64,000 bases of DNA, from assembly GCF_017487405.1 (NCBI RefSeq), contig NZ_CP062222.1, positions 186,001 through 250,000 of the forward strand, in the 5' to 3' direction. The number at the start of each line of letters is the position of its first letter. Position 1 is the stretch's first letter. The notes beneath the pieces are model-generated. The model had not been told where the DNA came from, made no database searches, and saw only the letters and a program-made list of their open reading frames with translations. The DNA comes from Brevundimonas goettingensis. Lineage in GTDB: Bacteria; Pseudomonadota; Alphaproteobacteria; Caulobacterales; Caulobacteraceae. Both the position numbers and the translations under genes were made by a program. Shown one piece after another: positions 1 to 64,000 of the stretch.

Positions 1-188
1 AGGATCGGCAGGGCGAAGGCCGCGGTCTTGCCGGTGCCGGTCTGGGCGATGCCCAGCAGGTCCTTGCCGAGCATGACGTCAGGAATGGCCTGGGCCTGGA
101 TCGGGGTCGGGGTGGTGTAGCCCTCGGCGGTCAACGCCTGGAGCAAAGCCTTGTTCAGGCCGAAGGATTCAAAGGTCTTGGTGGTCAA
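1..188 (-). CDS. DEAD-box RNA helicase, N-terminal fragment
   Basis: Only the first 62 codons lie in the window; the gene runs off the left edge. The translation starts at a TTG at 188 (reading [15 protein letters not shown]) and shows the aromatic residue and Q-motif of DEAD-box helicases ([12 protein letters not shown]) followed by motif I (AQTGTGKT), which binds ATP. No ATG fits this frame before the Q-motif, and an A/G-rich stretch lies just upstream of the TTG. Such proteins (RhlE/DbpA type) unwind RNA duplexes in ribosome assembly or mRNA decay. The subfamily cannot be told from this fragment. Confidence 0.88.
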
Positions 189-480
189 TGCCGTTTCTTT
201 CGCGTGCGGCGACGCGCATCAGCCATGGCTCAACGCCTTAAGGGCCGCGCACCGCCAGTCCCGAGTGAGCTTCTGGATGAAGCCTGCGGGGTGGATCGGG
301 CGCCGCCCCGCGTGTCCGGGCAGCGAATGAATCTTGAGGGCCGGCGACTTCTACAGACAGGTCTTCGAGGGGAGGTGAAGACCCACACGCGCTGGAAACG
401 CCGGGGGTCGCAATTGTGCGACGCAGCGCAGATGGGCGCTTCATGTGGCGAAGTCAAGGCGGAACGGCGTTTTGCGGTCT

Positions 481-1188
481 TCAGTGACCCAGAAGGCTGA
501 CGGCGAAATTGACCGCCAGGGCCACGATCACCGTGTTGAACACGAAGGCGGTGACACTGTGGATCGAGGAGATGCGGCGTAGCTGGCGGTCGGCGATCTG
601 GATGTCGGCGGTCTGTGAGGCCACCCCGATGATCAGGGCGAAATGGATGAAGTCCCAGTAGTCGGGTTCGGTCTCGCCCGGGAAGACCAGCCCGCCCCGG
701 TCCCTGACCCTGCCGTCCTTGCCGGTCTTGCCCGGTCCATAGAAGCCGTGGGCGTAGTGTTCGGCGAAGATCAGGTGGATGAAGCACCAGGACAGGGCCA
801 CGGTGGCGATGGTCAGGAAGGCGCTGGACGCGGCCTCGCTGGCCGGGGCGCCGGCGGTCTCACCGAGGACGATGACCACACTGGCCATGGCCGCGATCCA
901 GCTGACCGGCAGGACGGCTGAGCCCGCATCGTCCAGTTCGGCGGCGCGTTCCCGGATTTTGTCCACCGAGCGGATGCGTGCCAGCTTGATCATGGTGACC
1001 AGAAGGAACAGGCCGACGCCCGCATCCCAGCCCGAGGCGATCCGCGTCGGCCAGCGCCAGTCGCCGGGCGTCAGCAGGCCGACCCCGATCGCGCAGGCCA
1101 GGGCGAGCAGCAGGGTCCAGTGCAGATGGATCAGGCGTTTGGGCGACGGCATGGGCCGATAGTGGTCCGGCCCGCGCCGCGACACCAT
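481..1188 (-). CDS. DUF1345 family membrane protein
   Basis: A 235-residue protein with about five hydrophobic membrane segments (roughly residues 20-37, 50-67, 95-115, 120-145 and 210-232). The C-terminal part carries the signature of the DUF1345 family (EPDYWDFIHFALIIGV, then a segment rich in Gln, Thr and Asp before the last helix). The function of this family is not established; it is an inner-membrane protein. The start is uncertain: ATG at 1188 has an AAGG directly against it, and ATG at 1152 (MPSPKRL) would give 223 residues. It is transcribed away from the ABC gene on its right, with about 107 bp between the two starts. Confidence 0.8.
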   Translation of the reverse strand: MVSRRGPDHYRPMPSPKRLIHLHWTLLLALACAIGVGLLTPGDWRWPTRIASGWDAGVGLFLLVTMIKLARIRSVDKIRERAAELDDAGSAVLPVSWIAAMASVVIVLGETAGAPASEAASSAFLTIATVALSWCFIHLIFAEHYAHGFYGPGKTGKDGRVRDRGGLVFPGETEPDYWDFIHFALIIGVASQTADIQIADRQLRRISSIHSVTAFVFNTVIVALAVNFAVSLLGH

Positions 1189-1295
1189 CCTTACAAGTCG
1201 GTAACTTGCGGAGGGGGCCTGCCGGTGACAAGGTCGCTTGACAAAGTCGGGGCAGGGTTCAGGACTGTATTCCGCACTGCGAAAAGGGGCGTCAC

Positions 1296-2177
1296 ATGCT
1301 GTCGATCAAGAATCTCGTCCACGTCTACGGCAACGGGACCAAGGCGCTCGATGACGTCAGCCTGGAGGTCCCGACCGGGATGTTCGGCCTCTTGGGCCCG
1401 AACGGGGCGGGCAAGTCGACCCTGATGCGCTCGATCGCCACGCTCCAGACCCCGACCTCGGGCTCGATCGATTTCGACGGCATCGACGTGATCAAGGATC
1501 CGGACCTGCTGCGCCGCACCCTCGGCTATCTGCCCCAGGACTTCGGCGTCTATCCGCGCGTCTCGGCCTACGACATGCTGGACCATATGGCGGTGCTCAA
1601 GGGCGTCGCCTCGGGCAAGGACCGCAAGGCGACGGTCGAAAGCCTGCTGCAACAGGTCAACCTCTGGCCGGTGCGCAACAAGGCCCTGGCCGGCTTCTCG
1701 GGCGGGATGCGCCAGCGCTTCGGCATCGCCCAGGCCCTGATCGGCAATCCCAAACTGATCATCGTCGACGAGCCCACGGCCGGCCTCGACCCCGAGGAGC
1801 GCAACCGCTTCCTCAACCTGCTGGCCGAGATCGCCGACAATGTCGTGATCATCCTGTCGACCCACATCGTCGAGGACGTCGCCGACCTGTGCCCGCGCAT
1901 GGCGGTGCTGGCGGGCGGCAAGATCCAGCGCCAGGGCGCCCCGCTCGAACTGATCAGGGAGATGGAGGGCCGCGTCTGGAGGAAGACCATCGACAAGGAG
2001 GCGCTCAAGGAGGCGCGCGACCGCTACGACGTCATCTCCACGCGCCTCTTCGCCGGCAAGACCGTCATCCACGTCCTGTCCGACCGTCGTCCCGGCGAGG
2101 GCTTCGAGCCCGTCGCGGGCGGGCTGGAGGACGTCTATTTCGCCACCCTGACCGCCTCGCGCAAAGTTCCGGCGTAA
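1296..2177 (+). CDS. ABC transporter ATP-binding protein
   Basis: A 293-residue ATPase of the ABC-2 type. It has Walker A at residues 34-42 (GPNGAGKST), an ABC signature near residue 131 (FSGGMRQR), Walker B near 154 (LIIVDEPTAGLD) and a switch His (STHIVED). The C-terminal 70 residues are an extra domain typical of drug- or peptide-export ATPases. AAAGGGG eight bases before the ATG serves as ribosome binding site. The stop is 12 bp from the next gene, a giant permease, so the two form one export complex and probably one mRNA. The substrate is unknown. Confidence 0.9.
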   Translation: MLSIKNLVHVYGNGTKALDDVSLEVPTGMFGLLGPNGAGKSTLMRSIATLQTPTSGSIDFDGIDVIKDPDLLRRTLGYLPQDFGVYPRVSAYDMLDHMAVLKGVASGKDRKATVESLLQQVNLWPVRNKALAGFSGGMRQRFGIAQALIGNPKLIIVDEPTAGLDPEERNRFLNLLAEIADNVVIILSTHIVEDVADLCPRMAVLAGGKIQRQGAPLELIREMEGRVWRKTIDKEALKEARDRYDVISTRLFAGKTVIHVLSDRRPGEGFEPVAGGLEDVYFATLTASRKVPA

Positions 2178-2189
2178 GGGCGGCCGATC

Positions 2190-5100
2190 ATGTTCGCGAA
2201 AGTCGCCGCCTTCGAATTCCGCTACCAGCTGCGCCAGCCGGCCTTCTGGGTCATCGCCATCCTGTTCGCCCTGTTGAGCTTCGGCATGCTGGCCATTCCG
2301 AACGTCAGCGTCAGCGCCGGCGGCAACGTCTTCAAGAACGCGCCCTATTTCCTGGCCGCGATCCACATCTCGATGGCGCTGTTCTTCATGCTCGGGTCCA
2401 CGATCATCGTGGCCAATGTGATCGTGCGCGACGTCCAGTCGGGATTCGGGCCCATCGTCCAGGCCACGCGGATGTCGAATTTCGACTATCTGTACGGCCG
2501 CTTCACCGGCGCCTTCCTGGCCACCGCCCTGTGCTTCGCCAGCGTACCCCTCGGCATGCTGGCCGGGACCCTGGCGCCCTGGATCGATCGGGAGACCATC
2601 GGGGCGTTCCGGCCGCTGGACTATCTCTACGCCTATGCGGTGCTGGGCCTGCCGCCTCTGTTCCTGATATCGGCCCTGTTCTTCATGCTGGCGACCGTGA
2701 CCCGGTCGATGATGGCGACCTATGTCGGGGTGGTGGGAGTGCTGATCTCCTACCTGGTCGCCTCGAGCGTCCTGGGCTCCAAGCCCGAGTATGAGCACGT
2801 CATGGCCTGGGCCGAGCCGCTCGGCTCTTCGGCCTATGAGCTGGCGACCAAATACTGGACCCCGGCCGAGAAGAACACGATCAACCTGCCCCTGACCGGC
2901 GTCTTCCTCTGGAACAAGCTGATCTGGACGGCCGTCGGCTTCGGCGTCCTCGTCGCGACCTACTGGCTCTTCCAGCCGACCGCGCGCGGCGCCAAGGCGA
3001 GCAAGGCCGACGCCCTGCGCAAGACCGTCGCCGCCGCTCCGGAGCGTGAGCCGATCACCGGCGCCCTGCCGGCCGCCAGCCACGGCTGGGCCAGCGGCTG
3101 GACCCAGCTGCGCGCCCGAACGGTCTTTGAAATGGGCCTGGTGTTCAAGAGCATCGCCTTCGTCATCCTGATGGTCTTCGCCCTTGGCTTCGCCGTCGTG
3201 TTGACCCTGTTCTCGGGCGAGCTGTACGGCACCCCCGTCCTGCCCGTGACGCGGACCATGATCACCGCCCTGGGCTCGTTCACCTTCGTGACCATGATCG
3301 TGGCCATCTACTATTCGGGTGAACTGGTCTGGCGCGACCGCGACCGCAAGACCCATGAGCTTGTCGACGCCTCGGCGACGCCCGACTGGACCTTCCTCCT
3401 GCCCAAGACCCTGGCCCTGATCCTGGTCCTCGCCTCGATCCTGATCATCGGCGTGATCGCCGGCGTCGCGATGCAGAGCTTCAAGGGCTATTTCAACTTC
3501 GAGCTCGGCAAATACCTGCTGTGGTACGTCCTGCCCGGGACGTTCCGCGCCGCCACCCTGGCGGTTCTCGCCATCGTCGTTCAGTCCCTGTCGCCCAACA
3601 AGTTCGTCGGCTGGGCGGTCATGGTGGTCTATCTGATCTCGACCATCGTCATGGGTAGCCTGGGCCTCGACCACGTCCTGTACAACTACGGGACCGGCGT
3701 CGGCATGCAGCTCTCGGACATGAACGGCCAGGGCGATTTCTGGAAATTCGCCCTGTGGACCCGCGCCTACTGGGCGGCGGGCGCGACCCTTCTGCTGGTG
3801 CTGGGCTACGGCCTGTGGCGGCGCGGGACCGAGACCCGCTACCTGCCGCGCCTGGAGCGTCTACCGCATCGGCTGAAGGGCCCCGCGGGCGTCGTCGGCG
3901 CCCTGGCCCTGGTCGCCTTCGTGGGGCTGGGCGGCTTCATCTTCGTCAACACCAATGTCTGGAACACCTACCGGAACAGCGACGCGGAAGAGAAGCTGTC
4001 GGCGAACTATGAGAAGACCCTGCTGCGCTTCGAGACCACGCCCCAGCCGACCATCGTCGATGTGAAGCTGGACCTCGACCTGCGTCCCCACGCCCCGCGT
4101 CTGGAAACCCATGGCTCCTATGTGATCCAGAACAACACCGGCGCGCCTCTGGGCGAAATGCACCTGCGCTGGAACGACGATCTTCAGATGAAGACCCTGA
4201 CCGTTCAGGGCGCGCGGATGGTGCGCGAGTGGAAGGAATTCGACTACCGCATCTATCGCTTCGATACCCCCATGCAGCCGGGCGAGCGCCGCACCGTCAG
4301 CTTCGACACCGTTCTGGAGCAGCGCGGTTTCAAGAACGACGGCAACATGACCCGGATCGCCGACAACGGGACCTTCGTGAACAATATGGAGTTCGCGCCC
4401 ATCGTCGGGATGAGCCGCTCCGGCGGCCTGCTGACCGACCGGGCCAAGCGCCGCAAATACGGCCTGCCGCCCGAGCTGCGTCCCGCGAAACTTGAGGACC
4501 TGTCCGCCACCCGCCGCAACTATATCGGCGCCGACTGGGTCAATACCGACATCACCGTCACCACCGACGCCGACCAGACCCCGATCGCGCCCGGCTATCA
4601 GCGCTCGGACGTCACGAAAGACGGCCGCCGCACGGTCCGCTTCGTGACCGAGGCGCCGGTGCTCTACTTCATGTCGATCCAGTCGGCCCGCTACCAGATC
4701 GCGCGCCAGACGCACAACGGCGTCGACCTGGTCGTCTATTACGACGCCCAGCACGGCCGCAACGTGCCGAAGATGATGCAGGCCCTGAGCGCCTCGCTGG
4801 ACTATTACACCGCCCACTTCTCGCCCTATCAGTTCCGTCAGGCGCGGATCAGCGAGTTCCCCTACGGTTCCTTCGCCCAGTCCTATCCGAACACCTTCGC
4901 CTGGAGCGAAAACCTGGGCTTCATCGCCGACGTCTCCGATCCGGAGAAGGTCGATTACGTCACCTATGTCGGCGCGCACGAGTTCGCGCACCAATGGTGG
5001 GCGCACCAGATCATCGGCGCGGACATGCAGGGGGCGACCTCCCTGTCCGAGACCCTGGCCCAGTATTCGGCCCTGATGGTCATGGAAAAGCTGTACGGCC

Positions 5101-5762
5101 CCAGCCAGATTCGCCGCTTCCTCAAGTACGAGCTGGACGCCTATCTGCGCGGTCGCGGCGTGGAGCGTCTGGAGGAGCTGCCGCTCGAGCGGGTCGAGAA
5201 CCAGCAATACATCCACTACCGCAAGGGGGCGATGGTCATGTACCTGCTGCGCGACCAGATCGGGGAGGAGGCGGTTAATCGCGCCCTTCAATCCCTGCTG
5301 CAGCGCTACGCCTTCCACTCGGCGCCCTACGCGCGGTCGGTCGATCTCGTCGCGGCCCTGCGCGCCAACGCCCCTGCCGACAAACAGGCCCTGATCACCG
5401 ACCTGTTCGAGAAGGTCACCCTCTATGACCTGAAGACGACGGCGACCCGCGCGGTGCGTCGCGCCGACGGCAAGTGGGACGTGACCCTGACGGTCGAGGC
5501 CAGGAAGCTCTACGCCAGCGGCAAGGGTGTCGAGACCGAGGCCCCGTTGAACGAAAGCATCGACATCGGCCTGTTCACCCTCGAACCGGGCAAGAAGGGC
5601 TTCGACAACCGGTCGGTGGTGGTGATGGAACGCCGCCCCCTGCGTTCGGGCGTCCAGACCTTCCGCTTCGTCACGGCGGTCAAACCGACCTTCGCCGGCG
5701 TCGATCCGTACAACAAATGGATTGACCGGACGTCCGATGACAATGTGAAGGCGGTTTCGTAA
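2190..5762 (+). CDS. ABC-2 permease fused to M1-type aminopeptidase
   Basis: A 1190-residue fusion. Residues 1 to about 270 and 305 to about 565 each look like an ABC-2 permease half with several hydrophobic helices; after a last helix near 575-590 the remaining 600 residues resemble M1 zinc aminopeptidases. The zinc motif HEFAH is at residues 930-934, with the third ligand probably the Glu of SETLAQY about 20 residues later, one residue farther than in classical M1 enzymes. The peptidase part should lie outside the cytoplasm. The neighbour upstream supplies the ATPase. Fusions of this type are known in several bacterial groups, but their substrate is not known; export coupled to peptide trimming is an inference. 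Confidence 0.88.
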   Translation: MFAKVAAFEFRYQLRQPAFWVIAILFALLSFGMLAIPNVSVSAGGNVFKNAPYFLAAIHISMALFFMLGSTIIVANVIVRDVQSGFGPIVQATRMSNFDYLYGRFTGAFLATALCFASVPLGMLAGTLAPWIDRETIGAFRPLDYLYAYAVLGLPPLFLISALFFMLATVTRSMMATYVGVVGVLISYLVASSVLGSKPEYEHVMAWAEPLGSSAYELATKYWTPAEKNTINLPLTGVFLWNKLIWTAVGFGVLVATYWLFQPTARGAKASKADALRKTVAAAPEREPITGALPAASHGWASGWTQLRARTVFEMGLVFKSIAFVILMVFALGFAVVLTLFSGELYGTPVLPVTRTMITALGSFTFVTMIVAIYYSGELVWRDRDRKTHELVDASATPDWTFLLPKTLALILVLASILIIGVIAGVAMQSFKGYFNFELGKYLLWYVLPGTFRAATLAVLAIVVQSLSPNKFVGWAVMVVYLISTIVMGSLGLDHVLYNYGTGVGMQLSDMNGQGDFWKFALWTRAYWAAGATLLLVLGYGLWRRGTETRYLPRLERLPHRLKGPAGVVGALALVAFVGLGGFIFVNTNVWNTYRNSDAEEKLSANYEKTLLRFETTPQPTIVDVKLDLDLRPHAPRLETHGSYVIQNNTGAPLGEMHLRWNDDLQMKTLTVQGARMVREWKEFDYRIYRFDTPMQPGERRTVSFDTVLEQRGFKNDGNMTRIADNGTFVNNMEFAPIVGMSRSGGLLTDRAKRRKYGLPPELRPAKLEDLSATRRNYIGADWVNTDITVTTDADQTPIAPGYQRSDVTKDGRRTVRFVTEAPVLYFMSIQSARYQIARQTHNGVDLVVYYDAQHGRNVPKMMQALSASLDYYTAHFSPYQFRQARISEFPYGSFAQSYPNTFAWSENLGFIADVSDPEKVDYVTYVGAHEFAHQWWAHQIIGADMQGATSLSETLAQYSALMVMEKLYGPSQIRRFLKYELDAYLRGRGVERLEELPLERVENQQYIHYRKGAMVMYLLRDQIGEEAVNRALQSLLQRYAFHSAPYARSVDLVAALRANAPADKQALITDLFEKVTLYDLKTTATRAVRRADGKWDVTLTVEARKLYASGKGVETEAPLNESIDIGLFTLEPGKKGFDNRSVVVMERRPLRSGVQTFRFVTAVKPTFAGVDPYNKWIDRTSDDNVKAVS

Positions 5763-5767
5763 GGCTC

Positions 5768-5790
5768 ACCCTCTCCCTTTGGGAGAGGGT
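5768..5790. terminator. hairpin between convergent genes
   Basis: A perfect 10 bp stem (ACCCTCTCCC / GGGAGAGGGT) with a TTT loop lies in the 36 bp between the convergent permease-peptidase gene and alaS. There is no long T run on either side, so it may act as a weak bidirectional terminator or as a 3' end stabiliser. Confidence 0.6.
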
Positions 5791-5798
5791 TGCTTCGA

Positions 5799-8447
5799 TC
5801 AGCCCAGCGCCGCTCTAACCGCCGCCAGACCGTCCTCAGCCCTGGATCCGTCCGGCGCGCCGCCCTGGGCGAAGTCGGCCTTGCCGCCCGCGCCCTGACC
5901 GCCCATCGCCAGCACCGCCGCGCGGGCCAGCTCAGCCGAGTTCACGCGATCGGTCACGTCCGAGGTCGCGGCGACGGTGACCGCCGCCTTGCCGTCGGTA
6001 ACGCCGATCAGGGCCACGACGCCGGAGCCGACCTGTTTGCGGAAGTCCTCGGCGACGCCGCGCAGACCCTTGCCATCGACACCGTCCAGAACCCGCGCGA
6101 TCAGCTTGATCCCGTTGATCTCTTCCGGCGCCGCCGAGGCGCCCGAACCGCCGCCCAAAGCCAGCTGCTTCTTCAGGTCGGCGACCTGTTTCTCCAGCGC
6201 CTTGACCGAGGTCTGCAGGCTTTCGACACGGGCCGGCACGTCCTGCGGCTGGACCTTGAAGCCCTGGGCCAGCGACTTCGCCACCCCGGCCTGGCTCAGC
6301 AGATACTGACGCGCGGCCTCGCCGGTCAGGGCTTCGATGCGGCGCACGCCGGCGGCGACGCCGGTCTCGGACACGATCTTGAACAGGGCGATGTCGCCGG
6401 TGCGGGCCACATGGGTGCCGCCGCACAGCTCGACCGAGAAGGCCTTGGCCTCGTCCGTCAGCGAACGGCCCAGCGTCAGGACGCGGACCTCGTCGCCATA
6501 CTTCTCCCCGAACAGAGCCACGGCGCCCGCGTCGATGGCGTCCTTGGGCGTCATCAGCTTCGTCTCCGCCGGGATGTTCTGGCGGATGACGGCGTTGACC
6601 TCATCCTCCATCGCGGCCAGCTCGGCCTCGGTGACCGGGGCGTTGTGGCTGAAGTCGAAGCGCATCCGGTCGGCGTCGACCATCTGGCCCTTCTGGGCCA
6701 CGTGGGCGCCCAGCACATGCGACAGGGCCGCGTGCAACAGGTGGGCGGCCGAGTGGTTGGCGCGGGTGGTCAGGCGCTTCTCGGGCGAGACGCGCAGCTG
6801 GACCCTGGTCCCGATCTCCAGCGTGCCGGCCGTGATCTCGATGCGGTGGGCATAGAGGTCGCCGCCGTGCTTCTGGGTGTCGAGCACCGTGCCCGAACCT
6901 TCGGCCCATTCGATCTCGCCCTGATCGCCGGCCTGACCGCCGCCCTCGCCGTAGAAGGAGGTCTGGTCGAAGACGATCTCGGCCGTCTGGCCCGCTTCGA
7001 CGCGGTCGACGGACTCGCCGTTGTGCACCAGGGCCAGCACCTCGCCCGAGGCGTCGACACTGTCATAGCCGGTGAAGACGGTCGGCCCGAGGCGGTCGCG
7101 CAGGGCCAGCCATTCGCCGGCGTTGGCCGACTGGCCCGAACCCTTCCAGTTAGCCCGGCCGCGCTCGCGCTGCTCGGCCATGGCTTCCTCGAAGCCGTCG
7201 ACATTGACCGAATAGCCGCGACGGCGCGCCTCGTCCTGGGTCAGGTCGAGTGGGAAGCCATAGGTGTCGGACAGGGTGAAGGCCGTCTGGCCGTCCAGCA
7301 TGTCGCCGGGCCTGAAGTCTTGGGTGGCGGCGTCGAACAGGGCCATGCCGCGGCCCAGCGTCGTGCGGAAGCGGATCTCTTCCTGCTTCAGCGTGTCCTC
7401 GATGAAGGCCTGGGCGCGGCCCAGTTCGGGATAGGCCTCGCCCATTTCCGACACCAGGGTCGGCACCAGACGGTGCATCAGGGGATCGGTCGCGCCCAGC
7501 AGGTGGGCGTGGCGCATGGCGCGGCGCATGATCCGGCGCAGCACATAGCCCCGGCCTTCGTTCGATGGCGTCACCCCGTCGGCGATCAGGAAGGACGACG
7601 AGCGCAGGTGGTCGGCGATGACCCGGTGGCTGCCGGCCTGTTCGCCGGCCGCCTTGGTCGAGGTCGCCTCTTCCGAGGCCGCGATCAGGGTCCTGAACAG
7701 GTCGGTCTCGAACACCGAATGCACGCCCTGCAGCACGGTCGTCATCCGCTCCAGACCCATGCCGGTGTCGACCGAGGGCTTGGGCAGTTTGCGAACGATC
7801 TCGTCGTTCTCCTTCTCGAACTGCATGAAGACGTTGTTCCAGATCTCCACATAGCGGTCGCCGTCCTCGTCGGGCGAACCGGGAGGTCCGCCGGCGATCT
7901 TGTCGCCGTGGTCCCAGAAGATTTCGGTGCAGGGGCCGCACGGACCCGAGTCGCCCATGGCCCAGAAATTGTCCGAGCCGGCGATGCGGATGATCTTGTC
8001 GTCAGAGAAGCCGGTGACCTTCTTCCAGATCGCCGCGGCCTCATCGTCGTCGATATAGACGGTGACCAGCAGGCGCTTGGGATCCAGGCCGAAGTCCTTG
8101 GTCACCAGGTTCCAGGCGCGGTCGATCGCGTGTTCCTTGAAATAGTCGCCGAACGAAAAGTTGCCGAGCATTTCGAAGAAGGTCAGGTGGCGCGCCGTAT
8201 AGCCGACGTTGTCCAGATCGTTGTGCTTGCCGCCCGCACGGACGCATTTCTGAGAGCTGGTGGCGCGCGGATAGGGGGGCGTCGCGGCGCCGGTGAAGTA
8301 ATCCTTGAACGGCACCATGCCCGCGTTGACGAACATCAGCGTGGGATCGTTCTGCGGCACCAGCGGGGCCGACTGGACCTTCGTGTGACCGTCGGCCGCG
8401 AAGAAGTCGAGGTAGGTCGAACGGATCTGCTTCAGGGTGGTGGTCAT
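5799..8447 (-). CDS. alaS: alanine-tRNA ligase
   Basis: An 882-residue protein of the usual length for AlaS. The N-terminal class II catalytic domain begins at once (KQIRSTYLDFF) and includes the alanine-specific region FVNAGMVPFKDYFTG. The editing domain shows its zinc and deacylation motifs (NHSAAHLLHAAL and CGGTHVARTGDI), followed by a coiled coil (VESLQTSVKALEKQVADLK) and the C-Ala domain ending in a Gly-rich stretch. It charges tRNA-Ala in the cytoplasm and hydrolyses misacylated Ser/Gly-tRNA. About 150 bp upstream is free of genes and GC-rich with alternating GCGC; no T-box is visible. Confidence 0.98.
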   Translation of the reverse strand: MTTTLKQIRSTYLDFFAADGHTKVQSAPLVPQNDPTLMFVNAGMVPFKDYFTGAATPPYPRATSSQKCVRAGGKHNDLDNVGYTARHLTFFEMLGNFSFGDYFKEHAIDRAWNLVTKDFGLDPKRLLVTVYIDDDEAAAIWKKVTGFSDDKIIRIAGSDNFWAMGDSGPCGPCTEIFWDHGDKIAGGPPGSPDEDGDRYVEIWNNVFMQFEKENDEIVRKLPKPSVDTGMGLERMTTVLQGVHSVFETDLFRTLIAASEEATSTKAAGEQAGSHRVIADHLRSSSFLIADGVTPSNEGRGYVLRRIMRRAMRHAHLLGATDPLMHRLVPTLVSEMGEAYPELGRAQAFIEDTLKQEEIRFRTTLGRGMALFDAATQDFRPGDMLDGQTAFTLSDTYGFPLDLTQDEARRRGYSVNVDGFEEAMAEQRERGRANWKGSGQSANAGEWLALRDRLGPTVFTGYDSVDASGEVLALVHNGESVDRVEAGQTAEIVFDQTSFYGEGGGQAGDQGEIEWAEGSGTVLDTQKHGGDLYAHRIEITAGTLEIGTRVQLRVSPEKRLTTRANHSAAHLLHAALSHVLGAHVAQKGQMVDADRMRFDFSHNAPVTEAELAAMEDEVNAVIRQNIPAETKLMTPKDAIDAGAVALFGEKYGDEVRVLTLGRSLTDEAKAFSVELCGGTHVARTGDIALFKIVSETGVAAGVRRIEALTGEAARQYLLSQAGVAKSLAQGFKVQPQDVPARVESLQTSVKALEKQVADLKKQLALGGGSGASAAPEEINGIKLIARVLDGVDGKGLRGVAEDFRKQVGSGVVALIGVTDGKAAVTVAATSDVTDRVNSAELARAAVLAMGGQGAGGKADFAQGGAPDGSRAEDGLAAVRAALG

Positions 8448-8609
8448 GGTCGGGTCTTGATCTCGGGCGGCGTCGAAGGGGCCCCTTTGGCGCGCGGATA
8501 TCGCGCGCGCGTGTGAGAGGCGGAACGGGCCTCATATAGGGGTTTTGGCGAGGACGCATCACCCTGTTGCGGGAGAGGCCAATCAGCGGGCTCTATCAAA
8601 GGGCCCCGA

Positions 8610-9113
8610 TCAAAAGGGAAGGGCGTGGGGCGCGACGACGATCCCGTCCTCGTCGCTGTAGAGCCACTGACCGGGGGCGAAGGTGACGCCGCCGAAGGTC
8701 ACGGAGATATCCGCCTCGCCCGCGCCGGTCTTCCTGCTCTTGGCCGGATTGGTCCCCAGAGCCTTGAGGCCGAGGTCGAGAGCGCCGATGGCGACGCTGT
8801 CGCGGATAGCGCCATTGACCACCACCCCGACCCAGCCATTGGCGACCGCCAGACCCGCGATGATGTCCCCGATCAGGGCCCGGTTCAGCGAGCCGCCGCC
8901 GTCGATGACCAGGACCGCCCCCTGTCCCGGCGAGGACAGGATCGACTTCACCAGGGCGTTGTCCTCCAACACCTTCAGCGTCCGCACCGGGCCGTGGAAG
9001 CGGGCGCGGCCGCCGAGATTGCGGAACTGCAGCGGGCAAGAGACCAGCACCGCCTCATGGGCGTCGATCAGGTCGGCGGTGGCCGGGGAGGCTGGAGGAG
9101 AGGCTTCAGACAT
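8610..9113 (-). CDS. rraA: RraA-family protein (regulator of RNase E activity)
   Basis: A 167-residue protein from ATG at 9113; a GTG nine codons upstream is an alternative start. It matches RraA/MenG-like proteins along its length: the DLIDAHE start, FHGPVRTLKVLEDN, the active-site-like loop GQGAVLVIDGGGSLNRALIG, and GVVVNGAIRDS. In Escherichia coli RraA binds RNase E and lowers its activity; other members are hydroxymethylglutarate-type aldolases. Which role applies here cannot be decided from sequence, though the short length and the missing extra domains favour the RraA subgroup. It is transcribed in the same direction as alaS. Confidence 0.85.
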   Translation of the reverse strand: MSEASPPASPATADLIDAHEAVLVSCPLQFRNLGGRARFHGPVRTLKVLEDNALVKSILSSPGQGAVLVIDGGGSLNRALIGDIIAGLAVANGWVGVVVNGAIRDSVAIGALDLGLKALGTNPAKSRKTGAGEADISVTFGGVTFAPGQWLYSDEDGIVVAPHALPF

Positions 9114-9164
9114 GGCGGGCGCTCCGGGAGGAAGGCTCACTGTGCCGGGCGGGCGAGGGTCCGG

Positions 9165-9368
9165 CTAGTCCTCGATCTCGCCCTCATCCTCGACCGCATC
9201 GTCATCGGCGGAGATCAGGGCGTCGAGCGCCTCGATGATGGCGTCCAGCTGTTCGGCCGTGGCCTCGACGGTGATCATCCCGCCCTTGTCGCCGCCGATC
9301 TCCAGCAGATAGCCGTCGTCGGTTTCGGCCAGGTTGAACTGGGCCAGCTTCTGGATGGGGGCGGCCAT
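9165..9368 (-). CDS. small acidic protein, unknown function
   Basis: A 67-residue protein that I do not recognise. It has no signal peptide and is strongly acidic, ending in a run of Asp and Glu (ISADDDAVEDEGEIED). The middle (VEATAEQLDAIIEALDALI) should form an amphipathic helix. It lies 51 bp upstream of rraA on the same strand and 25 bp downstream of the next membrane gene, so it may share their transcript. Codon use looks like that of its neighbours. It could be a small adaptor protein; no function can be assigned. Confidence 0.65.
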   Translation of the reverse strand: MAAPIQKLAQFNLAETDDGYLLEIGGDKGGMITVEATAEQLDAIIEALDALISADDDAVEDEGEIED

Positions 9369-9393
9369 GGCGATCTCCGGGAGGCGTTTGAAC

Positions 9394-9846
9394 TCAGGCC
9401 CTTCCGCCTAGCATCCGCGAGGCGGTGAAGGCGAGGGCCAGACCGAACAGGACGTGGGCCACAAGGCCGAGGCCGAGCATCATCGCGGTCGGCGCGTGCC
9501 GCTCGGGCGCGTTGGAGAGGGGCACGACGATGGCGTTCATGATCCCGTAGACGCAGATCCCGAACATCGGCCCGGCGATCAGCGGCTTCTTCAGCAGGAC
9601 CGGCGCCTGTCCGGCAGCGATCACGAAGATGGCCGCAAAGACGATGGCGATGGCGAAATGCGACACGAGCCCCAACGCGGCCGCCGGTAACCCGCCCTTG
9701 AACGCCGCCTTGCCCAGCCAGCCGCTGGCCACGGACTGCAGAATTGCCATGGGCGTCGCCGGGCGATAGATGACGAAAGCGGTCAGGATATCCGCCGCCC
9801 CGCCCGCGAGACCCGCGAGCAGGATGGCGATGGGCTTGCTGGACAT
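9394..9846 (-). CDS. small integral membrane protein
   Basis: A 150-residue protein with four likely membrane helices (about residues 5-25, 55-80, 85-110 and 125-145) and Gly/Ala-rich packing motifs. It resembles uncharacterised YagU/DUF1440-like inner-membrane proteins in size and layout, but I cannot place it in a named family with confidence. The ATG at 9846 follows a purine-rich GGGAGGGACC. It may be the first gene of a short transcript with the acidic 67-residue protein. Confidence 0.7.
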   Translation of the reverse strand: MSSKPIAILLAGLAGGAADILTAFVIYRPATPMAILQSVASGWLGKAAFKGGLPAAALGLVSHFAIAIVFAAIFVIAAGQAPVLLKKPLIAGPMFGICVYGIMNAIVVPLSNAPERHAPTAMMLGLGLVAHVLFGLALAFTASRMLGGRA

Positions 9847-10008
9847 GGTCCCTCCCGGGCTCTGCGGCCCCTGCGCTCCCTCCCCGGAGCCAAGCGAGCG
9901 TCGCGCTTTGCGCAGAGGGTTGCAAGGGGCTGTAAGCGCCGTGCCGGGCGGGTCCGGGATGTCTGATCCAGCTGGTGAGGTCAGGGCCGTAGATCAACCC
10001 GTCGGGGC

Positions 10009-10401
10009 CTAGCGTTGGGCGAACAGGCCGTTCATGCTCTTCCACTGGTATCGCTCCACCGGGCTTTCGCTGCCTGGGACGTCGAACGAAAACTCCACCA
10101 GACCCACCGTCGGACAGACGACGCTGATGGTGGCGCCGCGATCGGAGATCGCGCTGATCTCGTTGCAAGGCATCGCCCAATACCGTCTGGGTCGGGCGGA
10201 ATAGCGGAAGGCGCCGTTCAGGAAATCCGGGGGTGGCAAGGCGGACAGCAGTGGCGGCCCGACCGTTGTCCGGAAACAGCCGATCGCATCCCGGGCGCAG
10301 GGCGACAGTGGGTCGCCGGGATCCTCTTTCTCCACCGCATCCTGGTCATCGCGAAAGGCCGCCCACGTCTCGCCGGACGCAGGATCGACGAACATGGACA
10401 T
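10009..10401 (-). CDS. unknown protein; probably the 3' part of a broken lipoprotein gene
   Basis: A 130-residue open frame with balanced amino acid content (ISDRGATISVVCPTVGLVEF) and no recognised family. It lacks a signal peptide, but in the same frame 147 bp upstream (ATG at 10548) begins MRLIVCALVLSTLGAC, a good lipoprotein signal with an LGAC lipobox. In-frame reading between them hits a stop, while a different frame gives sensible sequence (EEVSGLDYRVAYK) that joins smoothly to this ORF (ATEGGFKGMSMF) after one frame change. The intact protein would be a lipoprotein of about 179 residues. Either two compensating indels broke the gene, or the assembly has errors in the C-rich runs. Confidence 0.6.
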   Translation of the reverse strand: MSMFVDPASGETWAAFRDDQDAVEKEDPGDPLSPCARDAIGCFRTTVGPPLLSALPPPDFLNGAFRYSARPRRYWAMPCNEISAISDRGATISVVCPTVGLVEFSFDVPGSESPVERYQWKSMNGLFAQR

Positions 10402-10653
10402 GCCCTTGAAGCCGCCCTCCGTCGCTTATAGGCGACGCGATAATCGAGACCGCTCACCTCTTCGTCGCGTCGGGGGTTCGTGTTGAGAGTGGGGGCGGGG
10501 ACAGGCTCCGAGCGTAGACAGGACAAGGGCGCAAACGATCAAACGCATGGCGGGAGGTTAAACCGGGCAATATCCGCCTTCCACCCCTGACGGTCGCCCG
10601 CTGGTCCGGTATCCGGAGGTGTGGGGTTGTATGGTCACGACCCGTTGCGGACA

Positions 10654-12129
10654 TCAGTTCGGATCGCGGGCCTCGATGGCGAGGCCCGACACCCAGGTCT
10701 CGAGGACCGCCGTATCGTTCATGTCGCCTTCGAAGCGATGGACGGGCGCGACCGGCTGATTGTGCCCGCGCGCCCGGCCGATGTAGAATTTCATGGGTAG
10801 GGACATCTGGCCGAGGCCACTCGGCACATTGATGTCGCGGACTTCCATGTAGATGGTGTCGGCGCCGGTCTCATGCCCGATGGGCGTGGCGCCGAGCCGG
10901 CCCCATAAATCCACCGCGTCGAGACAGGCCGACATGCACGCCTCGTCCGTCAGCACAAACACCTTACCGACGGGCGGATGATAGGGCGCCGCATCGGCAT
11001 TCCCGGGATCGTCGCCGACGCTCGGCGGTATGATCCAGCGATCGTCGCCCTTCGCGATCGCCGCCTCCAGTCCGGCGATGGATGCGCGATACCATTCTCG
11101 CGTACCGGGCGAGAGATTGCCATTCACGTCCCGTTTCTTGAGCCCGTGACGCAGGGACTGCACATTGGCCTCGGACGCTCTCCAGACCACGGTCATCGGA
11201 GGCTCCTGCGCGTGCTCGAAGGCGCCAGCGCCCCAGATCGCTTCGGCGATACGAGCCGACCATGCCGACGAGCCGCCGCCGTTCCCCCGCAGGTCGAAGA
11301 CGATGGTGGGCGCGTGACGCAGGGCGTCCGCCTGCGCTGAAATCTCTGCGAGGAGAGCCTCCAAGGCGCGGCCGTCGTCGCTCTCGGGGTTTCCGTTGAA
11401 GGTCGGAAGCGTGATCCAGTAGGCGCCGTCATCCTGCCGGCGCATTCCGGTGACCTGGCGCGGCGGCGAGTCGAAGACCTTGTAGCGAGAAAAGAACCCG
11501 GGTTCGGCCGTTCGCCAGTCGAGATCGATCGAGACCTCGCCGCCCTCGCTGTCGAACACGCAGTGCCGGATGGGCGCGACATAGGGGTCGCCGGTGTCCA
11601 GCATGACCATCGCGGCGAATATGGCCCGCTGGGAGGCGAGCTCCCAGCGACCGAAGCGGGCGCCCACCCGATCCTTTCCGATCTGGAAGGCGTCACGACC
11701 GTCGCACGACTTGAGGTGGGCGCCCACGGAAACGCCTGACCATGCCTCGGCCCGTGTCACCACCAGCCCCCGGCTTCCATCATCCCCCGCGATAAACCCC
11801 GGCCAGGCCCTTACCTGATCGGGGGTCGCCCCGAAGACTCCGAACCCGAGGTGACCGTCGTCGAAGGCGGCGGTGTAGTGCTGGATGGCGAAGAAATAGT
11901 CGGCAAAGCTGCGGGCTGTTCGGGCCCGATCCAGCGCCAGGGCGTATTGCGTTTCGTTCGTCGATGAAAAACTCGGGTCGTCGGGATTGACCATCCCCGG
12001 GTGACTCGAGGCGACGGCGTCATGGATCGCCGTGGCGTCCACTCGCAGGGTTTCAGCCCAATCCCTGCCCGTCTCGGCCTGAGCGGCGGCCAGACCGACC
12101 GACGCCGCAAGATAAAGCCAGATCGACAT
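10654..12129 (-). CDS. secreted S41-like (C-terminal processing protease family) peptidase
   Basis: A 491-residue protein with a signal peptide (MSIWLYLAASVGLAAAQA). The fold signature of S41 peptidases is present: IVFDLRGNGGGSS near residue 282 and, near residue 397, FVLTDEACMSACLDAVDLWG, where the Ser of MSAC sits where the catalytic nucleophile is expected. No PDZ domain is visible between the N-terminal helical domain and the protease core. Such enzymes cleave peptide tails in the periplasm. The usual Ser-Lys dyad could not be confirmed by eye, so it might be inactive or have a different specificity. It is monocistronic, with long gaps on both sides. Confidence 0.75.
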   Translation of the reverse strand: MSIWLYLAASVGLAAAQAETGRDWAETLRVDATAIHDAVASSHPGMVNPDDPSFSSTNETQYALALDRARTARSFADYFFAIQHYTAAFDDGHLGFGVFGATPDQVRAWPGFIAGDDGSRGLVVTRAEAWSGVSVGAHLKSCDGRDAFQIGKDRVGARFGRWELASQRAIFAAMVMLDTGDPYVAPIRHCVFDSEGGEVSIDLDWRTAEPGFFSRYKVFDSPPRQVTGMRRQDDGAYWITLPTFNGNPESDDGRALEALLAEISAQADALRHAPTIVFDLRGNGGGSSAWSARIAEAIWGAGAFEHAQEPPMTVVWRASEANVQSLRHGLKKRDVNGNLSPGTREWYRASIAGLEAAIAKGDDRWIIPPSVGDDPGNADAAPYHPPVGKVFVLTDEACMSACLDAVDLWGRLGATPIGHETGADTIYMEVRDINVPSGLGQMSLPMKFYIGRARGHNQPVAPVHRFEGDMNDTAVLETWVSGLAIEARDPN

Positions 12130-12635
12130 CCATCACCCCCATTCTCAGGCATGATGGACGACCGGTTGTTCGCTGCCTATCCCTTGCGACGGTACACAGG
12201 TCGAAGTGGCCTGGCCGCAGTGATCGCTCAACGTCCGCCTCCCACCCTGTCGCGACCTTGTGGAGATCCGCTTTCGAGGCGGAAGTCGACGCAACGGGTC
12301 GTCTCTTGCATCTCGGCATACGCGGCCCGCCGCGGGCGGCGAGATCGTCAGGGTCGGGAGGGGCGAAGGGATCTACAGGCCACGGATCGGCAGGACGGAG
12401 CCGGCCGACATGAACTGGCCAAGGAAAAAGGGCCGCCTCGCTTGTGCGGGGCGGCCCTTGCTCACTCCGGCCCGAGCCCCGCGGGGTCGGCGGCGGGTCG
12501 CGGGGACCAGCCGGAGGGAGTGTCTGTTCCTCCCCAGGTGGGGAGGCGCTGGATCCGGATGCGTTGGGTGGGGTTGGCCCCCTCCACCATGACGCAAGCG
12601 CGTCGCGGTACCCTTCCCGTTGAGGGGGACGGATT
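12130..12635. other. non-coding gap between the S41 gene and recA
   Basis: No convincing gene lies in these 506 bases; short frames here are Arg/Pro-rich as expected from GC bias. It holds two inverted repeats: the recA terminator listed separately, and CCTCCCC-AGGT-GGGGAGG at 12529-12546, a 7 bp stem with no T run. The left end carries the upstream region of the S41 gene, without a clear promoter. Confidence 0.6.
12422..12458 (-). terminator. rho-independent terminator downstream of recA
   Basis: On the minus strand a 10 bp stem AAGGGCCGCC / GGCGGCCCTT with a 12-base loop is followed at once by TTTTTCC. It lies about 180 bp past the recA stop and is the first terminator-like structure in that direction. 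Confidence 0.75.
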
Positions 12636-13718
12636 CTACCCCTCCAGATCCTGACCTTCGTCCGGCTCGGGCGTGCCCAGCAGGTCGTCGGCGATCTTGT
12701 TCTGCGATTTACGCACCTTGTCCTCGATGGCGTCTGCCATGTCGGGGTTGGCCTTGAGGAAGGCGCGGACGTTCTCGCGGCCCTGACCGATGCGGGTCGA
12801 GTCATAGGAGAACCAGCTGCCCGACTTCTCGATCACCCCGGCCTTGACGCCCAGGTCGATGACCTCGCCCAGCTTGGAGATGCCCTCGCCGTACATGATG
12901 TCGAAGATGACCTCGCGGAACGGCGGGGCGACCTTGTTCTTGACGACCTTGACCCGGGTGGTGTTGCCCGTGACCTCGTCGCGGTCCTTGATCGCGCCGG
13001 TGCGACGGATGTCCAGACGGACCGAGGCGTAGAACTTGAGCGCATTGCCGCCCGTCGTCGTTTCCGGCGAGCCGTACATGACGCCGATCTTGTGACGGAT
13101 CTGGTTGATGAACAGGACGATGCACTGGGTCTTGTTGATCGAGCCCGTCAGCTTGCGCAGGGCCTGGGACATCAGGCGGGCCTGAAGACCCGGCAGGCTG
13201 TCGCCCATCTCGCCCTCGATTTCGGCGCGGGGCGTAAGCGCAGCGACCGAGTCGACCACCACGATATCGACCGCGCCCGAGCGCACCAGGGTGTCGACGA
13301 TCTCGAGCGCCTGTTCGCCATTATCGGGCTGGGAGACCAGCAGTTCGTCGAGGTTGACGCCCAGCTTCTGGGCGTAGGACGGATCCAGCGCGTGTTCGGC
13401 GTCGACGAAGGCGGCGGTGCCGCCCGCCTTCTGGATCTCGGCCACCGTGTGCAGGGCCAGGGTCGTCTTGCCCGAGGACTCAGGGCCGAAGACCTCGATC
13501 ACCCGGCCGCGCGGCAGACCGCCGATGCCGAGCGCGATGTCCAGACCCAGCGAACCGGTCGAGACCGAGGGGATCACCTCGGCGACGCCGTTCTTGCCCA
13601 GTTTCATCACCGAGCCCTTGCCGAAGGCGCGATCGATCTGCGCGATCGCCGCCTCCAGGGCGCGTTGCTTGTCGCCGTCTTCCTTGCCCACCAATTTCAA
13701 TGCCGCCTGCGAAGCCAT
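12636..13718 (-). CDS. recA: RecA recombinase
   Basis: A 360-residue RecA. The start chosen is ATG at 13718 ([10 protein letters not shown]), which matches the usual N-terminus and follows GGGAGA; frames upstream are extension. Walker A is at residues 78-86 (GPESSGKTT), the co-protease/ATP-sensing region follows ([18 protein letters not shown]), with Walker B ([12 protein letters not shown]), the DNA-binding loop 1 region ([20 protein letters not shown]), and loop 2 ([20 protein letters not shown]). The acidic C-tail ([12 protein letters not shown]) is typical. It carries out strand exchange and triggers LexA self-cleavage. Two SOS boxes upstream indicate LexA control. Confidence 0.98.
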
Positions 13719-13788
13719 CTTACCGTTCTCCCTTGCCATGATTCCCATCAATGCCGTGGGAGAGACCCGCCGTGGACCCGCTCCCTGT

Positions 13789-13803
13789 GAACAGATGTAG
13801 AAC
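13789..13803 (-). promoter_or_regulatory. LexA (SOS) box 1 of recA
   Basis: Reads GTTCTACATCTGTTC on the minus strand, an exact match to the alphaproteobacterial SOS box GTTC-N7-GTTC. It is 71 bp upstream of the recA ATG. Confidence 0.88.
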
Positions 13804-13835
13804 ACGCTTCCGGGCGGTTGCCAAGACGTTCCTGA

Positions 13836-13850
13836 GAACATCCGTGGAAC
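13836..13850 (-). promoter_or_regulatory. second LexA-like box of recA
   Basis: Reads GTTCCACGGATGTTC on the minus strand, also an exact GTTC-N7-GTTC. Its start lies 47 bp from that of box 1, roughly 4.5 helical turns. It could be a second operator of recA or serve a transcript running to the right. Confidence 0.75.
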
Positions 13851-13934
13851 ATCTATGGGTCATGCGACCGTTTCTGACGCATTAAGCCGCGGTTAGAAAT
13901 GCAACCGTGGCCGCCGCTGATCGTTAACGACGAC

Positions 13935-14084
13935 ATGACATGCCACCATGACGACCCTCACGCCCATGACTATCGCGCCGCCACCGTCACCGGTGATCTG
14001 GCCGCATTCCTGCATCGCCACAATCGCCCGCTGATCCTCGCCGGGGCGGCGGTCGCGGCCGTGCTTCTGCTGATCGTGATCTAG
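13935..14084 (+). CDS. small single-pass membrane protein
   Basis: A 49-residue ORF that begins with a His/Asp-rich stretch (MTCHHDDPHAHDY) and ends in one hydrophobic helix (residues 32-49) running to the C-terminus, the layout of a tail-anchored small protein. An in-frame upstream start at 13899 is possible, but the ATG at 13935 gives the better composition. It diverges from recA and its start lies about 85 bp from the nearer SOS box, so it may be damage-regulated. The His-rich head might bind metal. No family is recognised; the ORF could be chance, though its hydrophobic profile is convincing. Confidence 0.5.
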   Translation: MTCHHDDPHAHDYRAATVTGDLAAFLHRHNRPLILAGAAVAAVLLLIVI

Positions 14085-14088
14085 CGGC

Positions 14089-15978
14089 TCAGCCCGCCGA
14101 GGCGGCCGGAGGCTCCGCCGGTTCGGCGAAACGGGCCGTCATCGACACCCCGCAGGCGAAGATCAGACAGGCCGCGGCGCATCCGGCCAGGGCGCGCGCC
14201 ACCTGGGGCGGGGCCAGAGGCCGGACGAACATCAGGATCAGCAGGCCGAGCGGAGCGAGAACGCCCGGCAGGTCCATGCCTATGCCGAGGAAGATCGGGT
14301 GGGCCAGGCTGGCGATCCAGCCGCCGCCGACGACCGTGACGACCGCCGCGGGGATCAGCGAGGCCTTCGAGACCAGACGCGCGCCGATCGCGGCCGACAG
14401 GGCCGCCGCCGCCGCCGCCGCGAGCGCGGGCCAGGTCAGCAGGAAGGCCGCCTCGGGCGCGACCGCCTGGGCCCCGGCCCCGAGCAGGCCGATCAGCAGG
14501 ATCAGCCCCAGCCAGCCGCCCCAGACCGAGCGCGGCGCGGCCTGCGACCACAGGCTGAGGCCCGCGGCGATCACGGCCGCTCCTATCAGGACGGGAATGA
14601 AGCCGCCCATGACGGTGGCCAGCAGGGCCGCGCCCACCACCAGCCCCGCCAGCACCCGCCGCCCGACCACATCGCGCCCGGCCAGCGCCGCCAGAGCCAC
14701 GGCAAGAACGGTCAGAGCCACGCCGCCCTCGATCCACGGCAGACGCCGCAGCAGGACATAATAGGTGTCCGCCGAGGTGACCCGGCTGGCGATGGGTCCC
14801 GCCAGCAACCGCACCGCCTGGGCCAGGACCAGACAGGTCGTCAGGAACCACAGCCCGCCCAGCAGGCCGCGTCCGATGTCGGCGACGGTCAGACCCCCCG
14901 CGACCTGGGATGCCGCATGCCGTCCGCCCCAGACCGCGAACAGGAACAGGGCCGCCGTGAGCCCGATCAGGATCCAGCCCGTCGCCGGCGCATGGGCGAC
15001 GATCAGGTGGTCGAGAACGTCGGCATAGACCCGGCTCTCGCCGCGCGCGGGCAGGGCGGGGGCGCGCAGCAGGGCGTCCGCAGCCTCCAGCGCCTGGGAG
15101 CCGATGTGCTGGACGCTGCCCTGATCCAGGGCGTCGGGCGTCGAGGTCGGGGAATGGTACTGGGCCGGGCGGCCGATGAAGGCCAGGTTGATCCCCGGCA
15201 GCCCCTGTTTGCGCGGCACGGTGAAGTCGGTGCCGTTCGGCATCAGGCTGTAGATCAGCACCGCCAGGGAGTTGCTGGTCGCCCCGCCGTCCGCCCTGGC
15301 CGCCGCCCGGGTGAACAGGTCGATGGTCTGGCGGTTGCCCGGACCCGTTTCGAACATCATGGCGCGGCCGCCGCCGCCCCGGGCCTCGAGGTTGACGATG
15401 GCGCCGACGCGGTCGCGTAAGGGGTGGGTCGTGAAGAAGTTGCGCGCCCCGTCCAGACCCAGCTCCTCGCCGTCGGTCAGGAGGACGATCAGGTCACGGT
15501 CGGCCAGGCCGCGCGCCTTGATGGCCCGCACGGCTTCCAGAATGGCCGCGACCCCGGCCGTGTCGTCGGCCGCGCCCGGCGACTTTGCGACACTGTCATA
15601 GTGGGCCATCAGGACCACGGCGGGCTTCGTCGGATCGCGGCCGGGCAGGACGCCGACCAGACTGATCGCCGGCTTCGACGGATCCAGCCCCCATTTCGTC
15701 AGGCGCGCCTTCGCGAAGTCCTCCAGCGGGCCGGCATGCAGGCTGGGGCTCAGCCCCAGGGCCGTCATCCGCCCGAACAGATAGCCGCGCACCGCCTCAT
15801 GCTCCGGCGTGCCCAGCGGATGGGGTTTTGCGGCGATGATGCGCACATCGGTCATGGCGCGCGCGGTCGAGAAGGCGGTCGCCGGCGTCTCCGGCCCCCT
15901 GGGCGACGGCGTCTGCAGGGCGATCACGCCGATGAACAGCGCAAGCGCCAGCGAGCCGAGAAGCAGGGCGAGCCGCAT
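14089..15978 (-). CDS. M28 family zinc peptidase with C-terminal membrane domain
   Basis: A 629-residue protein starting with a signal anchor (MRLALLLGSLALALFIGVI). Residues about 40-300 are an M28 aminopeptidase domain with the zinc motifs in order: MAHYDSV near residue 124, ADDTAGV, the catalytic LLTDGEELGLDG near 165 and NLEARG. After residue 330 come eight or nine hydrophobic helices. Family members remove N-terminal residues from peptides outside the cytoplasm, and the same architecture occurs in Fxna-like and vacuolar membrane proteases. It converges with the 49-residue ORF, only 4 bp apart, and is probably monocistronic. Confidence 0.88.
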   Translation of the reverse strand: MRLALLLGSLALALFIGVIALQTPSPRGPETPATAFSTARAMTDVRIIAAKPHPLGTPEHEAVRGYLFGRMTALGLSPSLHAGPLEDFAKARLTKWGLDPSKPAISLVGVLPGRDPTKPAVVLMAHYDSVAKSPGAADDTAGVAAILEAVRAIKARGLADRDLIVLLTDGEELGLDGARNFFTTHPLRDRVGAIVNLEARGGGGRAMMFETGPGNRQTIDLFTRAAARADGGATSNSLAVLIYSLMPNGTDFTVPRKQGLPGINLAFIGRPAQYHSPTSTPDALDQGSVQHIGSQALEAADALLRAPALPARGESRVYADVLDHLIVAHAPATGWILIGLTAALFLFAVWGGRHAASQVAGGLTVADIGRGLLGGLWFLTTCLVLAQAVRLLAGPIASRVTSADTYYVLLRRLPWIEGGVALTVLAVALAALAGRDVVGRRVLAGLVVGAALLATVMGGFIPVLIGAAVIAAGLSLWSQAAPRSVWGGWLGLILLIGLLGAGAQAVAPEAAFLLTWPALAAAAAAALSAAIGARLVSKASLIPAAVVTVVGGGWIASLAHPIFLGIGMDLPGVLAPLGLLILMFVRPLAPPQVARALAGCAAACLIFACGVSMTARFAEPAEPPAASAG

Positions 15979-16075
15979 GATGATCCCCTCCGATCAGAGA
16001 CAAGACTGTAGGTGTGCGGACGAGGGTTTGGGAAGTCGGTTCGCCTGCCAGAGTGCGGGATTGGGCAGGAGGAAA

Positions 16076-16894
16076 TCAGGCCGCGCGGCTGAGCGCCGAG
16101 GGCGCCTTCACGAACAGGCCGCGGCGACCGTTGACGGGGCGGAAGGCGACCGTGTCCCCGTCCAGCCGCTCGTCGGTCCCGAGGAACAGGCAGCCGTCGT
16201 CGACCAGACGCCGCTCCAGCCCCTCGATGGCCATGCCGCGCTTGGCCGGGTCCATGTCCGAGAGCACATTGCGGCAGAAGATGACGTCATAGCGCGGGGC
16301 GCCGGCGATCGGCTCGTCCAGCAGGTTGGCGCGCTCGAACTGGACGACGTGGCGCAACTCTTCGCGGGCGGCCCACTGTTCGTCGGCCGGCTCGAACCAG
16401 CGCAGCATGGCCGAGGCGGACAGGCCGCGCTGGATCTCGAAGGTGGTGTAGCTGCCGGCCCGGGCCCGCTCGATCGCGCGCTGCGACAGGTCGGTGGCGA
16501 TGATCTCGACATTGGCGCCGGCTTCCAGCCCGCCCATCGCCAGGGACCAGGCCTCCTGGCCGTTGGAGCAGCCGGCCGACCAGACGCGGACCAGGCCGTT
16601 TTCGCGGACCCGGCCGATGGCGGGCAGAAGCTCGCGGGCGAAGGTGTCGAACGGCGCCCGGTCCCGACGGAACCAGGTCTCCGGGTTCAGCATGGTCTCG
16701 ATGACGGCCCAGCCGAGGGAGGCGACCGGCTTGGCCCAGAGGGCGCTCAGTAGGGCGTCGACGCTGTCGAAGCCTTCGCGGCGGGCCACGGGGGCCAGGC
16801 GGTGCTCGGCCAGATGAATCCGGTCGCGCGTCAGGCGGAAGCCGGCCCGGGAGGCCAGCAGCGTCTGGAGGCGTTCGAAATCGTCCTGGGTCAT
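16076..16894 (-). CDS. cheR: CheR-type protein-glutamate methyltransferase
   Basis: A 272-residue CheR. The N-terminal helical domain (FERLQTLLASRAGFRLT) is followed by the SAM-binding fold (VRVWSAGCSNGQEAWSLAM) and the motif YDVIFCRNVLSDMDPAKRG. CheR methylates glutamates of chemoreceptors using S-adenosylmethionine. It ends a three-gene set chpT - cheY-like - cheR, with only 20 bp to the response regulator upstream. No receptor, CheA, CheW or CheB gene is near, so this is an orphan set rather than a full chemotaxis operon, and it may act in a CtrA-linked pathway. Confidence 0.9.
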   Translation of the reverse strand: MTQDDFERLQTLLASRAGFRLTRDRIHLAEHRLAPVARREGFDSVDALLSALWAKPVASLGWAVIETMLNPETWFRRDRAPFDTFARELLPAIGRVRENGLVRVWSAGCSNGQEAWSLAMGGLEAGANVEIIATDLSQRAIERARAGSYTTFEIQRGLSASAMLRWFEPADEQWAAREELRHVVQFERANLLDEPIAGAPRYDVIFCRNVLSDMDPAKRGMAIEGLERRLVDDGCLFLGTDERLDGDTVAFRPVNGRRGLFVKAPSALSRAA

Positions 16895-16914
16895 GGCTTG
16901 TCCAGAAGACGTCC

Positions 16915-17286
16915 TCAGACGGCTCCCACCTCCGCCAGCTTGGATTGCAGGATCTCGCCGTCGAACGGCTTCATCACATAGTCGTCGGCGCCGGCCGCCA
17001 GGGCCTCGGCGATCCGGTCCGGCGCGGTCTCGATGGTGCAGAACAGCACCTTGGGCGTGGCGCCGCCGGGCTGCGAACGCAGGCGGCGCAGGAAGGTCAG
17101 GCCGTCCATGACGGGCATGTTCCAGTCCAGCAGGACGATGTCGGGCATGACCGAGGCGCAGTAGGACAGGGCCTCGGCGCCGTCCGCCGCCTCGTCGACC
17201 TCGAAGCCCAGACCCTCCACGATGCGCCGCGCGACCTTCCGGATGATCCGGCTGTCGTCGACGATAAGGCAGGTTCTGGCGTCCAA
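16915..17286 (-). CDS. CheY-like single-domain response regulator
   Basis: A 123-residue receiver domain without output domain. The acidic pair is D10-D11, the phosphoacceptor D54 (VLLDWNMPVMDG), the switch Thr T84 (FCTIET) and the conserved Lys K106 (DYVMKPF), so all catalytic residues are present. It could take phosphate from a histidine kinase and pass it on or bind a partner. Its position between chpT and cheR recalls the Caulobacter arrangement and suggests a link between CckA-ChpT signalling and motility; that is inference from context. Confidence 0.9.
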   Translation of the reverse strand: MDARTCLIVDDSRIIRKVARRIVEGLGFEVDEAADGAEALSYCASVMPDIVLLDWNMPVMDGLTFLRRLRSQPGGATPKVLFCTIETAPDRIAEALAAGADDYVMKPFDGEILQSKLAEVGAV

Positions 17287-17373
17287 GTCCGGGGTCTCCA
17301 GCGGGGGCTAAAGCGCCCTCACTTCAAGGTTATTATCGCTTTACGCCGGTTAACGAGCCGTTGGGAAAAGGGA

Positions 17374-18036
17374 TTAAGCGGGCATCCGGGCGACCAGGGC
17401 AACGCGGCCTTCCTCTGCGATGACGCTCAGGCTGCCGCCGGCTTCATGGGCGGTCAGCCACAGCCAGTAGGGCTGGATCCACTGTCCGGCCAGGCCCTCT
17501 TTGAGCCGCTCGCCCGACAGGCCGGTGATGGCTTCGGGCTTCAGCCGGGCGCGCGCGCCCTCGGCCAGACCGGTCAGGATCAGGGTGTCGCCGTCGCGCC
17601 GGCTGGTGATCACCGCCTCGCCGCCCGAGGGCAGGGCCCCGGCGGTCAGATAGGCGAGATTGAGCAGGGCCCGGGCCGAGGGCTTGTCGAAATCCGTCTC
17701 CGACACCCGCCAGTCCATGGTCGCCCGGCCGCCCTCGATCATCCCCGCGACCAGCCCCTTGAGCTCGTCGCCCGTGAACCGCTCGCTGGTCGTCGCCGCG
17801 CCGAAGGCCACGCGGCAGAAATAGACGAGGGACAGAAGCTTCGACGCGCTCTGGGTGATCAGGCCCAGGGCGTCGTCGCGCATGTCGGCGGCCGACGGAT
17901 CGTTGAGCAGGTCCAGGCCCGAATTGATCGCTCCGGCCGGGCTGACGAAGTCGTGGCACAGCTTGGCGGCGATGAAGGCGGCCAAGTCGGCGCCGGACAG
18001 TTCGGCGTTTACGTCGATGGTCAGATCGTCGGTCAT
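17374..18036 (-). CDS. chpT: ChpT histidine phosphotransferase
   Basis: A 220-residue protein from ATG at 18036 (an upstream ATG at 18057 would add MRRKRSF). The phosphorylated His is H28 in AAKLCHDFVSPAGAINSG, within the helical hairpin used for dimerisation, followed by DPSAADMRDDALGLI. The C-terminal half is a degenerate kinase-like fold ending in GRVALVARMPA. ChpT carries phosphate from the kinase CckA to CtrA and CpdR, so it controls the cell cycle regulator encoded 19 kb away in this window. It diverges from cysQ across 95 bp and leads the cheY-like/cheR pair across an 87 bp gap. Confidence 0.92.
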   Translation of the reverse strand: MTDDLTIDVNAELSGADLAAFIAAKLCHDFVSPAGAINSGLDLLNDPSAADMRDDALGLITQSASKLLSLVYFCRVAFGAATTSERFTGDELKGLVAGMIEGGRATMDWRVSETDFDKPSARALLNLAYLTAGALPSGGEAVITSRRDGDTLILTGLAEGARARLKPEAITGLSGERLKEGLAGQWIQPYWLWLTAHEAGGSLSVIAEEGRVALVARMPA

Positions 18037-18131
18037 GAAGCTTCTTTTTCGGCGCACGGAGAGGGTGGCTGCGCAAACTGGGGTGATTTGCCGGTTCGCG
18101 AAACCGGTCGGATCGGCTATCGACCCGCCCC

Positions 18132-18911
18132 ATGACCAAGAATCTGACGCAGGCCCTCGCTTCCGGCGCCCTGCACGACGCCATCGCCGACATCGCCGAA
18201 GAAGCCGCGGCGGTGATCCTGCCCTACTGGCGCTCCGGCGTGAGCGTCTCGACCAAGTCCGACGACAGCCCCGTCACCCTGGCCGATCAGCAGGCCGAGG
18301 CCCTGATCCTGGAGCGGCTGAACGCCCTCTACCCCGGCGTCCAGACGGTGGCGGAAGAGGCCGTGGCGGCCGACGGCGCGCCCGAGGCCGCGGCCCAGCG
18401 CTTCTGGCTGATCGACCCGCTGGACGGCACCAAGGGCTTCATCTCCGGCAAGGAGAGCTTCACCGTCAACATCGCCCTGATCGAGGACGGCGCCCCCGTC
18501 GCCGGGGTGGTCTCGGCGCCCGCGACCGGGATCAGCTGGCGTCTGGGCCCCGACGGCGCCCAGCGCCGCCGCTTCGGCGAGGCCTGGACCGCGATCAAGG
18601 TGCGCAACCGGCCGGAGGAGGGGATCGCCCTCCTGAGCCACAGCGTCACCGATGAGGAGGCCGCCCGTCTGGCCGCCCGCCACGGCTGCACCCAGTGGCA
18701 GGGCACGGATTCCTCGCTGAAATTCTGCCTGATCGCCGAGGGCCGCTTCGACGCCTATCCGCGCACCGGCCCGACCCACGAATGGGACACCGCCGCCGGC
18801 CAGGCGGTGCTCGAAGCCGCCGGCGGCCGCGTCCTCGGCCCCGACGGCCAGCGCCTCGCCTACGGCAAGCCGGGCTTCAAGAACGGGGCGTTCGTGGCGG
18901 TGGGGGGGTAA
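18132..18911 (+). CDS. cysQ: 3'(2'),5'-bisphosphate nucleotidase CysQ
   Basis: A 259-residue member of the inositol monophosphatase superfamily. The metal-binding motifs are SDDSPVTLADQQAE near residue 44, the EE pair near 75, WLIDPLDGTKGF near 95 and GPTHEWDTAAGQAVLEAAGG near 215. CysQ hydrolyses PAP, a by-product of sulfate assimilation, to AMP. Thr-Leu-Ala-Asp and Lys-Gly-Phe after the DG motif favour CysQ over IMPase. It stands alone, divergent from chpT. Confidence 0.93.
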   Translation: MTKNLTQALASGALHDAIADIAEEAAAVILPYWRSGVSVSTKSDDSPVTLADQQAEALILERLNALYPGVQTVAEEAVAADGAPEAAAQRFWLIDPLDGTKGFISGKESFTVNIALIEDGAPVAGVVSAPATGISWRLGPDGAQRRRFGEAWTAIKVRNRPEEGIALLSHSVTDEEAARLAARHGCTQWQGTDSSLKFCLIAEGRFDAYPRTGPTHEWDTAAGQAVLEAAGGRVLGPDGQRLAYGKPGFKNGAFVAVGG

Positions 18912-19064
18912 GGGGGCGCCCCTCGAGCCCCCGTCAGTCCTGGCGACAAGCGCTGCGCCCGTGACCGAGCGTACGTCCCCAAATCGGACGGTCAGACTGT
19001 CCGGTAGGGGGGTGAAGCGGACGTTGCTGCTCACCCTCGCTGATTTCGCAGGAAAGCCATCAAT

Positions 19065-20180
19065 TCAGCGCGTCCGGGTCGCGTCCATACGGTCGCCGTT
19101 AACGAACAGGGTCACCGATTGTCCATCGCCCGCGAACTCGGCCTGAACATCGAGCCCCGGGGCGAAGAAGCGGGCCGGCGAACTGGCTTTGAGAGGGAGT
19201 TGTCCGCCGCCGGGAACGGTCACGGTCAGACCGCCGTCCCTGGCTTCGAACTCGACGGGAAGTGCTCCGCCGACGAGAAAGCGTCTAGCGTGAGCGGACA
19301 GTTGCGAAGGCGACAGGTCCACGGCCACCGGGAAGGTGAGCGGCGACTGGCGAGGAAGCAGGAACGGCAGGGCTTCGCCCATGACCGCCGGGTAGTAGGT
19401 GATATGATAGGCGCCCGCGAAGATTTTGGTCCGAACCCTGTCGCCCCGGCTTCCAAGGGCCTCGAACAGCGCCCGGCCGCCCTCGACCATATAGTCGTCC
19501 TCGCGTTCGCCGTAGGCGATGAAAACCCGGCGATCCAGGCCGGCGGCAGCATTCCGCAGTCGGTCGACGACCGAGGGATCAGCCCATACCGATGGGCTGG
19601 CGATCAGGTAGCCGCTGAAGGCGGTCGGTTGATCCGCCAGGATATTGGCCGTGAAAACGCCTCCCAGAGAATGACCAAACAGCACTGAGCGCTGGGGATC
19701 GACCGGATAGCGCGCCTCGATGAACGGCCGCAGCTCCTCGGTCAGGAATCTGGCGAACAGCGACGACCGGCCGCCCTGCGCCATGCTTCCGTCCTGTGGA
19801 TGGACCGGGCGTGGCAGCAGGTCCTGTTCACGACTGTTTCGCCGGCCCTGAGGATAGCCGATCGTGACGATATAGGCGGGGAGCATCGCGCCGCCCCCGC
19901 CCAATAGCGATCCGGCAGGTCCGGCCACACCCCATCCGCCGTCAAGCGCATAGACGACCGCCGCCTTCTGGCCGGGAAATAAAGGCCCACGGAACGGCGG
20001 CGTAACCTCGATCCGGTAGTCTCGGTCCATCAGGTCCGAGTGAATCAACAGCTGCACCGCATTGGCCTGGACCGCCGGTGTCTCGCTGATGAGGGTGACC
20101 TCAGGAGCCCGAGCACTCGCCGCCCCACAGCTCAGGATCATAACCCCGCACAAGGACGGCACAGAAACAGAAGCGCGCAC
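19065..20180 (-). CDS. secreted alpha/beta hydrolase (enterochelin esterase-like)
   Basis: A 371-residue protein. The N-terminus (MRASVSVPSLCGVMILSCGAASA) reads as a signal peptide. The nucleophile elbow is GHSLGGVF near residue 167 in an esterase-D/Fes-type fold (QRSVLFGHSLGG), and a candidate catalytic His lies in AGAYHITYYPAVMGEALPF. The C-terminal 70 residues are Gly/Pro-rich and may form a small extra domain. Such enzymes hydrolyse esters, including siderophore esters, but no iron uptake gene is close. A 14 bp direct repeat sits just upstream. Confidence 0.82.
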   Translation of the reverse strand: MRASVSVPSLCGVMILSCGAASARAPEVTLISETPAVQANAVQLLIHSDLMDRDYRIEVTPPFRGPLFPGQKAAVVYALDGGWGVAGPAGSLLGGGGAMLPAYIVTIGYPQGRRNSREQDLLPRPVHPQDGSMAQGGRSSLFARFLTEELRPFIEARYPVDPQRSVLFGHSLGGVFTANILADQPTAFSGYLIASPSVWADPSVVDRLRNAAAGLDRRVFIAYGEREDDYMVEGGRALFEALGSRGDRVRTKIFAGAYHITYYPAVMGEALPFLLPRQSPLTFPVAVDLSPSQLSAHARRFLVGGALPVEFEARDGGLTVTVPGGGQLPLKASSPARFFAPGLDVQAEFAGDGQSVTLFVNGDRMDATRTR

Positions 20181-20194
20181 ATCCTCTCCAGTTC

Positions 20195-20230
20195 ACGTTT
20201 GTAGACTTATACGATTACGTGTGTAAACTT
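20195..20230. promoter_or_regulatory. 14 bp direct repeat upstream of the esterase gene
   Basis: ACGTTTGTAGACTT at 20195-20208 and ACGTGTGTAAACTT at 20217-20230 match at 12 of 14 bases and are spaced 22 bp start to start, two helical turns. They lie 15-50 bp upstream of the esterase ATG in a locally AT-rich stretch, the place of an operator. Confidence 0.5.
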
Positions 20231-20271
20231 CAGTGTCAACCGTCGTTTGCGATCGCGTCCCGGGGAGAGAG

Positions 20272-20439
20272 ATGCAGCCATCGAAAAGGAAGCGCGGGGC
20301 TTGGTCGTCGTTTGGCGCCCTCGGCGAAACGGCCGGGATACTCGGCCTGGCCGTGTTGGCTGTTGTTCAGGGAGTCGGCGCCGCTTGGGGCATCATCGCA
20401 GGCATGATTGAGATGTTTCGCCTCATGCTGGGACTGTGA
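20272..20439 (+). CDS. small membrane protein, unknown
   Basis: A 55-residue ORF from ATG at 20272, preceded by the strong purine run GGGGAGAGAG. A basic head (MQPSKRKRGAW) precedes a long hydrophobic stretch (LGLAVLAVVQGVGAAWGIIA) and a second short one, the pattern of an inner-membrane protein with positive-inside topology. It diverges from the esterase gene and shares its control region. It is not recognised as a member of any family. The good ribosome binding site is the main reason to believe it. Confidence 0.5.
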   Translation: MQPSKRKRGAWSSFGALGETAGILGLAVLAVVQGVGAAWGIIAGMIEMFRLMLGL

Positions 20440-20818
20440 TGCTCAAGGTCCGCAACGAGTCGTCTTGAGACATCGGCGCACCACGGGAAACCAGACAACA
20501 GACGCGCCGGGCGCCTTGAGATGCGCATCGCCTGCGGCCCGAAACCAATGCCGATCAGAGCCTTGCGGAAATCTCACCCGGATCGGGCCAGCGCTGTTCG
20601 GCGCGGGTGTAGACTGGGTCTCCCGCCACCTTGGATCTGTCCGTCCCATGAACACCCGATGCACGCATCCGTACTCTGGAGTGCAAAGCGTCTTCCGGAA
20701 ACGACTGGAGAGATATTGAGCCCGTTCAGGGCATTGTCAGCCTGAGCTGACACCCCGCTTCCGAATTGCACCTTTTGCACTCGGTTTTTTCGGAGCCTCC
20801 GACGGCCCTCCCGCCGCC
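20440..20818. other. non-coding gap
   Basis: No convincing gene. The short frames here have atypical composition. One clear inverted repeat, TGTCAGC-CTGA-GCTGACA at 20735-20752, has a 7 bp stem and no T run. GC content is lower than in flanking genes. Confidence 0.5.
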
Positions 20819-22060
20819 TCAGGCCGTCAGGCGGACCGCCAGCAGGGAGCGGGCGCGGGCGGCGAGGTCGGGAAGGCCGTGGTCGTGGGCGACCTCGGCG
20901 GCTTCCAGCAGGGCCAGACCCGAGGCGCTGGCGTCCGAGCCGGTCAGCAGGGCGCGGGCGCGGGCGATGCGGGCCATGGCGATCTGGTCGACGGCCCAGT
21001 CCAGCTCGGACGGGTTGCTGGCCAGGCGGATGCGGGCTGCGGTCTCGACGTCGGTCAGGCGCGGCACGTCGCCGGTCGAGGTCGCTGCGGCGATCTCGCC
21101 CTCGATCAGCATGTCGCGGGCCATGGCGCCCACGACCAGATGCTGGCCGGCGGTCAGGGTCTCGGCCTGGCGCAGTGCGGCCAGGGAGACGGCGCCGGGG
21201 GTGCCGCCGCGCACGATCTGGATCACGACCCAGTCCAGCGGGCTGTGGTCGGGGGTGAACTGGTCGGCGGCGGCGTCGAACATGGCCCGGCCCTGTTCGC
21301 GCGCGGCCTCGTTGTCGGCCAAGGCGCCCAGCGCGGCCATGCCGGCCCCGCACAGGGTCAGGGCCCGGGCGCGGGTCAGGGGGCGATAGTCGGGCGAGGC
21401 GCTCTCGACCAGACGCAGCAGTTCGCGCCCGGCCTGGTCCAGCAGGTTGGGATCGCGGCGGTCGACCCCGACCTCCAGCGCCAGGGCGGCGCGGTCCATG
21501 CGGATCTCGTCGAGGTTGCCGGCCCGGGTGCGGTCCATCTCGTGGATGGCGGCGTCCAGCAGGGCGGCGGCGGCCATCAGCCCCTTGCCGTCGGCCTCGA
21601 ACCGGGCCTGACGCATGCGGATGCGGGCGTGGGCGGCGGAGATCAGGGCGACGGTGGCGGGCCGGCAGTCGCGCGTCCCCGGTACGGCCTCGGCGGCCAT
21701 GTCCAGCACCTCGCGACCGCCCGACAGGTCGAAGCGGAGCAGCAGGGTCAGGGCCTTCTCGACGGCGGCCCGGGCGATCTCTTCGGGGCTGCGGGCCTGA
21801 CGGGCGGCGTCCAGGGTCGCGCCCAGGGCCTTCCTGATGCTGTCGGCCGAGCCGGTGCGGCGCGCGTGCTCGCGCCACAGGGCCGCACCGCGCAGCCAGG
21901 CGGGATGGGGTTTGGCGCAGGACACCCGGCCCGCATCGGTGCATAGCTGACGGGCCTCGACGGCCAGCAGATCGACGCCGATCAGCTCCAGCCAGCTCAG
22001 GTCCTCGCTCTCGCGCGCCTGGGCGAACAGCCGTCTCAGATCTCTTCCGAACTCGAACAT
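20819..22060 (-). CDS. alpha-helical repeat protein, unknown function
   Basis: A 413-residue protein from ATG at 22060 (MFEFGRDLRRLFAQ). It is almost entirely helical, Ala/Leu/Arg-rich, with repeated segments of about 35-40 residues that look like degenerate TPR units (for example LLEAAEVAHDHGLPDLAARA). No signal peptide, membrane helix or catalytic motif is visible. Proteins of this look serve as scaffolds or regulatory partners. Longer in-frame extension upstream is very Arg/Pro-rich and is rejected. It follows a 121-residue secreted protein on the same strand, 133 bp away. Confidence 0.65.
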   Translation of the reverse strand: MFEFGRDLRRLFAQARESEDLSWLELIGVDLLAVEARQLCTDAGRVSCAKPHPAWLRGAALWREHARRTGSADSIRKALGATLDAARQARSPEEIARAAVEKALTLLLRFDLSGGREVLDMAAEAVPGTRDCRPATVALISAAHARIRMRQARFEADGKGLMAAAALLDAAIHEMDRTRAGNLDEIRMDRAALALEVGVDRRDPNLLDQAGRELLRLVESASPDYRPLTRARALTLCGAGMAALGALADNEAAREQGRAMFDAAADQFTPDHSPLDWVVIQIVRGGTPGAVSLAALRQAETLTAGQHLVVGAMARDMLIEGEIAAATSTGDVPRLTDVETAARIRLASNPSELDWAVDQIAMARIARARALLTGSDASASGLALLEAAEVAHDHGLPDLAARARSLLAVRLTA

Positions 22061-22193
22061 GCGCCTCGTCAGCCTCTCGGTCGTCCCGCTTCGGGACCGC
22101 GGGGGCGGTCCTGAGGGGCTCCACGCAAACGCAGGGCCGGTTCGGCGGTTCAGCTCAGCTTTGTGGGGATAAGCCGGGTCCGCCATCGGGTGA

Positions 22194-22559
22194 TCACCCC
22201 AGGTCGGGCGTTCGGGCCCGGCAGCGTTGCAACGCCGCCTTCGCGTCGGCGTCGCCGGCGTTGAGCTGCTGCACCGCCCGGATGCGGGCGCGGTTCTGGT
22301 CGGCGTCGGCGACGTTGGCGTCCCGGTTCGAGGCCTGGGCGGCCTGGGTCGCGGCCAGCGACCAGTAGAGGGCCGAGTCCGACAGGGCCTTGCCCTCCGC
22401 CGTCTCTCCACCCTCGAGCTCGGACGCCGCCTGGGTCACCCCCGCGCAGCGGACCGTCTCGTCATAGGAGATGAGCGCCGGCGCCGGCGCGGTCTGCGCC
22501 ACAGTGCTCATGGAAGCTGCGGTCAGGGCGGCCAGAAGGCCGGCGATGGTCGCGGTCAT
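22194..22559 (-). CDS. small secreted protein, unknown
   Basis: A 121-residue protein starting at ATG 22559 with a signal peptide (MTATIAGLLAALTAASMS ending near AQTAPA). The mature part is helical with two Cys (one in VRCAGVT, one in LQRCRAR) that could form a disulfide in the periplasm. Its layout resembles short Caulobacterales periplasmic proteins of unknown role. It is on the same strand as the helical-repeat gene and may be cotranscribed. Confidence 0.6.
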   Translation of the reverse strand: MTATIAGLLAALTAASMSTVAQTAPAPALISYDETVRCAGVTQAASELEGGETAEGKALSDSALYWSLAATQAAQASNRDANVADADQNRARIRAVQQLNAGDADAKAALQRCRARTPDLG

Positions 22560-22748
22560 TACGTCCTCCACGACGCTTGCGCCGTTTCGAAGCGTCAGAG
22601 AAGCATGAGCACAAGGCAGAAGGAAGGCCCATCGGGCTTAACCCGAAGTCCTTCGCGGGGAACCCTGAGGATTACCCGGTCTCCCAACATCGCCGAAGCC
22701 GTAACCCGCTTCCCCGGCTTCGGTTCCCGCCAGACGTCCCGGGGGTCT

Positions 22749-24002
22749 TCAGCCCCTGATCCGCCGCGGAAGGCGCGCCTGGGCGTTATAGACTCGCTGA
22801 TCGGTGGGATCGGCCTCCAGGGCGCGGGCGACGAAACCCTGCGCCAGCTCGAACTGCCGGGTCCGCTCGGCATCGTCCGTCGCATCGCGGCCTCGCCGGG
22901 TGGCCAGATCCGCCATCAGGATCAGGCCTTCGACATCGTCGGCCTGAAGGTCGAGCGCGTGGGTCAGGGCGGTCTCGGCCGCGGCCTCGTCCCCCCACCG
23001 CATCTCCGCGCGGCCCACGGCGACCAGCGCCAGCGGATCGTCGGGGAAGCGGGCCGCGGCCGCCCGCAGCGTCGCCAGAAGGGCGGGGCCGTCGGTCGCC
23101 TCGGGGTTCCACGACCGGGCGTTGATCGCGGGCAGGATGACCGTATCGGCCGCGGGCGACAGGGTCGTCACCGTGATGACCGGGCGAATGGGCGGTATGT
23201 CGAGCGTGGCGTAGGTGAGGCGGTTCCGGACGTGGGCGCGAAGCTGGGCCGTCAGCTGATCCGGCGTCATGCCGAAGATCGCCTGCCAGGCGGCGACGGG
23301 GTCCTGGCCGCCATTGACCGCCGTGACGTAGCTGGACAGGCTTCTGATCCGGGCCGGATCGGCGAGCAGCCAATGCGTCAATGCCCAGGACTGGGCGTAG
23401 TACATGCCCATCTGCTGCTGGCCGGCGACACCGAGCGAGCCGTCGGCGCGCAGGACGACGTCCATCGGCAGCCAGCGCTGCTGCGCCAGGGCTTGCAGGC
23501 GTCCGGCGTTCGGCAGGCCGAACGACGCCGCGCCGGACTCGCTCACGGTCGCGGTGGCGAAGAACTCGGCGAAGCCCTCGCGGAACCACCCCGGATAGGG
23601 GACGTCGCCGGCCCGGGCCATGACGTGGTGGCTGTATTCGTGCAGCAGGATGTCGTCGCTTTCGCCCCGGATCAGAACGGCGAAGACGTCGGTCGAGCTG
23701 CTGGAGTAGTAGCCGGCGATCCCGGGCGGCAGGCCCGGCACGGCGACGCGTAGCGCCCGCCCGTCACCGACCAGATAGACCGGAAGCCGACGCGCCTCGG
23801 CCCGCGCGCCGCCCATGCGGGCGGTCAGCAGGGAGTCGAACCGCTCGAGCTTGGCCGTATAGTCTCGCAGCGCCCGCTCCGAGCCGTCGCTGTAGACGAC
23901 GAAATGCTCGCTCTGGGCCCGCCGCCATTCGGCGAGGGCGGAGGCCGGCGTCACGGCGACGAGCGCGGCGGCGAACAGCAGGCGTTGGATGGCTGGCGAC
24001 AA
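22749..24002 (-). CDS. secreted gluzincin-like protein, paralog 1 (short)
   Basis: A 417-residue protein, shortest of four paralogs here. It has a signal peptide ending at SALA, then the family hallmark AEWRRAQSEHFVVYSDGSE. The zinc motif is H121-E122-x-x-H125 (LLHEYSHHVM), with the third ligand probably E142 (GWFREGFAEFF). A middle region (MTPDQLTAQLRAHV) and TPR-like helices follow. The C-terminus stops at VYNAQARLPRRIRG, about 90 residues earlier than the others, losing the last TPR unit that contains the YPN.NDLAT motif. It lies 89 bp downstream of prfC on the same strand. Likely a periplasmic metalloprotease or a TPR-carrying adaptor. Confidence 0.78.
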   Translation of the reverse strand: MSPAIQRLLFAAALVAVTPASALAEWRRAQSEHFVVYSDGSERALRDYTAKLERFDSLLTARMGGARAEARRLPVYLVGDGRALRVAVPGLPPGIAGYYSSSSTDVFAVLIRGESDDILLHEYSHHVMARAGDVPYPGWFREGFAEFFATATVSESGAASFGLPNAGRLQALAQQRWLPMDVVLRADGSLGVAGQQQMGMYYAQSWALTHWLLADPARIRSLSSYVTAVNGGQDPVAAWQAIFGMTPDQLTAQLRAHVRNRLTYATLDIPPIRPVITVTTLSPAADTVILPAINARSWNPEATDGPALLATLRAAAARFPDDPLALVAVGRAEMRWGDEAAAETALTHALDLQADDVEGLILMADLATRRGRDATDDAERTRQFELAQGFVARALEADPTDQRVYNAQARLPRRIRG

Positions 24003-24091
24003 GATGCATATCCCCCGAGAGGCCCCACCCTAAACTCGATTTGCCGCGAGCGGTCCACCGTTCGTTGAACGGCTTGCAACCTGCGCGCCCG

Positions 24092-25723
24092 TCAGCCGCG
24101 TTCCTTGGTCTTGGTGAAGGCCACCTTGGGGAAGCGCTCCATCACATAGCCGGTCTCCCAGCTCGACTTGGCCAGGAAGACCGGGGCCTGGTCGATGTCG
24201 CGGGCCATCTGGCTGCGGTACTTGGAGCTGAAGTCCTCGATGTCGGCGTCTGTTCCGTCCACCCACCGCGCCTCGGCATAGGGGCTGGGCTCGAAGATGA
24301 CCTCCAGGCCGTACTCCTCGCCCAGCCGGTCGGCCATGACCTCGAACTGCAGCTGGCCCACGGCGCCGACGATGAAGTCCGCGCCCAGCTCGGGGCGGAA
24401 CAGCTGGGTCACGCCCTCTTCGGCCAGGCCGTCCAGCGCCTTCTTCAGGTGCTTGGCCTTGAGCGGATCCTTGACCCGGACCCGCTGCAGGATCTCGGGC
24501 GCGAAGTTGGGCAGGCCGGCGAAGCGGACCAGGCCGCTCTCCGACAGGCTGTCGCCGACGCGCAGGACGCCGTGGTTGGGGATGCCGATGACGTCGCCGG
24601 CGAAGGCGTCCTCGGCCAGTTCGCGGTCCGAGGCGAAGAACATGATGGGGGCGTTCACCGAAAGCTGCTTGCCGGTGTTCTGGACCTTCAGCTTCATGCC
24701 GCGCTTGAAGCTGCCCGAAGCCATGCGGAACATGGCGATGCGGTCGCGGTGGTTGGGGTCCATGTTCGCCTGGACCTTGAAGACAAAGCCGCTGACCTCG
24801 GTCGCGCCCGGCTCGACCGTGACGTCGACGGGGGCGGGGGCGTTGCGGGTCTCGGGCGGGGCCGCCTTCTGGGCCTTCATGGTCTTGGGCGGCGGAGCCC
24901 AGTCGCCGATGGCTTTCAGCAGTTCGTCGATGCCGAAGTGGCGCAGGGCCGAGCCCCACAGGATCGGCGTCATATGGCCTTCGAGGAACGACTGGTGGTT
25001 GAAGGCCGGATAGCCGCCCTCGACCAGTTCGGCGGCCTCGCGCAGCTCGGTCAGCTCGCCGGCCTCGAAATGCTGCGAGGCGGCGTCGATATGCAGAGCC
25101 TCGGGGTGGCCCGCGTCCTCGACCGCGCCGGGGATCTTGCGGGCATAGGGCTGGAAGTTCCCGGTCCCGACCTCGATCATGCCGCGCAGCCGGTTCCCGC
25201 TCTGGGCCGGCCACCAGATCGGGGCCGGATCGAGCTGAAGCTGGGACGCGATCTGGTCCAGCAGCTCCATCGGATCCAGGGCCTCGCGGTCCAGCTTGTT
25301 GATGAAGGTGATGATCGGAATGTCGCGCAGGCGGCAGACCTCGAACAGCTTCAGCGTCTGCGGCTCGATCCCCTTGGCGGCGTCCAGCACCATGATGGCG
25401 CAGTCGGCGGCGGTCAGGGTGCGATAGGTGTCTTCCGAGAAGTCCTCGTGCCCGGGGGTGTCGAGCAGGTTGAACATCTTGCCGTCGTGCTCGAACGTCA
25501 TGACCGAGGCGCTGACCGAGATGCCGCGCTCCTTCTCGATCTTCATCCAGTCGGACTGGGTGCGCCGGTTCTCGCCGCGCGCCCTGACCGCGCCGGCCGC
25601 GCGGATGGCCCCGCCGGCCAGCAGGATATGCTCGGTCAAGGTGGTCTTGCCGGCGTCCGGGTGGGCGATGATGGCGAAGGTCCGGCGGCGCGCCGCTTCT
25701 TCAGGCAGGGTCAGTTTGGACAT
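24092..25723 (-). CDS. prfC: peptide chain release factor 3
   Basis: A 543-residue translational GTPase. G1 is AHPDAGKTT (residues 20-28), switch I lies near RTQSDWMKIEKERGISV, G3 is DTPGHEDFSEDT and G4 is INKLDREALDP. The C-terminal domains carry the RF3-specific segment FAPEILQRVRVKDPLKAKHL. RF3 recycles RF1 and RF2 from the ribosome after termination. It sits between two members of the metalloprotease array, only 12 bp after paralog 2, so it is probably in the same transcript; a housekeeping gene inside an expanded family is unusual. Confidence 0.97.
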   Translation of the reverse strand: MSKLTLPEEAARRRTFAIIAHPDAGKTTLTEHILLAGGAIRAAGAVRARGENRRTQSDWMKIEKERGISVSASVMTFEHDGKMFNLLDTPGHEDFSEDTYRTLTAADCAIMVLDAAKGIEPQTLKLFEVCRLRDIPIITFINKLDREALDPMELLDQIASQLQLDPAPIWWPAQSGNRLRGMIEVGTGNFQPYARKIPGAVEDAGHPEALHIDAASQHFEAGELTELREAAELVEGGYPAFNHQSFLEGHMTPILWGSALRHFGIDELLKAIGDWAPPPKTMKAQKAAPPETRNAPAPVDVTVEPGATEVSGFVFKVQANMDPNHRDRIAMFRMASGSFKRGMKLKVQNTGKQLSVNAPIMFFASDRELAEDAFAGDVIGIPNHGVLRVGDSLSESGLVRFAGLPNFAPEILQRVRVKDPLKAKHLKKALDGLAEEGVTQLFRPELGADFIVGAVGQLQFEVMADRLGEEYGLEVIFEPSPYAEARWVDGTDADIEDFSSKYRSQMARDIDQAPVFLAKSSWETGYVMERFPKVAFTKTKERG

Positions 25724-25735
25724 GGTCGCGGGGCA

Positions 25736-27289
25736 CTAGCCCGCATCGTCTTCCGGGGCAACGGCGGCGGCGTCTTCGTCGTCAGCGACAGGCGGCGCGG
25801 TTTCGCCCGTCGCCTCGCCGTCCGGCCTCAGGCTTTCCAGTTTCTGGCGCGCCCTGGCTGCATTGGCGCCGCCGTGCGGATCGCTGGCCAGCGGCAACAG
25901 CAGGGCGATCGCCGTCTCGTTCTGACCCGCGCGGCTGAAGGCCTCGGCGGCCTCCCAGCGCACGCCCCCCACCTGGGGCGCCAGTTCGACGGCCAGGCTC
26001 CAGGTCGCCAGATCATTGGCGTTCGGATAGTCGGCGGCCCCGCGCCGGCTGCGGCCCAGGGCCATATAGATACGGTAGTCGTTCGGAGCGGCGGCCATGG
26101 CGCGGGCGAGGAAGGCGCGGGCCTGACGGTTCATCCGGTCGCGGGTCTCGCCATCGCCGGCCGCGGCCGCCTCCGCCGCCGCCGTCAGCCGCAGTCGGGC
26201 CAGCCAGCGCAGGGCCTCGACGTCGGCGGGATCGGCGGCCAGCACGGCGTTCAGCGCCGTCTCTGCCGCGGCGGGCGTGCCCCAGGCGACCTCGGCCTTG
26301 GCCAGGGTCATATTGGCGAGCCGATCCGTCGGCCAGCGCGCCTGGGCCGCCTTAGTGCGCGCGAAGACCGCCGGGCCGTCGTCGCCGCGCTGGGCGTAGT
26401 TCAGCCGGATCGACAGGGGGAACAGGATTTCGGCGGAGGGCGGCAGGGTCTCCATGCGGATCGCGACGTCGTCCATCGCCGGGGTCGGATAGACGGCGTA
26501 AGGCATGGAGCCGGCGCGATAGCGGCGGATCGCCTGCTCCAACTGGTCCGGTGAAACGCCGAAGGCGGGCTGGACCGCCTCCATCGGCGACGCGCCTTCC
26601 GACACCGCCTTCAGATAGGTCTCCAGCTGATGGCGGCGGCCGTCGTCGCTGATCAGATAGTGGGTCAAGAGCCAGGCCTCGGCATAGAAGGCGGCCATCT
26701 GCTGCGGATTGCCGTTCAGGGCGCGGCGGGTCAGCAGCCGGTCCAGCGGCAGCCATGGCAGGCTGTTCATCGTCGCCACCCGCCCGTCGTCGCGATAGCC
26801 GACGCGGGTCTCGCGGTCGTCGATCCGCGCGGTCATGTAGAACTCCGCCACCCCCTCGCTGAACCAGGCCGGCATGGCGACCGGGAAGTTCTGGCGCATC
26901 ACATGGTGGGTGTATTCGTGCAGCAGGACCTTGATGTCGCTACGCCGGTCCAGGGCGGCGTAGATGTCGTGCTCGGTCGAGGAATACCAGCCGCCGACGT
27001 TGCGCGGCACGTTCGGATAGATGGCCTCCATCCCGCCGCGGCCCGAGACCATGAAGATGGTCAGCCGTCGGGCGGGTGGGGCGTCGGACAGGCCGAAGGG
27101 CGCGCGGACCAGGCGGTCGAACCGGTGCAGCAGCTGCACCTGATCGCGCAACTCCCGCTCCGATCCCTCGCTGTAAACGATGAACCGGTCGGTTTCCGCC
27201 TTGCGCCATTCGGCATGGGCGGGCGCGGCGCCCAGCACCGACAGGAGGAACAGCAGGGCCAGCGACAGACGGCGGGTCAGGACGGACAT
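25736..27289 (-). CDS. secreted gluzincin-like protein, paralog 2
   Basis: A 517-residue protein with signal peptide (cleavage near PAHA), the shared AEWRKAETDRFIVYSEGSE start, zinc motif H124-E125-x-x-H128 (LLHEYTHHVM) and candidate third ligand E145 (AWFSEGVAEFY). Residues 300-480 contain TPR-like units, including the family tract DYPNANDLATWSLAVELAPQ and LLPLASDPHGG. It overlaps nothing and runs 12 bp into prfC. Function unknown. The conserved HExxH with an EG.AE motif after it argues that it is an active peptidase, not a fossil. Confidence 0.82.
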   Translation of the reverse strand: MSVLTRRLSLALLFLLSVLGAAPAHAEWRKAETDRFIVYSEGSERELRDQVQLLHRFDRLVRAPFGLSDAPPARRLTIFMVSGRGGMEAIYPNVPRNVGGWYSSTEHDIYAALDRRSDIKVLLHEYTHHVMRQNFPVAMPAWFSEGVAEFYMTARIDDRETRVGYRDDGRVATMNSLPWLPLDRLLTRRALNGNPQQMAAFYAEAWLLTHYLISDDGRRHQLETYLKAVSEGASPMEAVQPAFGVSPDQLEQAIRRYRAGSMPYAVYPTPAMDDVAIRMETLPPSAEILFPLSIRLNYAQRGDDGPAVFARTKAAQARWPTDRLANMTLAKAEVAWGTPAAAETALNAVLAADPADVEALRWLARLRLTAAAEAAAAGDGETRDRMNRQARAFLARAMAAAPNDYRIYMALGRSRRGAADYPNANDLATWSLAVELAPQVGGVRWEAAEAFSRAGQNETAIALLLPLASDPHGGANAARARQKLESLRPDGEATGETAPPVADDEDAAAVAPEDDAG

Positions 27290-27384
27290 GACAACCTTTC
27301 GGGGAGACGGCTCAGGCGTAAATGCTCAATCGCACAGCGTCATGAAGGTTTTCGCGAGGGCCGGGTCGCCGTTCGGCGCAGCCC

Positions 27385-27403
27385 TATCGACGAACTGTCG
27401 ATA
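27385..27403. promoter_or_regulatory. operator-like palindrome
   Basis: TATCGAC-GAACT-GTCGATA is a perfect inverted repeat with 7 bp arms and a 5 bp spacer. It lies about 100 bp upstream of paralog 2 and about 110 bp upstream of the 51-residue gene on the other strand, so a regulator could control both. Confidence 0.45.
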
Positions 27404-27415
27404 AAATCCGCAAAG

Positions 27416-27438
27416 ACCCCTCGCCAACAGGGGTTTTT
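27416..27438 (+). terminator. terminator-like hairpin
   Basis: ACCCCT / AGGGGT with a 7-base loop is followed by TTTTT on the plus strand. No plus-strand gene ends close to it, so it may be a leader attenuator of the following small gene or a chance structure. Confidence 0.4.
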
Positions 27439-27513
27439 GGAGTCATTCTCCCCGCCAGCACGAGACGTTTCCGGCCACGCAGTCGGGCGCCGCGCGGGAA
27501 AAAGGAAACGACC

Positions 27514-27669
27514 ATGGCCCTGCTCGATCCGTCGGACGACACCTTCGCCCGGCACCCCTCTTCCGACCACCAGAAGACGAACCACCCCTTCCTGTGCCTG
27601 ATCGGCGGCTTCGGCTTCATCGTCGCCACGGCCGTGGCGGTGCATGTGGTGTTCAACGTCCTGGTCTGA
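27514..27669 (+). CDS. small single-pass membrane protein (51 residues)
   Basis: A 51-residue ORF on the strand opposite to the metalloprotease array, in the 414 bp gap between paralogs 2 and 3. AAAAGGAAA precedes the ATG. A hydrophilic head (MALLDPSDDTFARHPSSDH) is followed by one membrane helix (LCLIGGFGFIVATAVAVHVV). It is not a recognised family. A tail-anchored protein with unknown partner is a plausible reading. It ends 34 bp before the stop of paralog 3, so the two are convergent. Confidence 0.55.
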   Translation: MALLDPSDDTFARHPSSDHQKTNHPFLCLIGGFGFIVATAVAVHVVFNVLV

Positions 27670-27703
27670 GCCGGGTTTGGGGGCGCGCCGAGCGGGATGA
27701 GGC

Positions 27704-29374
27704 TCAGCCGGCCTCGCTGGAGGCCGCGCCCGAACCTTCACTCGAGCCTTCACCTGAGCCCTCGTCATCGCCCTCTTCCTCGGGCGGCGGGGCGTCTTCG
27801 GTGGGCGACAGGCCCATGGCGGCCCGCGCTTGGGCCAGAAGCGCCCGCACAGCCGTCTGGCCGGACCCGCCGTGCGGATCGTTGGCCACGGGCGTCAGCA
27901 TGACGATCGCCAGTGCGGGCAGTCCGTGCGCCATATAGGCCCGGGCCGTGCGGAGACGGGCGTCCGACGACTGGGGCGCCAGGGTGGCGGCGATCTGGAG
28001 CGTCGAAAGGTCGTTGTCGTTCGGATAGCCAGACGCGGTCTTGCGGCTGTCGTCGAGCGCCAGATAGGTGCGGAAGTCCAGCGGATCGGCATCCAGGGCG
28101 CGTGACAGATAGCTGCGCACCTGGCGCATCATCCCCGCCTTGAGCGTGGCGTCGGTCTCCTTGTTCGCCATGTCGAGCAGGAATTGTCCGCCCAGCCTCA
28201 GAGCGATCGAGTCCTTGCTGTCGGCGGTCAGCAGCGGCTCCAGGGTTTCGAAGGCGTCTGACGAGGAGCCGGCCAGATTCTGGGCCCGGGCCTTGACCAG
28301 AATGCCCATCCGGTCGGTCGCGAACTGGTCGCCGGCCGCCGTGGCGTCGCGGATCAGGTGGCGCTGCTCTTCCTCGGCCTCCTTCTGGCGTTCGGCCGCC
28401 ACGCGCCGTTGGTCCTGGGTCGCGTCCGCCCCGAGCTCGCGCGGCGTGTAAGGAGCCCGGTCGAGCCGGAAGTCGAACCAGACCAGCCGGTCCCAGGAGG
28501 CGGGCAGGGCGGTGATGGAGACCTCCGCGTCCGGCAACTGGATCTGCGGAGAGAGGACCGGGATGGCCCCGCTCAGATAGCGCCGCAGGTCGTCCTGAAG
28601 CTGGGCGGGCGTCCGGCCGAAGCTGGTTTGCAGGGCCTGGCCGGTTTCCGTTCCTGCCCCGACCAGCGCCAGATACTGGCCCAGCTTCTTCGTCCGGTCC
28701 GGATCGCTGAACATATAGTGGGCCAGGGCCCAGGACTGGGCGTAGTAGTCGAACCCCCGATAGCGGCCGCTGCGCGACAGGCGCCAGCGCAGAACGTCGT
28801 CGGTCGGCGCCCAGGTGTTCGAGCCGCCCGTCAGGGAGTTCATCCGGCCCTGGCTGATCCCGCCGATCCTGATGTGGTCGCGACGCACATCCGCTTGGGC
28901 ATAGTATTCGGCGAAGCCTTCCACGAACCAGGAAGGATAGGCGACCGAGGTCATCTGGAACATGAAATGGTGGGCGTATTCGTGGAAGATGACCACGTCG
29001 TCCATTTCGCTGCGGGTGTTCACGACCGCGAAGATCCGGCCGGAATCGGGGGCGTAGAAGCCCGCCACGCTGGAGCTGATGCCCGGCGACATGCGGTCCA
29101 TGTCGCTCCCGCCGTTCGCCAGGACGATGTCCAGCTTCGGAATCTCGTGATCCACCCGGATCGGATAATAGGTCCTCAGCAGGGCGTCGAACCGCTCAAG
29201 TTTCTGGGCGTAGCGCTGGAGTTCGCCCCGGTTGGTGTCGCCGTAGATGACGAAATGGGTGGTCTCGGCCCTTAGCCATTCCGCATGGGCCGGCGCCGCC
29301 ATGGCCAGCAAGGCCGCCGCGCTCGCGGCGCAGGCCAGCACCGGGCGCAGACGCGTCCTGATCGATTCAGACAT
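27704..29374 (-). CDS. secreted gluzincin-like protein, paralog 3
   Basis: A 556-residue protein from ATG at 29374 (a GTG at 29389 would add five residues). Signal peptide to PAHA, then the family start AEWLRAETTHFVIYGDTNR. Zinc motif H131-E132-x-x-H135 (IFHEYAHHFMF) and third ligand candidate E152 (SWFVEGFAEYYA). The middle holds a long charged segment (RQKEAEEEQRHLIRDA) not seen in the others. It ends in a Glu/Ser/Gly-rich acidic tail (EEEGDDEGSGEG) after the last TPR unit. Transcribed just after paralog 4 (83 bp gap). Confidence 0.82.
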   Translation of the reverse strand: MSESIRTRLRPVLACAASAAALLAMAAPAHAEWLRAETTHFVIYGDTNRGELQRYAQKLERFDALLRTYYPIRVDHEIPKLDIVLANGGSDMDRMSPGISSSVAGFYAPDSGRIFAVVNTRSEMDDVVIFHEYAHHFMFQMTSVAYPSWFVEGFAEYYAQADVRRDHIRIGGISQGRMNSLTGGSNTWAPTDDVLRWRLSRSGRYRGFDYYAQSWALAHYMFSDPDRTKKLGQYLALVGAGTETGQALQTSFGRTPAQLQDDLRRYLSGAIPVLSPQIQLPDAEVSITALPASWDRLVWFDFRLDRAPYTPRELGADATQDQRRVAAERQKEAEEEQRHLIRDATAAGDQFATDRMGILVKARAQNLAGSSSDAFETLEPLLTADSKDSIALRLGGQFLLDMANKETDATLKAGMMRQVRSYLSRALDADPLDFRTYLALDDSRKTASGYPNDNDLSTLQIAATLAPQSSDARLRTARAYMAHGLPALAIVMLTPVANDPHGGSGQTAVRALLAQARAAMGLSPTEDAPPPEEEGDDEGSGEGSSEGSGAASSEAG

Positions 29375-29457
29375 TGCGACTACCCCCACACCTACGGCCC
29401 CACGGCCAGCGTGTGACGCGGCGCGGCTCGCGTCAAGCGGGTTGGGGCGGGGGCCTG

Positions 29458-31014
29458 TCAGTCGCCGCCGGTGGTGTCGCCGTCCTCGGGCTCGGCCGGG
29501 GCGTCTTCCTCGGCCTGGGCCTCGGCGTCCGAGACACCCTCGATCTGGTTGATCATCGACTGGGCCGCTGAGGCGGCACCGCCGCCGTGGGGGTTGTTGG
29601 CCAGGGGCTGGAGCAGGCCCAGCGCCTCTTCGGTCTCCCCTTTGTAGATCAGGGCGCTCGCCAGCTGCAGGACGGTATCCGGAAGCTGGGGCGCCAGGGT
29701 GTTGGCCAGGTGAAGCGTGGCCATGTCGTTGTCGTTCGGATAGCCGGGCATCCCGCGCCGCGCGTCGGTCAGCAGCATGAAGGTGCGGAAATTGCCGTCA
29801 TCCGCCCGGAAGGCGCGGCCCAGATACCCGCGAGCCTGCGCCAAGGCGCGGTCGCCTGCGTCGACGTCATCGCTGTCGCCGGCCGTCTTGATGGCGGCCG
29901 AGGCGAGCAGTTGCAAGGCCTCGACATTGGCCGGGTCCCGGTCGATCAGTGTCTGGGCCAAGGCCTGGCCGGCGGCTATATCGCCCAGCTTCATCTCGGC
30001 CCGGGCCAACACCAGGGTCGCCAGATCGTCGTCGGGGAAGCGCGCGGCCTGGGTGCGCACCGTGGCCAGGACGCGGGCGGCGTCATCGTCTTCGCGATCC
30101 ATGACCTTGACCCGCTGGCCGAGCATCAGAAGCGTGTCCGCCGACCGGGGCAGGTGGGTGACGGTGATCGGCGCTTCGGGGAAGTCCATGACCACGGCCT
30201 TGTACGGGATTCCGCCGCTCACATAGCGGCGCAGGGCGCGGCGCAGTCCGACCCGATCCAGCCCGGTCGCCTTCTGCATGGCCTCTACCGGATCGGTGCC
30301 CGCGCCGACGTCGAGCAGATAGGCCTTGAGCTGGACCTGCCGCTCGACATTGCCCCAGAACCAGTGGGTCAGCAGCCAGGCGAGCGGGTAGTAGGTCTCG
30401 CTGCCACGCGCTCGTCCGCCCGGCCGGTTCGACAGCAGGGTGCGCATGTCCAGCCAGGTTCCGTTCTGCAGCCAGTAGGCCCGGTTCTCGTTGTACTGGC
30501 CGACGAGAACGCGGTCCGACTTGAACTCGGCCGTGGCGTAGTATTCGGCGAAGCCCTCCACGAACCAGCCCGGATAGGGATAGGCGGCATTCTGGAACAT
30601 GAAATGGTGGGCGTATTCATGCAGCAGGGTGTCGTCGTCGCTGTCCCGGATGGCCATGGCGAAGATGTCTTCTTCGTCGGTCAGGTAATAGCCGACGATG
30701 TTGGGGCCGAGGTCCGGGCGGACGGTGACGAGACCCCCGCGCGATCCGACCAGATAGATCGGAAGCTTGCGCGGGGGCGCCTCGCCCATCGAACCGGTCA
30801 GGGAGAGGTTCAGCAGCCGGTCGTAGGTGTCCAGGTGCTGGGCGAAGCGGCGCAGGTTGGCTTCGCTGCCTTCGCTATAGACGACGAAGCGCTCGCTTTC
30901 GGCCTTCAGCCATTCGGCATGGGCCGGGCCGACGCCGGTCAGGGCCGCGAGGGCGACACCCGCGACCGCGCCCGACGAAAGACGACGGGCGCCCGCGATG
31001 ATGGATTTGAACAT
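29458..31014 (-). CDS. secreted gluzincin-like protein, paralog 4
   Basis: A 518-residue protein from ATG at 31014 (MFKSIIAG). Signal peptide cleaves near GPAHA, followed by AEWLKAESERFVVYSEGSE. Zinc motif H132-E133-x-x-H136 (LLHEYAHHFMF), third ligand candidate E153 (GWFVEGFAEYYA). TPR-like helices occupy residues 310-500 and contain GYPNDNDMATLHLANTLAPQ and LLQPLANNPHGG. The C-tail is acidic (QAEEDAPAEPEDGD). It is the first gene of the array in transcription order and shares the HFMFQ variant with paralog 3, so those two look most closely related. Confidence 0.82.
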   Translation of the reverse strand: MFKSIIAGARRLSSGAVAGVALAALTGVGPAHAEWLKAESERFVVYSEGSEANLRRFAQHLDTYDRLLNLSLTGSMGEAPPRKLPIYLVGSRGGLVTVRPDLGPNIVGYYLTDEEDIFAMAIRDSDDDTLLHEYAHHFMFQNAAYPYPGWFVEGFAEYYATAEFKSDRVLVGQYNENRAYWLQNGTWLDMRTLLSNRPGGRARGSETYYPLAWLLTHWFWGNVERQVQLKAYLLDVGAGTDPVEAMQKATGLDRVGLRRALRRYVSGGIPYKAVVMDFPEAPITVTHLPRSADTLLMLGQRVKVMDREDDDAARVLATVRTQAARFPDDDLATLVLARAEMKLGDIAAGQALAQTLIDRDPANVEALQLLASAAIKTAGDSDDVDAGDRALAQARGYLGRAFRADDGNFRTFMLLTDARRGMPGYPNDNDMATLHLANTLAPQLPDTVLQLASALIYKGETEEALGLLQPLANNPHGGGAASAAQSMINQIEGVSDAEAQAEEDAPAEPEDGDTTGGD

Positions 31015-31099
31015 AGACGCCTCGCATCCCCACAACTTGAGGATCAAGCCATAATGTGGCCGGGGGTTGCGTCAAGCGGATACGCCCGACGCCGAACCC

Positions 31100-31480
31100 T
31101 TAAGCCGCCAGGCGGTTCCAGACGGCCTTGTCGGCGGCGACGGCGTCGAGGCGGCCGCGCTTTTCCTGACGGCCCAACTGACCGATCACGGCCTCGGGCA
31201 GGGCGCAGAAGCGAGGCTCGACCAGATCCGGATCACAGTCGGCTTCCGGAGCGGCGAACAGGGCGGCGTTGATCTCCGGCGAACGGTCGGCGATCAGCCA
31301 GGCCAGACGACGGGCGCGGCCCGGATCGTTCCGGTGCAGCATCGGATCCTCGGCGAACAGCTCGCAGCCGAGCTCCAGCACATAGTCGAAGCCCAGTTTC
31401 TCGAACCGGCGCGCGTCGGCAGGCGTGACCGGGGTGGCCTCGTCCAGATCGAACACGACGTCGTTCAGAAGAAACAGCAT
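31100..31480 (-). CDS. conserved protein of unknown function
   Basis: A 126-residue soluble protein (MLFLLNDVVFDLDEATPV). It has two or three Cys, an acidic N-terminal half and helical C-terminal half. No motif identifies a function. The gene lies between the metalloprotease array and a DUF1491 gene on the same strand. A purine-rich AGGG near the ATG supports the start. Confidence 0.65.
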   Translation of the reverse strand: MLFLLNDVVFDLDEATPVTPADARRFEKLGFDYVLELGCELFAEDPMLHRNDPGRARRLAWLIADRSPEINAALFAAPEADCDPDLVEPRFCALPEAVIGQLGRQEKRGRLDAVAADKAVWNRLAA

Positions 31481-31613
31481 AGGGCCCTACTCGCCAGAAC
31501 GCCGACGTTTCTCGCCGACGACTGCACCCTAGCGTCGCTCGCTTGAGGTCCCGTTCACGAACGCGGTTAAGGTATTCTGACCGGGGAGCCGCCCTCGCGC
31601 GCACGTAGGAAGA

Positions 31614-31946
31614 TCAGGTCTTCGCCACATCCTCAGTGATGAAGTGGCGGCCTTCACGGTCCTCGATCTCGACGACCCAGATGTCGGGGTCGTAGCCGAT
31701 CTGGCGCTGGATATAGGCGTCGAGGTCGCTTTCGAACTCGCTGGTCACGGGTTGAATCCAGAGGCGTTCGCCGTCGGGGCCGAAGGCTTCGGTATAGAGC
31801 CGGGCCGTGCGGTCCAGGGTGTTGTAGGCCTTGACGATGACTGTGCCGGCGCGCTGGTCGCCACGTCGGGCGACCGTCGCATTGGCCCCCGCCAGCTCGG
31901 CGCGGCGGATCAGGGCGCTGACCCAGAGATCGCTGGAAAGAAGCAA
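31614..31946 (-). CDS. DUF1491 family protein
   Basis: A 110-residue protein that matches the DUF1491 pattern: SALIRRAELAGANATVARRGD, then GTVIVKAYN and, near the end, QIGYDPDIWVVEIEDREGRHF. The family is widespread in alphaproteobacteria and has no known function. It diverges from the following secreted protein, with 57 bp between the two starts. Confidence 0.8.
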   Translation of the reverse strand: MLLSSDLWVSALIRRAELAGANATVARRGDQRAGTVIVKAYNTLDRTARLYTEAFGPDGERLWIQPVTSEFESDLDAYIQRQIGYDPDIWVVEIEDREGRHFITEDVAKT

Positions 31947-32003
31947 ATCGCTAACCCTGCTCGGAAACGGGACCGGAACGCCCTTGGGGTTACGGTCGGG
32001 GTC

Positions 32004-32876
32004 ATGAGGACTGCCCCTGCGACCCGATACGCCAGAACCACCGTGCTCGCCATGGCGATGCTGGCCGCGCCGTTCACCGCCCTGGCGGACGCGACGGTCC
32101 CCTATTTCGAGCGCAGCTTCGTCCTGGCCGCCGACGCCAAATGCCGGCTGTTCGACCCGGCCCTGACCACCGCCCTGACCGCCTCGGCCTGGCAGGCGCG
32201 CGGCGCGGCCGCCCGCGCCGGCGCCACCGACGTCGCCCTGGCCGAGACAGCCGAACGGGCCCGGGCCAACGCCGCGCGCACGCCGTGCGCCGATCCCCAG
32301 CTGGCCGTGGTCAAGGGACGGGTCAGCGACGCCTTCGACGGCTGGTCGCGGATCGCCAAGATGAGCTTCCCTGGCGGCCGGGCCGCCTGGACCGCCGACC
32401 GCACCGCCTTCTCCAGCCCGACCTGGCGGCTGATGCAGACGACCCGCGTCGGCGCTTCGCCGGTCACCTTCGGCTATGCCGAGGGCGGGGCCGAACGCCA
32501 GACCCTGAAGGCCGTGGTCTCCTTCGTCGGCCGGTCACGTCCCTATTCGGCGCGGGTGGTGATGCGCGATATCGAGCGCGCCCCGCACCCCTATATGACC
32601 TCGCCCGGCGTCGCGGCCATGCCGCCCGAGGCCATGCGTCGCGCCTTCTTCGCCGCCGGCAATCTGCCGGCCGACAAGGGGCTGCTGCAGCCGGAGAAGA
32701 CTCAAGGGGACGCCTGGCTCTTCCCCGCCGACACCGCCGACGCCTTGGCGAAGCTGGACCCGCGCGAGCCCTTCGCGGTCGATTTCCTGTTCAGCGACGG
32801 CAGCATGGCCCGGGCGACCTTCGAAGCCGGCGACTTCGCCGCCGGCCGCGCCTTCATCGCCATGGGCTCCCTCTAG
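32004..32876 (+). CDS. secreted protein, unknown function
   Basis: A 290-residue protein from ATG at 32004 with a signal peptide (ARTTVLAMAMLAAPFTALA). Two Cys in the mature part (AKCRLFD and TPCADPQ) could pair. It has no recognised domain; the fold is probably mixed with a beta-rich C-terminal half (RPYSARVVMRDIERA). The longer in-frame extension upstream overlaps the DUF1491 gene on the other strand and is rejected. It converges with the histidine kinase gene, 4 bp apart. Confidence 0.7.
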   Translation: MRTAPATRYARTTVLAMAMLAAPFTALADATVPYFERSFVLAADAKCRLFDPALTTALTASAWQARGAAARAGATDVALAETAERARANAARTPCADPQLAVVKGRVSDAFDGWSRIAKMSFPGGRAAWTADRTAFSSPTWRLMQTTRVGASPVTFGYAEGGAERQTLKAVVSFVGRSRPYSARVVMRDIERAPHPYMTSPGVAAMPPEAMRRAFFAAGNLPADKGLLQPEKTQGDAWLFPADTADALAKLDPREPFAVDFLFSDGSMARATFEAGDFAAGRAFIAMGSL

Positions 32877-32880
32877 GGCT

Positions 32881-34575
32881 TCAGCCCGCGTCGTTGGCCG
32901 AGTTCAGGTCGGGGTGCAGGGGAATGATCTCGGCTCCGCCTTCGGGCGGCGCGGCGCGGGTCAGGCTGACGACCGGCATTCGCACCGTCACCGCCGTGCC
33001 CTCGCCGAGGGTGCTTTCGATGCTCATCCGGCCGCCGTGCAGCTCCGACAGGGCGCGGACGAGGGACAGGCCGAGGCCGGTGCCCTGGGCCCTCTGCTCG
33101 GCCCCGCCGGCCTGTTCGAAAGGACGGCCCAGACGGCGCAGATCCTCGGGCGCGACGCCGACGCCGGTGTCGGCGACGACCAGCTCCATATAGGGGCCGA
33201 TGGCGTCGACGGTCAGGGTGACCGAGCCGCGCGCCGGGGTGAACTTTATGGCGTTCGACAGCAGGTTCAGCGTCATCTGCTTGAGCGCCCTCTGGTCGGC
33301 GTCGACCATCAGGGGCTCGGGCGGCAGGACCCCATTCAGATCGACGCCCTTGTCGGTCGCCGACAGCCGGACCAGGGCGAGGGCCGCCGAGACCGCCTCG
33401 CGCGCATCGAACCGCTCGATCGACAGCTCATAGCGCTCGGCCTCGATCTTGGAGACGTCCAGCACGTCATTGATCAGATCCAGCAGGTGGCCGCCGGCCT
33501 CATGGATGCTGTCGGCATAGTCGGCGTAGCGGTCGGGCAGGGGGCCGAACAGCCGCTGGCGCATGATGTCCGAGAAGCCGAGCACGGCGTTCAGCGGGGT
33601 GCGCAGCTCATGGCTCATATTGGCCAGGAAGCGGGTCTTGCCGGCGTTCTGGGCCTCGGCCTCGGCGCGGGCGCTTTCGAGGCCGGACTCGCGCGCGAAC
33701 TGGGGCGTGCCGTCGAAGGCCTGGGCGATCAGGCGGATGCTGTCGTCGGCGCCGTCGAGGCGGCGCAGCACGACGGTGACCCGCCGGTCCAGGGCGATGC
33801 GGGGCGCGAAGATCACCTGGGCCTCCAGCCCGACGCGGGCGCGTTCGAGGGCGGCGGACACCATCGTCCTGTCGGGGGCGTGGACCTGGGCGATCAGCCC
33901 TTGCGTGAACAGGGCGTCGACGTCCAGCGCGGGCGGCGGCGTGCCATAGGCGCCCAGCACCCGGCCGTCGGAATCCATCACCAGGGTCAGGCCGGGCTGG
34001 CCGGCCAGGACACTCTCGACCCGGCCGAGATTCTCCTGAACCTGTCCCAGAACGTCGGTCCGGGGGCGGGTGGCGATGTGGATGGCGGCGACGGCGCCCA
34101 GGCCGGTGATCACGGCGGCGGTGGCGGCCAGGGCCGGGCTGTCGCCGGGCGCGCCGCCCAGCAGCACCGAGATCAGTCCGACGAGGGCCGACAGGACCAC
34201 GGCGAAGGCTCCGGTCAGGGACAGCACCCGGCCGCCGAGCAGCAGGCCCGCGACCAGGGGGGCGAAGACGAAGGCGGACAGGGATCCGGTCAGGCCGCCG
34301 GACAGGGCCGAGGCCGCCACCGAGGCCAGGCTCCAGACGCCGAGCACCAGGGCGCGGTCGCCGAGGCTGTCGCTGCGGGCCAGCCATAGTCCCGCCAGAC
34401 CCGGCAGGACCATGCCGATCAGCCCGGCTAGGACCGTGCCCTGCAGCTCGGGCGACAGCCAGTGGGCCGTGGCGATCAGCAGGAGGGTCGCCGCGGTCCA
34501 GACCAGATGCCACACGACCACGGCGCGCACGTCTTCGGCGCGTCCGGGGGTTGCGAGGGCGGGGGCGAGGTTCAA
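32881..34575 (-). CDS. membrane-bound sensor histidine kinase
   Basis: A 564-residue hybrid of a membrane domain and kinase core. The N-terminal 170 residues hold about six hydrophobic helices, followed by a PAS-like region (LTLVMDSDGRVLGAYGTP) and a HisKA box with the phosphorylated His in FLANMSHELRTPLNAVLGFS. The ATPase has N-box NLLSNAIKFT, G1 VVADTGVGV and G2 GTGLGLSLV. There is no receiver domain. The layout (six helices, PAS, HisKA) resembles DivJ of Caulobacter, which phosphorylates DivK and PleD; orthology cannot be shown without a tree. Three GANTC sites lie in its upstream region. Confidence 0.88.
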   Translation of the reverse strand: MNLAPALATPGRAEDVRAVVVWHLVWTAATLLLIATAHWLSPELQGTVLAGLIGMVLPGLAGLWLARSDSLGDRALVLGVWSLASVAASALSGGLTGSLSAFVFAPLVAGLLLGGRVLSLTGAFAVVLSALVGLISVLLGGAPGDSPALAATAAVITGLGAVAAIHIATRPRTDVLGQVQENLGRVESVLAGQPGLTLVMDSDGRVLGAYGTPPPALDVDALFTQGLIAQVHAPDRTMVSAALERARVGLEAQVIFAPRIALDRRVTVVLRRLDGADDSIRLIAQAFDGTPQFARESGLESARAEAEAQNAGKTRFLANMSHELRTPLNAVLGFSDIMRQRLFGPLPDRYADYADSIHEAGGHLLDLINDVLDVSKIEAERYELSIERFDAREAVSAALALVRLSATDKGVDLNGVLPPEPLMVDADQRALKQMTLNLLSNAIKFTPARGSVTLTVDAIGPYMELVVADTGVGVAPEDLRRLGRPFEQAGGAEQRAQGTGLGLSLVRALSELHGGRMSIESTLGEGTAVTVRMPVVSLTRAAPPEGGAEIIPLHPDLNSANDAG

Positions 34576-34635
34576 ATCGGTTCCAGATGGGCTTCGGACG
34601 CGGGCCGTCCGACCGTGAAACCTAGCGGTGGCGGC

Positions 34636-34692
34636 GAGTCGGTGCGAGAGGCCGCACCTCTGAGGCGACTCCTCGCAAGGGGAGAAGGAGTC
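34636..34692. promoter_or_regulatory. three GANTC sites between kinase and sufE
   Basis: GAGTC at 34636-34640, GACTC at 34667-34671 and GAGTC at 34688-34692 fall in 57 bp of the 229 bp divergent promoter region. GANTC is the CcrM methylation site; clusters at promoters of cell-cycle genes confer timing in Caulobacter. Confidence 0.6.
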
Positions 34693-34804
34693 TCAACTGG
34701 GGACGGTCACGCCTGTTAGGGTTACCTTCCCGACTTGTCCCCAGACGGCGCCCGGTGTTCACGGGCGGTTGTCCTCATGGGGGCGGGCCTCTATCTGGCG
34801 CCCC

Positions 34805-35233
34805 ATGACCGAGCCCGCCGCCAGTATCGCCGACACCTTCGCCGCCATGGTCGAGGATTTCGACCTGTTTGACGACTGGGAGCAGAGGATCGAATACGTC
34901 ATCGATCTGGGCAAGGGTCTGGAGCCCCTGGCCGAGGCTGACCGGATCGAGGCCAACAAGGTGCCGGGCTGCGCCGCCCAGGTCTGGCTGGCTACGGAGC
35001 GGCGCGGCGGGCGTCTTGTGTTCCACGCCGATTCCGACAGCGCCATCTCCAAGGGCAATGTGGCCCTGCTGCTGGCCCTCTATTCCGGTCGGACCCCGGC
35101 CGAGATCCTGGACTTCGACGCCAAGGCGGCGCTGGACCGGCTGGGCCTGCCCCAGGCCCTGACCCGTCAGCGGGCCAATGGGCTGAACTCCATGGTCGGT
35201 CGGATTCGTCAGGAAGCGCTCGCCGGGGCCTGA
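34805..35233 (+). CDS. sufE: SufE family sulfur acceptor
   Basis: A 142-residue protein from ATG at 34805. The active-site Cys is C56 in KVPGCAAQVWL, in the expected loop. SufE takes persulfide sulfur from the cysteine desulfurase SufS and delivers it to SufB for Fe-S cluster assembly. The rest of the suf operon is not in the window. The gene stands alone between the kinase and the DUF6456 operon, which runs towards it with a 4 bp gap. Confidence 0.9.
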   Translation: MTEPAASIADTFAAMVEDFDLFDDWEQRIEYVIDLGKGLEPLAEADRIEANKVPGCAAQVWLATERRGGRLVFHADSDSAISKGNVALLLALYSGRTPAEILDFDAKAALDRLGLPQALTRQRANGLNSMVGRIRQEALAGA

Positions 35234-35237
35234 ACCT

Positions 35238-35945
35238 TCAACCGATGCCGTAGTGTTCGGCCAGCGCCTCCAGCCCCTGTTTGAGCATGGTCTTGCCCTG
35301 GCGGCGGCGCAGGCCGAGTTCGCGCTCGGCCAGCTGCAGGCTGGAGCTGCGCAGACAGACATGGATGACGAAGGCGCGGACGCGGGGGCTGACGGCCTGC
35401 AGCGCCGCCTCGACGCGGGCGGCGGCCGAGATGGCCTGGTCGCCGGGTTCGACCCGCGCGGCCGATCCGCCGCCCGAGCGGGGCAGGGCGTCCCAGCGCA
35501 TGGTCAGGGACGGGCCCGAGGCCGCCAGTTCGCCGTCCCGTCTCAACCGCTCGCCGGCCGCGACCTCGGCCGGGGTCAGCCAGGGCCGGCCGGACGGATC
35601 GCGTCGCCGGGCCAGCCAGGCGATAGGGTTCTCGCCCAGATTGGCGGCGCGAGTGGTCAGTCGGCCGTCGTCCTCCATGACCATGGTTTCACCGATCACC
35701 AGGCCGGGACGGCCCGGGGCGGGGCCGGCGTCACGGGGTTCGGGCCGGGCGGTCCAGCCGCCTCCAGGTCGGGCGCACAGGCCCGGATCGGCGACCAGGG
35801 CGCGGAAGTCGGCCTCGTCGAGGGTCAGGCTGATCCGCGAGCGCCGGTCGCCGCCGACCCGCACCGGATAGCGGTCCGCCTGCTGGTCGATCCAGGCGCC
35901 GGGCCGGGCCAGCATCCGGCGCGCCCTGTCGGCCGCGACGCTCAT
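35238..35945 (-). CDS. DUF6456 domain protein
   Basis: A 235-residue protein from ATG at 35945, which overlaps the TGA of the upstream gene by 4 bp, so translation is coupled. The C-terminal third (RVRAFVIHVCLRSSSLQLAE, then LGLRRRQGKTMLKQGLEAL) is helical and matches the DUF6456 domain found in alphaproteobacteria; it may bind nucleic acid, given its clustered Arg and Lys. Together with the HTH gene it looks like a two-gene regulatory unit next to ctrA. Function is unknown. Confidence 0.78.
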   Translation of the reverse strand: MSVAADRARRMLARPGAWIDQQADRYPVRVGGDRRSRISLTLDEADFRALVADPGLCARPGGGWTARPEPRDAGPAPGRPGLVIGETMVMEDDGRLTTRAANLGENPIAWLARRRDPSGRPWLTPAEVAAGERLRRDGELAASGPSLTMRWDALPRSGGGSAARVEPGDQAISAAARVEAALQAVSPRVRAFVIHVCLRSSSLQLAERELGLRRRQGKTMLKQGLEALAEHYGIG

Positions 35946-36361
35946 GCCGCGCCTCCCGCCGCGCTGCCGAGCGCGAGTTCCAGTCGAGGCGTGTCGCAGA
36001 TATGGCGCAGGGTCTGTTCCATCCGGTCCAGGGCGGCGTCGATGGCGGGATTGTCGCGAGCGTCCTCGGACCAGCGGCAGCCGGTGCTGGCCGTCGCGCG
36101 AGTGACTCCGAAGGCCAGGCTGACGCGCTCCAGCGTCCAGCCATAGCCGACATGGGCCAGATAGATGGCCAGCCAGCGCCCGCGGCATCCCTTCAGCCCC
36201 AGCCGATCGCCCCGCATCGCCGCGATGGGCACATCGAAGGTCAGGGCGATCATCTGCATCGCCAGCCCCGATCGCGTCCTGTCGCCCTCCGTGACCGGCG
36301 CCCGCCAACCCGTTTCTTCCATTCCTGCCTGCAACACTGTTCCGAACTCCATGATCGACAA
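35942..36361 (-). CDS. helix-turn-helix protein with DnaA-like C-terminal region
   Basis: A 139-residue protein. The region LGLKGCRGRWLAIYLAHVGY, then WTLERVSLAFGVTRATASTG, resembles the DNA-binding domain IV of DnaA (short R-x-WLA-Y-A helix, then a helix-turn-helix) and small DnaA-related proteins of Caulobacterales. It lacks the AAA+ domain. It probably binds DNA as a transcription or replication regulator. It is the first gene of an operon whose promoter carries a perfect TATAAT within a palindrome. Orthology to DnaA regulators of Caulobacter is not established. Confidence 0.7.
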   Translation of the reverse strand: MSIMEFGTVLQAGMEETGWRAPVTEGDRTRSGLAMQMIALTFDVPIAAMRGDRLGLKGCRGRWLAIYLAHVGYGWTLERVSLAFGVTRATASTGCRWSEDARDNPAIDAALDRMEQTLRHICDTPRLELALGSAAGGAA

Positions 36362-36391
36362 CGGCCATGGTGGGTCCGCTTTCGAACCATG

Positions 36392-36409
36392 ATAGGAATT
36401 ATATCCTAT
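36392..36409 (-). promoter_or_regulatory. palindrome over the -10 box of the HTH operon
   Basis: ATAGGA-ATTATA-TCCTAT is a perfect inverted repeat (18 bp). On the minus strand its centre reads TATAAT, a perfect -10 hexamer, about 30 bp upstream of the HTH gene. A repressor bound here would block the promoter; the HTH protein itself is the likeliest candidate. Confidence 0.6.
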
Positions 36410-36551
36410 ACGGCGTCAATTTCGGTCATAACCCCAGTCCGGGACCGGAACTGGCGGTGGACGAATATGCGGGTCGGGGAAATCGGCCCGGGGTTACAGG
36501 GCCCCGGCGCGGCGACCGTCCAGGGGCCGAGGCTGCAGGCGAAGAAAAATG

Positions 36552-36608
36552 GAATCGTTGACTCACGAAGGTCGACGCGGATTCGCAAATCAGCCTACGA
36601 TTCGACTC
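36552..36608. promoter_or_regulatory. cluster of five GANTC (CcrM) sites upstream of ctrA
   Basis: GAATC 36552-36556, GACTC 36560-36564, GATTC 36580-36584, GATTC 36599-36603 and GACTC 36604-36608. All five are inside 57 bp, beginning about 180 bp upstream of the ctrA ATG. In Caulobacter a GANTC site in the ctrA P1 promoter links its transcription to the methylation state and GcrA. Confidence 0.75.
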
Positions 36609-36620
36609 AATGAGCGGCCA

Positions 36621-36663
36621 TTAACTGTTCTTAAGGTTTTGACCGGTTAACTCACGAACAAGG
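36621..36663 (+). promoter_or_regulatory. TTAA half-sites and candidate -35 box of ctrA
   Basis: TTAA occurs at 36621, 36631 and 36647, the first pair as TTAAC-N5-TTAAG, close to the CtrA consensus TTAA-N7-TTAA but one base short. A TTGACC hexamer starts at 36639. Such half-sites fit CtrA autoregulation of its own promoter. Confidence 0.5.
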
Positions 36664-36730
36664 TTACCCGGGCGTGTCCAAGACGGGACAGTCGGGTCAT
36701 ATGGTCAAGGTTTGCCTGGAGGGGCAGTGA

Positions 36731-37432
<702 letters not shown>

Positions 37433-37486
37433 GCAGCCTTCGACCCGAAACCAGTAGGCGTCAGGGAAGAAACGGCCTTAAAAATG

Positions 37487-37518
37487 AACGCCCGTCGGAT
37501 CGCTCCGGCGGGCGTTTT
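37487..37518 (+). terminator. rho-independent terminator of ctrA
   Basis: A 12 bp stem (AACGCCCGTCGG / CCGGCGGGCGTT, one G-U pair) is followed by TTTTC. It lies 55 bp after ctrA and ends just before the convergent stop at 37524; A's on its left make it usable in both directions. Confidence 0.85.
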
Positions 37519-37523
37519 CAATT

Positions 37524-38435
37524 TCAGCGTCGGTAGAGCCAGTCCGCGGGCAGGCCGAGGCGGAGGCAGGCCCGGGCGGGTGGGGCCTCCCTGAGCGGCA
37601 GGCGGTCGGCGGCGCGGGCGGCGGCACGGACGATGGGGGTCTGCCAGGACGCCAGGCCGTGCCGCGGCGTCAGCCCGACGATGCGCGCGACCTCGGGCGG
37701 GGTCAGGTCGACGGCGGCGCGGATCAGCAGCGACTGCAGCGGGCGGGCGAGGCCGGGCAGCAGGGGCGCGGCGCGCATGATCTCCAGGAATTCGAACACG
37801 ATGGGGGAGGCGGTCAGTTTCGGCGTCATGGCGTCCAGCTGGGCCTGCCATTCGGCCCGCGAGGACGGGGCGCCGGTCGCGCCGTAGAGGCGGGCAGCGG
37901 GACCGGCCTCGGCCCAGGCCCGGTCGCGCTCCTCGTGCGACAGGGGCCGGGCGAAGCGGTGGAAGGCCTCGATGAAGCCATAGCTGGCCGTGGCCTGGAC
38001 CCAATCGAGCAGTTCCAGATCGTCGGCGGCATAGGTCCGACCGTCGTCGGCCGTGCCGGTGACCCGGGCGTGGCGGCGATTGACGCCCGCGATCATGGCC
38101 TCGGCCTGTGACTGGGCCGCATATACGGTGACCATGGCCGCCAGCCCGGTCCGTTTCAGACGCGGGGCCGGATCGGTGCGGAAGGAGGTGTGATCCCAGA
38201 CACCCGCCCGCACGCGCGGCTCGGCCAGTTCGAGGATCACCGCCGCCACCCCGCCGATGAACAGGGCGATGGGGTTCTTGAAGATCCGCCAGGACACCGA
38301 GTCCGCCCCGATTAGCGCCGGCTCGCCCTTCGGCTCCGAGAAGTCGATCACGGGCAGGCCGTCCGCGCGCAGAAAGCCCCCGGCAGCGGCCTCGACGCGG
38401 CGCTGCAGCGCTTCGGGCAGGGTGATGGCGGTCAT
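37524..38435 (-). CDS. MpaB/Lcp-type oxygenase family protein (DUF2236)
   Basis: A 303-residue protein of the family that includes latex-clearing protein and MpaB oxygenases. Typical segments are RIFKNPIALFIGGVAAVILE, GVWDHTSFRTDPAPRLKRT and LLDWVQATASYGFIEAFHRF, where His residues suited to haem or metal binding occur. Substrate unknown; rubber-like polymers are not implied. It converges with ctrA. The gene ends 5 bases beyond the shared terminator and starts near a run of intergenic GC-rich bases before the xylanase gene. Confidence 0.8.
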   Translation of the reverse strand: MTAITLPEALQRRVEAAAGGFLRADGLPVIDFSEPKGEPALIGADSVSWRIFKNPIALFIGGVAAVILELAEPRVRAGVWDHTSFRTDPAPRLKRTGLAAMVTVYAAQSQAEAMIAGVNRRHARVTGTADDGRTYAADDLELLDWVQATASYGFIEAFHRFARPLSHEERDRAWAEAGPAARLYGATGAPSSRAEWQAQLDAMTPKLTASPIVFEFLEIMRAAPLLPGLARPLQSLLIRAAVDLTPPEVARIVGLTPRHGLASWQTPIVRAAARAADRLPLREAPPARACLRLGLPADWLYRR

Positions 38436-38469
38436 GGAAGGGGAAGGCGCGGGGCTGAGCCCGGTTCCG

Positions 38470-39525
38470 TCAGGCGAAGGCCCCGGTTACCGCCGCATAC
38501 AACGGGGCGGGCTTGCCGGCGGCGTCGAACAGCACGGGCTGGTTCTGGCCGTCGTCGCGCTCGCCCTGACGCAGGAAGCTGTCGGTGTCGCGGGCGCCCC
38601 AGACGGAGAAGGCGAAGCGCTGGCGTTCGGGCACGGCCATGAAGGCTTCGGCCAGTTCGCCGACGCGGGCGGTCTGTTGTTCGATGCGCTGGCTGCGACT
38701 GCGCAGGTCGACGCGTTCGCCGCTGCGGAGCGAGGCGTCCAGTTCGGAGACATGGATCGGCAGGCCGAGCGAGGCGGCGTCGCGGAAGAAGGTGCGGATC
38801 TGGCCGGGAGGAATGCGGATATCGAGGTGGGACTGGCTGCCGATGCCGCCGATGGGCGCGCCCGCCTTCATCAGCCGCTCGGCCAGCTTGAGGAAGGTCG
38901 CGCCCTTCCGGGGCGTGTTTTCCAGATTGTAGTCGTTTAGGAAGAGGACGGCGTTCGGATCGGCGGCGCGCGCCTTGTGAAAGGCGCGGATCATGTATCC
39001 GTCCAGACCCAGCATCCGGCTCCAGTGGCAGTCGCGCAGTTCAGAGCCCTCGTCGGTCACCGGCTCATTGACGACGTCCCAGCTGACCACCTGGCCGCGA
39101 TAGCGTCCGGCGACGATGGCGATGTAGCGGTCGAAGGCGGCGATGAAGCGGGCGCGGTCGAGGCCGGCGAAGGCCTGTTCGCCTTGCGCGTACCAGATCA
39201 GCGTATGGCCGTGCAGGCGCAGGCCGTAGTGGCGCGCGAAGGCGGCGATGGTGTCCGGCCCGTCGAAGCGGAAGCGATCCGGGCTGTCGGCGAGAATGTA
39301 TTCCATCTTCATCTCCCACTCGGGCGTGAGCTGGGAGAAGTGGGTGGTGACCAACTGGACCCAGGCCGGGTCGTCGAACTGGGGGCTCTTGGCGCAGACG
39401 CCCATGGGGAAGGGGGCCAGCGACTTCAGAGGGCGCGCGGGGGGAACGGACGGTTCCGCCGAGGCCGCGCGTTTGCAGGCGACGAGGGCGAGCGGCAGCG
39501 CGAGGAGGGCGCGCCGGTCCAGCAT
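38470..39525 (-). CDS. GH10 endo-1,4-beta-xylanase, lipoprotein
   Basis: A 351-residue GH10 glycosidase. The N-terminus MLDRRALLALPLALVACKR is a lipoprotein signal (lipobox LVAC) with a twin-Arg pair. GH10 features in order: FSQLTPEWEMKMEYI, RLHGHTLIWYAQ, the acid/base Glu in WDVVNEPVTD and the nucleophile Glu in LPIHVSELDASL. Such enzymes cut xylan backbones outside the cell. Its ATG overlaps the TGA of fliJ by one base, so it is translated in coupling with a flagellar gene, an odd pairing for a hydrolase. No other carbohydrate gene is close. Confidence 0.9.
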   Translation of the reverse strand: MLDRRALLALPLALVACKRAASAEPSVPPARPLKSLAPFPMGVCAKSPQFDDPAWVQLVTTHFSQLTPEWEMKMEYILADSPDRFRFDGPDTIAAFARHYGLRLHGHTLIWYAQGEQAFAGLDRARFIAAFDRYIAIVAGRYRGQVVSWDVVNEPVTDEGSELRDCHWSRMLGLDGYMIRAFHKARAADPNAVLFLNDYNLENTPRKGATFLKLAERLMKAGAPIGGIGSQSHLDIRIPPGQIRTFFRDAASLGLPIHVSELDASLRSGERVDLRSRSQRIEQQTARVGELAEAFMAVPERQRFAFSVWGARDTDSFLRQGERDDGQNQPVLFDAAGKPAPLYAAVTGAFA

Positions 39526-39935
39526 CAGCTCACGCGGCGGCGCAGGCCCATTTCGTCGAAGGCGGCGGTCTCGCGCTTGCCGGCGGCGATGATGGCGTTC
39601 AGTCGGGTCATTTCGGCGACGTGTTCGAACTTCTTGAGCTCGCCGAACGCGTCGGTCAGGGCGTCGCGGGCGCCGGCTTCCTCGCCCTCGAGAGTGGTGA
39701 GATCGGCCTCGGCCAAACCTTTGCGGGCCTTCCAGCCGTTCAGATAGGCGCCGAGCAGCATATTGGCGTTGGCGTCCGCACGGGCGCGTTCGCGCTCTAC
39801 CTCGACCTCGGCGTCCAGCACGGCCAGACGCATCTCGGCGGAAGCCTTGCGCGCCGTAATCTCGGCGAGACGCTTCTGCAGGGTCTCGACCTCGTAGTTC
39901 GAGATACGGATCAGCGAATGGGCCCAGGCGGTCAT
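39525..39935 (-). CDS. fliJ: flagellar export chaperone FliJ
   Basis: A 136-residue, highly charged coiled-coil protein (ISNYEVETLQKRLAEITARK) of the usual FliJ length. FliJ binds the FliI-FliH ATPase ring and recruits export chaperones to the flagellar type III secretion gate. It lies 24 bp after fliI on the same strand, forming the classic fliI-fliJ pair. Confidence 0.87.
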   Translation of the reverse strand: MTAWAHSLIRISNYEVETLQKRLAEITARKASAEMRLAVLDAEVEVERERARADANANMLLGAYLNGWKARKGLAEADLTTLEGEEAGARDALTDAFGELKKFEHVAEMTRLNAIIAAGKRETAAFDEMGLRRRVS

Positions 39936-39959
39936 AAGAGGTTCTCCGATAGGCGCAGG

Positions 39960-41306
39960 TTACTGCACCATCCCCTGGTTCAGGATTGCCTCCAGGCGGG
40001 TAAAGGAATCGGTAAGACGCGTGGCGTCGTCCTTGTCCTGGCCCAGAAAAGCCTCGAGCGCGGGGTTCAGGGCGATTGCCCTGTCCGTGATGGGATCGGC
40101 CCCTGCGCGGTAGGCGCCGATCTTGATCAGCTCCTCCATCGAGGAATAGGCCGACAGACACTGGCGGGCGCGGCGGTTCAACTCGCGCTCGGGCGGGGTC
40201 TGGCAGCCGGGCAGGGTCCGGCTGACGGATTTCAGCACGTCGATGGCCGGGAAGCGGCCGCGCTCGGCGATCTTGCGGTCCATGACGATGTGGCCGTCCA
40301 GAATACCGCGAACGGCGTCGGCGATGGGTTCGTCATGGTCGCCGCCGTCGACGAGGACGGTGAACAGGGCGGTGATCGGCCCCGCCGTCGTGCCGTCGGG
40401 ACGGATCGGCCCGGGGCCGGCGCGCTCGAGCAGCTTGGGCAGTTCGGTGAAGACGGTCGGCGTATAGCCCTTGGTGGTCGGGGGCTCGCCGGCGGCCAGA
40501 CCGATCTCGCGCTGGGCCATGGCGAAGCGGGTGACCGAGTCCATCAGGCACAGGACCTCCAGATCCTGATCCCGGAAATATTCGGCGATGGCCAGGGTCA
40601 TATAGGCCGACTGGCGCCGCTTCAGGGCCGGCTCGTCGGAGGTGGCGACCACGACGACGGCGCGGCGCAGGCCTTCTTCGCCCAAGGTTTCTTCAATGAA
40701 TTCGCGGACTTCCCGGCCCCGTTCGCCGATCAGACCGACGACGACCACGTCGCAGGTGGCCTGTTTGGCCAGCATGGACAGGAGCACCGACTTGCCGACG
40801 CCCGAACCGGCGAAGATGCCCAGACGCTGGCCCCGGCAGGTGGTGGTGAAGACGTCCATGGAGCGGACGCCAAGATCCAAACGCTCGCCCACCCGGCCGC
40901 GCGAATGGGCCGGCGGCGGCGAGGCGCGCAGGGGATAGGGGGCGGGCCCTTGAGGCAGGAGACCCTTGCCGTCGATGGGGTTTCCGAAGGCGTCGATGAT
41001 GCGGCCGAGCCAGGCCGTGGTCGGCCTGACCGAGGCCTGTTCACCGATGATGCGGATGTCAGCGCCGGGGGCCACGCCCTCGACCGGACCGAAGGGCATA
41101 AGAAGCGCCTTGGAGTCACGGAAGCCCACGACCTCGGCGGGCAGGGCGGTGGCGCCGCGTCGCACGATCTCGGCCCGGGCCCCGACGGCCAGACGCGACA
41201 GACCGCCCCGCGCCTCGATCAGCAGGCCGCTAACACCGGCGACCTTTCCGGTCACGACCAGCGGGTCGATGGCTTCGACGGCGGCGACGAGATTGCGCAA
41301 ATTCAC
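39960..41306 (-). CDS. fliI: flagellum-specific ATP synthase FliI
   Basis: A 448-residue FliI of normal length. The beta-barrel N-terminus is followed by the P-loop in [18 protein letters not shown], Walker B near [20 protein letters not shown] and a family-type [18 protein letters not shown] near the C-terminus. FliI powers export of flagellar axial proteins. Two TTAACCAT half-sites in inverted order precede it; fliJ follows. Confidence 0.95.
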
Positions 41307-41321
41307 ACCCGGAGACTGGCG

Positions 41322-41347
41322 TTAACCATTTGCGGGATCATGGTTAA
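41322..41347 (-). promoter_or_regulatory. CtrA-type inverted half-sites upstream of fliI
   Basis: TTAACCAT at 41322-41329 and its exact reverse ATGGTTAA at 41340-41347 form a dyad with a 10 bp spacer, 16-41 bp upstream of the fliI ATG. TTAACCAT is the half-site CtrA prefers, though the direct TTAA-N7-TTAA form is absent. Confidence 0.65.
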
Positions 41348-41387
41348 CGAGGGGTGAAGTCGGGGCCGATCCGCTGGGGGCTATAAC

Positions 41388-42362
41388 CTATTTCAGGGTC
41401 TCCTCGAAGAAGCGGACCACCTGGGCGTTCAGGTCGTGGTGGAAGGCGGCGCGGTCGAAGCCGGGGGCGGAGCGGCACAGGTCGGGCAGTTCGGCCGCCA
41501 TGCCCGCGCTGCAGGGCGTCAGGAAGTCGTAGTGCATGGCGTCTTCCACGCGATGGTATTCGGGCCGGGCGCCCAGACGGTCCCGGATCGGTTCGACGTT
41601 GAACGGGGCGGGCAGGATTTCATCGCCGGCGGCCTGCCATAGCTGAACCGGGATATGGACCGACGCGAGGCTGGCGTCGGTAAAGGAGAAGCCGAGCGCC
41701 GGGGCGGCGATGACGGCGGCCCTGATCCGGTCGTCGCGCGCCTCGGGCCGCCAGGTCGAGGCATCGATCCCCTGCATGGCCAGCAGGCGGCAGGCGAAGA
41801 AGTCCGGATGGGCGGTGCAGTGATCCCGGATGGCGAGGGCGTCGGACACTCCGCCGATGGCCGAAGTCACGGTGAAACCGCCCGCCGAGAAGCCGAAGGC
41901 TCCGATGCGGGTCGGATCGATAGCGACCGGCCCCGACCAGTCGCGGGTCATATAGTCGATCAGCCGGCTGAGCTGGGGCGCGCGCATGGTCAGCTGGGTC
42001 GAGCGGCTCTGGTCGCGGAAATTATCGCCCGGATGGGTGAGGGCGGCGACGACGAAACCGGCGTCGGCGAGGGCGCGGGCCGTGTCGGGATGACCACGAT
42101 ACCAGCCGCCGTTGCCGTGGGAGATGACGATCAGAGGCGAGGGCGCGCCGTCGGCGGGCGGGGCGGGCAGCCAGACTCCCGCCTCGATGGGGCCGTCGGG
42201 ACCACCGGGAAAGGCGAAGGCCTGGTCGGGGGCAAGTCGCTCGGCCTGGGCGTGGGCCGACAGGGGCAGGCCCGCGATCACGGCCAGAAGGATGACGGCG
42301 AACAGGAGGAAGCCGGCGAGGCAGGCGAGGCGCGTGCGGGGCGAGGGAACGGGTTGCGGCAT
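41388..42362 (-). CDS. secreted alpha/beta hydrolase (dienelactone/PAF-acetylhydrolase-like)
   Basis: A 324-residue protein from ATG at 42362 with a signal anchor (RLACLAGFLLFAVILLAVIA). The oxyanion region is LIVISHGNGGWYRGH, the nucleophile elbow GAFGFSAGGFT, and the late catalytic His in DAMHYDFLTP. Four or more Cys (DHCTAH, FFACRLL, LTPCSAG, DLCRSA) could form disulfides in the periplasm. Substrate unknown. It diverges from the LytTR regulator gene across 138 bp containing repeats that may bind that regulator. Confidence 0.82.
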   Translation of the reverse strand: MPQPVPSPRTRLACLAGFLLFAVILLAVIAGLPLSAHAQAERLAPDQAFAFPGGPDGPIEAGVWLPAPPADGAPSPLIVISHGNGGWYRGHPDTARALADAGFVVAALTHPGDNFRDQSRSTQLTMRAPQLSRLIDYMTRDWSGPVAIDPTRIGAFGFSAGGFTVTSAIGGVSDALAIRDHCTAHPDFFACRLLAMQGIDASTWRPEARDDRIRAAVIAAPALGFSFTDASLASVHIPVQLWQAAGDEILPAPFNVEPIRDRLGARPEYHRVEDAMHYDFLTPCSAGMAAELPDLCRSAPGFDRAAFHHDLNAQVVRFFEETLK

Positions 42363-42426
42363 GGTCGGTTCCGGGGTTGGGGGTCGCCCCCTGTTCCGGC
42401 GTCCTTTGGCGGGCCGCCAGCGGCGT

Positions 42427-42472
42427 TTCGCCAATGGGCGAACGGGTGCGCGGTTCGGCGAATGGTTTCGCC
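42427..42472. promoter_or_regulatory. 20 bp-phased repeats between hydrolase and LytTR gene
   Basis: GGCGAA at 42437 and again at 42457 (20 bp apart) and TTCGCC at 42427 and 42467 form two inverted repeats, TTCGCC-AATG-GGCGAA and GGCGAA-TGGT-TTCGCC. Phased direct repeats of this spacing suit LytTR dimers. Confidence 0.55.
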
Positions 42473-42500
42473 GGCACAGAGCGCGGCTATAAGAGGCGGG

Positions 42501-43274
42501 ATGACGCGACCGATGCCTGAGGGATTGAATACGCCGCGGGCCTGGGCCGTGGATCTGGCCGCCTGTGCGGCGACCGGCGTGGTGCTGGGGGTGGTCGGGC
42601 CGTTCGGGAGTTTCTTCAACGACGTCCTGCCGGTACGGATCCTCTACTGGACCCTGGTCTTCGTGATGAGCGGGGCGGTCTTCGGCGCCGCCATCCGGTG
42701 GCTCTGGCCACACGCCCGTCGGGTACGGCTTCCGTTGTGGCTCTGGCTGCCGGTGCTGGTCGGCGTGGGCAGTCTGCCGCTGACGGTCGTCAGCCGACTG
42801 ATCGCCATGGGTTTCTGGCCCGGCATCCGTCACGCCGTGGGTTGGGTCGAGTGGTACGGTCAGTCGGTCCTGATCGGTCTGATCTATGTCGGCCTCTATG
42901 CGGTGTTGCGCATGCGGATGGCGGCCCCGGCTGCGCTTGAAGACAAGGGCGAGCCGGTCATCCTGCGACGCCTGCCGGGCCGGCTGGGCCGCGACGTGAT
43001 CTGTTTGCAGATGGAGGACCACTATGTGCGGCTGCATACCGCCGAGGGTTCGACCCTGGTGTTGATGCCGCTCGGCAAGGCCATGGCCGAGGTCGGCGAT
43101 CTGGAGGGCATGCAGGTGCACCGCTCCTGGTGGGTGGCGCGCCGGGCGGTCGAGGGGGTGGTCGAGGACGGCCGCAACCTGCGCCTGAAGCTGAAGGCGG
43201 GTCTGGAGGCGCCGGTGTCGCGCGCCCATGTGGCGCGGCTGAAGGCGGCGGGCTGGTTGCCTGATCGCGACTGA
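42501..43274 (+). CDS. LytTR-domain DNA-binding protein with membrane N-terminus
   Basis: A 257-residue protein. The first 140 residues have four membrane helices (about 15-35, 45-65, 78-98, 115-137). The C-terminal 100 residues form a LytTR domain (ICLQMEDHYVRLHTAEGSTL and VHRSWWVARRAVEGV), which binds DNA as a beta-sheet module. It is not a receiver-linked response regulator: no phosphoacceptor is present, so the membrane part probably senses a signal directly. Likely target: the divergent hydrolase gene, and its own promoter. Confidence 0.85.
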   Translation: MTRPMPEGLNTPRAWAVDLAACAATGVVLGVVGPFGSFFNDVLPVRILYWTLVFVMSGAVFGAAIRWLWPHARRVRLPLWLWLPVLVGVGSLPLTVVSRLIAMGFWPGIRHAVGWVEWYGQSVLIGLIYVGLYAVLRMRMAAPAALEDKGEPVILRRLPGRLGRDVICLQMEDHYVRLHTAEGSTLVLMPLGKAMAEVGDLEGMQVHRSWWVARRAVEGVVEDGRNLRLKLKAGLEAPVSRAHVARLKAAGWLPDRD

Positions 43275-43380
43275 CGCCACACGAAATCTCGCATGGCGGC
43301 GATCAGAAATCGCTTAGCTGCGCTTTGCGATCGGCGTATGCGGCCTATCTGAAGACGACCTTGCACGACGGAGACGCCCA

Positions 43381-44355
<975 letters not shown>

Positions 44356-44417
44356 TCCGGCGCTCCTGATCGGGGCGTCACCAGCGGTTAACCGGCGCGG
44401 CCTAGAGTCCTCCGACC

Positions 44418-45635
44418 ATGTCCGATCCTGCGGTCATTCCTGAGGGCGAAGCGCCGCAGCCGGCGGTCAGGGCGCGTCACGCCCTGCTCAAGCGGCTGGC
44501 CGACGTCGTGTCTTTGCCCGCCAGCCGGATCAATGCCTTCGAGCGCGCGGTGACCGGCGACCTGCTGGTCGACATGCTGAGGCTGGCCGAGCCGCGCGAG
44601 CGTAGGCGCGTCGCCGAACGGCTGGCGCCACTGTCGGAACTGCCCAACAGCCTGGCGCGGATGCTGCTGCGCGACGACCCGGCCATCGCCGGCCTGCTGA
44701 TCGAACAGTGCGCCTCGCTGACCGACGCGGATCTGGTGGCCTGCGCCCGCGACGCCGGGCCGGAGCACCGCTTCCTGATCGCCAGCCGTCGTGGCATCTC
44801 CGAAGTGATCGCCGAAACCCTGGTCGGGTTCGAGGAGGCGGCGGTGATCGAGGGCCTGCTGCGCAACACCACCGCGCGGCTGTCGCAGAGCGCGGTGGAG
44901 AGCATCGTCAGCCTGAGCCGCCAGAACCCCGGCCTGTGCGCCCACCTGCTGCGCCGCCCGGAGCTGCGGCCGTCTGGGGCCTATGTGATGTTCTGGTGGT
45001 GCGGAGCGGAGGATCGCAAGACCATCCTCCAGCGCTTCGCCGTGTCGCGCGAGGTCATGCAGGAGGTGGTCGAGGACGTCTTCGCCATGGCCGCAGAGGA
45101 GGGCTGGGCGGACCCGGTGTCGCGCAAGGCCCTGCAGTTCATCGAGCGCCGCCAGCGCAACCGCGCCGCCATCGCCAAGTCGCCCTATGACAGCCTGGAG
45201 CAGGCGGTCGCCGTCGCCGGGCAGAACGGGCTGACCCGTGAGGTCGCCTCCGAAATCGCCTATCTGGCCGGGATCAAACCCCTGACCGGCGCCAAGATCC
45301 TGGGTGACGTCGGCGGCGAGCCTCTGGCCATTTTGTGCAAGGCGACGGGCCTGTCCCGGATCGACCTGCTCAACCTGTGGCGCTCGATGCGGCGGCCGGA
45401 GACGACGGTCGAAGGCGCGATCGATCCGGCGTGGGAACGCGTCTGCATTACCTTCGAGATGCTGGCTGTCGACCGGGCACAGACGGTTTTGCGTTACTGG
45501 AACTGGTCGCTGTCCTCGGCCCTGACGCCCGCACTGCTGAAAGCGATCCGCGAGGGGGAGAATGAAACCCTCGATGAATATTCAGCGCCCGAGCGCGCCG
45601 CGATGATGGCGTTGGCGGAGAACTTCGGCCGATAG
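44418..45635 (+). CDS. DUF2336 domain protein (first of two)
   Basis: A 405-residue helical protein of the DUF2336 family (LKRLADVVSLPASRINAFER, then ISEVIAETLVGFEEAAVIEG). The family is common in Caulobacterales and Rhizobiales and its function is unknown; heat-repeat-like helices suggest a protein-interaction scaffold. TTAACC and a GAGTC site lie just upstream. It is read in the same direction as cysK and mucR. Confidence 0.83.
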   Translation: MSDPAVIPEGEAPQPAVRARHALLKRLADVVSLPASRINAFERAVTGDLLVDMLRLAEPRERRRVAERLAPLSELPNSLARMLLRDDPAIAGLLIEQCASLTDADLVACARDAGPEHRFLIASRRGISEVIAETLVGFEEAAVIEGLLRNTTARLSQSAVESIVSLSRQNPGLCAHLLRRPELRPSGAYVMFWWCGAEDRKTILQRFAVSREVMQEVVEDVFAMAAEEGWADPVSRKALQFIERRQRNRAAIAKSPYDSLEQAVAVAGQNGLTREVASEIAYLAGIKPLTGAKILGDVGGEPLAILCKATGLSRIDLLNLWRSMRRPETTVEGAIDPAWERVCITFEMLAVDRAQTVLRYWNWSLSSALTPALLKAIREGENETLDEYSAPERAAMMALAENFGR

Positions 45636-45720
45636 TGTGAACTGGCCGTTTCTGGGCCGCAACACTGGAAAACCCCGCGCCCTCCCCATAGATGCGGCAT
45701 CCATTGCTTTCGCCGGCGAA

Positions 45721-45769
45721 CGTCAGTATTGGCGGAATCGCAATTTGTGTGGCGACGTCAGTCGTCAGT
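45721..45769 (+). repeat. three CGTCAGT heptamers upstream of mucR
   Basis: CGTCAGT occurs at 45721-45727, 45756-45762 and 45763-45769, the last two in tandem, within 61 bp of the mucR start. A GAATC (GANTC) site at 45735 lies between. Possible regulator binding sites. Confidence 0.5.
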
Positions 45770-45781
45770 GGGGATTAGCAA

Positions 45782-46222
45782 GTGGAAACGCCAATGGACG
45801 ACAAGACCGAACTTCTGGAAATGACCGCTGACATCGTGTCGGCCTATGTCGGCAACAACAGTGTGGCGGCCAATGACCTGCCCGCGCTGATCGCCAACAT
45901 CCATGCCGCGCTTTCGACCGTCTCGACCGGCGTGGTCGAGGTCGAGCCCGAGCCCAAGGAACCTGCGGTTCCGGTTCGCAAGTCCATCAGCCCGGACTTC
46001 CTGATCTGTCTGGAAGACGGCCGCAAGTTCAAGTCGCTGAAGCGTCATCTGCGCACCAAGTACGACATGAGCCCGGAAGAATACCGGTCCAAGTGGAATC
46101 TGCCCAAGGACTATCCGATGGTTGCGCCCAACTACGCCAAGGCGCGTTCGGACCTGGCCAAGCAGATGGGTCTGGGCCAGGGCGGCCGTAAGCCGGCCCG
46201 CGCGACACGCGGCAAGAAGTAG
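45782..46222 (+). CDS. mucR: MucR family transcriptional regulator
   Basis: A 146-residue MucR/Ros zinc-finger protein (start at 45794 is possible, MDDKTELL). The C-terminal core reads [20 protein letters not shown] then [15 protein letters not shown] and [20 protein letters not shown]. The finger holds one Cys (C76) and His H89 at the usual places but Glu-Asp where a second Cys would be, as in other alphaproteobacterial MucR. It is a nucleoid-like repressor; in Caulobacter MucR works with SciP against CtrA targets. A good terminator follows. Confidence 0.92.
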
Positions 46223-46245
46223 TCCGTCAGAGTTTCTGATCGAAG

Positions 46246-46275
46246 CGCCCGCTTCCGAAAGGAGGCGGGCGTTTT
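46246..46275 (+). terminator. rho-independent terminator of mucR
   Basis: An 11 bp stem (CGCCCGCTTCC / GGAGGCGGGCG, one G-U pair) with a GAAA tetraloop is followed by TTTTC. It is 24 bp past the mucR stop and just before the convergent DUF2336 stop. Confidence 0.88.
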
Positions 46276-46285
46276 CGTTTCTGGA

Positions 46286-47413
46286 TCAGGCCGCCTGGAC
46301 GCCGCGGCGCATGCGCCAGAAGCGCAGGGTGCGGCTGGCCTGTTCGCGGGTCAGGTCCGCATAGAGGCGGGCATAGCCGTGGGCCTTGGCCATGGCTTCG
46401 CCGTCGTCGTTGAGAATGACCACGGCGAAGGTAAGGAACAGGGCGCGGTCCAGATCGGCGGCGCGGCAGATGACGGCCAGGGCGTCCAGTTCCCGGCGCT
46501 CGATGATCTGGCGTGCGGTATGGAAGTCGACGTCGGCGAGCTGGGCCAGGGAGATCAGGAAAGGCGTGCGCGAGCCGGAGCGCAGGAAGCGGGCCAGCAT
46601 CTGGGGCGACAGCTGGTTGGCGGCGGCCAGTTCCTGAACATAGGCAAGGCTCTCGGCATAGTCGGCCGGGAAGACGCCGTCCTCGGTCGCCACGCGGGCG
46701 CGGCCGGCGGCGAGGGCCGCCTCCAGCAGGACCGGATCCATGGAGGCGTTGGTTTCGAGGATATGCTGGCGCAGTCGGGCCTCGACGACGAAATACATCT
46801 CGTTGAGCAGGTCGGCGGGCAGGGCGCTGCGTTCGACGGTCGCGGCGTGCAGGGCCGGATTGATCTTGGCGCGTTCGACCGCGGTTTCGGACGCGGTGCG
46901 CGACAGGCGGGCGCCGTCGTTGCGCAGCAGGGTGCCGAGGGTCTCGTCATCGCCGCGCTCGACGATGACCTCGGAGACGGCCTCGGGCACTTCCGGGCGG
47001 CTGGAGACAGCGCGCAGATGTTCCTGGCCGTGGACGCGGACCACGCCCAGCAGGTCGGCCTCGGTCAGGACGGTCGAGGCGCGCAGCACGGCGTCAGCGA
47101 CGTCGGCCTCGTCATTGGACAGGCGGCGGATGAGGCCGCGCGGCGCATCGGCGCGGACCGAGAAACGTTCCGACAGCTCCTTGCGGACCGCGGTCTCCAT
47201 GTCGGCCGACAGGTCGGACAGGACCGACCCGTAGAGTTCGTCTTCCTTGGCTGTGCGCAGGGTCGAGCCGAAGAAATGGTCGGTCAGTTCGCGCAATAGC
47301 GCGCGCCGGCTGTCGCTCGACGGTTCCTGGGCCAGGGCGATGAGCGCGGGAAGCCGCGAGCCGGTCAGGGCGATTTCATCGGCCGCGGAAGAGGGGGCGA
47401 TGACGTCGCTCAT
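46286..47413 (-). CDS. DUF2336 domain protein (second of two)
   Basis: A 375-residue DUF2336 protein, running towards mucR on the opposite strand. Shared features with the first copy include the middle tract LGTLLRNDGARLSRTASETA and helix-rich arrangement. Pairwise identity is low by eye, so the duplication is old. Its start overlaps the stop of the Gln-rich gene by 4 bp (ATGA), so the two are coupled. Function unknown. Confidence 0.83.
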   Translation of the reverse strand: MSDVIAPSSAADEIALTGSRLPALIALAQEPSSDSRRALLRELTDHFFGSTLRTAKEDELYGSVLSDLSADMETAVRKELSERFSVRADAPRGLIRRLSNDEADVADAVLRASTVLTEADLLGVVRVHGQEHLRAVSSRPEVPEAVSEVIVERGDDETLGTLLRNDGARLSRTASETAVERAKINPALHAATVERSALPADLLNEMYFVVEARLRQHILETNASMDPVLLEAALAAGRARVATEDGVFPADYAESLAYVQELAAANQLSPQMLARFLRSGSRTPFLISLAQLADVDFHTARQIIERRELDALAVICRAADLDRALFLTFAVVILNDDGEAMAKAHGYARLYADLTREQASRTLRFWRMRRGVQAA

Positions 47414-48501
47414 GGCAGATTGGGATCCTGATTGGGCACGACGACCTGGGCCTGGCCGTTGACGGTGCGGGTGCGCACGGGTGCGGCGGGCGGCTCGGCG
47501 AGGTCGATAGGAGCGTTGTCGAGGTAGACGGACTCGGGGATGGCGATCGGGTCCGGCTGGCGGCCCACGGCGCGCTGGACCGAATAGTAGCGGACGCCTT
47601 CACGCGGCGGCTCGGCGCCGGCGTAGGCCTGACCGCCCGTGGTCCGGCCGGCGACCGGCTGGGTCAGGACCGGCGACTGAATCTCGCCCTGGGCGTTGGC
47701 CTGGGTGGAGGCGGCGGGGACCGCCGCGGCCTGCTGAGGCTGGGCCTCGCTCTGGGCCGGGGCCTGGGGCTGCTGCATGCGGAAGATGGGCGCATCGCGG
47801 CGCGGGGCCATGGGGTCATAGCCGTGTGCGGAGACAGACGCGGGGGCCGGACCGGCGTCGGCGCGCTGCTGGAATTGCGGGGCCGTCTGGGCCTGATCGG
47901 CGGCGGGAGCCTGCACGTGCACCGCCTGCTGCTGAGGCTGCGGCATGGCGCGGACCTGGGCCTCGTACTGGGCCTGGGCCGCGGATTGGTACCAGGCTTG
48001 GTACTGGGCCTGAATCTCAGCCTGATAGGCGGCCTGGGCGCGGGCCTGTTCGGCCGGGTCGACCTGAGCCTGCTGGGGCGCGGAATAGACGGGGATCGGT
48101 CCGCGAGGGGCCTCCTGCGGGGCGGCGAGCGGGACGGGCGCGGGGGCGGGGGCGCGGCTGGAGCCAGTCCAGGCCGAGGCGGGGGTGAGGCCGGCACCGG
48201 AGCCGACGCCGTAGCGCGAGGGGCGGGCCGAGGCGCTCTGGATGCCGGGATAGCGGGGGGCGTTCGCCGCGAGCGGCGTGGGCGGGCCGGCGGCGTTCGA
48301 ACGGCGCAGGCCGTCGGTAGCGTTTGGGGTCGGGGCGTCGGGCTTGCCGGCCCAGGTGAGATAGCGCAGGCCCATGACTTCGCCGGGGCGCGCTTGCTGG
48401 GCGAGCGTGGGGGAGGCGGCGAAAAGGCATGCGCCGACGGCGAGCACCGGCGCGAGCGTCTTCAGCTCGAGCACAGGCAGGGCGTTGGAACGGTTGCGCA
48501 A
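47410..48501 (-). CDS. secreted Gln/Pro/Ala-rich protein
   Basis: A 363-residue protein with a signal peptide (LAPVLAVGACLFAASPTLA). Most of the rest is low-complexity: a Gln-rich coiled stretch (AQAAYQAEIQAQYQAWYQSA) between Pro/Ala-rich linkers, with a more ordered C-terminus (GVRYYSVQRAVGRQPDPIAI). It is probably an exported or wall-associated protein of Caulobacterales. The upstream region has TTAA-N7-CTAA at 48555. It is transcribed ahead of the second DUF2336 gene in a coupled pair. Confidence 0.7.
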   Translation of the reverse strand: MRNRSNALPVLELKTLAPVLAVGACLFAASPTLAQQARPGEVMGLRYLTWAGKPDAPTPNATDGLRRSNAAGPPTPLAANAPRYPGIQSASARPSRYGVGSGAGLTPASAWTGSSRAPAPAPVPLAAPQEAPRGPIPVYSAPQQAQVDPAEQARAQAAYQAEIQAQYQAWYQSAAQAQYEAQVRAMPQPQQQAVHVQAPAADQAQTAPQFQQRADAGPAPASVSAHGYDPMAPRRDAPIFRMQQPQAPAQSEAQPQQAAAVPAASTQANAQGEIQSPVLTQPVAGRTTGGQAYAGAEPPREGVRYYSVQRAVGRQPDPIAIPESVYLDNAPIDLAEPPAAPVRTRTVNGQAQVVVPNQDPNLP

Positions 48502-48554
48502 ATCGGACTCCCCGCGTTCGCACGGAACGTCCGATCAAGGTATCCGAAGGCGCA

Positions 48555-48569
48555 TTAACCCGGGGCTAA
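48555..48569 (-). promoter_or_regulatory. candidate CtrA box
   Basis: TTAA-CCCGGGG-CTAA has the TTAA-N7-TTAA spacing with one mismatch in the second half, 54 bp upstream of the Gln/Pro-rich gene. It overlaps the stop region of the ABC permease gene, which could place it in coding sequence by chance. Confidence 0.45.
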
Positions 48570-49333
48570 CGGCCGGAACGCCGTTTCAGGATTTCCCGCG
48601 CGGTGACGGCGACCACGAGATTGAGCAGCAGACCGAGCGCCGCGAGCCAGACGAGGGCGGCCAGAAGCTCGGCGGTGCGCAGGCGATTGCCGGCCTCGAG
48701 CAGGCGCCAGGCCAGGCCCTGGGCGCGCCCGGATCCGGAGACGAATTCGGCGATCACGGCGCCGATGATGGCCTGTCCGGATGCGACGCGCAGACCCTCC
48801 AGGGCGAAGGGCAGGGCCGAGGGAAGGCGCAGCCGAAGAAGGCGCTGGATGCGGCCGGCGCCATAGAGGTCGAACATCCGCTCAAGATCCGGATCAGCGG
48901 ACTTCAAACCCGTCAGAACACCGGAAAAGACCGGGAAAAAGGCGACCGCGGCGGCGAGGGCGACGACCGCAGCCTCGGCATTGTCGAGCCCGGCCCAGAT
49001 GACCACCAGAGGGGCGATGGCGACGATCGGGGTCACCTGAACGGCGATGGCCAGGGGGCGGACGGCGCGCTCGGCGGCGTCGTTCAGCGACACGGCGATG
49101 GCCAGACCACCGCCGAGGACGACGGCGACGGCGAGGGCCTGAAGCGCCATCCAGAAGGTCTGCAGCGCAGAGCCGGCGAGGACGGGGGCGCGCTCGACCA
49201 ATGCAAGAGCCACCGCGCTGGGCGGCGGCAGGAAGTAGGACGGGACGTCGAGGAGGCGGCACGCAACCTCCCACACCGCCAGCAGCAGGGCGATCAGAAG
49301 CAGCGGGGCGATGAGATCGGTCGCGCGTCTCAT
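48566..49333 (-). CDS. ABC transporter permease, NMT1/SsuC type
   Basis: A 255-residue inner-membrane protein with about six helices and the cytoplasmic EAA loop near AGRIQRLLRLRLPSALPF. It belongs to the nitrate/taurine/pyrimidine transporter permease group. It is the last gene of a three-gene operon (binding protein, ATPase, permease), starting 4 bp before the ATPase stop. Confidence 0.87.
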   Translation of the reverse strand: MRRATDLIAPLLLIALLLAVWEVACRLLDVPSYFLPPPSAVALALVERAPVLAGSALQTFWMALQALAVAVVLGGGLAIAVSLNDAAERAVRPLAIAVQVTPIVAIAPLVVIWAGLDNAEAAVVALAAAVAFFPVFSGVLTGLKSADPDLERMFDLYGAGRIQRLLRLRLPSALPFALEGLRVASGQAIIGAVIAEFVSGSGRAQGLAWRLLEAGNRLRTAELLAALVWLAALGLLLNLVVAVTAREILKRRSGR

Positions 49334-50082
49334 GCCGCCGGGACCATGGCGGCGGCGAGGGCTTCGGCGACGGCCTCGACCGTCTGGCGGTAGCTCGGAT
49401 CTGCGCGCCAGTGCGGCGGGCGAGGGATGGGGCCGGGCGTAGGGATGGCGGCGCCGGGGCGGCCGGTGGCGGCTTCCAGAACGACGACGCGTTGGGCGAG
49501 ATACACGGCCTCCTCGACGTCGTGGGTGACGAAGACGATGGCGGGGCGGGTGTTGGACCAGAGGCGATGCAGGTCTTCGACCAGGCCGCGCCGGGTGATC
49601 GAGTCCAGGGCGGCGAAGGGCTCGTCGAGCAGCAGGAGGTCGGGGCGGGTGACCAGGGCGCGGGCGAGGGAGACGCGCATGGCCATGCCGCCCGACAGCT
49701 GGAACGGCCGGGCCGTCAGGCGGTCGCCGAGACCGACGGCGGCAAGGGCTTCGGCGGCGCGGGCATAGGCCTGGGCGCGGGCGACGCCGGTCAGTTCCAA
49801 GGGCAGGGCGACATTGGCGACCGCGTCCGCCCAAGGCATCAGGGTCGGGCTCTGGAAGACGAAGCCGGTCCCGCCGGGGATGATCTGGCGGACGACGGCG
49901 CCGTCGTGAGGCCGTTCGAGATCGGCGAGCAGCCGGAGGATGGTGGACTTGCCGGCTCCGGACGCGCCCACGAGGGCGACGATCTCGCCGGCAGTGACGG
50001 TCAGGTCGACGGGGCCAATGGGGGCTCGGTCCGGCCAGGCGACCGTGACGCCTGAAAGGCTGGCGGCCAGTCCGTCAGCCAC
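49330..50082 (-). CDS. ABC transporter ATPase, NMT1/SsuB type
   Basis: A 250-residue ATPase. Walker A is GASGAGKST (near residue 40), the signature LSGGMAMRVSLARAL, Walker B LLLLDEPFAALD and switch His in VTHDVEEAV. It powers uptake by the adjoining permease. It overlaps the binding-protein gene by 8 bp and the permease by 4 bp, a strongly coupled operon. Confidence 0.9.
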   Translation of the reverse strand: MADGLAASLSGVTVAWPDRAPIGPVDLTVTAGEIVALVGASGAGKSTILRLLADLERPHDGAVVRQIIPGGTGFVFQSPTLMPWADAVANVALPLELTGVARAQAYARAAEALAAVGLGDRLTARPFQLSGGMAMRVSLARALVTRPDLLLLDEPFAALDSITRRGLVEDLHRLWSNTRPAIVFVTHDVEEAVYLAQRVVVLEAATGRPGAAIPTPGPIPRPPHWRADPSYRQTVEAVAEALAAAMVPAA

Positions 50083-51124
50083 GGCCGGGCAGGTAGCTGT
50101 CCGTGAAGGCGTTGCGCCAGTTCAGATTCTGAGGATAGACGCCGGCGCCCGAGGTGGTGTCAAAGAAGGCCTGCCAGCGCTCATTGGTCATGGCGCCGAG
50201 GCCATAGAGGGCCGCGTCGCCGCCCTCGACGATGGCGTTGGCGTTCAGGGCGTCGCGGGCCTGGGCCAGAACGGCGTCGGTCATGTCCGGATTGTCGCGC
50301 TTGATCAGGGCGTTGGCCTGTTTCGGGTCGCCGTTCACATAGTCGCGCCAGCCCTCGGCCGAAGCGGCGATGAAGCTGCGCAGGGCCGCAGCGTTGTCGC
50401 GCGCGAAACCGTTCGGGGAAAGGACCATGGCGGCGTAGGAGGGATAGCCCTCGTCGGCCAGGAGGAAGACCTTGGGCTTGAAGCCCCCGACGGTCTCAAT
50501 CGTATAGGGCTCGGACGTCAGATAGCCCTGCTGCACCGCCTGCTCATCGGCGAGGAAGGGGGCAGGGTTGAAGGTGTATTTGCGGACCTGATCGTCAGTG
50601 AAGCCGTACTTCGCTTTCAGCCAGACCCAGAAGGCGCTGATCGAGGCGTCGGCCAGCAGGAAGGGGCGGTCCTTCAGATCGGCGATGGTCTTGAGCGCCG
50701 GATCGGGGTGGGCGATCAGGACCTGCGGGTCCTTCTGGAAGAAGGCGGCGACGGCTTTCACCGGCGCATCCTCGGCGACCAGGTTGAAGGGAATGAAGGA
50801 GTTGGAGCCCATGCCCAGCTCCACCGCGCCCGAGGCCAAGAGCTGGGGCACGTTCACGCCGGGACCGCCTTGGACGATCTGGACGTTGAGATTGCGCTTC
50901 TCGTAGAGGCCGGTCGCCAGGGCCTGGTAGAAGCCGCCATGCTCGGCCTGGGCGCGCCAGTCGGTGGCGAAGCGGATGCGAACCCGGCCCTGATCGTCGA
51001 CCGGCGCTTCGGAGCGGAAGCAGGAGGCGAGGCCTGTCATGGTCGTGGCCACGGCCGCCATCGCCCCGCCCCCGAGGACGAGACGCCGGCTGGCGATGAG
51101 AGGGCGATTCTGGTCCCGCGACAT
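50075..51124 (-). CDS. ABC transporter substrate-binding protein (SsuA/THI5-like)
   Basis: A 349-residue lipoprotein-like protein; the signal (GGGAMAAVATTMTGLASC) ends in a LASC lipobox after twin Arg. The THI5/NMT1 fold is seen in RIRFATDWRAQAEHGGFYQA and GVNVPQLLASGAVELGMGSN. Homologs bind taurine, aliphatic sulfonates or thiamine pyrimidine precursors. The YxxLxxGLYEKRNL-like opening is typical, but substrate cannot be fixed; no thi-type riboswitch was seen upstream. First gene of the operon. Confidence 0.87.
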   Translation of the reverse strand: MSRDQNRPLIASRRLVLGGGAMAAVATTMTGLASCFRSEAPVDDQGRVRIRFATDWRAQAEHGGFYQALATGLYEKRNLNVQIVQGGPGVNVPQLLASGAVELGMGSNSFIPFNLVAEDAPVKAVAAFFQKDPQVLIAHPDPALKTIADLKDRPFLLADASISAFWVWLKAKYGFTDDQVRKYTFNPAPFLADEQAVQQGYLTSEPYTIETVGGFKPKVFLLADEGYPSYAAMVLSPNGFARDNAAALRSFIAASAEGWRDYVNGDPKQANALIKRDNPDMTDAVLAQARDALNANAIVEGGDAALYGLGAMTNERWQAFFDTTSGAGVYPQNLNWRNAFTDSYLPGRG

Positions 51125-51796
51125 GGGCGCAAGCTAGTGCGCGGCGGCGGCGAAGGAAAGGCGAACGAAGGTGGGAGTTCAGAGGCGGTGTGTCGCTCCT
51201 CGACCACGACAGTGGGAGTGGCTTTCGTCGCTCAAGCAGCGAGCGACCGCGTCGCGAGCGATAGCGACACAAGGATAGAGCCAGAATTGAGCGAGGGGAC
51301 GAGCGCACCGGCGAACCGACACTCTCGTCCCCTCGCCAAGTCCGGGTTGGACTTGGCCAATGAGGTTCAGGGCCCTGGCTTCAGCATCCGCGAGGCAAGC
51401 CCCGGAGATGGTCCGCTGTATCCTGGCGGCTCCTGTCCGATGCCGGTCCGTCGAGGATTGCGTCCCCGCCGTCGTTCATCGATCCCGATCCGGTTCCCTT
51501 GCCGGGCCTCGCCGCCGAAGCGGTTCCGCCCTTCAGAGCCTGGATCCTGCCGTCCCGTCTCGCTTCGTCGCCCGAGGGCGCCAGTGGAAGACCGTCTGGT
51601 CAGAGAGCCGGATCGACCCGCTTGAAACCCCGGCTCTCACCGGATTTCCGCGCCGCCGTGTCCCTCGGCCTGTTGACGTTCGCGCCAAATCCGTTAGACG
51701 GCAAGCGTCCGAAATTCTCCGTCTGTGCAAAGGCTTAGCCTTAGTGGTGGACAAGGCTGTGTATATCTGTGGGCGGATTAAAATTCACCATAGATA
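51125..51796. other. 672 bp non-coding, structured region
   Basis: No convincing gene: the open frames are Arg/Ser/Pro-rich and lack ribosome sites. It holds several perfect inverted repeats: TGTGTCGCT/AGCGACACA (51189-51271) enclosing GTCGCTC/GAGCGAC (51227-51247), a 13 bp pair GCGAGGGGACGAG/CTCGTCCCCTCGC (51291-51336), CCAAGTCC/GGACTTGG (51336-51356) and GAGAGCCGG/CCGGCTCTC (51603-51638). The right end is AT-rich with DnaA-box-like sequences. Confidence 0.65.
51189..51356. repeat. nested and tandem hairpins
   Basis: Four inverted repeats with arms of 7-13 bp follow one another without coding sequence, as expected for a structured RNA, a palindromic repeat element or a mobile remnant. The longest arm (13 bp) is perfect. 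Confidence 0.6.
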
Positions 51797-51818
51797 TCAG
51801 CATTCTGAATTTTCCACA
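51746..51818. other. AT-rich stretch with DnaA-box-like motifs
   Basis: TTTTCCACA at 51810-51818 fits the DnaA consensus TTWTNCACA exactly; TTGTCCACC at 51746-51754 (minus strand) and ATATACACA at 51758-51766 (minus strand) are near matches. The sequence between is the most AT-rich spot in this part of the window. It also contains the end of the hydrolase gene. Confidence 0.4.
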
Positions 51819-52804
51819 GAAACGGGTTCAAGCGCGGCGGTTTCGTCGATCCAGCGCCGCATGAAGGCTTGGGCGAGGGCCGCGGTGGGCGCGCCGAAAT
51901 GCTGAAAGCCGTGCGGGGCGGTCGAAACGTCGAGCAAATCGACGGGCGAATGACGAGCCCAGGCCTCGGCCATCAGAAGACTGTCGTCGCGAAAGGGGTC
52001 GAGCTCGCCCGTCACGAAGAGGGCGGGCGGCAGGCCGGACAGGTCGGCGTGCAGCGGCGACAGGTCCGGGGCCCGACGTCCGGCCTCGTCCAGACCGGGG
52101 GTCAGCCGACCGAGGTCGCGCGGCAGGTTTGGACCGTCGAATAGAAGGGTCTCGGGACCGGCGGTCCTGGCGGAAGGCGTCCCTGACAGGTCGAACACGC
52201 CCTGGACAAAGATGCAGGCGGGGAGCGGGACCTGGCCTTCGTCGCGCAGTTTCAGAAGCGCGAGCGCGGCGAGATGAGCGCCGGCCGACTCGCCCATGAG
52301 GAAGACGTGATCGACCCCGAGGCGGTCGCGGCCTTCGCCGAGCGCCCAGCGCAGGGCGGCGACGCAGTCCTCGACCGCATCCGGCATCCAGACGCCGCGC
52401 GCCTCGTCCAGCAACCGATAGTCCACCGAGGTGACGGCGAGGCCGGCTTCGGCGAAATGACGGGTCAGGCCGTCGTTGAGCGCCGCGCTGCCGAGCACCC
52501 AGCCACCGCCGTGGAAGTCGATCAGAAGGCCGCGCGGAGTGGTCGCTGGCTGAAGCAGCCGCAGAGGGATGGAATGGGCGGCGGCGTCAATGACGAGGCT
52601 GGAGACGGCGACGCCGCGCCGTTTGAGGGTCAGGGCGCCGAGACGACCGACCGCGCGATCGGCGAGGGGGTTCAGGCGCTGGCCGAGTTGGAGCCGCCAC
52701 CCGTCAGGCTTGAGGCGCGGGGCCGCCGCCATCACCCGATTGGCCCGGCGCGCGGACCGTGTCTGGGCGGGAGTCAGCGTCATGGTGTGAAGCGTCAGGG
52801 ACAT
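51797..52804 (-). CDS. alpha/beta hydrolase, HSL/lipase family
   Basis: A 335-residue esterase or lipase. HGGGW (FHGGGWVLG) forms the oxyanion hole, the nucleophile elbow is GESAGAH near residue 177, the Asp in ELDPFRDDS and the His in STAPHGFQHF. It lacks a signal peptide. Hormone-sensitive-lipase-type enzymes hydrolyse short-chain esters. It ends in the AT-rich region with the DnaA-like motifs and follows the next gene by 34 bp on the same strand. Confidence 0.88.
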   Translation of the reverse strand: MSLTLHTMTLTPAQTRSARRANRVMAAAPRLKPDGWRLQLGQRLNPLADRAVGRLGALTLKRRGVAVSSLVIDAAAHSIPLRLLQPATTPRGLLIDFHGGGWVLGSAALNDGLTRHFAEAGLAVTSVDYRLLDEARGVWMPDAVEDCVAALRWALGEGRDRLGVDHVFLMGESAGAHLAALALLKLRDEGQVPLPACIFVQGVFDLSGTPSARTAGPETLLFDGPNLPRDLGRLTPGLDEAGRRAPDLSPLHADLSGLPPALFVTGELDPFRDDSLLMAEAWARHSPVDLLDVSTAPHGFQHFGAPTAALAQAFMRRWIDETAALEPVSVENSEC

Positions 52805-52838
52805 GGGGGACTTCTATGCCGCTTCGCAGGGAATCGCC

Positions 52839-53684
52839 CTAGCGGACGCGGATCAGCGCCCTCAAGCCCGTAGGCAGTCGGACAATGTCGGCTTTCAGGG
52901 ACGTGGCGGCGACTCCCTGGCGTAAAGCGGTTTCAGCCTCGGCGATCTCCGGCCCCTGGGCGGTCACGAGGCAGACGTCCTCACCGTTCTGGACATAGAC
53001 CTCTCCCTCGCGGGAATGGACGAGGTAGGCTTCGTTCCAGGTTGTCGACTGTTCGAGAAACGCCTGTTGCGCAGGCGTCGGCTCGGCATTGGCCAGGCTC
53101 AGAGGACAGACCTCGGTGGCCGCTGAAACAAGGGCTTCGGCGAAGGACCGGCGCTGGTAGGCGAAGGCGGCCAGAGCCGCGGCGCCGCTGCCCTTGTTTC
53201 GATCCATGACCTGGGCTTCGAAGCCGGTGTTGTCCGCCTCCGTGTCCGAATAGTGGAGCGATATCACGAGGCTGGAGCCCGGGCGTTCCCACCAATGGCT
53301 GAAGCCGTCATCGGGCGCGTCGGATATCGGTTTCCAGCCGTCCGCATCGAGGCGCGCGCGCACCGCCGCATGCACCGCGCGTGCATCGGTGAACACGCTC
53401 GTGGCGCACACGGTGAAGGCCGGCTGGAGAGCGATGCCGACGTAGCGCGTCGGCGAGGCGTAGCGGAAGGCCTGCCTGTCATCAGGTCCGAAGCTGTTGC
53501 GCTGGCGTTCTATCTCTTCGGCCGGTTGCGGGTCGAACGCCTCGGGATCGGCGGGCGACAGGGTATTCTCGATGACCGGGACGCAGACGGAGAAGACCGC
53601 ATCGACCGCCATCGAAGGCAGATCGGACGCCGTGGCGGGAGAGACCTGAAGGCCGGCAACGGCCATGATCACAGCGGGCGTCAT
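52839..53684 (-). CDS. secreted protein, unknown function
   Basis: A 281-residue protein from ATG at 53684, which has GGAAGG eight bases before it; the ATG at 53690 lies directly against that site and is unlikely. Signal peptide near MTPAVIMAVAGLQVSPATA. The mature protein has several Cys (FSVCVPV, TVCATSV, EVCPLSL, EDVCLVT) that may pair in the periplasm, and no named domain. It is on the same strand as, and 13 bp from, the ABC-F gene. Confidence 0.65.
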   Translation of the reverse strand: MTPAVIMAVAGLQVSPATASDLPSMAVDAVFSVCVPVIENTLSPADPEAFDPQPAEEIERQRNSFGPDDRQAFRYASPTRYVGIALQPAFTVCATSVFTDARAVHAAVRARLDADGWKPISDAPDDGFSHWWERPGSSLVISLHYSDTEADNTGFEAQVMDRNKGSGAAALAAFAYQRRSFAEALVSAATEVCPLSLANAEPTPAQQAFLEQSTTWNEAYLVHSREGEVYVQNGEDVCLVTAQGPEIAEAETALRQGVAATSLKADIVRLPTGLRALIRVR

Positions 53685-53697
53685 GACCATCCTTCCG

Positions 53698-55515
53698 TTA
53701 GCCGGCGAGGGATTCCCGCTTGGCTTCCAGATCCAGCCATTCTTCCTCGGCGGAGGCAAGCTTCTCCTGCGCCGCTTCCAGCGCCTTCATGGTCGAGGCG
53801 AAGCCGGCGGGGTCGCGGGAGTAGAAGTTGACGTCGTCGAGCCGGGCCTGATGGGCCTTGATGGTTTCGGGCAGTTCGTGGATCAGGGCGTCCAGTTCCT
53901 TGAGACGGTGGGTGTCCTTGAAGGACATCTTGCCCTTGGCGACGGGAGCCGCCTTCGCCGGGGCCGGCGCGGGCGTCGGGGCAGGCGCAGCGGGCGACCC
54001 GGTCCGGCCCTCCGCGATCTGCTTCAGGAAGTCCGGGTTCTGGCCGATGAAATCGGTCCAGCCGCCGGGGGTTTCGACGATATCGCCGCGGCCGTTCATG
54101 CCGATGGTCGAGGTGGCTAGACGGTCGACGAAGTCGCGGTCGTGGCTGACCAGGATCAGGGTGCCGTCGTACTGCTCAAGCAGGTCCTCGAGCTTGTCGA
54201 GCGTGTCCATGTCGAGGTCGTTGGTCGGTTCGTCGAGGACCAGCATATTGGCGGGCTTGGCGAGGGCCAGGGCCAGCAGCAGGCGGTTGCGTTCGCCGCC
54301 CGACAGGGTCGAGATCGGCTGGCGCAGCTGGGCCTCGGTGAACAGGAAGTCCTTGGCGTAGGCGGCGACGTGTTTGGACACCCCGCGCACGATGATGGAA
54401 TCGCCGCCGCCGGGCGTCAGGGCGTCCCACAGGGTCATGTCGGACTTCAGTCCCTCACGCGACTGGTCGAGGTAGACGGTCTCGAGGCTGGCGCCGAGTT
54501 TGACCGTGCCGGAGGTGGGCTCCAACTCGCCGAGCATGATCTTGACCAGGGTGGTCTTGCCGGCGCCGTTCGGGCCGACGATGGCAAGGCGATCGCCGCG
54601 AATGATGCGGCTGGTGAAGGGTTTGATGACCGTGCGGTCCCCGAAGGATTTGGTGACGCCCTTGAGGTCGGCGACCAGCTTGCCGGACGTGCCGCCTGAA
54701 TCGACGCCGAGCTGCATCTCGCGCGGCCGATCACGGGCCTGTTCGGCGCGTTCGGCGCGCAGGGCCTCCAGAGACCGGGCGCGGCCTTCGTTGCGGCTGC
54801 GGCGGGCGGTGATGGAGCTGTAGAAGGTCGCGGTCTCGCGCTCGATGGTCTTGGTCAGCTTCTGGAAGGCGATGGTCTCCTCTTCCTGAACCTTGTTGGC
54901 CCATTCGTCGAAGGCGTCGAAGCCCTTGTTCAGGGTGCGGACCTGACGGTTGTCCAGCCAGTGGCAGGACTGGGTGACCCGGTTCAGGAAGGCGCGGTCG
55001 TGGGAGACGATCAGGGCGGCGCAGCGGGCGGCGATGATTTCCTTTTCGAGAAGCTCGATCGCGAGGATGTCCATGTGGTTGGTCGGCTCGTCCAGCAGGA
55101 GCAGATCGGGCTCCTCGGCGAAGGCCTTGGCGAGGGCGGCGCGGCGGATCTCGCCGCCTGACAGGCCCTTGGTGGACTTGTGCGGATCCATGCCGAAGGT
55201 CTCAAGCCAGGATTCCGCGGTCCAGTGCTCGGCGTCATTCGAGGTGGCGTAGTCCAGCAGGGTGTCGCCGGCGATCAGCGGCTCCTGCGGCACATAGGCG
55301 AATTTGACCGCGCCCTGGATCGAGCGGGTGCCGCTGTCAGGCTCGATCAGGCCCATGACGACCTTCATCAGGGTCGATTTGCCGGCGCCGTTGCGGCCGA
55401 CGAGGCAGGAGCGGGTGCGCGGCTCTATGGCGAGATCGACGCCGTCGAACAGGGGGCGCTGGCCGTCCTGGAGACGGACGTCCTTGAGGGCGACGAGGGG
55501 CGGGCGAGCGGCCAT
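53698..55515 (-). CDS. ABC-F ATPase (Uup-like)
   Basis: A 605-residue protein with two ATPase domains and no membrane part. Walker A of the first is GRNGAGKST (residue 41 on), its signature LSGGEIRRAALAKA; the second has GPNGAGKTT and LSGGERNRLLLALA. The linker holds the ABC-F arm. The C-terminal 90 residues form a coiled coil (FSYSRD-like FYSRDPAGFASTMKALEAAQ), which marks the Uup group. ABC-F proteins act on stalled ribosomes or on DNA-repair intermediates; Uup affects transposon excision in E. coli. Diverges from the YcgN gene by 37 bp. Confidence 0.9.
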   Translation of the reverse strand: MAARPPLVALKDVRLQDGQRPLFDGVDLAIEPRTRSCLVGRNGAGKSTLMKVVMGLIEPDSGTRSIQGAVKFAYVPQEPLIAGDTLLDYATSNDAEHWTAESWLETFGMDPHKSTKGLSGGEIRRAALAKAFAEEPDLLLLDEPTNHMDILAIELLEKEIIAARCAALIVSHDRAFLNRVTQSCHWLDNRQVRTLNKGFDAFDEWANKVQEEETIAFQKLTKTIERETATFYSSITARRSRNEGRARSLEALRAERAEQARDRPREMQLGVDSGGTSGKLVADLKGVTKSFGDRTVIKPFTSRIIRGDRLAIVGPNGAGKTTLVKIMLGELEPTSGTVKLGASLETVYLDQSREGLKSDMTLWDALTPGGGDSIIVRGVSKHVAAYAKDFLFTEAQLRQPISTLSGGERNRLLLALALAKPANMLVLDEPTNDLDMDTLDKLEDLLEQYDGTLILVSHDRDFVDRLATSTIGMNGRGDIVETPGGWTDFIGQNPDFLKQIAEGRTGSPAAPAPTPAPAPAKAAPVAKGKMSFKDTHRLKELDALIHELPETIKAHQARLDDVNFYSRDPAGFASTMKALEAAQEKLASAEEEWLDLEAKRESLAG

Positions 55516-55552
55516 GGGTGCTTTCGGGAGCAGGTAGGTCTATGGGGAGGGC

Positions 55553-56035
55553 GTGGATGTAGAGCGTACCGACCCGGCAACCAAGCCCTTCTGGCAGACC
55601 AAGCGTCTGGAGCAGATGACCCGCGAGGAGTGGGAGAGCCTGTGCGACGGGTGCGGACTGTGCTGTCTGATCCGTTTCGAGGACGAGGATTCCGGCGAGG
55701 TCTTCGCGACCAAGGTGCATTGCAAGCTGTTCGACAGCGAGAAATGCGCGTGCACCGACTATGCGAACCGCAAGGAACATGTGCCGGACTGCATCAAGCT
55801 GACGCCCTGGAACATCGAGGCGTTGCAGTGGATGCCGAAGTCCTGCGGCTATCGCCGGATCAATGAGGGGCGGGGGCTGGCGAACTGGCATCCGCTGGTC
55901 TCGGGCGATCCGGAGAGCGTGCATGAGGCCGGAGTGTCGGTGCGAGGACAGACGATCTCGGAACTGGACCTGGCCGATCCGGATGACGCCGTGGCGCTGG
56001 CCGCGCCCGACTGGGACGTCGAACGCGGCGTCTAG
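55553..56035 (+). CDS. YcgN family cysteine-cluster protein (UPF0260)
   Basis: A 160-residue protein with the family's Cys pattern: [29 protein letters not shown] and VPDCIKL. The Cys set suggests a metal or Fe-S cluster, but the role of the family is unknown. It lies directly left of the phage-like head genes and is probably not part of them. Confidence 0.9.
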
Positions 56036-56164
56036 GCGGCGAAACCAGCGTCCGATCCGGCGAACTCGCATAACTGACGAGTCCAATCCCAATGCGGGCC
56101 TGGGTTTGCGTTTTTCTCGAGCCAATCGGCCAGCCTGAGGGCGCTGGTGCGCTATAGTTTGGGC

Positions 56165-56539
56165 ATGGACGGAAAAGGGGACGCGGCGGGGACGGACGTC
56201 GAGGCCCTGAGGCGCGACCTGCAGCGGCGCATGGTCGAGGCGATGCAGGGCCCGCCCGACGAGATGGAGCGCACGGCCCGGGCGGTGACGAGCGCCGCCA
56301 AGGCCCTCCAGACGCTGATCGACACGGTGCCGGGCGACGACAACGGGAGCCGGAATGAAGGACTCGACGCCAAAGGCGAGCAGCGTCTTCGCGACCAGTT
56401 CCTGGCCCGCCTGGATGCTCTCGCAGCCACGCTGGAGCTGGAAGGCGTGGAGCGATGTCCCGAGTGCGGAAGATTTGGGCCGGATCGAGCGCGACTGGAA
56501 CGGATGGCGGGGACCGGCGCAGACGCCGCCGGAGACTGA
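56165..56539 (+). CDS. small protein upstream of terminase (GTA gp1-like)
   Basis: A 124-residue protein from ATG at 56165 (a GTG at 56147 would add six residues). It is helical and charged, with a pair of Cys near the end (ERCPECGRFG) like a short zinc knuckle. Its position fits the small protein at the start of the head cluster of the Rhodobacter GTA. The last 185 bp overlap the terminase gene in another frame, so both frames code if the terminase start is right. Family identity is not proved. Confidence 0.65.
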   Translation: MDGKGDAAGTDVEALRRDLQRRMVEAMQGPPDEMERTARAVTSAAKALQTLIDTVPGDDNGSRNEGLDAKGEQRLRDQFLARLDALAATLELEGVERCPECGRFGPDRARLERMAGTGADAAGD

Positions 56540-57671
56540 CTGGACGACCTGGCTGTTTCTGGGCGGTCGCGGGGCGGGCAAGACCCGGGCCGGGGCCGAG
56601 TGGCTGAACGCCCGGGCGGTGAAGGGGGCGAGGCTGGCTTTGGTCGGGCCGACCCTGCACGACGTGCGCGAGGTGATGATCGAGGGGCCGTCGGGTCTGA
56701 GGGCCGTGGCGGCGCCGGGCGACCGACCGACCTATCATTCGAGTCGGCGGTTGCTGACCTGGCCGAGCGGGGCGCGGGCCTTCGCCTTTTCGGCGGAGGA
56801 TCCTGAGAGTTTGCGTGGGCCCCAGTTCCATGGGGCCTGGGCCGATGAATTCTGCGCCTGGAGGAACCCGGGCGAGGTGCTGGCGATGCTGAGGCTGGGT
56901 CTGAGGCTGGGCGACGATCCCCGGCTGATGGTGACGACGACGCCCAAGCCATCGAAGGCGCTGAAGGCCCTGATCGCCGAGGCGGAGACCGAGGTGACGC
57001 GGGCGGGGACGGCGGCCAATGCGGTCAATCTGTCGTCCGGGTTTCTGGGCGGCCTGCGCGGCCGCTACGGCCAGACCCGGCTGGAGGCGCAGGAGATCGA
57101 GGGACGGGTGCTGGATGATGCCGGCGGCCTGTGGTCGCTGGAGATGTTGAACGCTTGCAGGGGCGCGGCGCCGGAACGGTTCGACAGGGTGGTGGTCGGG
57201 GTGGATCCGCCCGCCACCTCTCATGGCGACGCCTGCGGGATCGTGGTCGCGGGGCGGCTGGACGACCGGGCCTATGTCCTGGCCGACCTGAGCGTGAAAC
57301 AGGCCTCGCCGCTGGCGTGGGCGGAGGCGGCGACCGCGGCGGCCCGGACATTCGGCGCCGACCGGGTGATCGTCGAGACCAACCAGGGCGGGGAGATGGT
57401 GGGTCAGATGCTGGCCTTCGCCGGGTGCAAGGCCGTCGTCACCCCGGTGTTCGCGCGGACGTCCAAGACCGCGCGGGCCGAGCCCGTGGCCCTGCTCTAT
57501 GAGAAGGGGCGGGTGACCCACTGCGGGGCCTTGGAGGCCCTGGAAGACGAGATGATGGCTCTGGGCTCCGGGAGCGCTGGAGCTAGCCCCGATCGCGCCG
57601 ACGCCCTGGTCTGGGCGATCAGCCATTTGATGCAGGACCGGGGCGAGGGGCCCCGCATACGCCGGCTGTAG
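56355..57671 (+). CDS. phage/GTA terminase large subunit
   Basis: A 438-residue DNA-packaging ATPase and nuclease. Walker A is LGGRGAGKTRAGAEW near residue 70, the Walker B region SLRGPQFHGAWADEFCAW and the nuclease acid DADALVWAIS-like tail (DRADALVWAISHLMQDRG). The family packages DNA headful into capsids; in GTAs it packs random host DNA. The start at 56355 gives overlap with the upstream gene; ATG at 56415 is an alternative. The head spike genes follow after 41 bp. Confidence 0.92.
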   Translation: MKDSTPKASSVFATSSWPAWMLSQPRWSWKAWSDVPSAEDLGRIERDWNGWRGPAQTPPETDWTTWLFLGGRGAGKTRAGAEWLNARAVKGARLALVGPTLHDVREVMIEGPSGLRAVAAPGDRPTYHSSRRLLTWPSGARAFAFSAEDPESLRGPQFHGAWADEFCAWRNPGEVLAMLRLGLRLGDDPRLMVTTTPKPSKALKALIAEAETEVTRAGTAANAVNLSSGFLGGLRGRYGQTRLEAQEIEGRVLDDAGGLWSLEMLNACRGAAPERFDRVVVGVDPPATSHGDACGIVVAGRLDDRAYVLADLSVKQASPLAWAEAATAAARTFGADRVIVETNQGGEMVGQMLAFAGCKAVVTPVFARTSKTARAEPVALLYEKGRVTHCGALEALEDEMMALGSGSAGASPDRADALVWAISHLMQDRGEGPRIRRL

Positions 57672-57712
57672 GCGGGCCTGTTCGACAGGATTTTCACCGA
57701 CAGGAGACGACC

Positions 57713-58000
57713 ATGCCCGCGACCCCTTCCAAGGACGCGTATCGATCCCATGCGCCGGCGCCGGGCGCGCCCGCGCGCCGCGCCGAGGCCGTGACGCCCA
57801 ACGACGGCGCCGACCTGAACATCTACGCCAAGGCCCTGTACGTCGGCGGGGCGGGGGATCTGCGCCTGATCCCGGTCGGCGCCGACGACGCCGAGATCAT
57901 CACCCTGAAGTCCCATCCGATCGGCTATGTCGCCGTCCAGACCCGGCGGGTGCTGGCGACCGGCACGACAGCGACCTTCATCGTGGCCCTGGCGGACTGA
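57713..58000 (+). CDS. head spike base protein (RCAP_rcc01079 family)
   Basis: A 95-residue protein whose core VTPNDGADLNIYAKALYVGG and VQTRRVLATGTTATFIVALA matches the spike-base protein GhsA of the Rhodobacter capsulatus GTA. In that particle GhsA anchors a fibre on the head that helps attachment to recipient capsule. The usual head-spike operon is separate from the main cluster; here it lies inside it. It overlaps the next gene by one base. Confidence 0.8.
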   Translation: MPATPSKDAYRSHAPAPGAPARRAEAVTPNDGADLNIYAKALYVGGAGDLRLIPVGADDAEIITLKSHPIGYVAVQTRRVLATGTTATFIVALAD

Positions 58001-59025
58001 TGATCGGGCAGGATCTGACCATCCCGACGCTGGCGCTGATGCGGCCGGGTGCGGCGGGTCTGGCGCTGGATTTCGTCGCGGGCGTCTATCGCCTGGACGG
58101 CGCCGACTATTCGAGTTTCGCAGCCTTGCCGGGCGCCAGCTTCAGCCGCACCGGGGCGGGGACGGCGCTGACCGTCGCGGGGGGCGTCACCAGTTTCGCC
58201 ACCGGCGCACCCCGGATCACGGACCGTGGCCTGCTGGTCGAGGAAGCCCGCACCAATCTGTTCCTGAACAGCGCCGCGCCGGTCACCCAGACGATCACCC
58301 TGTCGGCCGGCACCTGGCAGCAGACGGCCTGGGGTTCGACCGGGGCGGTGACCTCTACCGCGGGCACCGCCGTGGGAACCGGCTTCGGGGTGACGGCGTC
58401 GAGCGCCAACGGAACATCCCGGTCACTGGTCATCGCAACGGCGGGTACAGTGACCTTCACGGTGTCCGGCGCGCCTTTGTACGCGCAGGTCGAGCTGGGC
58501 GGTTTCGCCACCAGCCCCATCATCACGACCGGCGCCTCCGCCACACGGGGAGCGGACACCGCCTTCATAACGGGAGCGGCCGCGCTTGCGACCACTCCTG
58601 CCGTTCTCGTGGCGGACTTCACGTCCACCATTCTCCCTAGCGGCGTTGGAAGCATCGGCATTCTGGGCCTCGACGACGGATCGCTCAGCAATCGGGTGCA
58701 GCTCCGCGCCGTAGTGTCCGGAGGCCAGGCTCAGAACACCGTCGTCTCCGGCGGTTCTGTCTTGCTGAACTCCGATGGAGCGGGCGGAAACCCCCTGTCG
58801 TCCCTTACCAAACAGGCACTGCGGGTATCCCAGGCCGGCGCGGTGACGACCGCCAGAAACGGGACCGTCATGGTGGGGCCGTCGGGAGCGATGACCATGC
58901 CGACGTTGAACCGCGTCTCCCTGGCCGGCCTTCCGAGTTCAAGCGCCCTGAACGGCCATCTGGCGCGGGCGCGGATCATTCCCGGCGAGATGAGCGACGC
59001 CCAGCTTCAGACGGTGACCCAATGA
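58000..59025 (+). CDS. head/tail fibre-like protein
   Basis: A 341-residue Gly/Ser/Thr/Ala-rich, beta-strand-rich protein. The N-terminal half has a phage tail fibre motif: APRITDRGLLVEEARTNLFL, followed by repetitive beta elements and a possible jelly-roll (LVADFTSTILPSGVGSIGIL). Its place after the spike base suggests that it is the fibre (GhsB-like) part of the head spike. No enzymatic motif is seen. Overlaps the next gene by 4 bp, so the three spike genes are translated in coupling. Confidence 0.72.
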   Translation: MIGQDLTIPTLALMRPGAAGLALDFVAGVYRLDGADYSSFAALPGASFSRTGAGTALTVAGGVTSFATGAPRITDRGLLVEEARTNLFLNSAAPVTQTITLSAGTWQQTAWGSTGAVTSTAGTAVGTGFGVTASSANGTSRSLVIATAGTVTFTVSGAPLYAQVELGGFATSPIITTGASATRGADTAFITGAAALATTPAVLVADFTSTILPSGVGSIGILGLDDGSLSNRVQLRAVVSGGQAQNTVVSGGSVLLNSDGAGGNPLSSLTKQALRVSQAGAVTTARNGTVMVGPSGAMTMPTLNRVSLAGLPSSSALNGHLARARIIPGEMSDAQLQTVTQ

Positions 59026-59288
59026 TCGAGATCGACATCATCGGACCCCTGTTCGACCCGCCTCTTGTCGAAGGGGGGGAACCGGTCTTGCTGGACGGGT
59101 GGCACGTGAACACTACGCCCGAAGGCCTGGCCGCGCGCGCGGATCTGGAGCCGTTCGTGGTCATGCCGGGACGGCTGCGCCGGGTCTGGGCCGGCGACGA
59201 TCCGCTGTCACCCGCTTTCACGGTGGCGCTGTGGTTCGCCGATGAAGCCCAGGGCGCGATCCTGTGGGCGGCCGGCGAGGACGGTTGA
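59022..59288 (+). CDS. small protein of the spike module
   Basis: An 88-residue protein (MIEIDIIGPLFDPPLVEGGE) with acidic and Trp-rich segments. Nothing identifies a family. It overlaps the fibre gene by 4 bp, so it is probably a partner or chaperone of the spike. Ends 50 bp before the portal gene. Confidence 0.6.
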   Translation: MIEIDIIGPLFDPPLVEGGEPVLLDGWHVNTTPEGLAARADLEPFVVMPGRLRRVWAGDDPLSPAFTVALWFADEAQGAILWAAGEDG

Positions 59289-59338
59289 CGGGCTCCGGCC
59301 CGGATTTCGGAATTCAGACACAAACGGGGAAGACGGAC

Positions 59339-60511
59339 ATGACCTGGCTTCGATGGCGTGACCGCCGCCGGGAGCGTGAAGGCGCGCCCGAGATCAAGGA
59401 CAGCCGGGCTGGGCCGCTGATCGCCCTGACCGGCGCCGGGCGGCCGAGATGGACGCCACGCAACTATGCCGACTTGGCCAGCGAAGGGTTCGGCAAGAAT
59501 CCGGTCGTCTATCGTTGCGTACGGATGATTGCAGAGGCCGCCGCCTCGACCCCGTTGCGGGTGTTCGTAGAGGGTGAGCGGGCGGACGACCATCCGCTGG
59601 CGCGTCTGCTGGCCAAACCCAATCCGGAGCAGTCCGGGGCGGAGTGGCTGGAGGGGGTGTACGGTGCGCTGCAGACGGCGGGGAACGCCTATGTCGAGGC
59701 GGTCGGCGAGACGTCAGGCGAGCGTGGGCCACAAGAGCTGTGGGGCCTGAGGCCGGACCGGATGGCGGTTGTGCCCGGGCGCGGCGGCTGGCCCGAGGCC
59801 TGGGAGTACTCGGTGGACGGCCGGTCGACCCGCATTCGCCGCGAGGCCGACGGGTGGATGCCGGTGATGCAGCTGAAGCTGTTCCACCCGACAGACGACT
59901 ATTACGGCTTGTCGCCGCTGGAGGCCGCGGCCTTCGCCATCGACGTGCACAATTCCTCGGGGGCCTGGAACAAGGCGCTTCTGGACAATTCGGCGCGGCC
60001 GTCGGGGGCTCTGGTCTATGGCGGCAAGGATGGGGAGCGGCTGACGGCGGATCAGTTCGCGGCGCTGAGGACCGAGTTGGGCGACAACTATTCGGGCATG
60101 GCCAACGCCGGGCGGCCTCTGCTGCTGGAAGGCGGGCTGGACTGGAAGCCGATGAGCCTGTCGCCGTCCGACATGGACTTCATCGCCGGCAAGCACGCGG
60201 CGGCCCGGGAGATCGCCCTGGCCTTCGGCGTGCCGCCGCAGCTGCTGGGTATCCCGGGCGATGCGACCTACGCCAACTATCGCGAAGCCAATGCCGCCTT
60301 CTGGCGCGGGACGGTGATCCCGCTGGTGCGCAAGACGGCCGGGGCGCTGACGGGCTGGCTGGCGCCGAAGTTCGGAGACGTGCGGATCGAGGCCGACCTG
60401 GACGCCGTACCCGCCCTGCAGGGCGAGCGGGACGCCCTGTGGGCGCGGCTGGAGGCGGCGAGCTTCCTGACCGATGAGGAGCGTCGACGTCTGGCGGGGG
60501 TCGCGGGCTGA
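59339..60511 (+). CDS. phage/GTA portal protein
   Basis: A 390-residue HK97-type portal (LYDNSARPS-like DNSARPSGALVYGG, LTADQFAALRTELGDNYSGM and SDMDFIAGKHAAAREIALAF). Start ATG 59339 follows GGGGAAG. The portal is the dodecameric ring through which DNA enters the head. Spacing to the spike genes is small (50 bp), and the next gene overlaps it by one base, as in a phage operon. Confidence 0.92.
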   Translation: MTWLRWRDRRREREGAPEIKDSRAGPLIALTGAGRPRWTPRNYADLASEGFGKNPVVYRCVRMIAEAAASTPLRVFVEGERADDHPLARLLAKPNPEQSGAEWLEGVYGALQTAGNAYVEAVGETSGERGPQELWGLRPDRMAVVPGRGGWPEAWEYSVDGRSTRIRREADGWMPVMQLKLFHPTDDYYGLSPLEAAAFAIDVHNSSGAWNKALLDNSARPSGALVYGGKDGERLTADQFAALRTELGDNYSGMANAGRPLLLEGGLDWKPMSLSPSDMDFIAGKHAAAREIALAFGVPPQLLGIPGDATYANYREANAAFWRGTVIPLVRKTAGALTGWLAPKFGDVRIEADLDAVPALQGERDALWARLEAASFLTDEERRRLAGVAG

Positions 60512-60738
60512 TGGAGGAGATCAGAAAGGTTCCGGTCGCCCTGATCGTCGCCCTGGTCATGCAGACCATCGGGGGGCTGGTCTGGGCCGGGAGTGCAGCG
60601 GCGCGGATATCGACTTTGGAGGACCGCGTCGGGGAGCAAAGGCTGGTCGCCGAGCGGCTGGCGCGGCTGGAGGAGCAGGGTCTGGCGACGCGCACCGCCG
60701 TGGATCGGATCGAGCGGCGACTGGAGGAGCGGCGATGA
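60511..60738 (+). CDS. small membrane/coiled-coil protein of head cluster
   Basis: A 75-residue protein with one membrane helix (VPVALIVALVMQTIGGLVWA) and a coiled coil (LEDRVGEQRLVAERLARLEE). A gene of this size and shape lies between portal and protease in Rhodobacter-type GTAs. Function unknown. Overlaps portal by 1 bp and protease by 4 bp. Confidence 0.75.
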   Translation: MEEIRKVPVALIVALVMQTIGGLVWAGSAAARISTLEDRVGEQRLVAERLARLEEQGLATRTAVDRIERRLEERR

Positions 60739-61190
60739 GCGATGCGGTTGCGGCGGCCGACGCCGGCCTGCGGATCGAGGGCTATGCCTCGCTTTGGGGT
60801 GTCGCGGATCTGAACGGCGATGTCGTGGCGAAGGGCGCCTTCGCGGACAGTCTGGCGAAGACGGGCGCCGCCGGGGTGCGGATGCTGCACCAGCACGAGG
60901 CGCGGGCCGTGGTCGGGGTCTGGGAAGAGATGGTCGAGGACGAGCGCGGCCTGTGGGTGCGCGGCCGGATCGAGGACTGGTCCGCCGAGGCGCGCTTCGC
61001 ACGCGCCCTGAGCAGGGCCGGGGCGCTGGACGGGCTGTCGATCGGGTTTCGCGCGGCCAAGGCCCGGCGCGAGGGGCGGCTGAGGGTGCTGACGCGGGTG
61101 GAGCTGTGGGAGGTGTCGCTGGTGACGTTCCCGATGCTGCCGGGGGCGAGGTTCAGTGTCGCCGGCGGCCCATGCAGTCGATCCAGGTGA
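60735..61190 (+). CDS. HK97-type prohead protease (GTA gp4-like)
   Basis: A 151-residue U35-type protease from ATG at 60735. Candidate catalytic His in MLHQHEARAVVG and Ser in LDGLSIGFRA. It cleaves the scaffold part of the capsid protein during head maturation. The C-terminus (GARFSVAGGPCSRSR) runs 38 bp into the opposite-strand gene at 61153, which suggests that the normal end may have been altered by insertion of that block. Confidence 0.85.
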   Translation: MSDAVAAADAGLRIEGYASLWGVADLNGDVVAKGAFADSLAKTGAAGVRMLHQHEARAVVGVWEEMVEDERGLWVRGRIEDWSAEARFARALSRAGALDGLSIGFRAAKARREGRLRVLTRVELWEVSLVTFPMLPGARFSVAGGPCSRSR

Positions 61191-61704
61191 GGGCGGCGGT
61201 CATGCCGGAGAGGGAGAAGGTCGCCGAAGCCGGGCCGGTTTCGGACTGGTAGGTCCAGCGGGCGGAGCGGGCCTGGCGAAAGCCTGCGACCAGTTTGTCG
61301 ACGGCGTCATGGTCCGAGACGCGGAACTCATTGATGCTGGACGTCGGTCTGGCGAGAGTGGACAGGTCCGTGGTCTGGCGGCCCAGAGTGACCGACATGG
61401 GCTGGCCGTCGCCCGCAGACATCGGAGTGACGGCGACGAACTCGACCTGGTACGGCTCGCCCGGTCGGGCGAGGGCGATACGCAGTTGCTGGGCATAGAC
61501 GCCCTGGCCGGTGCGGTCGGGCAGGGCGACCACGGCCGAGCAATAGCCGTCGGGGCGGCAGGCGCCGAGGACGTTCTGGAAATAGGCGCGGGTCTCGCCG
61601 AAGCGGCTGTGGGTCGCCGCGCGGCAGATCGTTTCGGCCGAGGCGGTTCCGGCGCAGGCGGCCAGAAGGAGCGTGGCTGTCGCCACGGTGAATTTCGATG
61701 TCAT
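61153..61704 (-). CDS. secreted protein, unknown (inside head cluster)
   Basis: A 183-residue protein from ATG at 61704 (GAGGGG before it) with a signal peptide ending near TASA. Mature part has four Cys (ETICRAA, GACRPDGYCSA, WIDCMGR) suitable for disulfides. No family recognised. It lies on the opposite strand from the head genes, and its 3' end overlaps the protease gene by 38 bp. It is the left-most gene of a three-gene block inserted between protease and capsid. Confidence 0.65.
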   Translation of the reverse strand: MTSKFTVATATLLLAACAGTASAETICRAATHSRFGETRAYFQNVLGACRPDGYCSAVVALPDRTGQGVYAQQLRIALARPGEPYQVEFVAVTPMSAGDGQPMSVTLGRQTTDLSTLARPTSSINEFRVSDHDAVDKLVAGFRQARSARWTYQSETGPASATFSLSGMTAALTWIDCMGRRRH

Positions 61705-61773
61705 GACTTGCCCCTCGTTTCCCGTAGCGACCGGACCATGCGGGTCGGGACGAGTCAATGAACCGCGTTCGGC

Positions 61774-62534
61774 TCAGGGCTCCCGGGCCTGGAGTTGTTT
61801 GAGTTTGTCCAGAGCGCGTCGCGCGGCTTCCAGGGTCTTGGGGTTGGCGAGCATGCGGCCTGAGGCGATCAGAATGATCACCATCACGCCGAACGGCATC
61901 CGAAGGAGAATGACGGGGATCGCGAGGATCATGCCCAGCCCGAACATGAGGCCGATGTAGAGATTGACGTCCTGGGGAGCCAAACCGGTCGCCCGGCGGC
62001 TTTCCGGGGTGCGAGGGGTGACAGCGTCCTGGACCCGCTGCAAGGCGCCGACATTGACGAGACGGGGCGGGGCTTCGAGCGCTGTGTCTTTTTCCGGATC
62101 GTTCCACGCCTGAAGGTCCAGCAGGGGGCTGGGTTGCGCAGGATGGCCGGATCGAAGGCGATGGAGCGGCCCTGGTCGTCGACGGTGAAGACGCGGTCGA
62201 AGGGCGTCGTGCGAAAGTCGATGGCCGAGGTGTCCATGTCGAAGGCGTCGCCCTCCAGTCCCATGAGCACGCCCTCGCGAAGCCGGGCCTTGAAGGCCAT
62301 GGAGCCGGGCAGATCGCCGACCATGGCGTGGACGGTGCCGAAGGATCCGCTGGGGGTACGTTTCGGCGGCGGCCGATGCGGATCGACGATCATTTCGGTG
62401 TAGAGGCCCGCGCCGGTGTTGCGGCGGGCGCCGGGGAGGCTCTCTTCGAACTGGCCTGCGAGGTCGGGGGCGATGTCGCGCAGGTCCCAGCCGAGGGCCT
62501 GGATGACGGCCTGTTCGAGGGGCGTGAAGGGCAA
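61774..62534 (-). pseudogene. membrane-associated protein gene with a one-base frameshift
   Basis: Two frames together give one sensible protein. Frame one runs from TTG at 62534 (PFTPLEQAVIQALGWDLRDI) to about 62131 (AFDPAILRNP), then becomes nonsense. From there, one base shifted, the sequence continues SPLLDLQAWNDPEKDTALEA and on into two membrane helices (YIGLMFGLGMILAIPVILL) and a coiled tail. Deletion of one C in the CCCAGCCCCC run near 62130 would explain it. Full product about 253 residues, no family recognised. Mutation or assembly error cannot be told apart. Confidence 0.65.
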
Positions 62535-62539
62535 AGGTA

Positions 62540-63007
62540 TCAGCCGACCCGAAGTCGCCGACGTTCGAAGTGGTGATAGATCGACTCCACCGCGATTTCG
62601 ATGATCGAGCCGGCCAGCATCAGGGTCCAGAAGGCAGCGGTCGCGACATCAATGTGCGCTTGGGGGGCATCGATGTGGTTCAGCCACAGCAGCATTCCTC
62701 CCACGAAGAGCCAGGCCAGCGCCAGGATGATCTGGAGGATGACGGCGACCGGTCGGCGAGCGAACTTTTCGCGAAAACTCATGCCCGCGCTGAGGCTGCC
62801 CTCCAGACGGGCTTGCCGGTTGCTGTAGGCGATCACGAAGATCGCCCAGGCCAGCACCAGAGCGCCCGCACACCATGGCCCCCACGGGCGAATATCGAAC
62901 ACCGTATAGGCGCCGATGAAGGCCGCGACGGTGAATGCCGCGAACACCTTTGGCCAAGGGTCTGACCCCAGCCAGCGATTCATTCCATTTCGGGCGGCGT
63001 TTTCCAC
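62540..63007 (-). CDS. integral membrane protein, unknown
   Basis: A 155-residue protein with four membrane helices (about 22-40, 45-62, 88-110, 121-145). The start is a GTG at 63007; ATG at 62983 would give 147 residues. It begins only 46 bp from the capsid start on the other strand, so the two promoters or leaders overlap. Function unknown. It is the right-most gene of the inserted minus-strand block. Confidence 0.65.
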   Translation of the reverse strand: MENAARNGMNRWLGSDPWPKVFAAFTVAAFIGAYTVFDIRPWGPWCAGALVLAWAIFVIAYSNRQARLEGSLSAGMSFREKFARRPVAVILQIILALAWLFVGGMLLWLNHIDAPQAHIDVATAAFWTLMLAGSIIEIAVESIYHHFERRRLRVG

Positions 63008-63053
63008 GCCCCGATCCTGACCGCGTTACGGCGGTTTTTCAACCGGAGATATC

Positions 63054-64000
63054 ATGAAAGAGACCAAACAGGCCCCGGCCTATGCGCACGAGTCGGGGGC
63101 GCGCGCCGCCATGCATGAGATGATGGCGGCGTTCGAGGCGTTCAAAGGCGCCAATGACGCGCGGCTCGAGGAGATCGAGCGCAAGGCGTCGGCCGACACG
63201 CTGCTGGAAGAGAAGGTGGCGCGGATCGACCAGGCCATCGCCGGCGCCCAGGCGCGGCTGGACCGCGTGCTGAGCGAGGCGCGACGGCCGGAGCTGGGGG
63301 GCGTCGAGAGCCCCTCCGGCGGTTCGCGGTCTCCCTCGCCGTTTCACGGGGAGGAGAAGGCCGCCTGGGACGGCTATCTGCGCGCCGGCCAGTCGCATGG
63401 GCTGGAGTTGAAGGCCGGGCTGTCGACGGCGTCGAACTCGGCCGGCTATGTCGTGCCGGCGGAGACGGAGCGGGCCATCGAGCGACGTCTGATGGCGGGC
63501 TCTCCGATGCGCGAGATCGCCACGGTCAAGACGGTCGCCAACGGCCTGTATCGCAAGCCGGTCTCGACGGCGGGCGTGGTCGCGGGCTGGGTGGCGGAGA
63601 CCGCCGCGCGGCCCGAGACGGATCCGGCGACCCTGGCCCTGCTCGATTTCCCGGCGGCCGATCTCTACGCCTCGCCGGCCGCGACCCAGGCCCTGCTGGA
63701 CGACGCCCTGATCAATCTGGACGAGTGGCTGGCCGCCGAGGTCGAGGACGCCTTCGCCGCCCAGGAGACCACGGCCTTCGTGATCGGCGACGGGACCAAC
63801 AAGCCCAAGGGCTTCCTCAGCTATACGACGGTCGCCGACGCCAGCCAGACCTGGGGCCAGATCGGCTATATCGCCTCGGGCGCGGCGGGGGCCTTTTCCA
63901 GCAGCAGTCCGGCCGACAAGCTGATCGACCTGATCTATGCGCCCAAGGCCCAGTACCGGCCGAACGGGCGGTTCGTGATGAACCGCAAGACGGTCTCGGC
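63054..64000 (+). CDS. HK97-type major capsid protein, partial
   Basis: The first 315 codons of a capsid gene that continues past the window. The first 100 residues are a charged coiled coil (MAAFEAFKGANDARLEEIER), the delta domain that the prohead protease removes. The mature capsid fold begins near GLELKAGLSTASNSAGYVVP, with conserved YRKPVSTAGVVAGWVAET and GDGTNKPKGFL. It should form the T=3 head of a GTA or phage. It follows the minus-strand block instead of directly following the protease. Confidence 0.93.
   Translation, partial: MKETKQAPAYAHESGARAAMHEMMAAFEAFKGANDARLEEIERKASADTLLEEKVARIDQAIAGAQARLDRVLSEARRPELGGVESPSGGSRSPSPFHGEEKAAWDGYLRAGQSHGLELKAGLSTASNSAGYVVPAETERAIERRLMAGSPMREIATVKTVANGLYRKPVSTAGVVAGWVAETAARPETDPATLALLDFPAADLYASPAATQALLDDALINLDEWLAAEVEDAFAAQETTAFVIGDGTNKPKGFLSYTTVADASQTWGQIGYIASGAAGAFSSSSPADKLIDLIYAPKAQYRPNGRFVMNRKTVS

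Follow-up and report, generated by a model that had tools for sequence, protein, structure and literature searches.

The window, a stretch of 64,000 nucleotides from Brevundimonas goettingensis, holds at 56418-64000 the 5' part of an RcGTA-type (type I alphaproteobacterial) gene cluster, which extends beyond it as far as the megatron gene, with dnaJ next. Gene transfer agents (GTAs) are domesticated viruses that carry random pieces of bacterial DNA from cell to cell. On the plus strand the cluster opens with the large terminase TerL (56418..57671; Pfam Terminase_6N 1.4e-30, Terminase_6C 3e-26), whose start codon is uncertain, the reading frame opening at 56355 and the likely start lying at 56418. 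The next plus-strand genes encode a 95-residue head-spike base of the Rcc01079 family (57713..58000; NF048002 and PDB matches), a putative spike fibre of 341 residues with a predicted ConA/LamG-like carbohydrate-binding fold (58000..59025), an 88-residue protein with no family match, p88 (59022..59288), and the portal (59339..60511; Phage_portal E 1.2e-87), which was the one portal match in a genome-wide search. The portal reading frame opens at a GTG at 59264, and its probable start is the ATG at 59339.

Behind the portal, again on the plus strand, lie a conserved 75-residue protein, p75 (60511..60738; phrog_19911 1.9e-5 and a tblastn map of relatives), the prohead protease (60735..61190; Peptidase_S78 3.1e-26, TIGR01543 above cut-off) and the major capsid protein (63054..64000; its gene ends outside the window, at genome position 250310, and it matches TIGR01554 over the full length with 390 bits). 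Between protease and capsid, minus-strand reading frames of 201, 89, 201 and 155 residues without a family occupy 61153..63007, a block absent from the preliminary description; relatives of one of them recur across the genus. TerL and base are separated by 41 bp, base and fibre overlap in TGATG, fibre and p88 in ATGA, and 50 bp separate p88 from the portal ATG. Portal and p75 share TGATG, and p75 and protease share ATGA, the protease ATG overlapping the p75 stop. Family matches and junctions thus confirm the series of overlapping or close genes that had been read there earlier, namely terminase, spike base, fibre-like protein, small protein and portal.

To the right of the capsid follow a head-tail connector, the major tail protein, the distal tail protein, the hub, an NlpC peptidase, the megatron and a DnaJ-type gene. 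With TerL, portal, protease and capsid, the connectors, tail genes and megatron make up the RcGTA-type gene set, and the megatron is full length, scoring 1434 bits against a GTA cut-off of 800. The host gene YcgN lies upstream of the cluster in most mapped relatives, and DnaJ lies downstream in those whose stretch extended that far (L028, L034). An IHF-like pattern, itself a guess, has 18 matches in the genome and none inside the cluster.

The preliminary description had left room for a phage relative of GTAs, and a prophage or active phage of that kind would explain some of what we see. HK97-type head genes are common to phages and GTAs, 203 aligned stretches of viral contigs encode fibre relatives, and R. 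capsulatus phages are reported with matches to Rcc01079 and Rcc01080 in the accessible part of PMC8601537. The viral contigs also gave 361 base alignments, and TerL-base-portal occurs in 30 of the best 80 of these loci; the 30 look like GTA clusters of the genus filed as viral, and a search of viral contigs with the fibre alone confirmed no relative. Against a phage stand the megatron score, YcgN upstream in relatives and the DnaJ-type gene closing the cluster, and neither our own base nor our own fibre had a tblastn match among 50,697 GenBank phage records (E 1e-3). Tyrosine integrase (PF00589, Phage_integrase) has ten matches genome-wide and none within 550 kb of the cluster; where an ordinary prophage with an integrase might have lain to the right, GTA tail genes run on to the megatron and the DnaJ-type gene. 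We therefore reject the phage reading as highly improbable.

The assignment of the 95-residue protein to the RCAP_rcc01079 type stands. It matches NF048002, 'spike base protein, RCAP_Rcc01079 family', at E 1.9e-22 and 79.3 bits (cut-off 28), and in the PDB it matches 8cjz_h (E 2.9e-5) and RcGTA 6tb9 (E 8.2e-5); in the literature the code 8cjz appeared only as a chance string. A search of the genome with NF048002 returned the window's base as its sole match. A virion structure of this family has been solved on a GTA capsid, according to the accessible part of PMC7296036.

The 341-residue product matches phrog_5939 (tail protein) at E 8.6e-19, and its fold is predicted to be of a ConA/CBM40-like, carbohydrate-binding type; a PDB sequence search gave nothing meaningful. 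Against GTA_spike_fiber (NF048003) it scores 24.5 bits, below the cut-off of 36, whereas its relative L113, from the genus and at the equivalent position, passes with 41.1 bits. We therefore call our fibre spike-like by place and fold, and do not file it as a member of that family. Relatives of p88 occur in 4 of 12 fibre-type cassettes, our own counted, and p88 may possibly be a fibre assembly factor.

Across the genus (probably Brevundimonas), 43 of 131 genomes have a base match and 88 do not; L113, L114 and L115, whose contigs are as long as those from which L168, L172 and L163 come, were not counted again in the 43. TerL-base-portal is the order in 33 of the 43. Eight of the other ten are without a TerL hit, some at contig ends, one contig stops before the portal (L178), and one genome has a weak base hit outside any GTA (L167). 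As spike-less controls we took 26 of the 88: five lack a portal hit (L081 being only 868 bases), and 7 of the other 21 lack a TerL hit. Where both genes are present, the gap is at most 164 bp in 11 of 14 loci, an approximate figure from alignment ends. The same gap carries unrelated genes, named by eye, in L079, L087, L096, L099, L100, L102 and L103.

Beyond the genus, NF048002 had no match in 14 control genomes, Caulobacter vibrioides included. For tblastn we used 14 of the other-genus genomes of the family with a megatron match (L112 has no TerL hit), and the base was absent from the TerL/portal gap in all 13 loci having both genes. At class level ten base loci were taken, and G499, under the cut-off, was left out. 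In L228, a contig from a metagenome that carries a GTA megatron, the order is terL-portal-prot-cap-base-mtp-dtp-hub-megatron; the base also lies among GTA-like genes in L243 and L134, and between distal tail protein and hub in L245, L253 and L265. We found no printed description of an in-operon spike arrangement in the literature.

These six loci with the base among GTA-like genes would suit an ancestral in-cluster position, in which the spike genes already stood with the head genes of an ancestral phage or GTA and were later moved or lost in most lineages, R. capsulatus included. However, the base takes varied positions (between TerL and portal, after the capsid, between distal tail protein and hub), which fits separate insertions, and it was not found in three early-branching loci of the genus, nor in the 13 other-genus gaps. 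The base tree rests on a short alignment of 95 columns without the viral-contig bases, and only 9 of its 56 inner branches are starred. We consider an ancestral position possible but doubtful.

Within the genus, the base follows its cluster while the protein behind it changes. In the base tree, a branch (SH-aLRT 91, not starred) separates 41 in-cluster bases from 18 from elsewhere, and Mantel correlations are 0.85 for base and portal (n 38), 0.79 for base and TerL (n 33) and 0.74 for base and capsid (n 21). The protein after the base is a lectin-like fibre in 12 loci, an SGNH hydrolase with an acyltransferase-3 in 19 (type B), an SGNH hydrolase alone in 6 (type C) and unclassified in 6; without type B, the base/portal correlation is 0.53 (n 22). 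Bases of L026, L165 and L182 are 90-98% identical and their portals 89-93%, yet their effectors have no mutual BLASTP match. In 32 dereplicated downstream proteins, the alternating-hydrophobic N-terminal run, a pattern of the RcGTA anchor peptide, averages 2.72, compared to 1.93 in shuffles and 1.71 in interiors (0/2000 as high in either) and 1.55 where alignments of other GTA proteins begin (138 starts). Our own fibre, with a run of 2, is similar to the controls.

Attachment and packaging genes had been proposed to be merged into one head operon in this lineage. As gene order this holds, by the recurrence in base-bearing genomes and the base/portal correlation; the module is, however, neither fixed, given the 88 genomes without a base match and the exchanged effector, nor unique to the lineage, because L228 places a base after the capsid.

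Base, fibre and p88 might also be moron-like cargo in a permissive gap of the GTA, expressed or not, and outside the particle. The seven loci with unrelated genes in the same gap are in keeping with this, as is the C. crescentus gap, which has gtaQS and terminator repeats downstream of TerL (PMC11150451, in the portion accessible), and the family of the type-B acyltransferase-3 makes it a membrane enzyme rather than a component of the virion. Against it, the base family has a solved structure on a GTA capsid, the base co-diverges with portal and TerL, and in the window the base stop overlaps the next start. Selection on the base in type B is also purifying (dN/dS among 15 loci 0.195 for the base, 0.246 for the SGNH gene). 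We find the cargo reading very unlikely.

The SGNH proteins of relatives keep Ser, Asp and His, which we take to be the catalytic residues, in all 19 aligned proteins, and a Foldseek search with a weak model returned peptidoglycan O-acetylesterases as its first four hits. Where both enzymes occur, the SGNH protein could be the acceptor-side partner of the acyltransferase, the pair modifying the host surface rather than forming a spike. Fusions of acyltransferase-3 and SGNH work as acyltransferases (accessible part of PMC9558356), all 19 type-B cassettes have the acyltransferase-3 behind SGNH (this being how the type is defined), and L028, a decayed cluster, retains the pair. However, of the 24 type-B and type-C loci where both could be read, 21 have an SGNH start that overlaps the stop of the base gene, the six type-C loci have SGNH without acyltransferase-3, as have L165, L176 and L182, which are SGNH-like by eye, and the best fold matches from that weak model are esterases. 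We consider the partner reading unlikely.

Taken together, these observations make it probable that a resident RcGTA-type GTA carries a head-spike module within its main operon at this locus, with a conserved capsid adaptor and an exchangeable receptor-binding head. For particle assembly, binding, DNA transfer and enzyme activity, we infer the following. The base would form pentamers on capsid vertices, as Rcc01079 does, and the next protein would dock its N-terminus into the base and expose its C-terminal domain for receptor binding. Here that domain would be of the ConA/CBM40-like, sugar-binding kind, and the spike would thus probably attach to polysaccharide on the recipient's surface ahead of any contact by the tail. 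Across the genus the base does co-diverge with the head genes while the receptor-binding domain is exchanged among lectin-like fibres and several SGNH-hydrolase types, and such exchange would retune the surface glycan that the particle grips. A bolder extension, which we offer tentatively and think may well be wrong, gives this GTA a modular cassette with swappable lectin or O-acetylesterase heads on the conserved adaptor; in one large clade, an esterase spike and an acyltransferase-3 acetylating the producer's own glycan would be a writer/eraser pair deciding recipients, kin or not.

Spike genes in a conserved cluster bear on how GTAs choose recipients, as they show the presumed binding part being swapped in nature while the adaptor stays the same. 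A comparison of sister strains can thus test directly which glycan a GTA chooses and whether the choice goes with kinship. An NF048002 match in the TerL/portal gap offers a simple marker for spiked GTAs.

The module shares with the RcGTA spikes Rcc01079/Rcc01080 (GhsA/GhsB) the base family, a long fibre gene directly after the base and a fibre fold predicted to be of sugar-binding type. It differs in the 88-residue gene, in a fibre under the NF048003 cut-off and, in genus relatives, in SGNH proteins in the fibre's place. The preliminary description had stated that R. capsulatus has its spike genes at a distance from the main GTA cluster, and the accessible parts of PMC6209664 and PMC8601537 agree; those of PMC6209664 and PMC13420450 describe the receptor-binding genes as separate from it, whereas in the window they sit between TerL and portal. 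CcGTA of Caulobacter crescentus has the same plan from TerL to megatron, with gtaQS and terminator repeats where the window has spike genes.

Phage spike esterases belong to the SGNH family, like those of the type-B cassettes. Phage O-antigen acetylases of the Sf6 Oac type are of the acyltransferase-3 family, as in the same cassettes (PMC9558356, accessible part). Unlike these phage systems, type-B relatives combine the two enzymes in a single GTA cassette that follows a capsid adaptor, and the window's own cassette is built without SGNH and acyltransferase-3.

On the plus strand, the head cluster reads TerL, a 95-aa protein (57713-58000), a putative 341-aa fibre with a predicted ConA/LamG-like fold (58000-59025), an 88-aa protein (p88), portal, a 75-aa protein (p75) and prohead protease. 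The base/fibre, fibre/p88, portal/p75 and p75/protease junctions overlap by 1-4 bp, and gaps of 41 bp (TerL/base) and 50 bp (p88/portal) separate the others, confirming the order of overlapping or close genes in the preliminary description. The 95-aa protein, the base, exceeds the cut-off of a curated model of Rcc01079-type spike bases and matches the RcGTA base structure in sequence comparison, which bears out its proposed similarity to rcc01079. GC content of base (0.719) and fibre (0.684) is near that of TerL (0.712) and portal (0.702). The protease-capsid interval (61153-63007) holds minus-strand ORFs without a family. A relative of the 201-aa minus-strand ORF (61929-62534) occurs in 27 of 54 genus loci having protease and capsid matches, so this ORF is a long-standing inhabitant of the GTA cluster.

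Right of the window follow a full capsid, connector, tail tube, Rcc01695-type distal tail protein, hub, NlpC peptidase, a megatron (1241 aa, 1434 bits against a cut-off of 800) and a DnaJ-type chaperone gene. The host genome, a single 3.98-Mb contig whose bases 186001-250000 form the window, has one portal match and one spike-base match, and none of its 10 PF00589 integrase matches lies within 550 kb of the cluster. A YcgN-family gene lies upstream here and in most mapped relatives, and the same arrangement occurs in a Brevundimonas MAG (L113), a Caulobacterales MAG (L114) and Brevundimonas sp. Leaf363 (L115). The preliminary description had offered a merged head operon or a phage relative of GTAs; we take the cluster as a resident RcGTA-type GTA.

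At E up to 0.001, the spike-base model matched 43/131 genus genomes, 19/199 family genomes (14 of these 19 belong to the genus) and 11/385 class genomes (own genome included; 10 above cut-off). Megatron matches number 105/199 in the family (91 above cut-off) and 63/385 in the class (35 above cut-off). We fetched the neighbourhoods of all 43 base-bearing genus genomes, where TerL is matched in 34 and portal in 40. The proposal that attachment and packaging genes are joined in this lineage holds as gene order: both genes are matched, with the base between them, in 33/43. Eight exceptions have no TerL match (L031, L033, L160, L164, L174, L179, L180 and L185); L031 and L174 start at a contig end, and L185 also has no portal match. 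The contig of L178 stops before portal, and L167 is a weak base match outside any GTA.

Both genes are matched in 14 spike-less genus loci: they are at most 164 bp apart in 11 of these, and other genes occupy the gap in three. At the 13 loci from other genera that have TerL and portal, tblastn detected no base in this gap; five have gaps of 0.5-1.7 kb, and in four of the five, inspection by eye showed other ORFs. In the spike-less relatives L096, L099, L100, L102 and L103, the gap contains genes that by eye are of toxin-antitoxin, DUF559-like and transposase type. In C. crescentus, the available text of PMC11150451 places gtaQS and terminator repeats in this interval.

By comparison with representative proteins, the effectors encoded after the 43 bases comprise 12 lectin-like fibres, 19 SGNH hydrolases followed by acyltransferase-3 (AT3; type B), six SGNH alone and six unclassified, including L167. 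Tested members exceed the Pfam cut-offs for Lipase_GDSL_2 and Acyl_transf_3. L034, L164, L174 and L185 each have one gene of the type-B pair truncated or split; by eye, unclassified L165, L176 and L182 are SGNH-like and L180 is lectin-like. L026, L165 and L182 have bases 90-98% and portals 89-93% identical, with no BLASTP match among their effectors. L157 shares 88-90% portal identity with L158 and L181, but only 59-61% base identity, and their effectors are unrelated; base and effector therefore seem to have been replaced together. The GTA clusters of L028, L034 and L185 are decayed, with truncated capsid or tail genes or with everything from portal on absent, and still contain all or much of the base-SGNH-AT3 cassette.

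On a quick tree of 74 loci (concatenated portal, protease, capsid and p75), spike state requires nine changes, at least six by starred branches; shuffled states average 24.9 changes, with 0/500 as low as nine. The earliest genus branches are three spike-less loci, in keeping with a single spike gain and recurrent loss, change counts giving no direction. Base distances track portal distances (Mantel r 0.85, n=38; 0.53 without type B, n=22) about as closely as TerL distances do (r 0.84, n=31). Median dN/dS in type-B loci (n=11-15) is 0.195 for base, 0.246 for SGNH and 0.394 for AT3, and 0.115 for portal, 0.123 for protease and 0.271 for TerL.

Taken together, the spike module of this GTA cluster is real and dispensable though conserved, and combines a conserved adaptor with exchangeable heads. 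Its novelty is limited: NCBI already names the base as spike base in Brevundimonas, and bases lie within other GTA-like clusters too, at different positions. We found no paper on spike genes in the main GTA cluster, or on their exchange, in the literature as partly accessible; 'spike' does not occur in the available main texts of PMC9836097, PMC11409702, PMC10883770, PMC9662315, PMC11150451, PMC9632790 and PMC13236601.

TerL-base-portal order recurs in 30 of the best 80 of 361 viral-contig base loci. IMG/VR contigs L194-L224 and L226 (~5-18 kb), filed as viruses, resemble genus GTA clusters. On viral contig L228 the base follows capsid, and the megatron ORF scores 1401 bits over profile positions 1-911 of 1299; its GTA-like cluster spans 1294-17517, and a 520-aa protein follows the base. 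In L245 the base lies between distal tail protein and hub, and megatron forms two ORFs (736 and 828 bits). L253 and L265 share this base position and also carry megatron-like genes. The gene after the L245 base encodes a DNA-binding regulator-like protein rather than a fibre.

On the base tree, a branch (SH-aLRT 91) separates 41 in-cluster bases from 18 others, drawn from other genera, members of the class and Aureimonas, plus an additional copy carried by one genus genome. GTA-like head genes were found nearby (tblastn) for just one of the 18, L134, whose base follows the capsid gene. The order in L134 is TerL, portal, protease, capsid, base, fibre and tail genes; its 2.0-Mb genome (G298) has no megatron match listed. 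G207 and G340, two genomes from a different family, have megatron and base 0.4-0.8 Mb apart, a split like that described for R. capsulatus.
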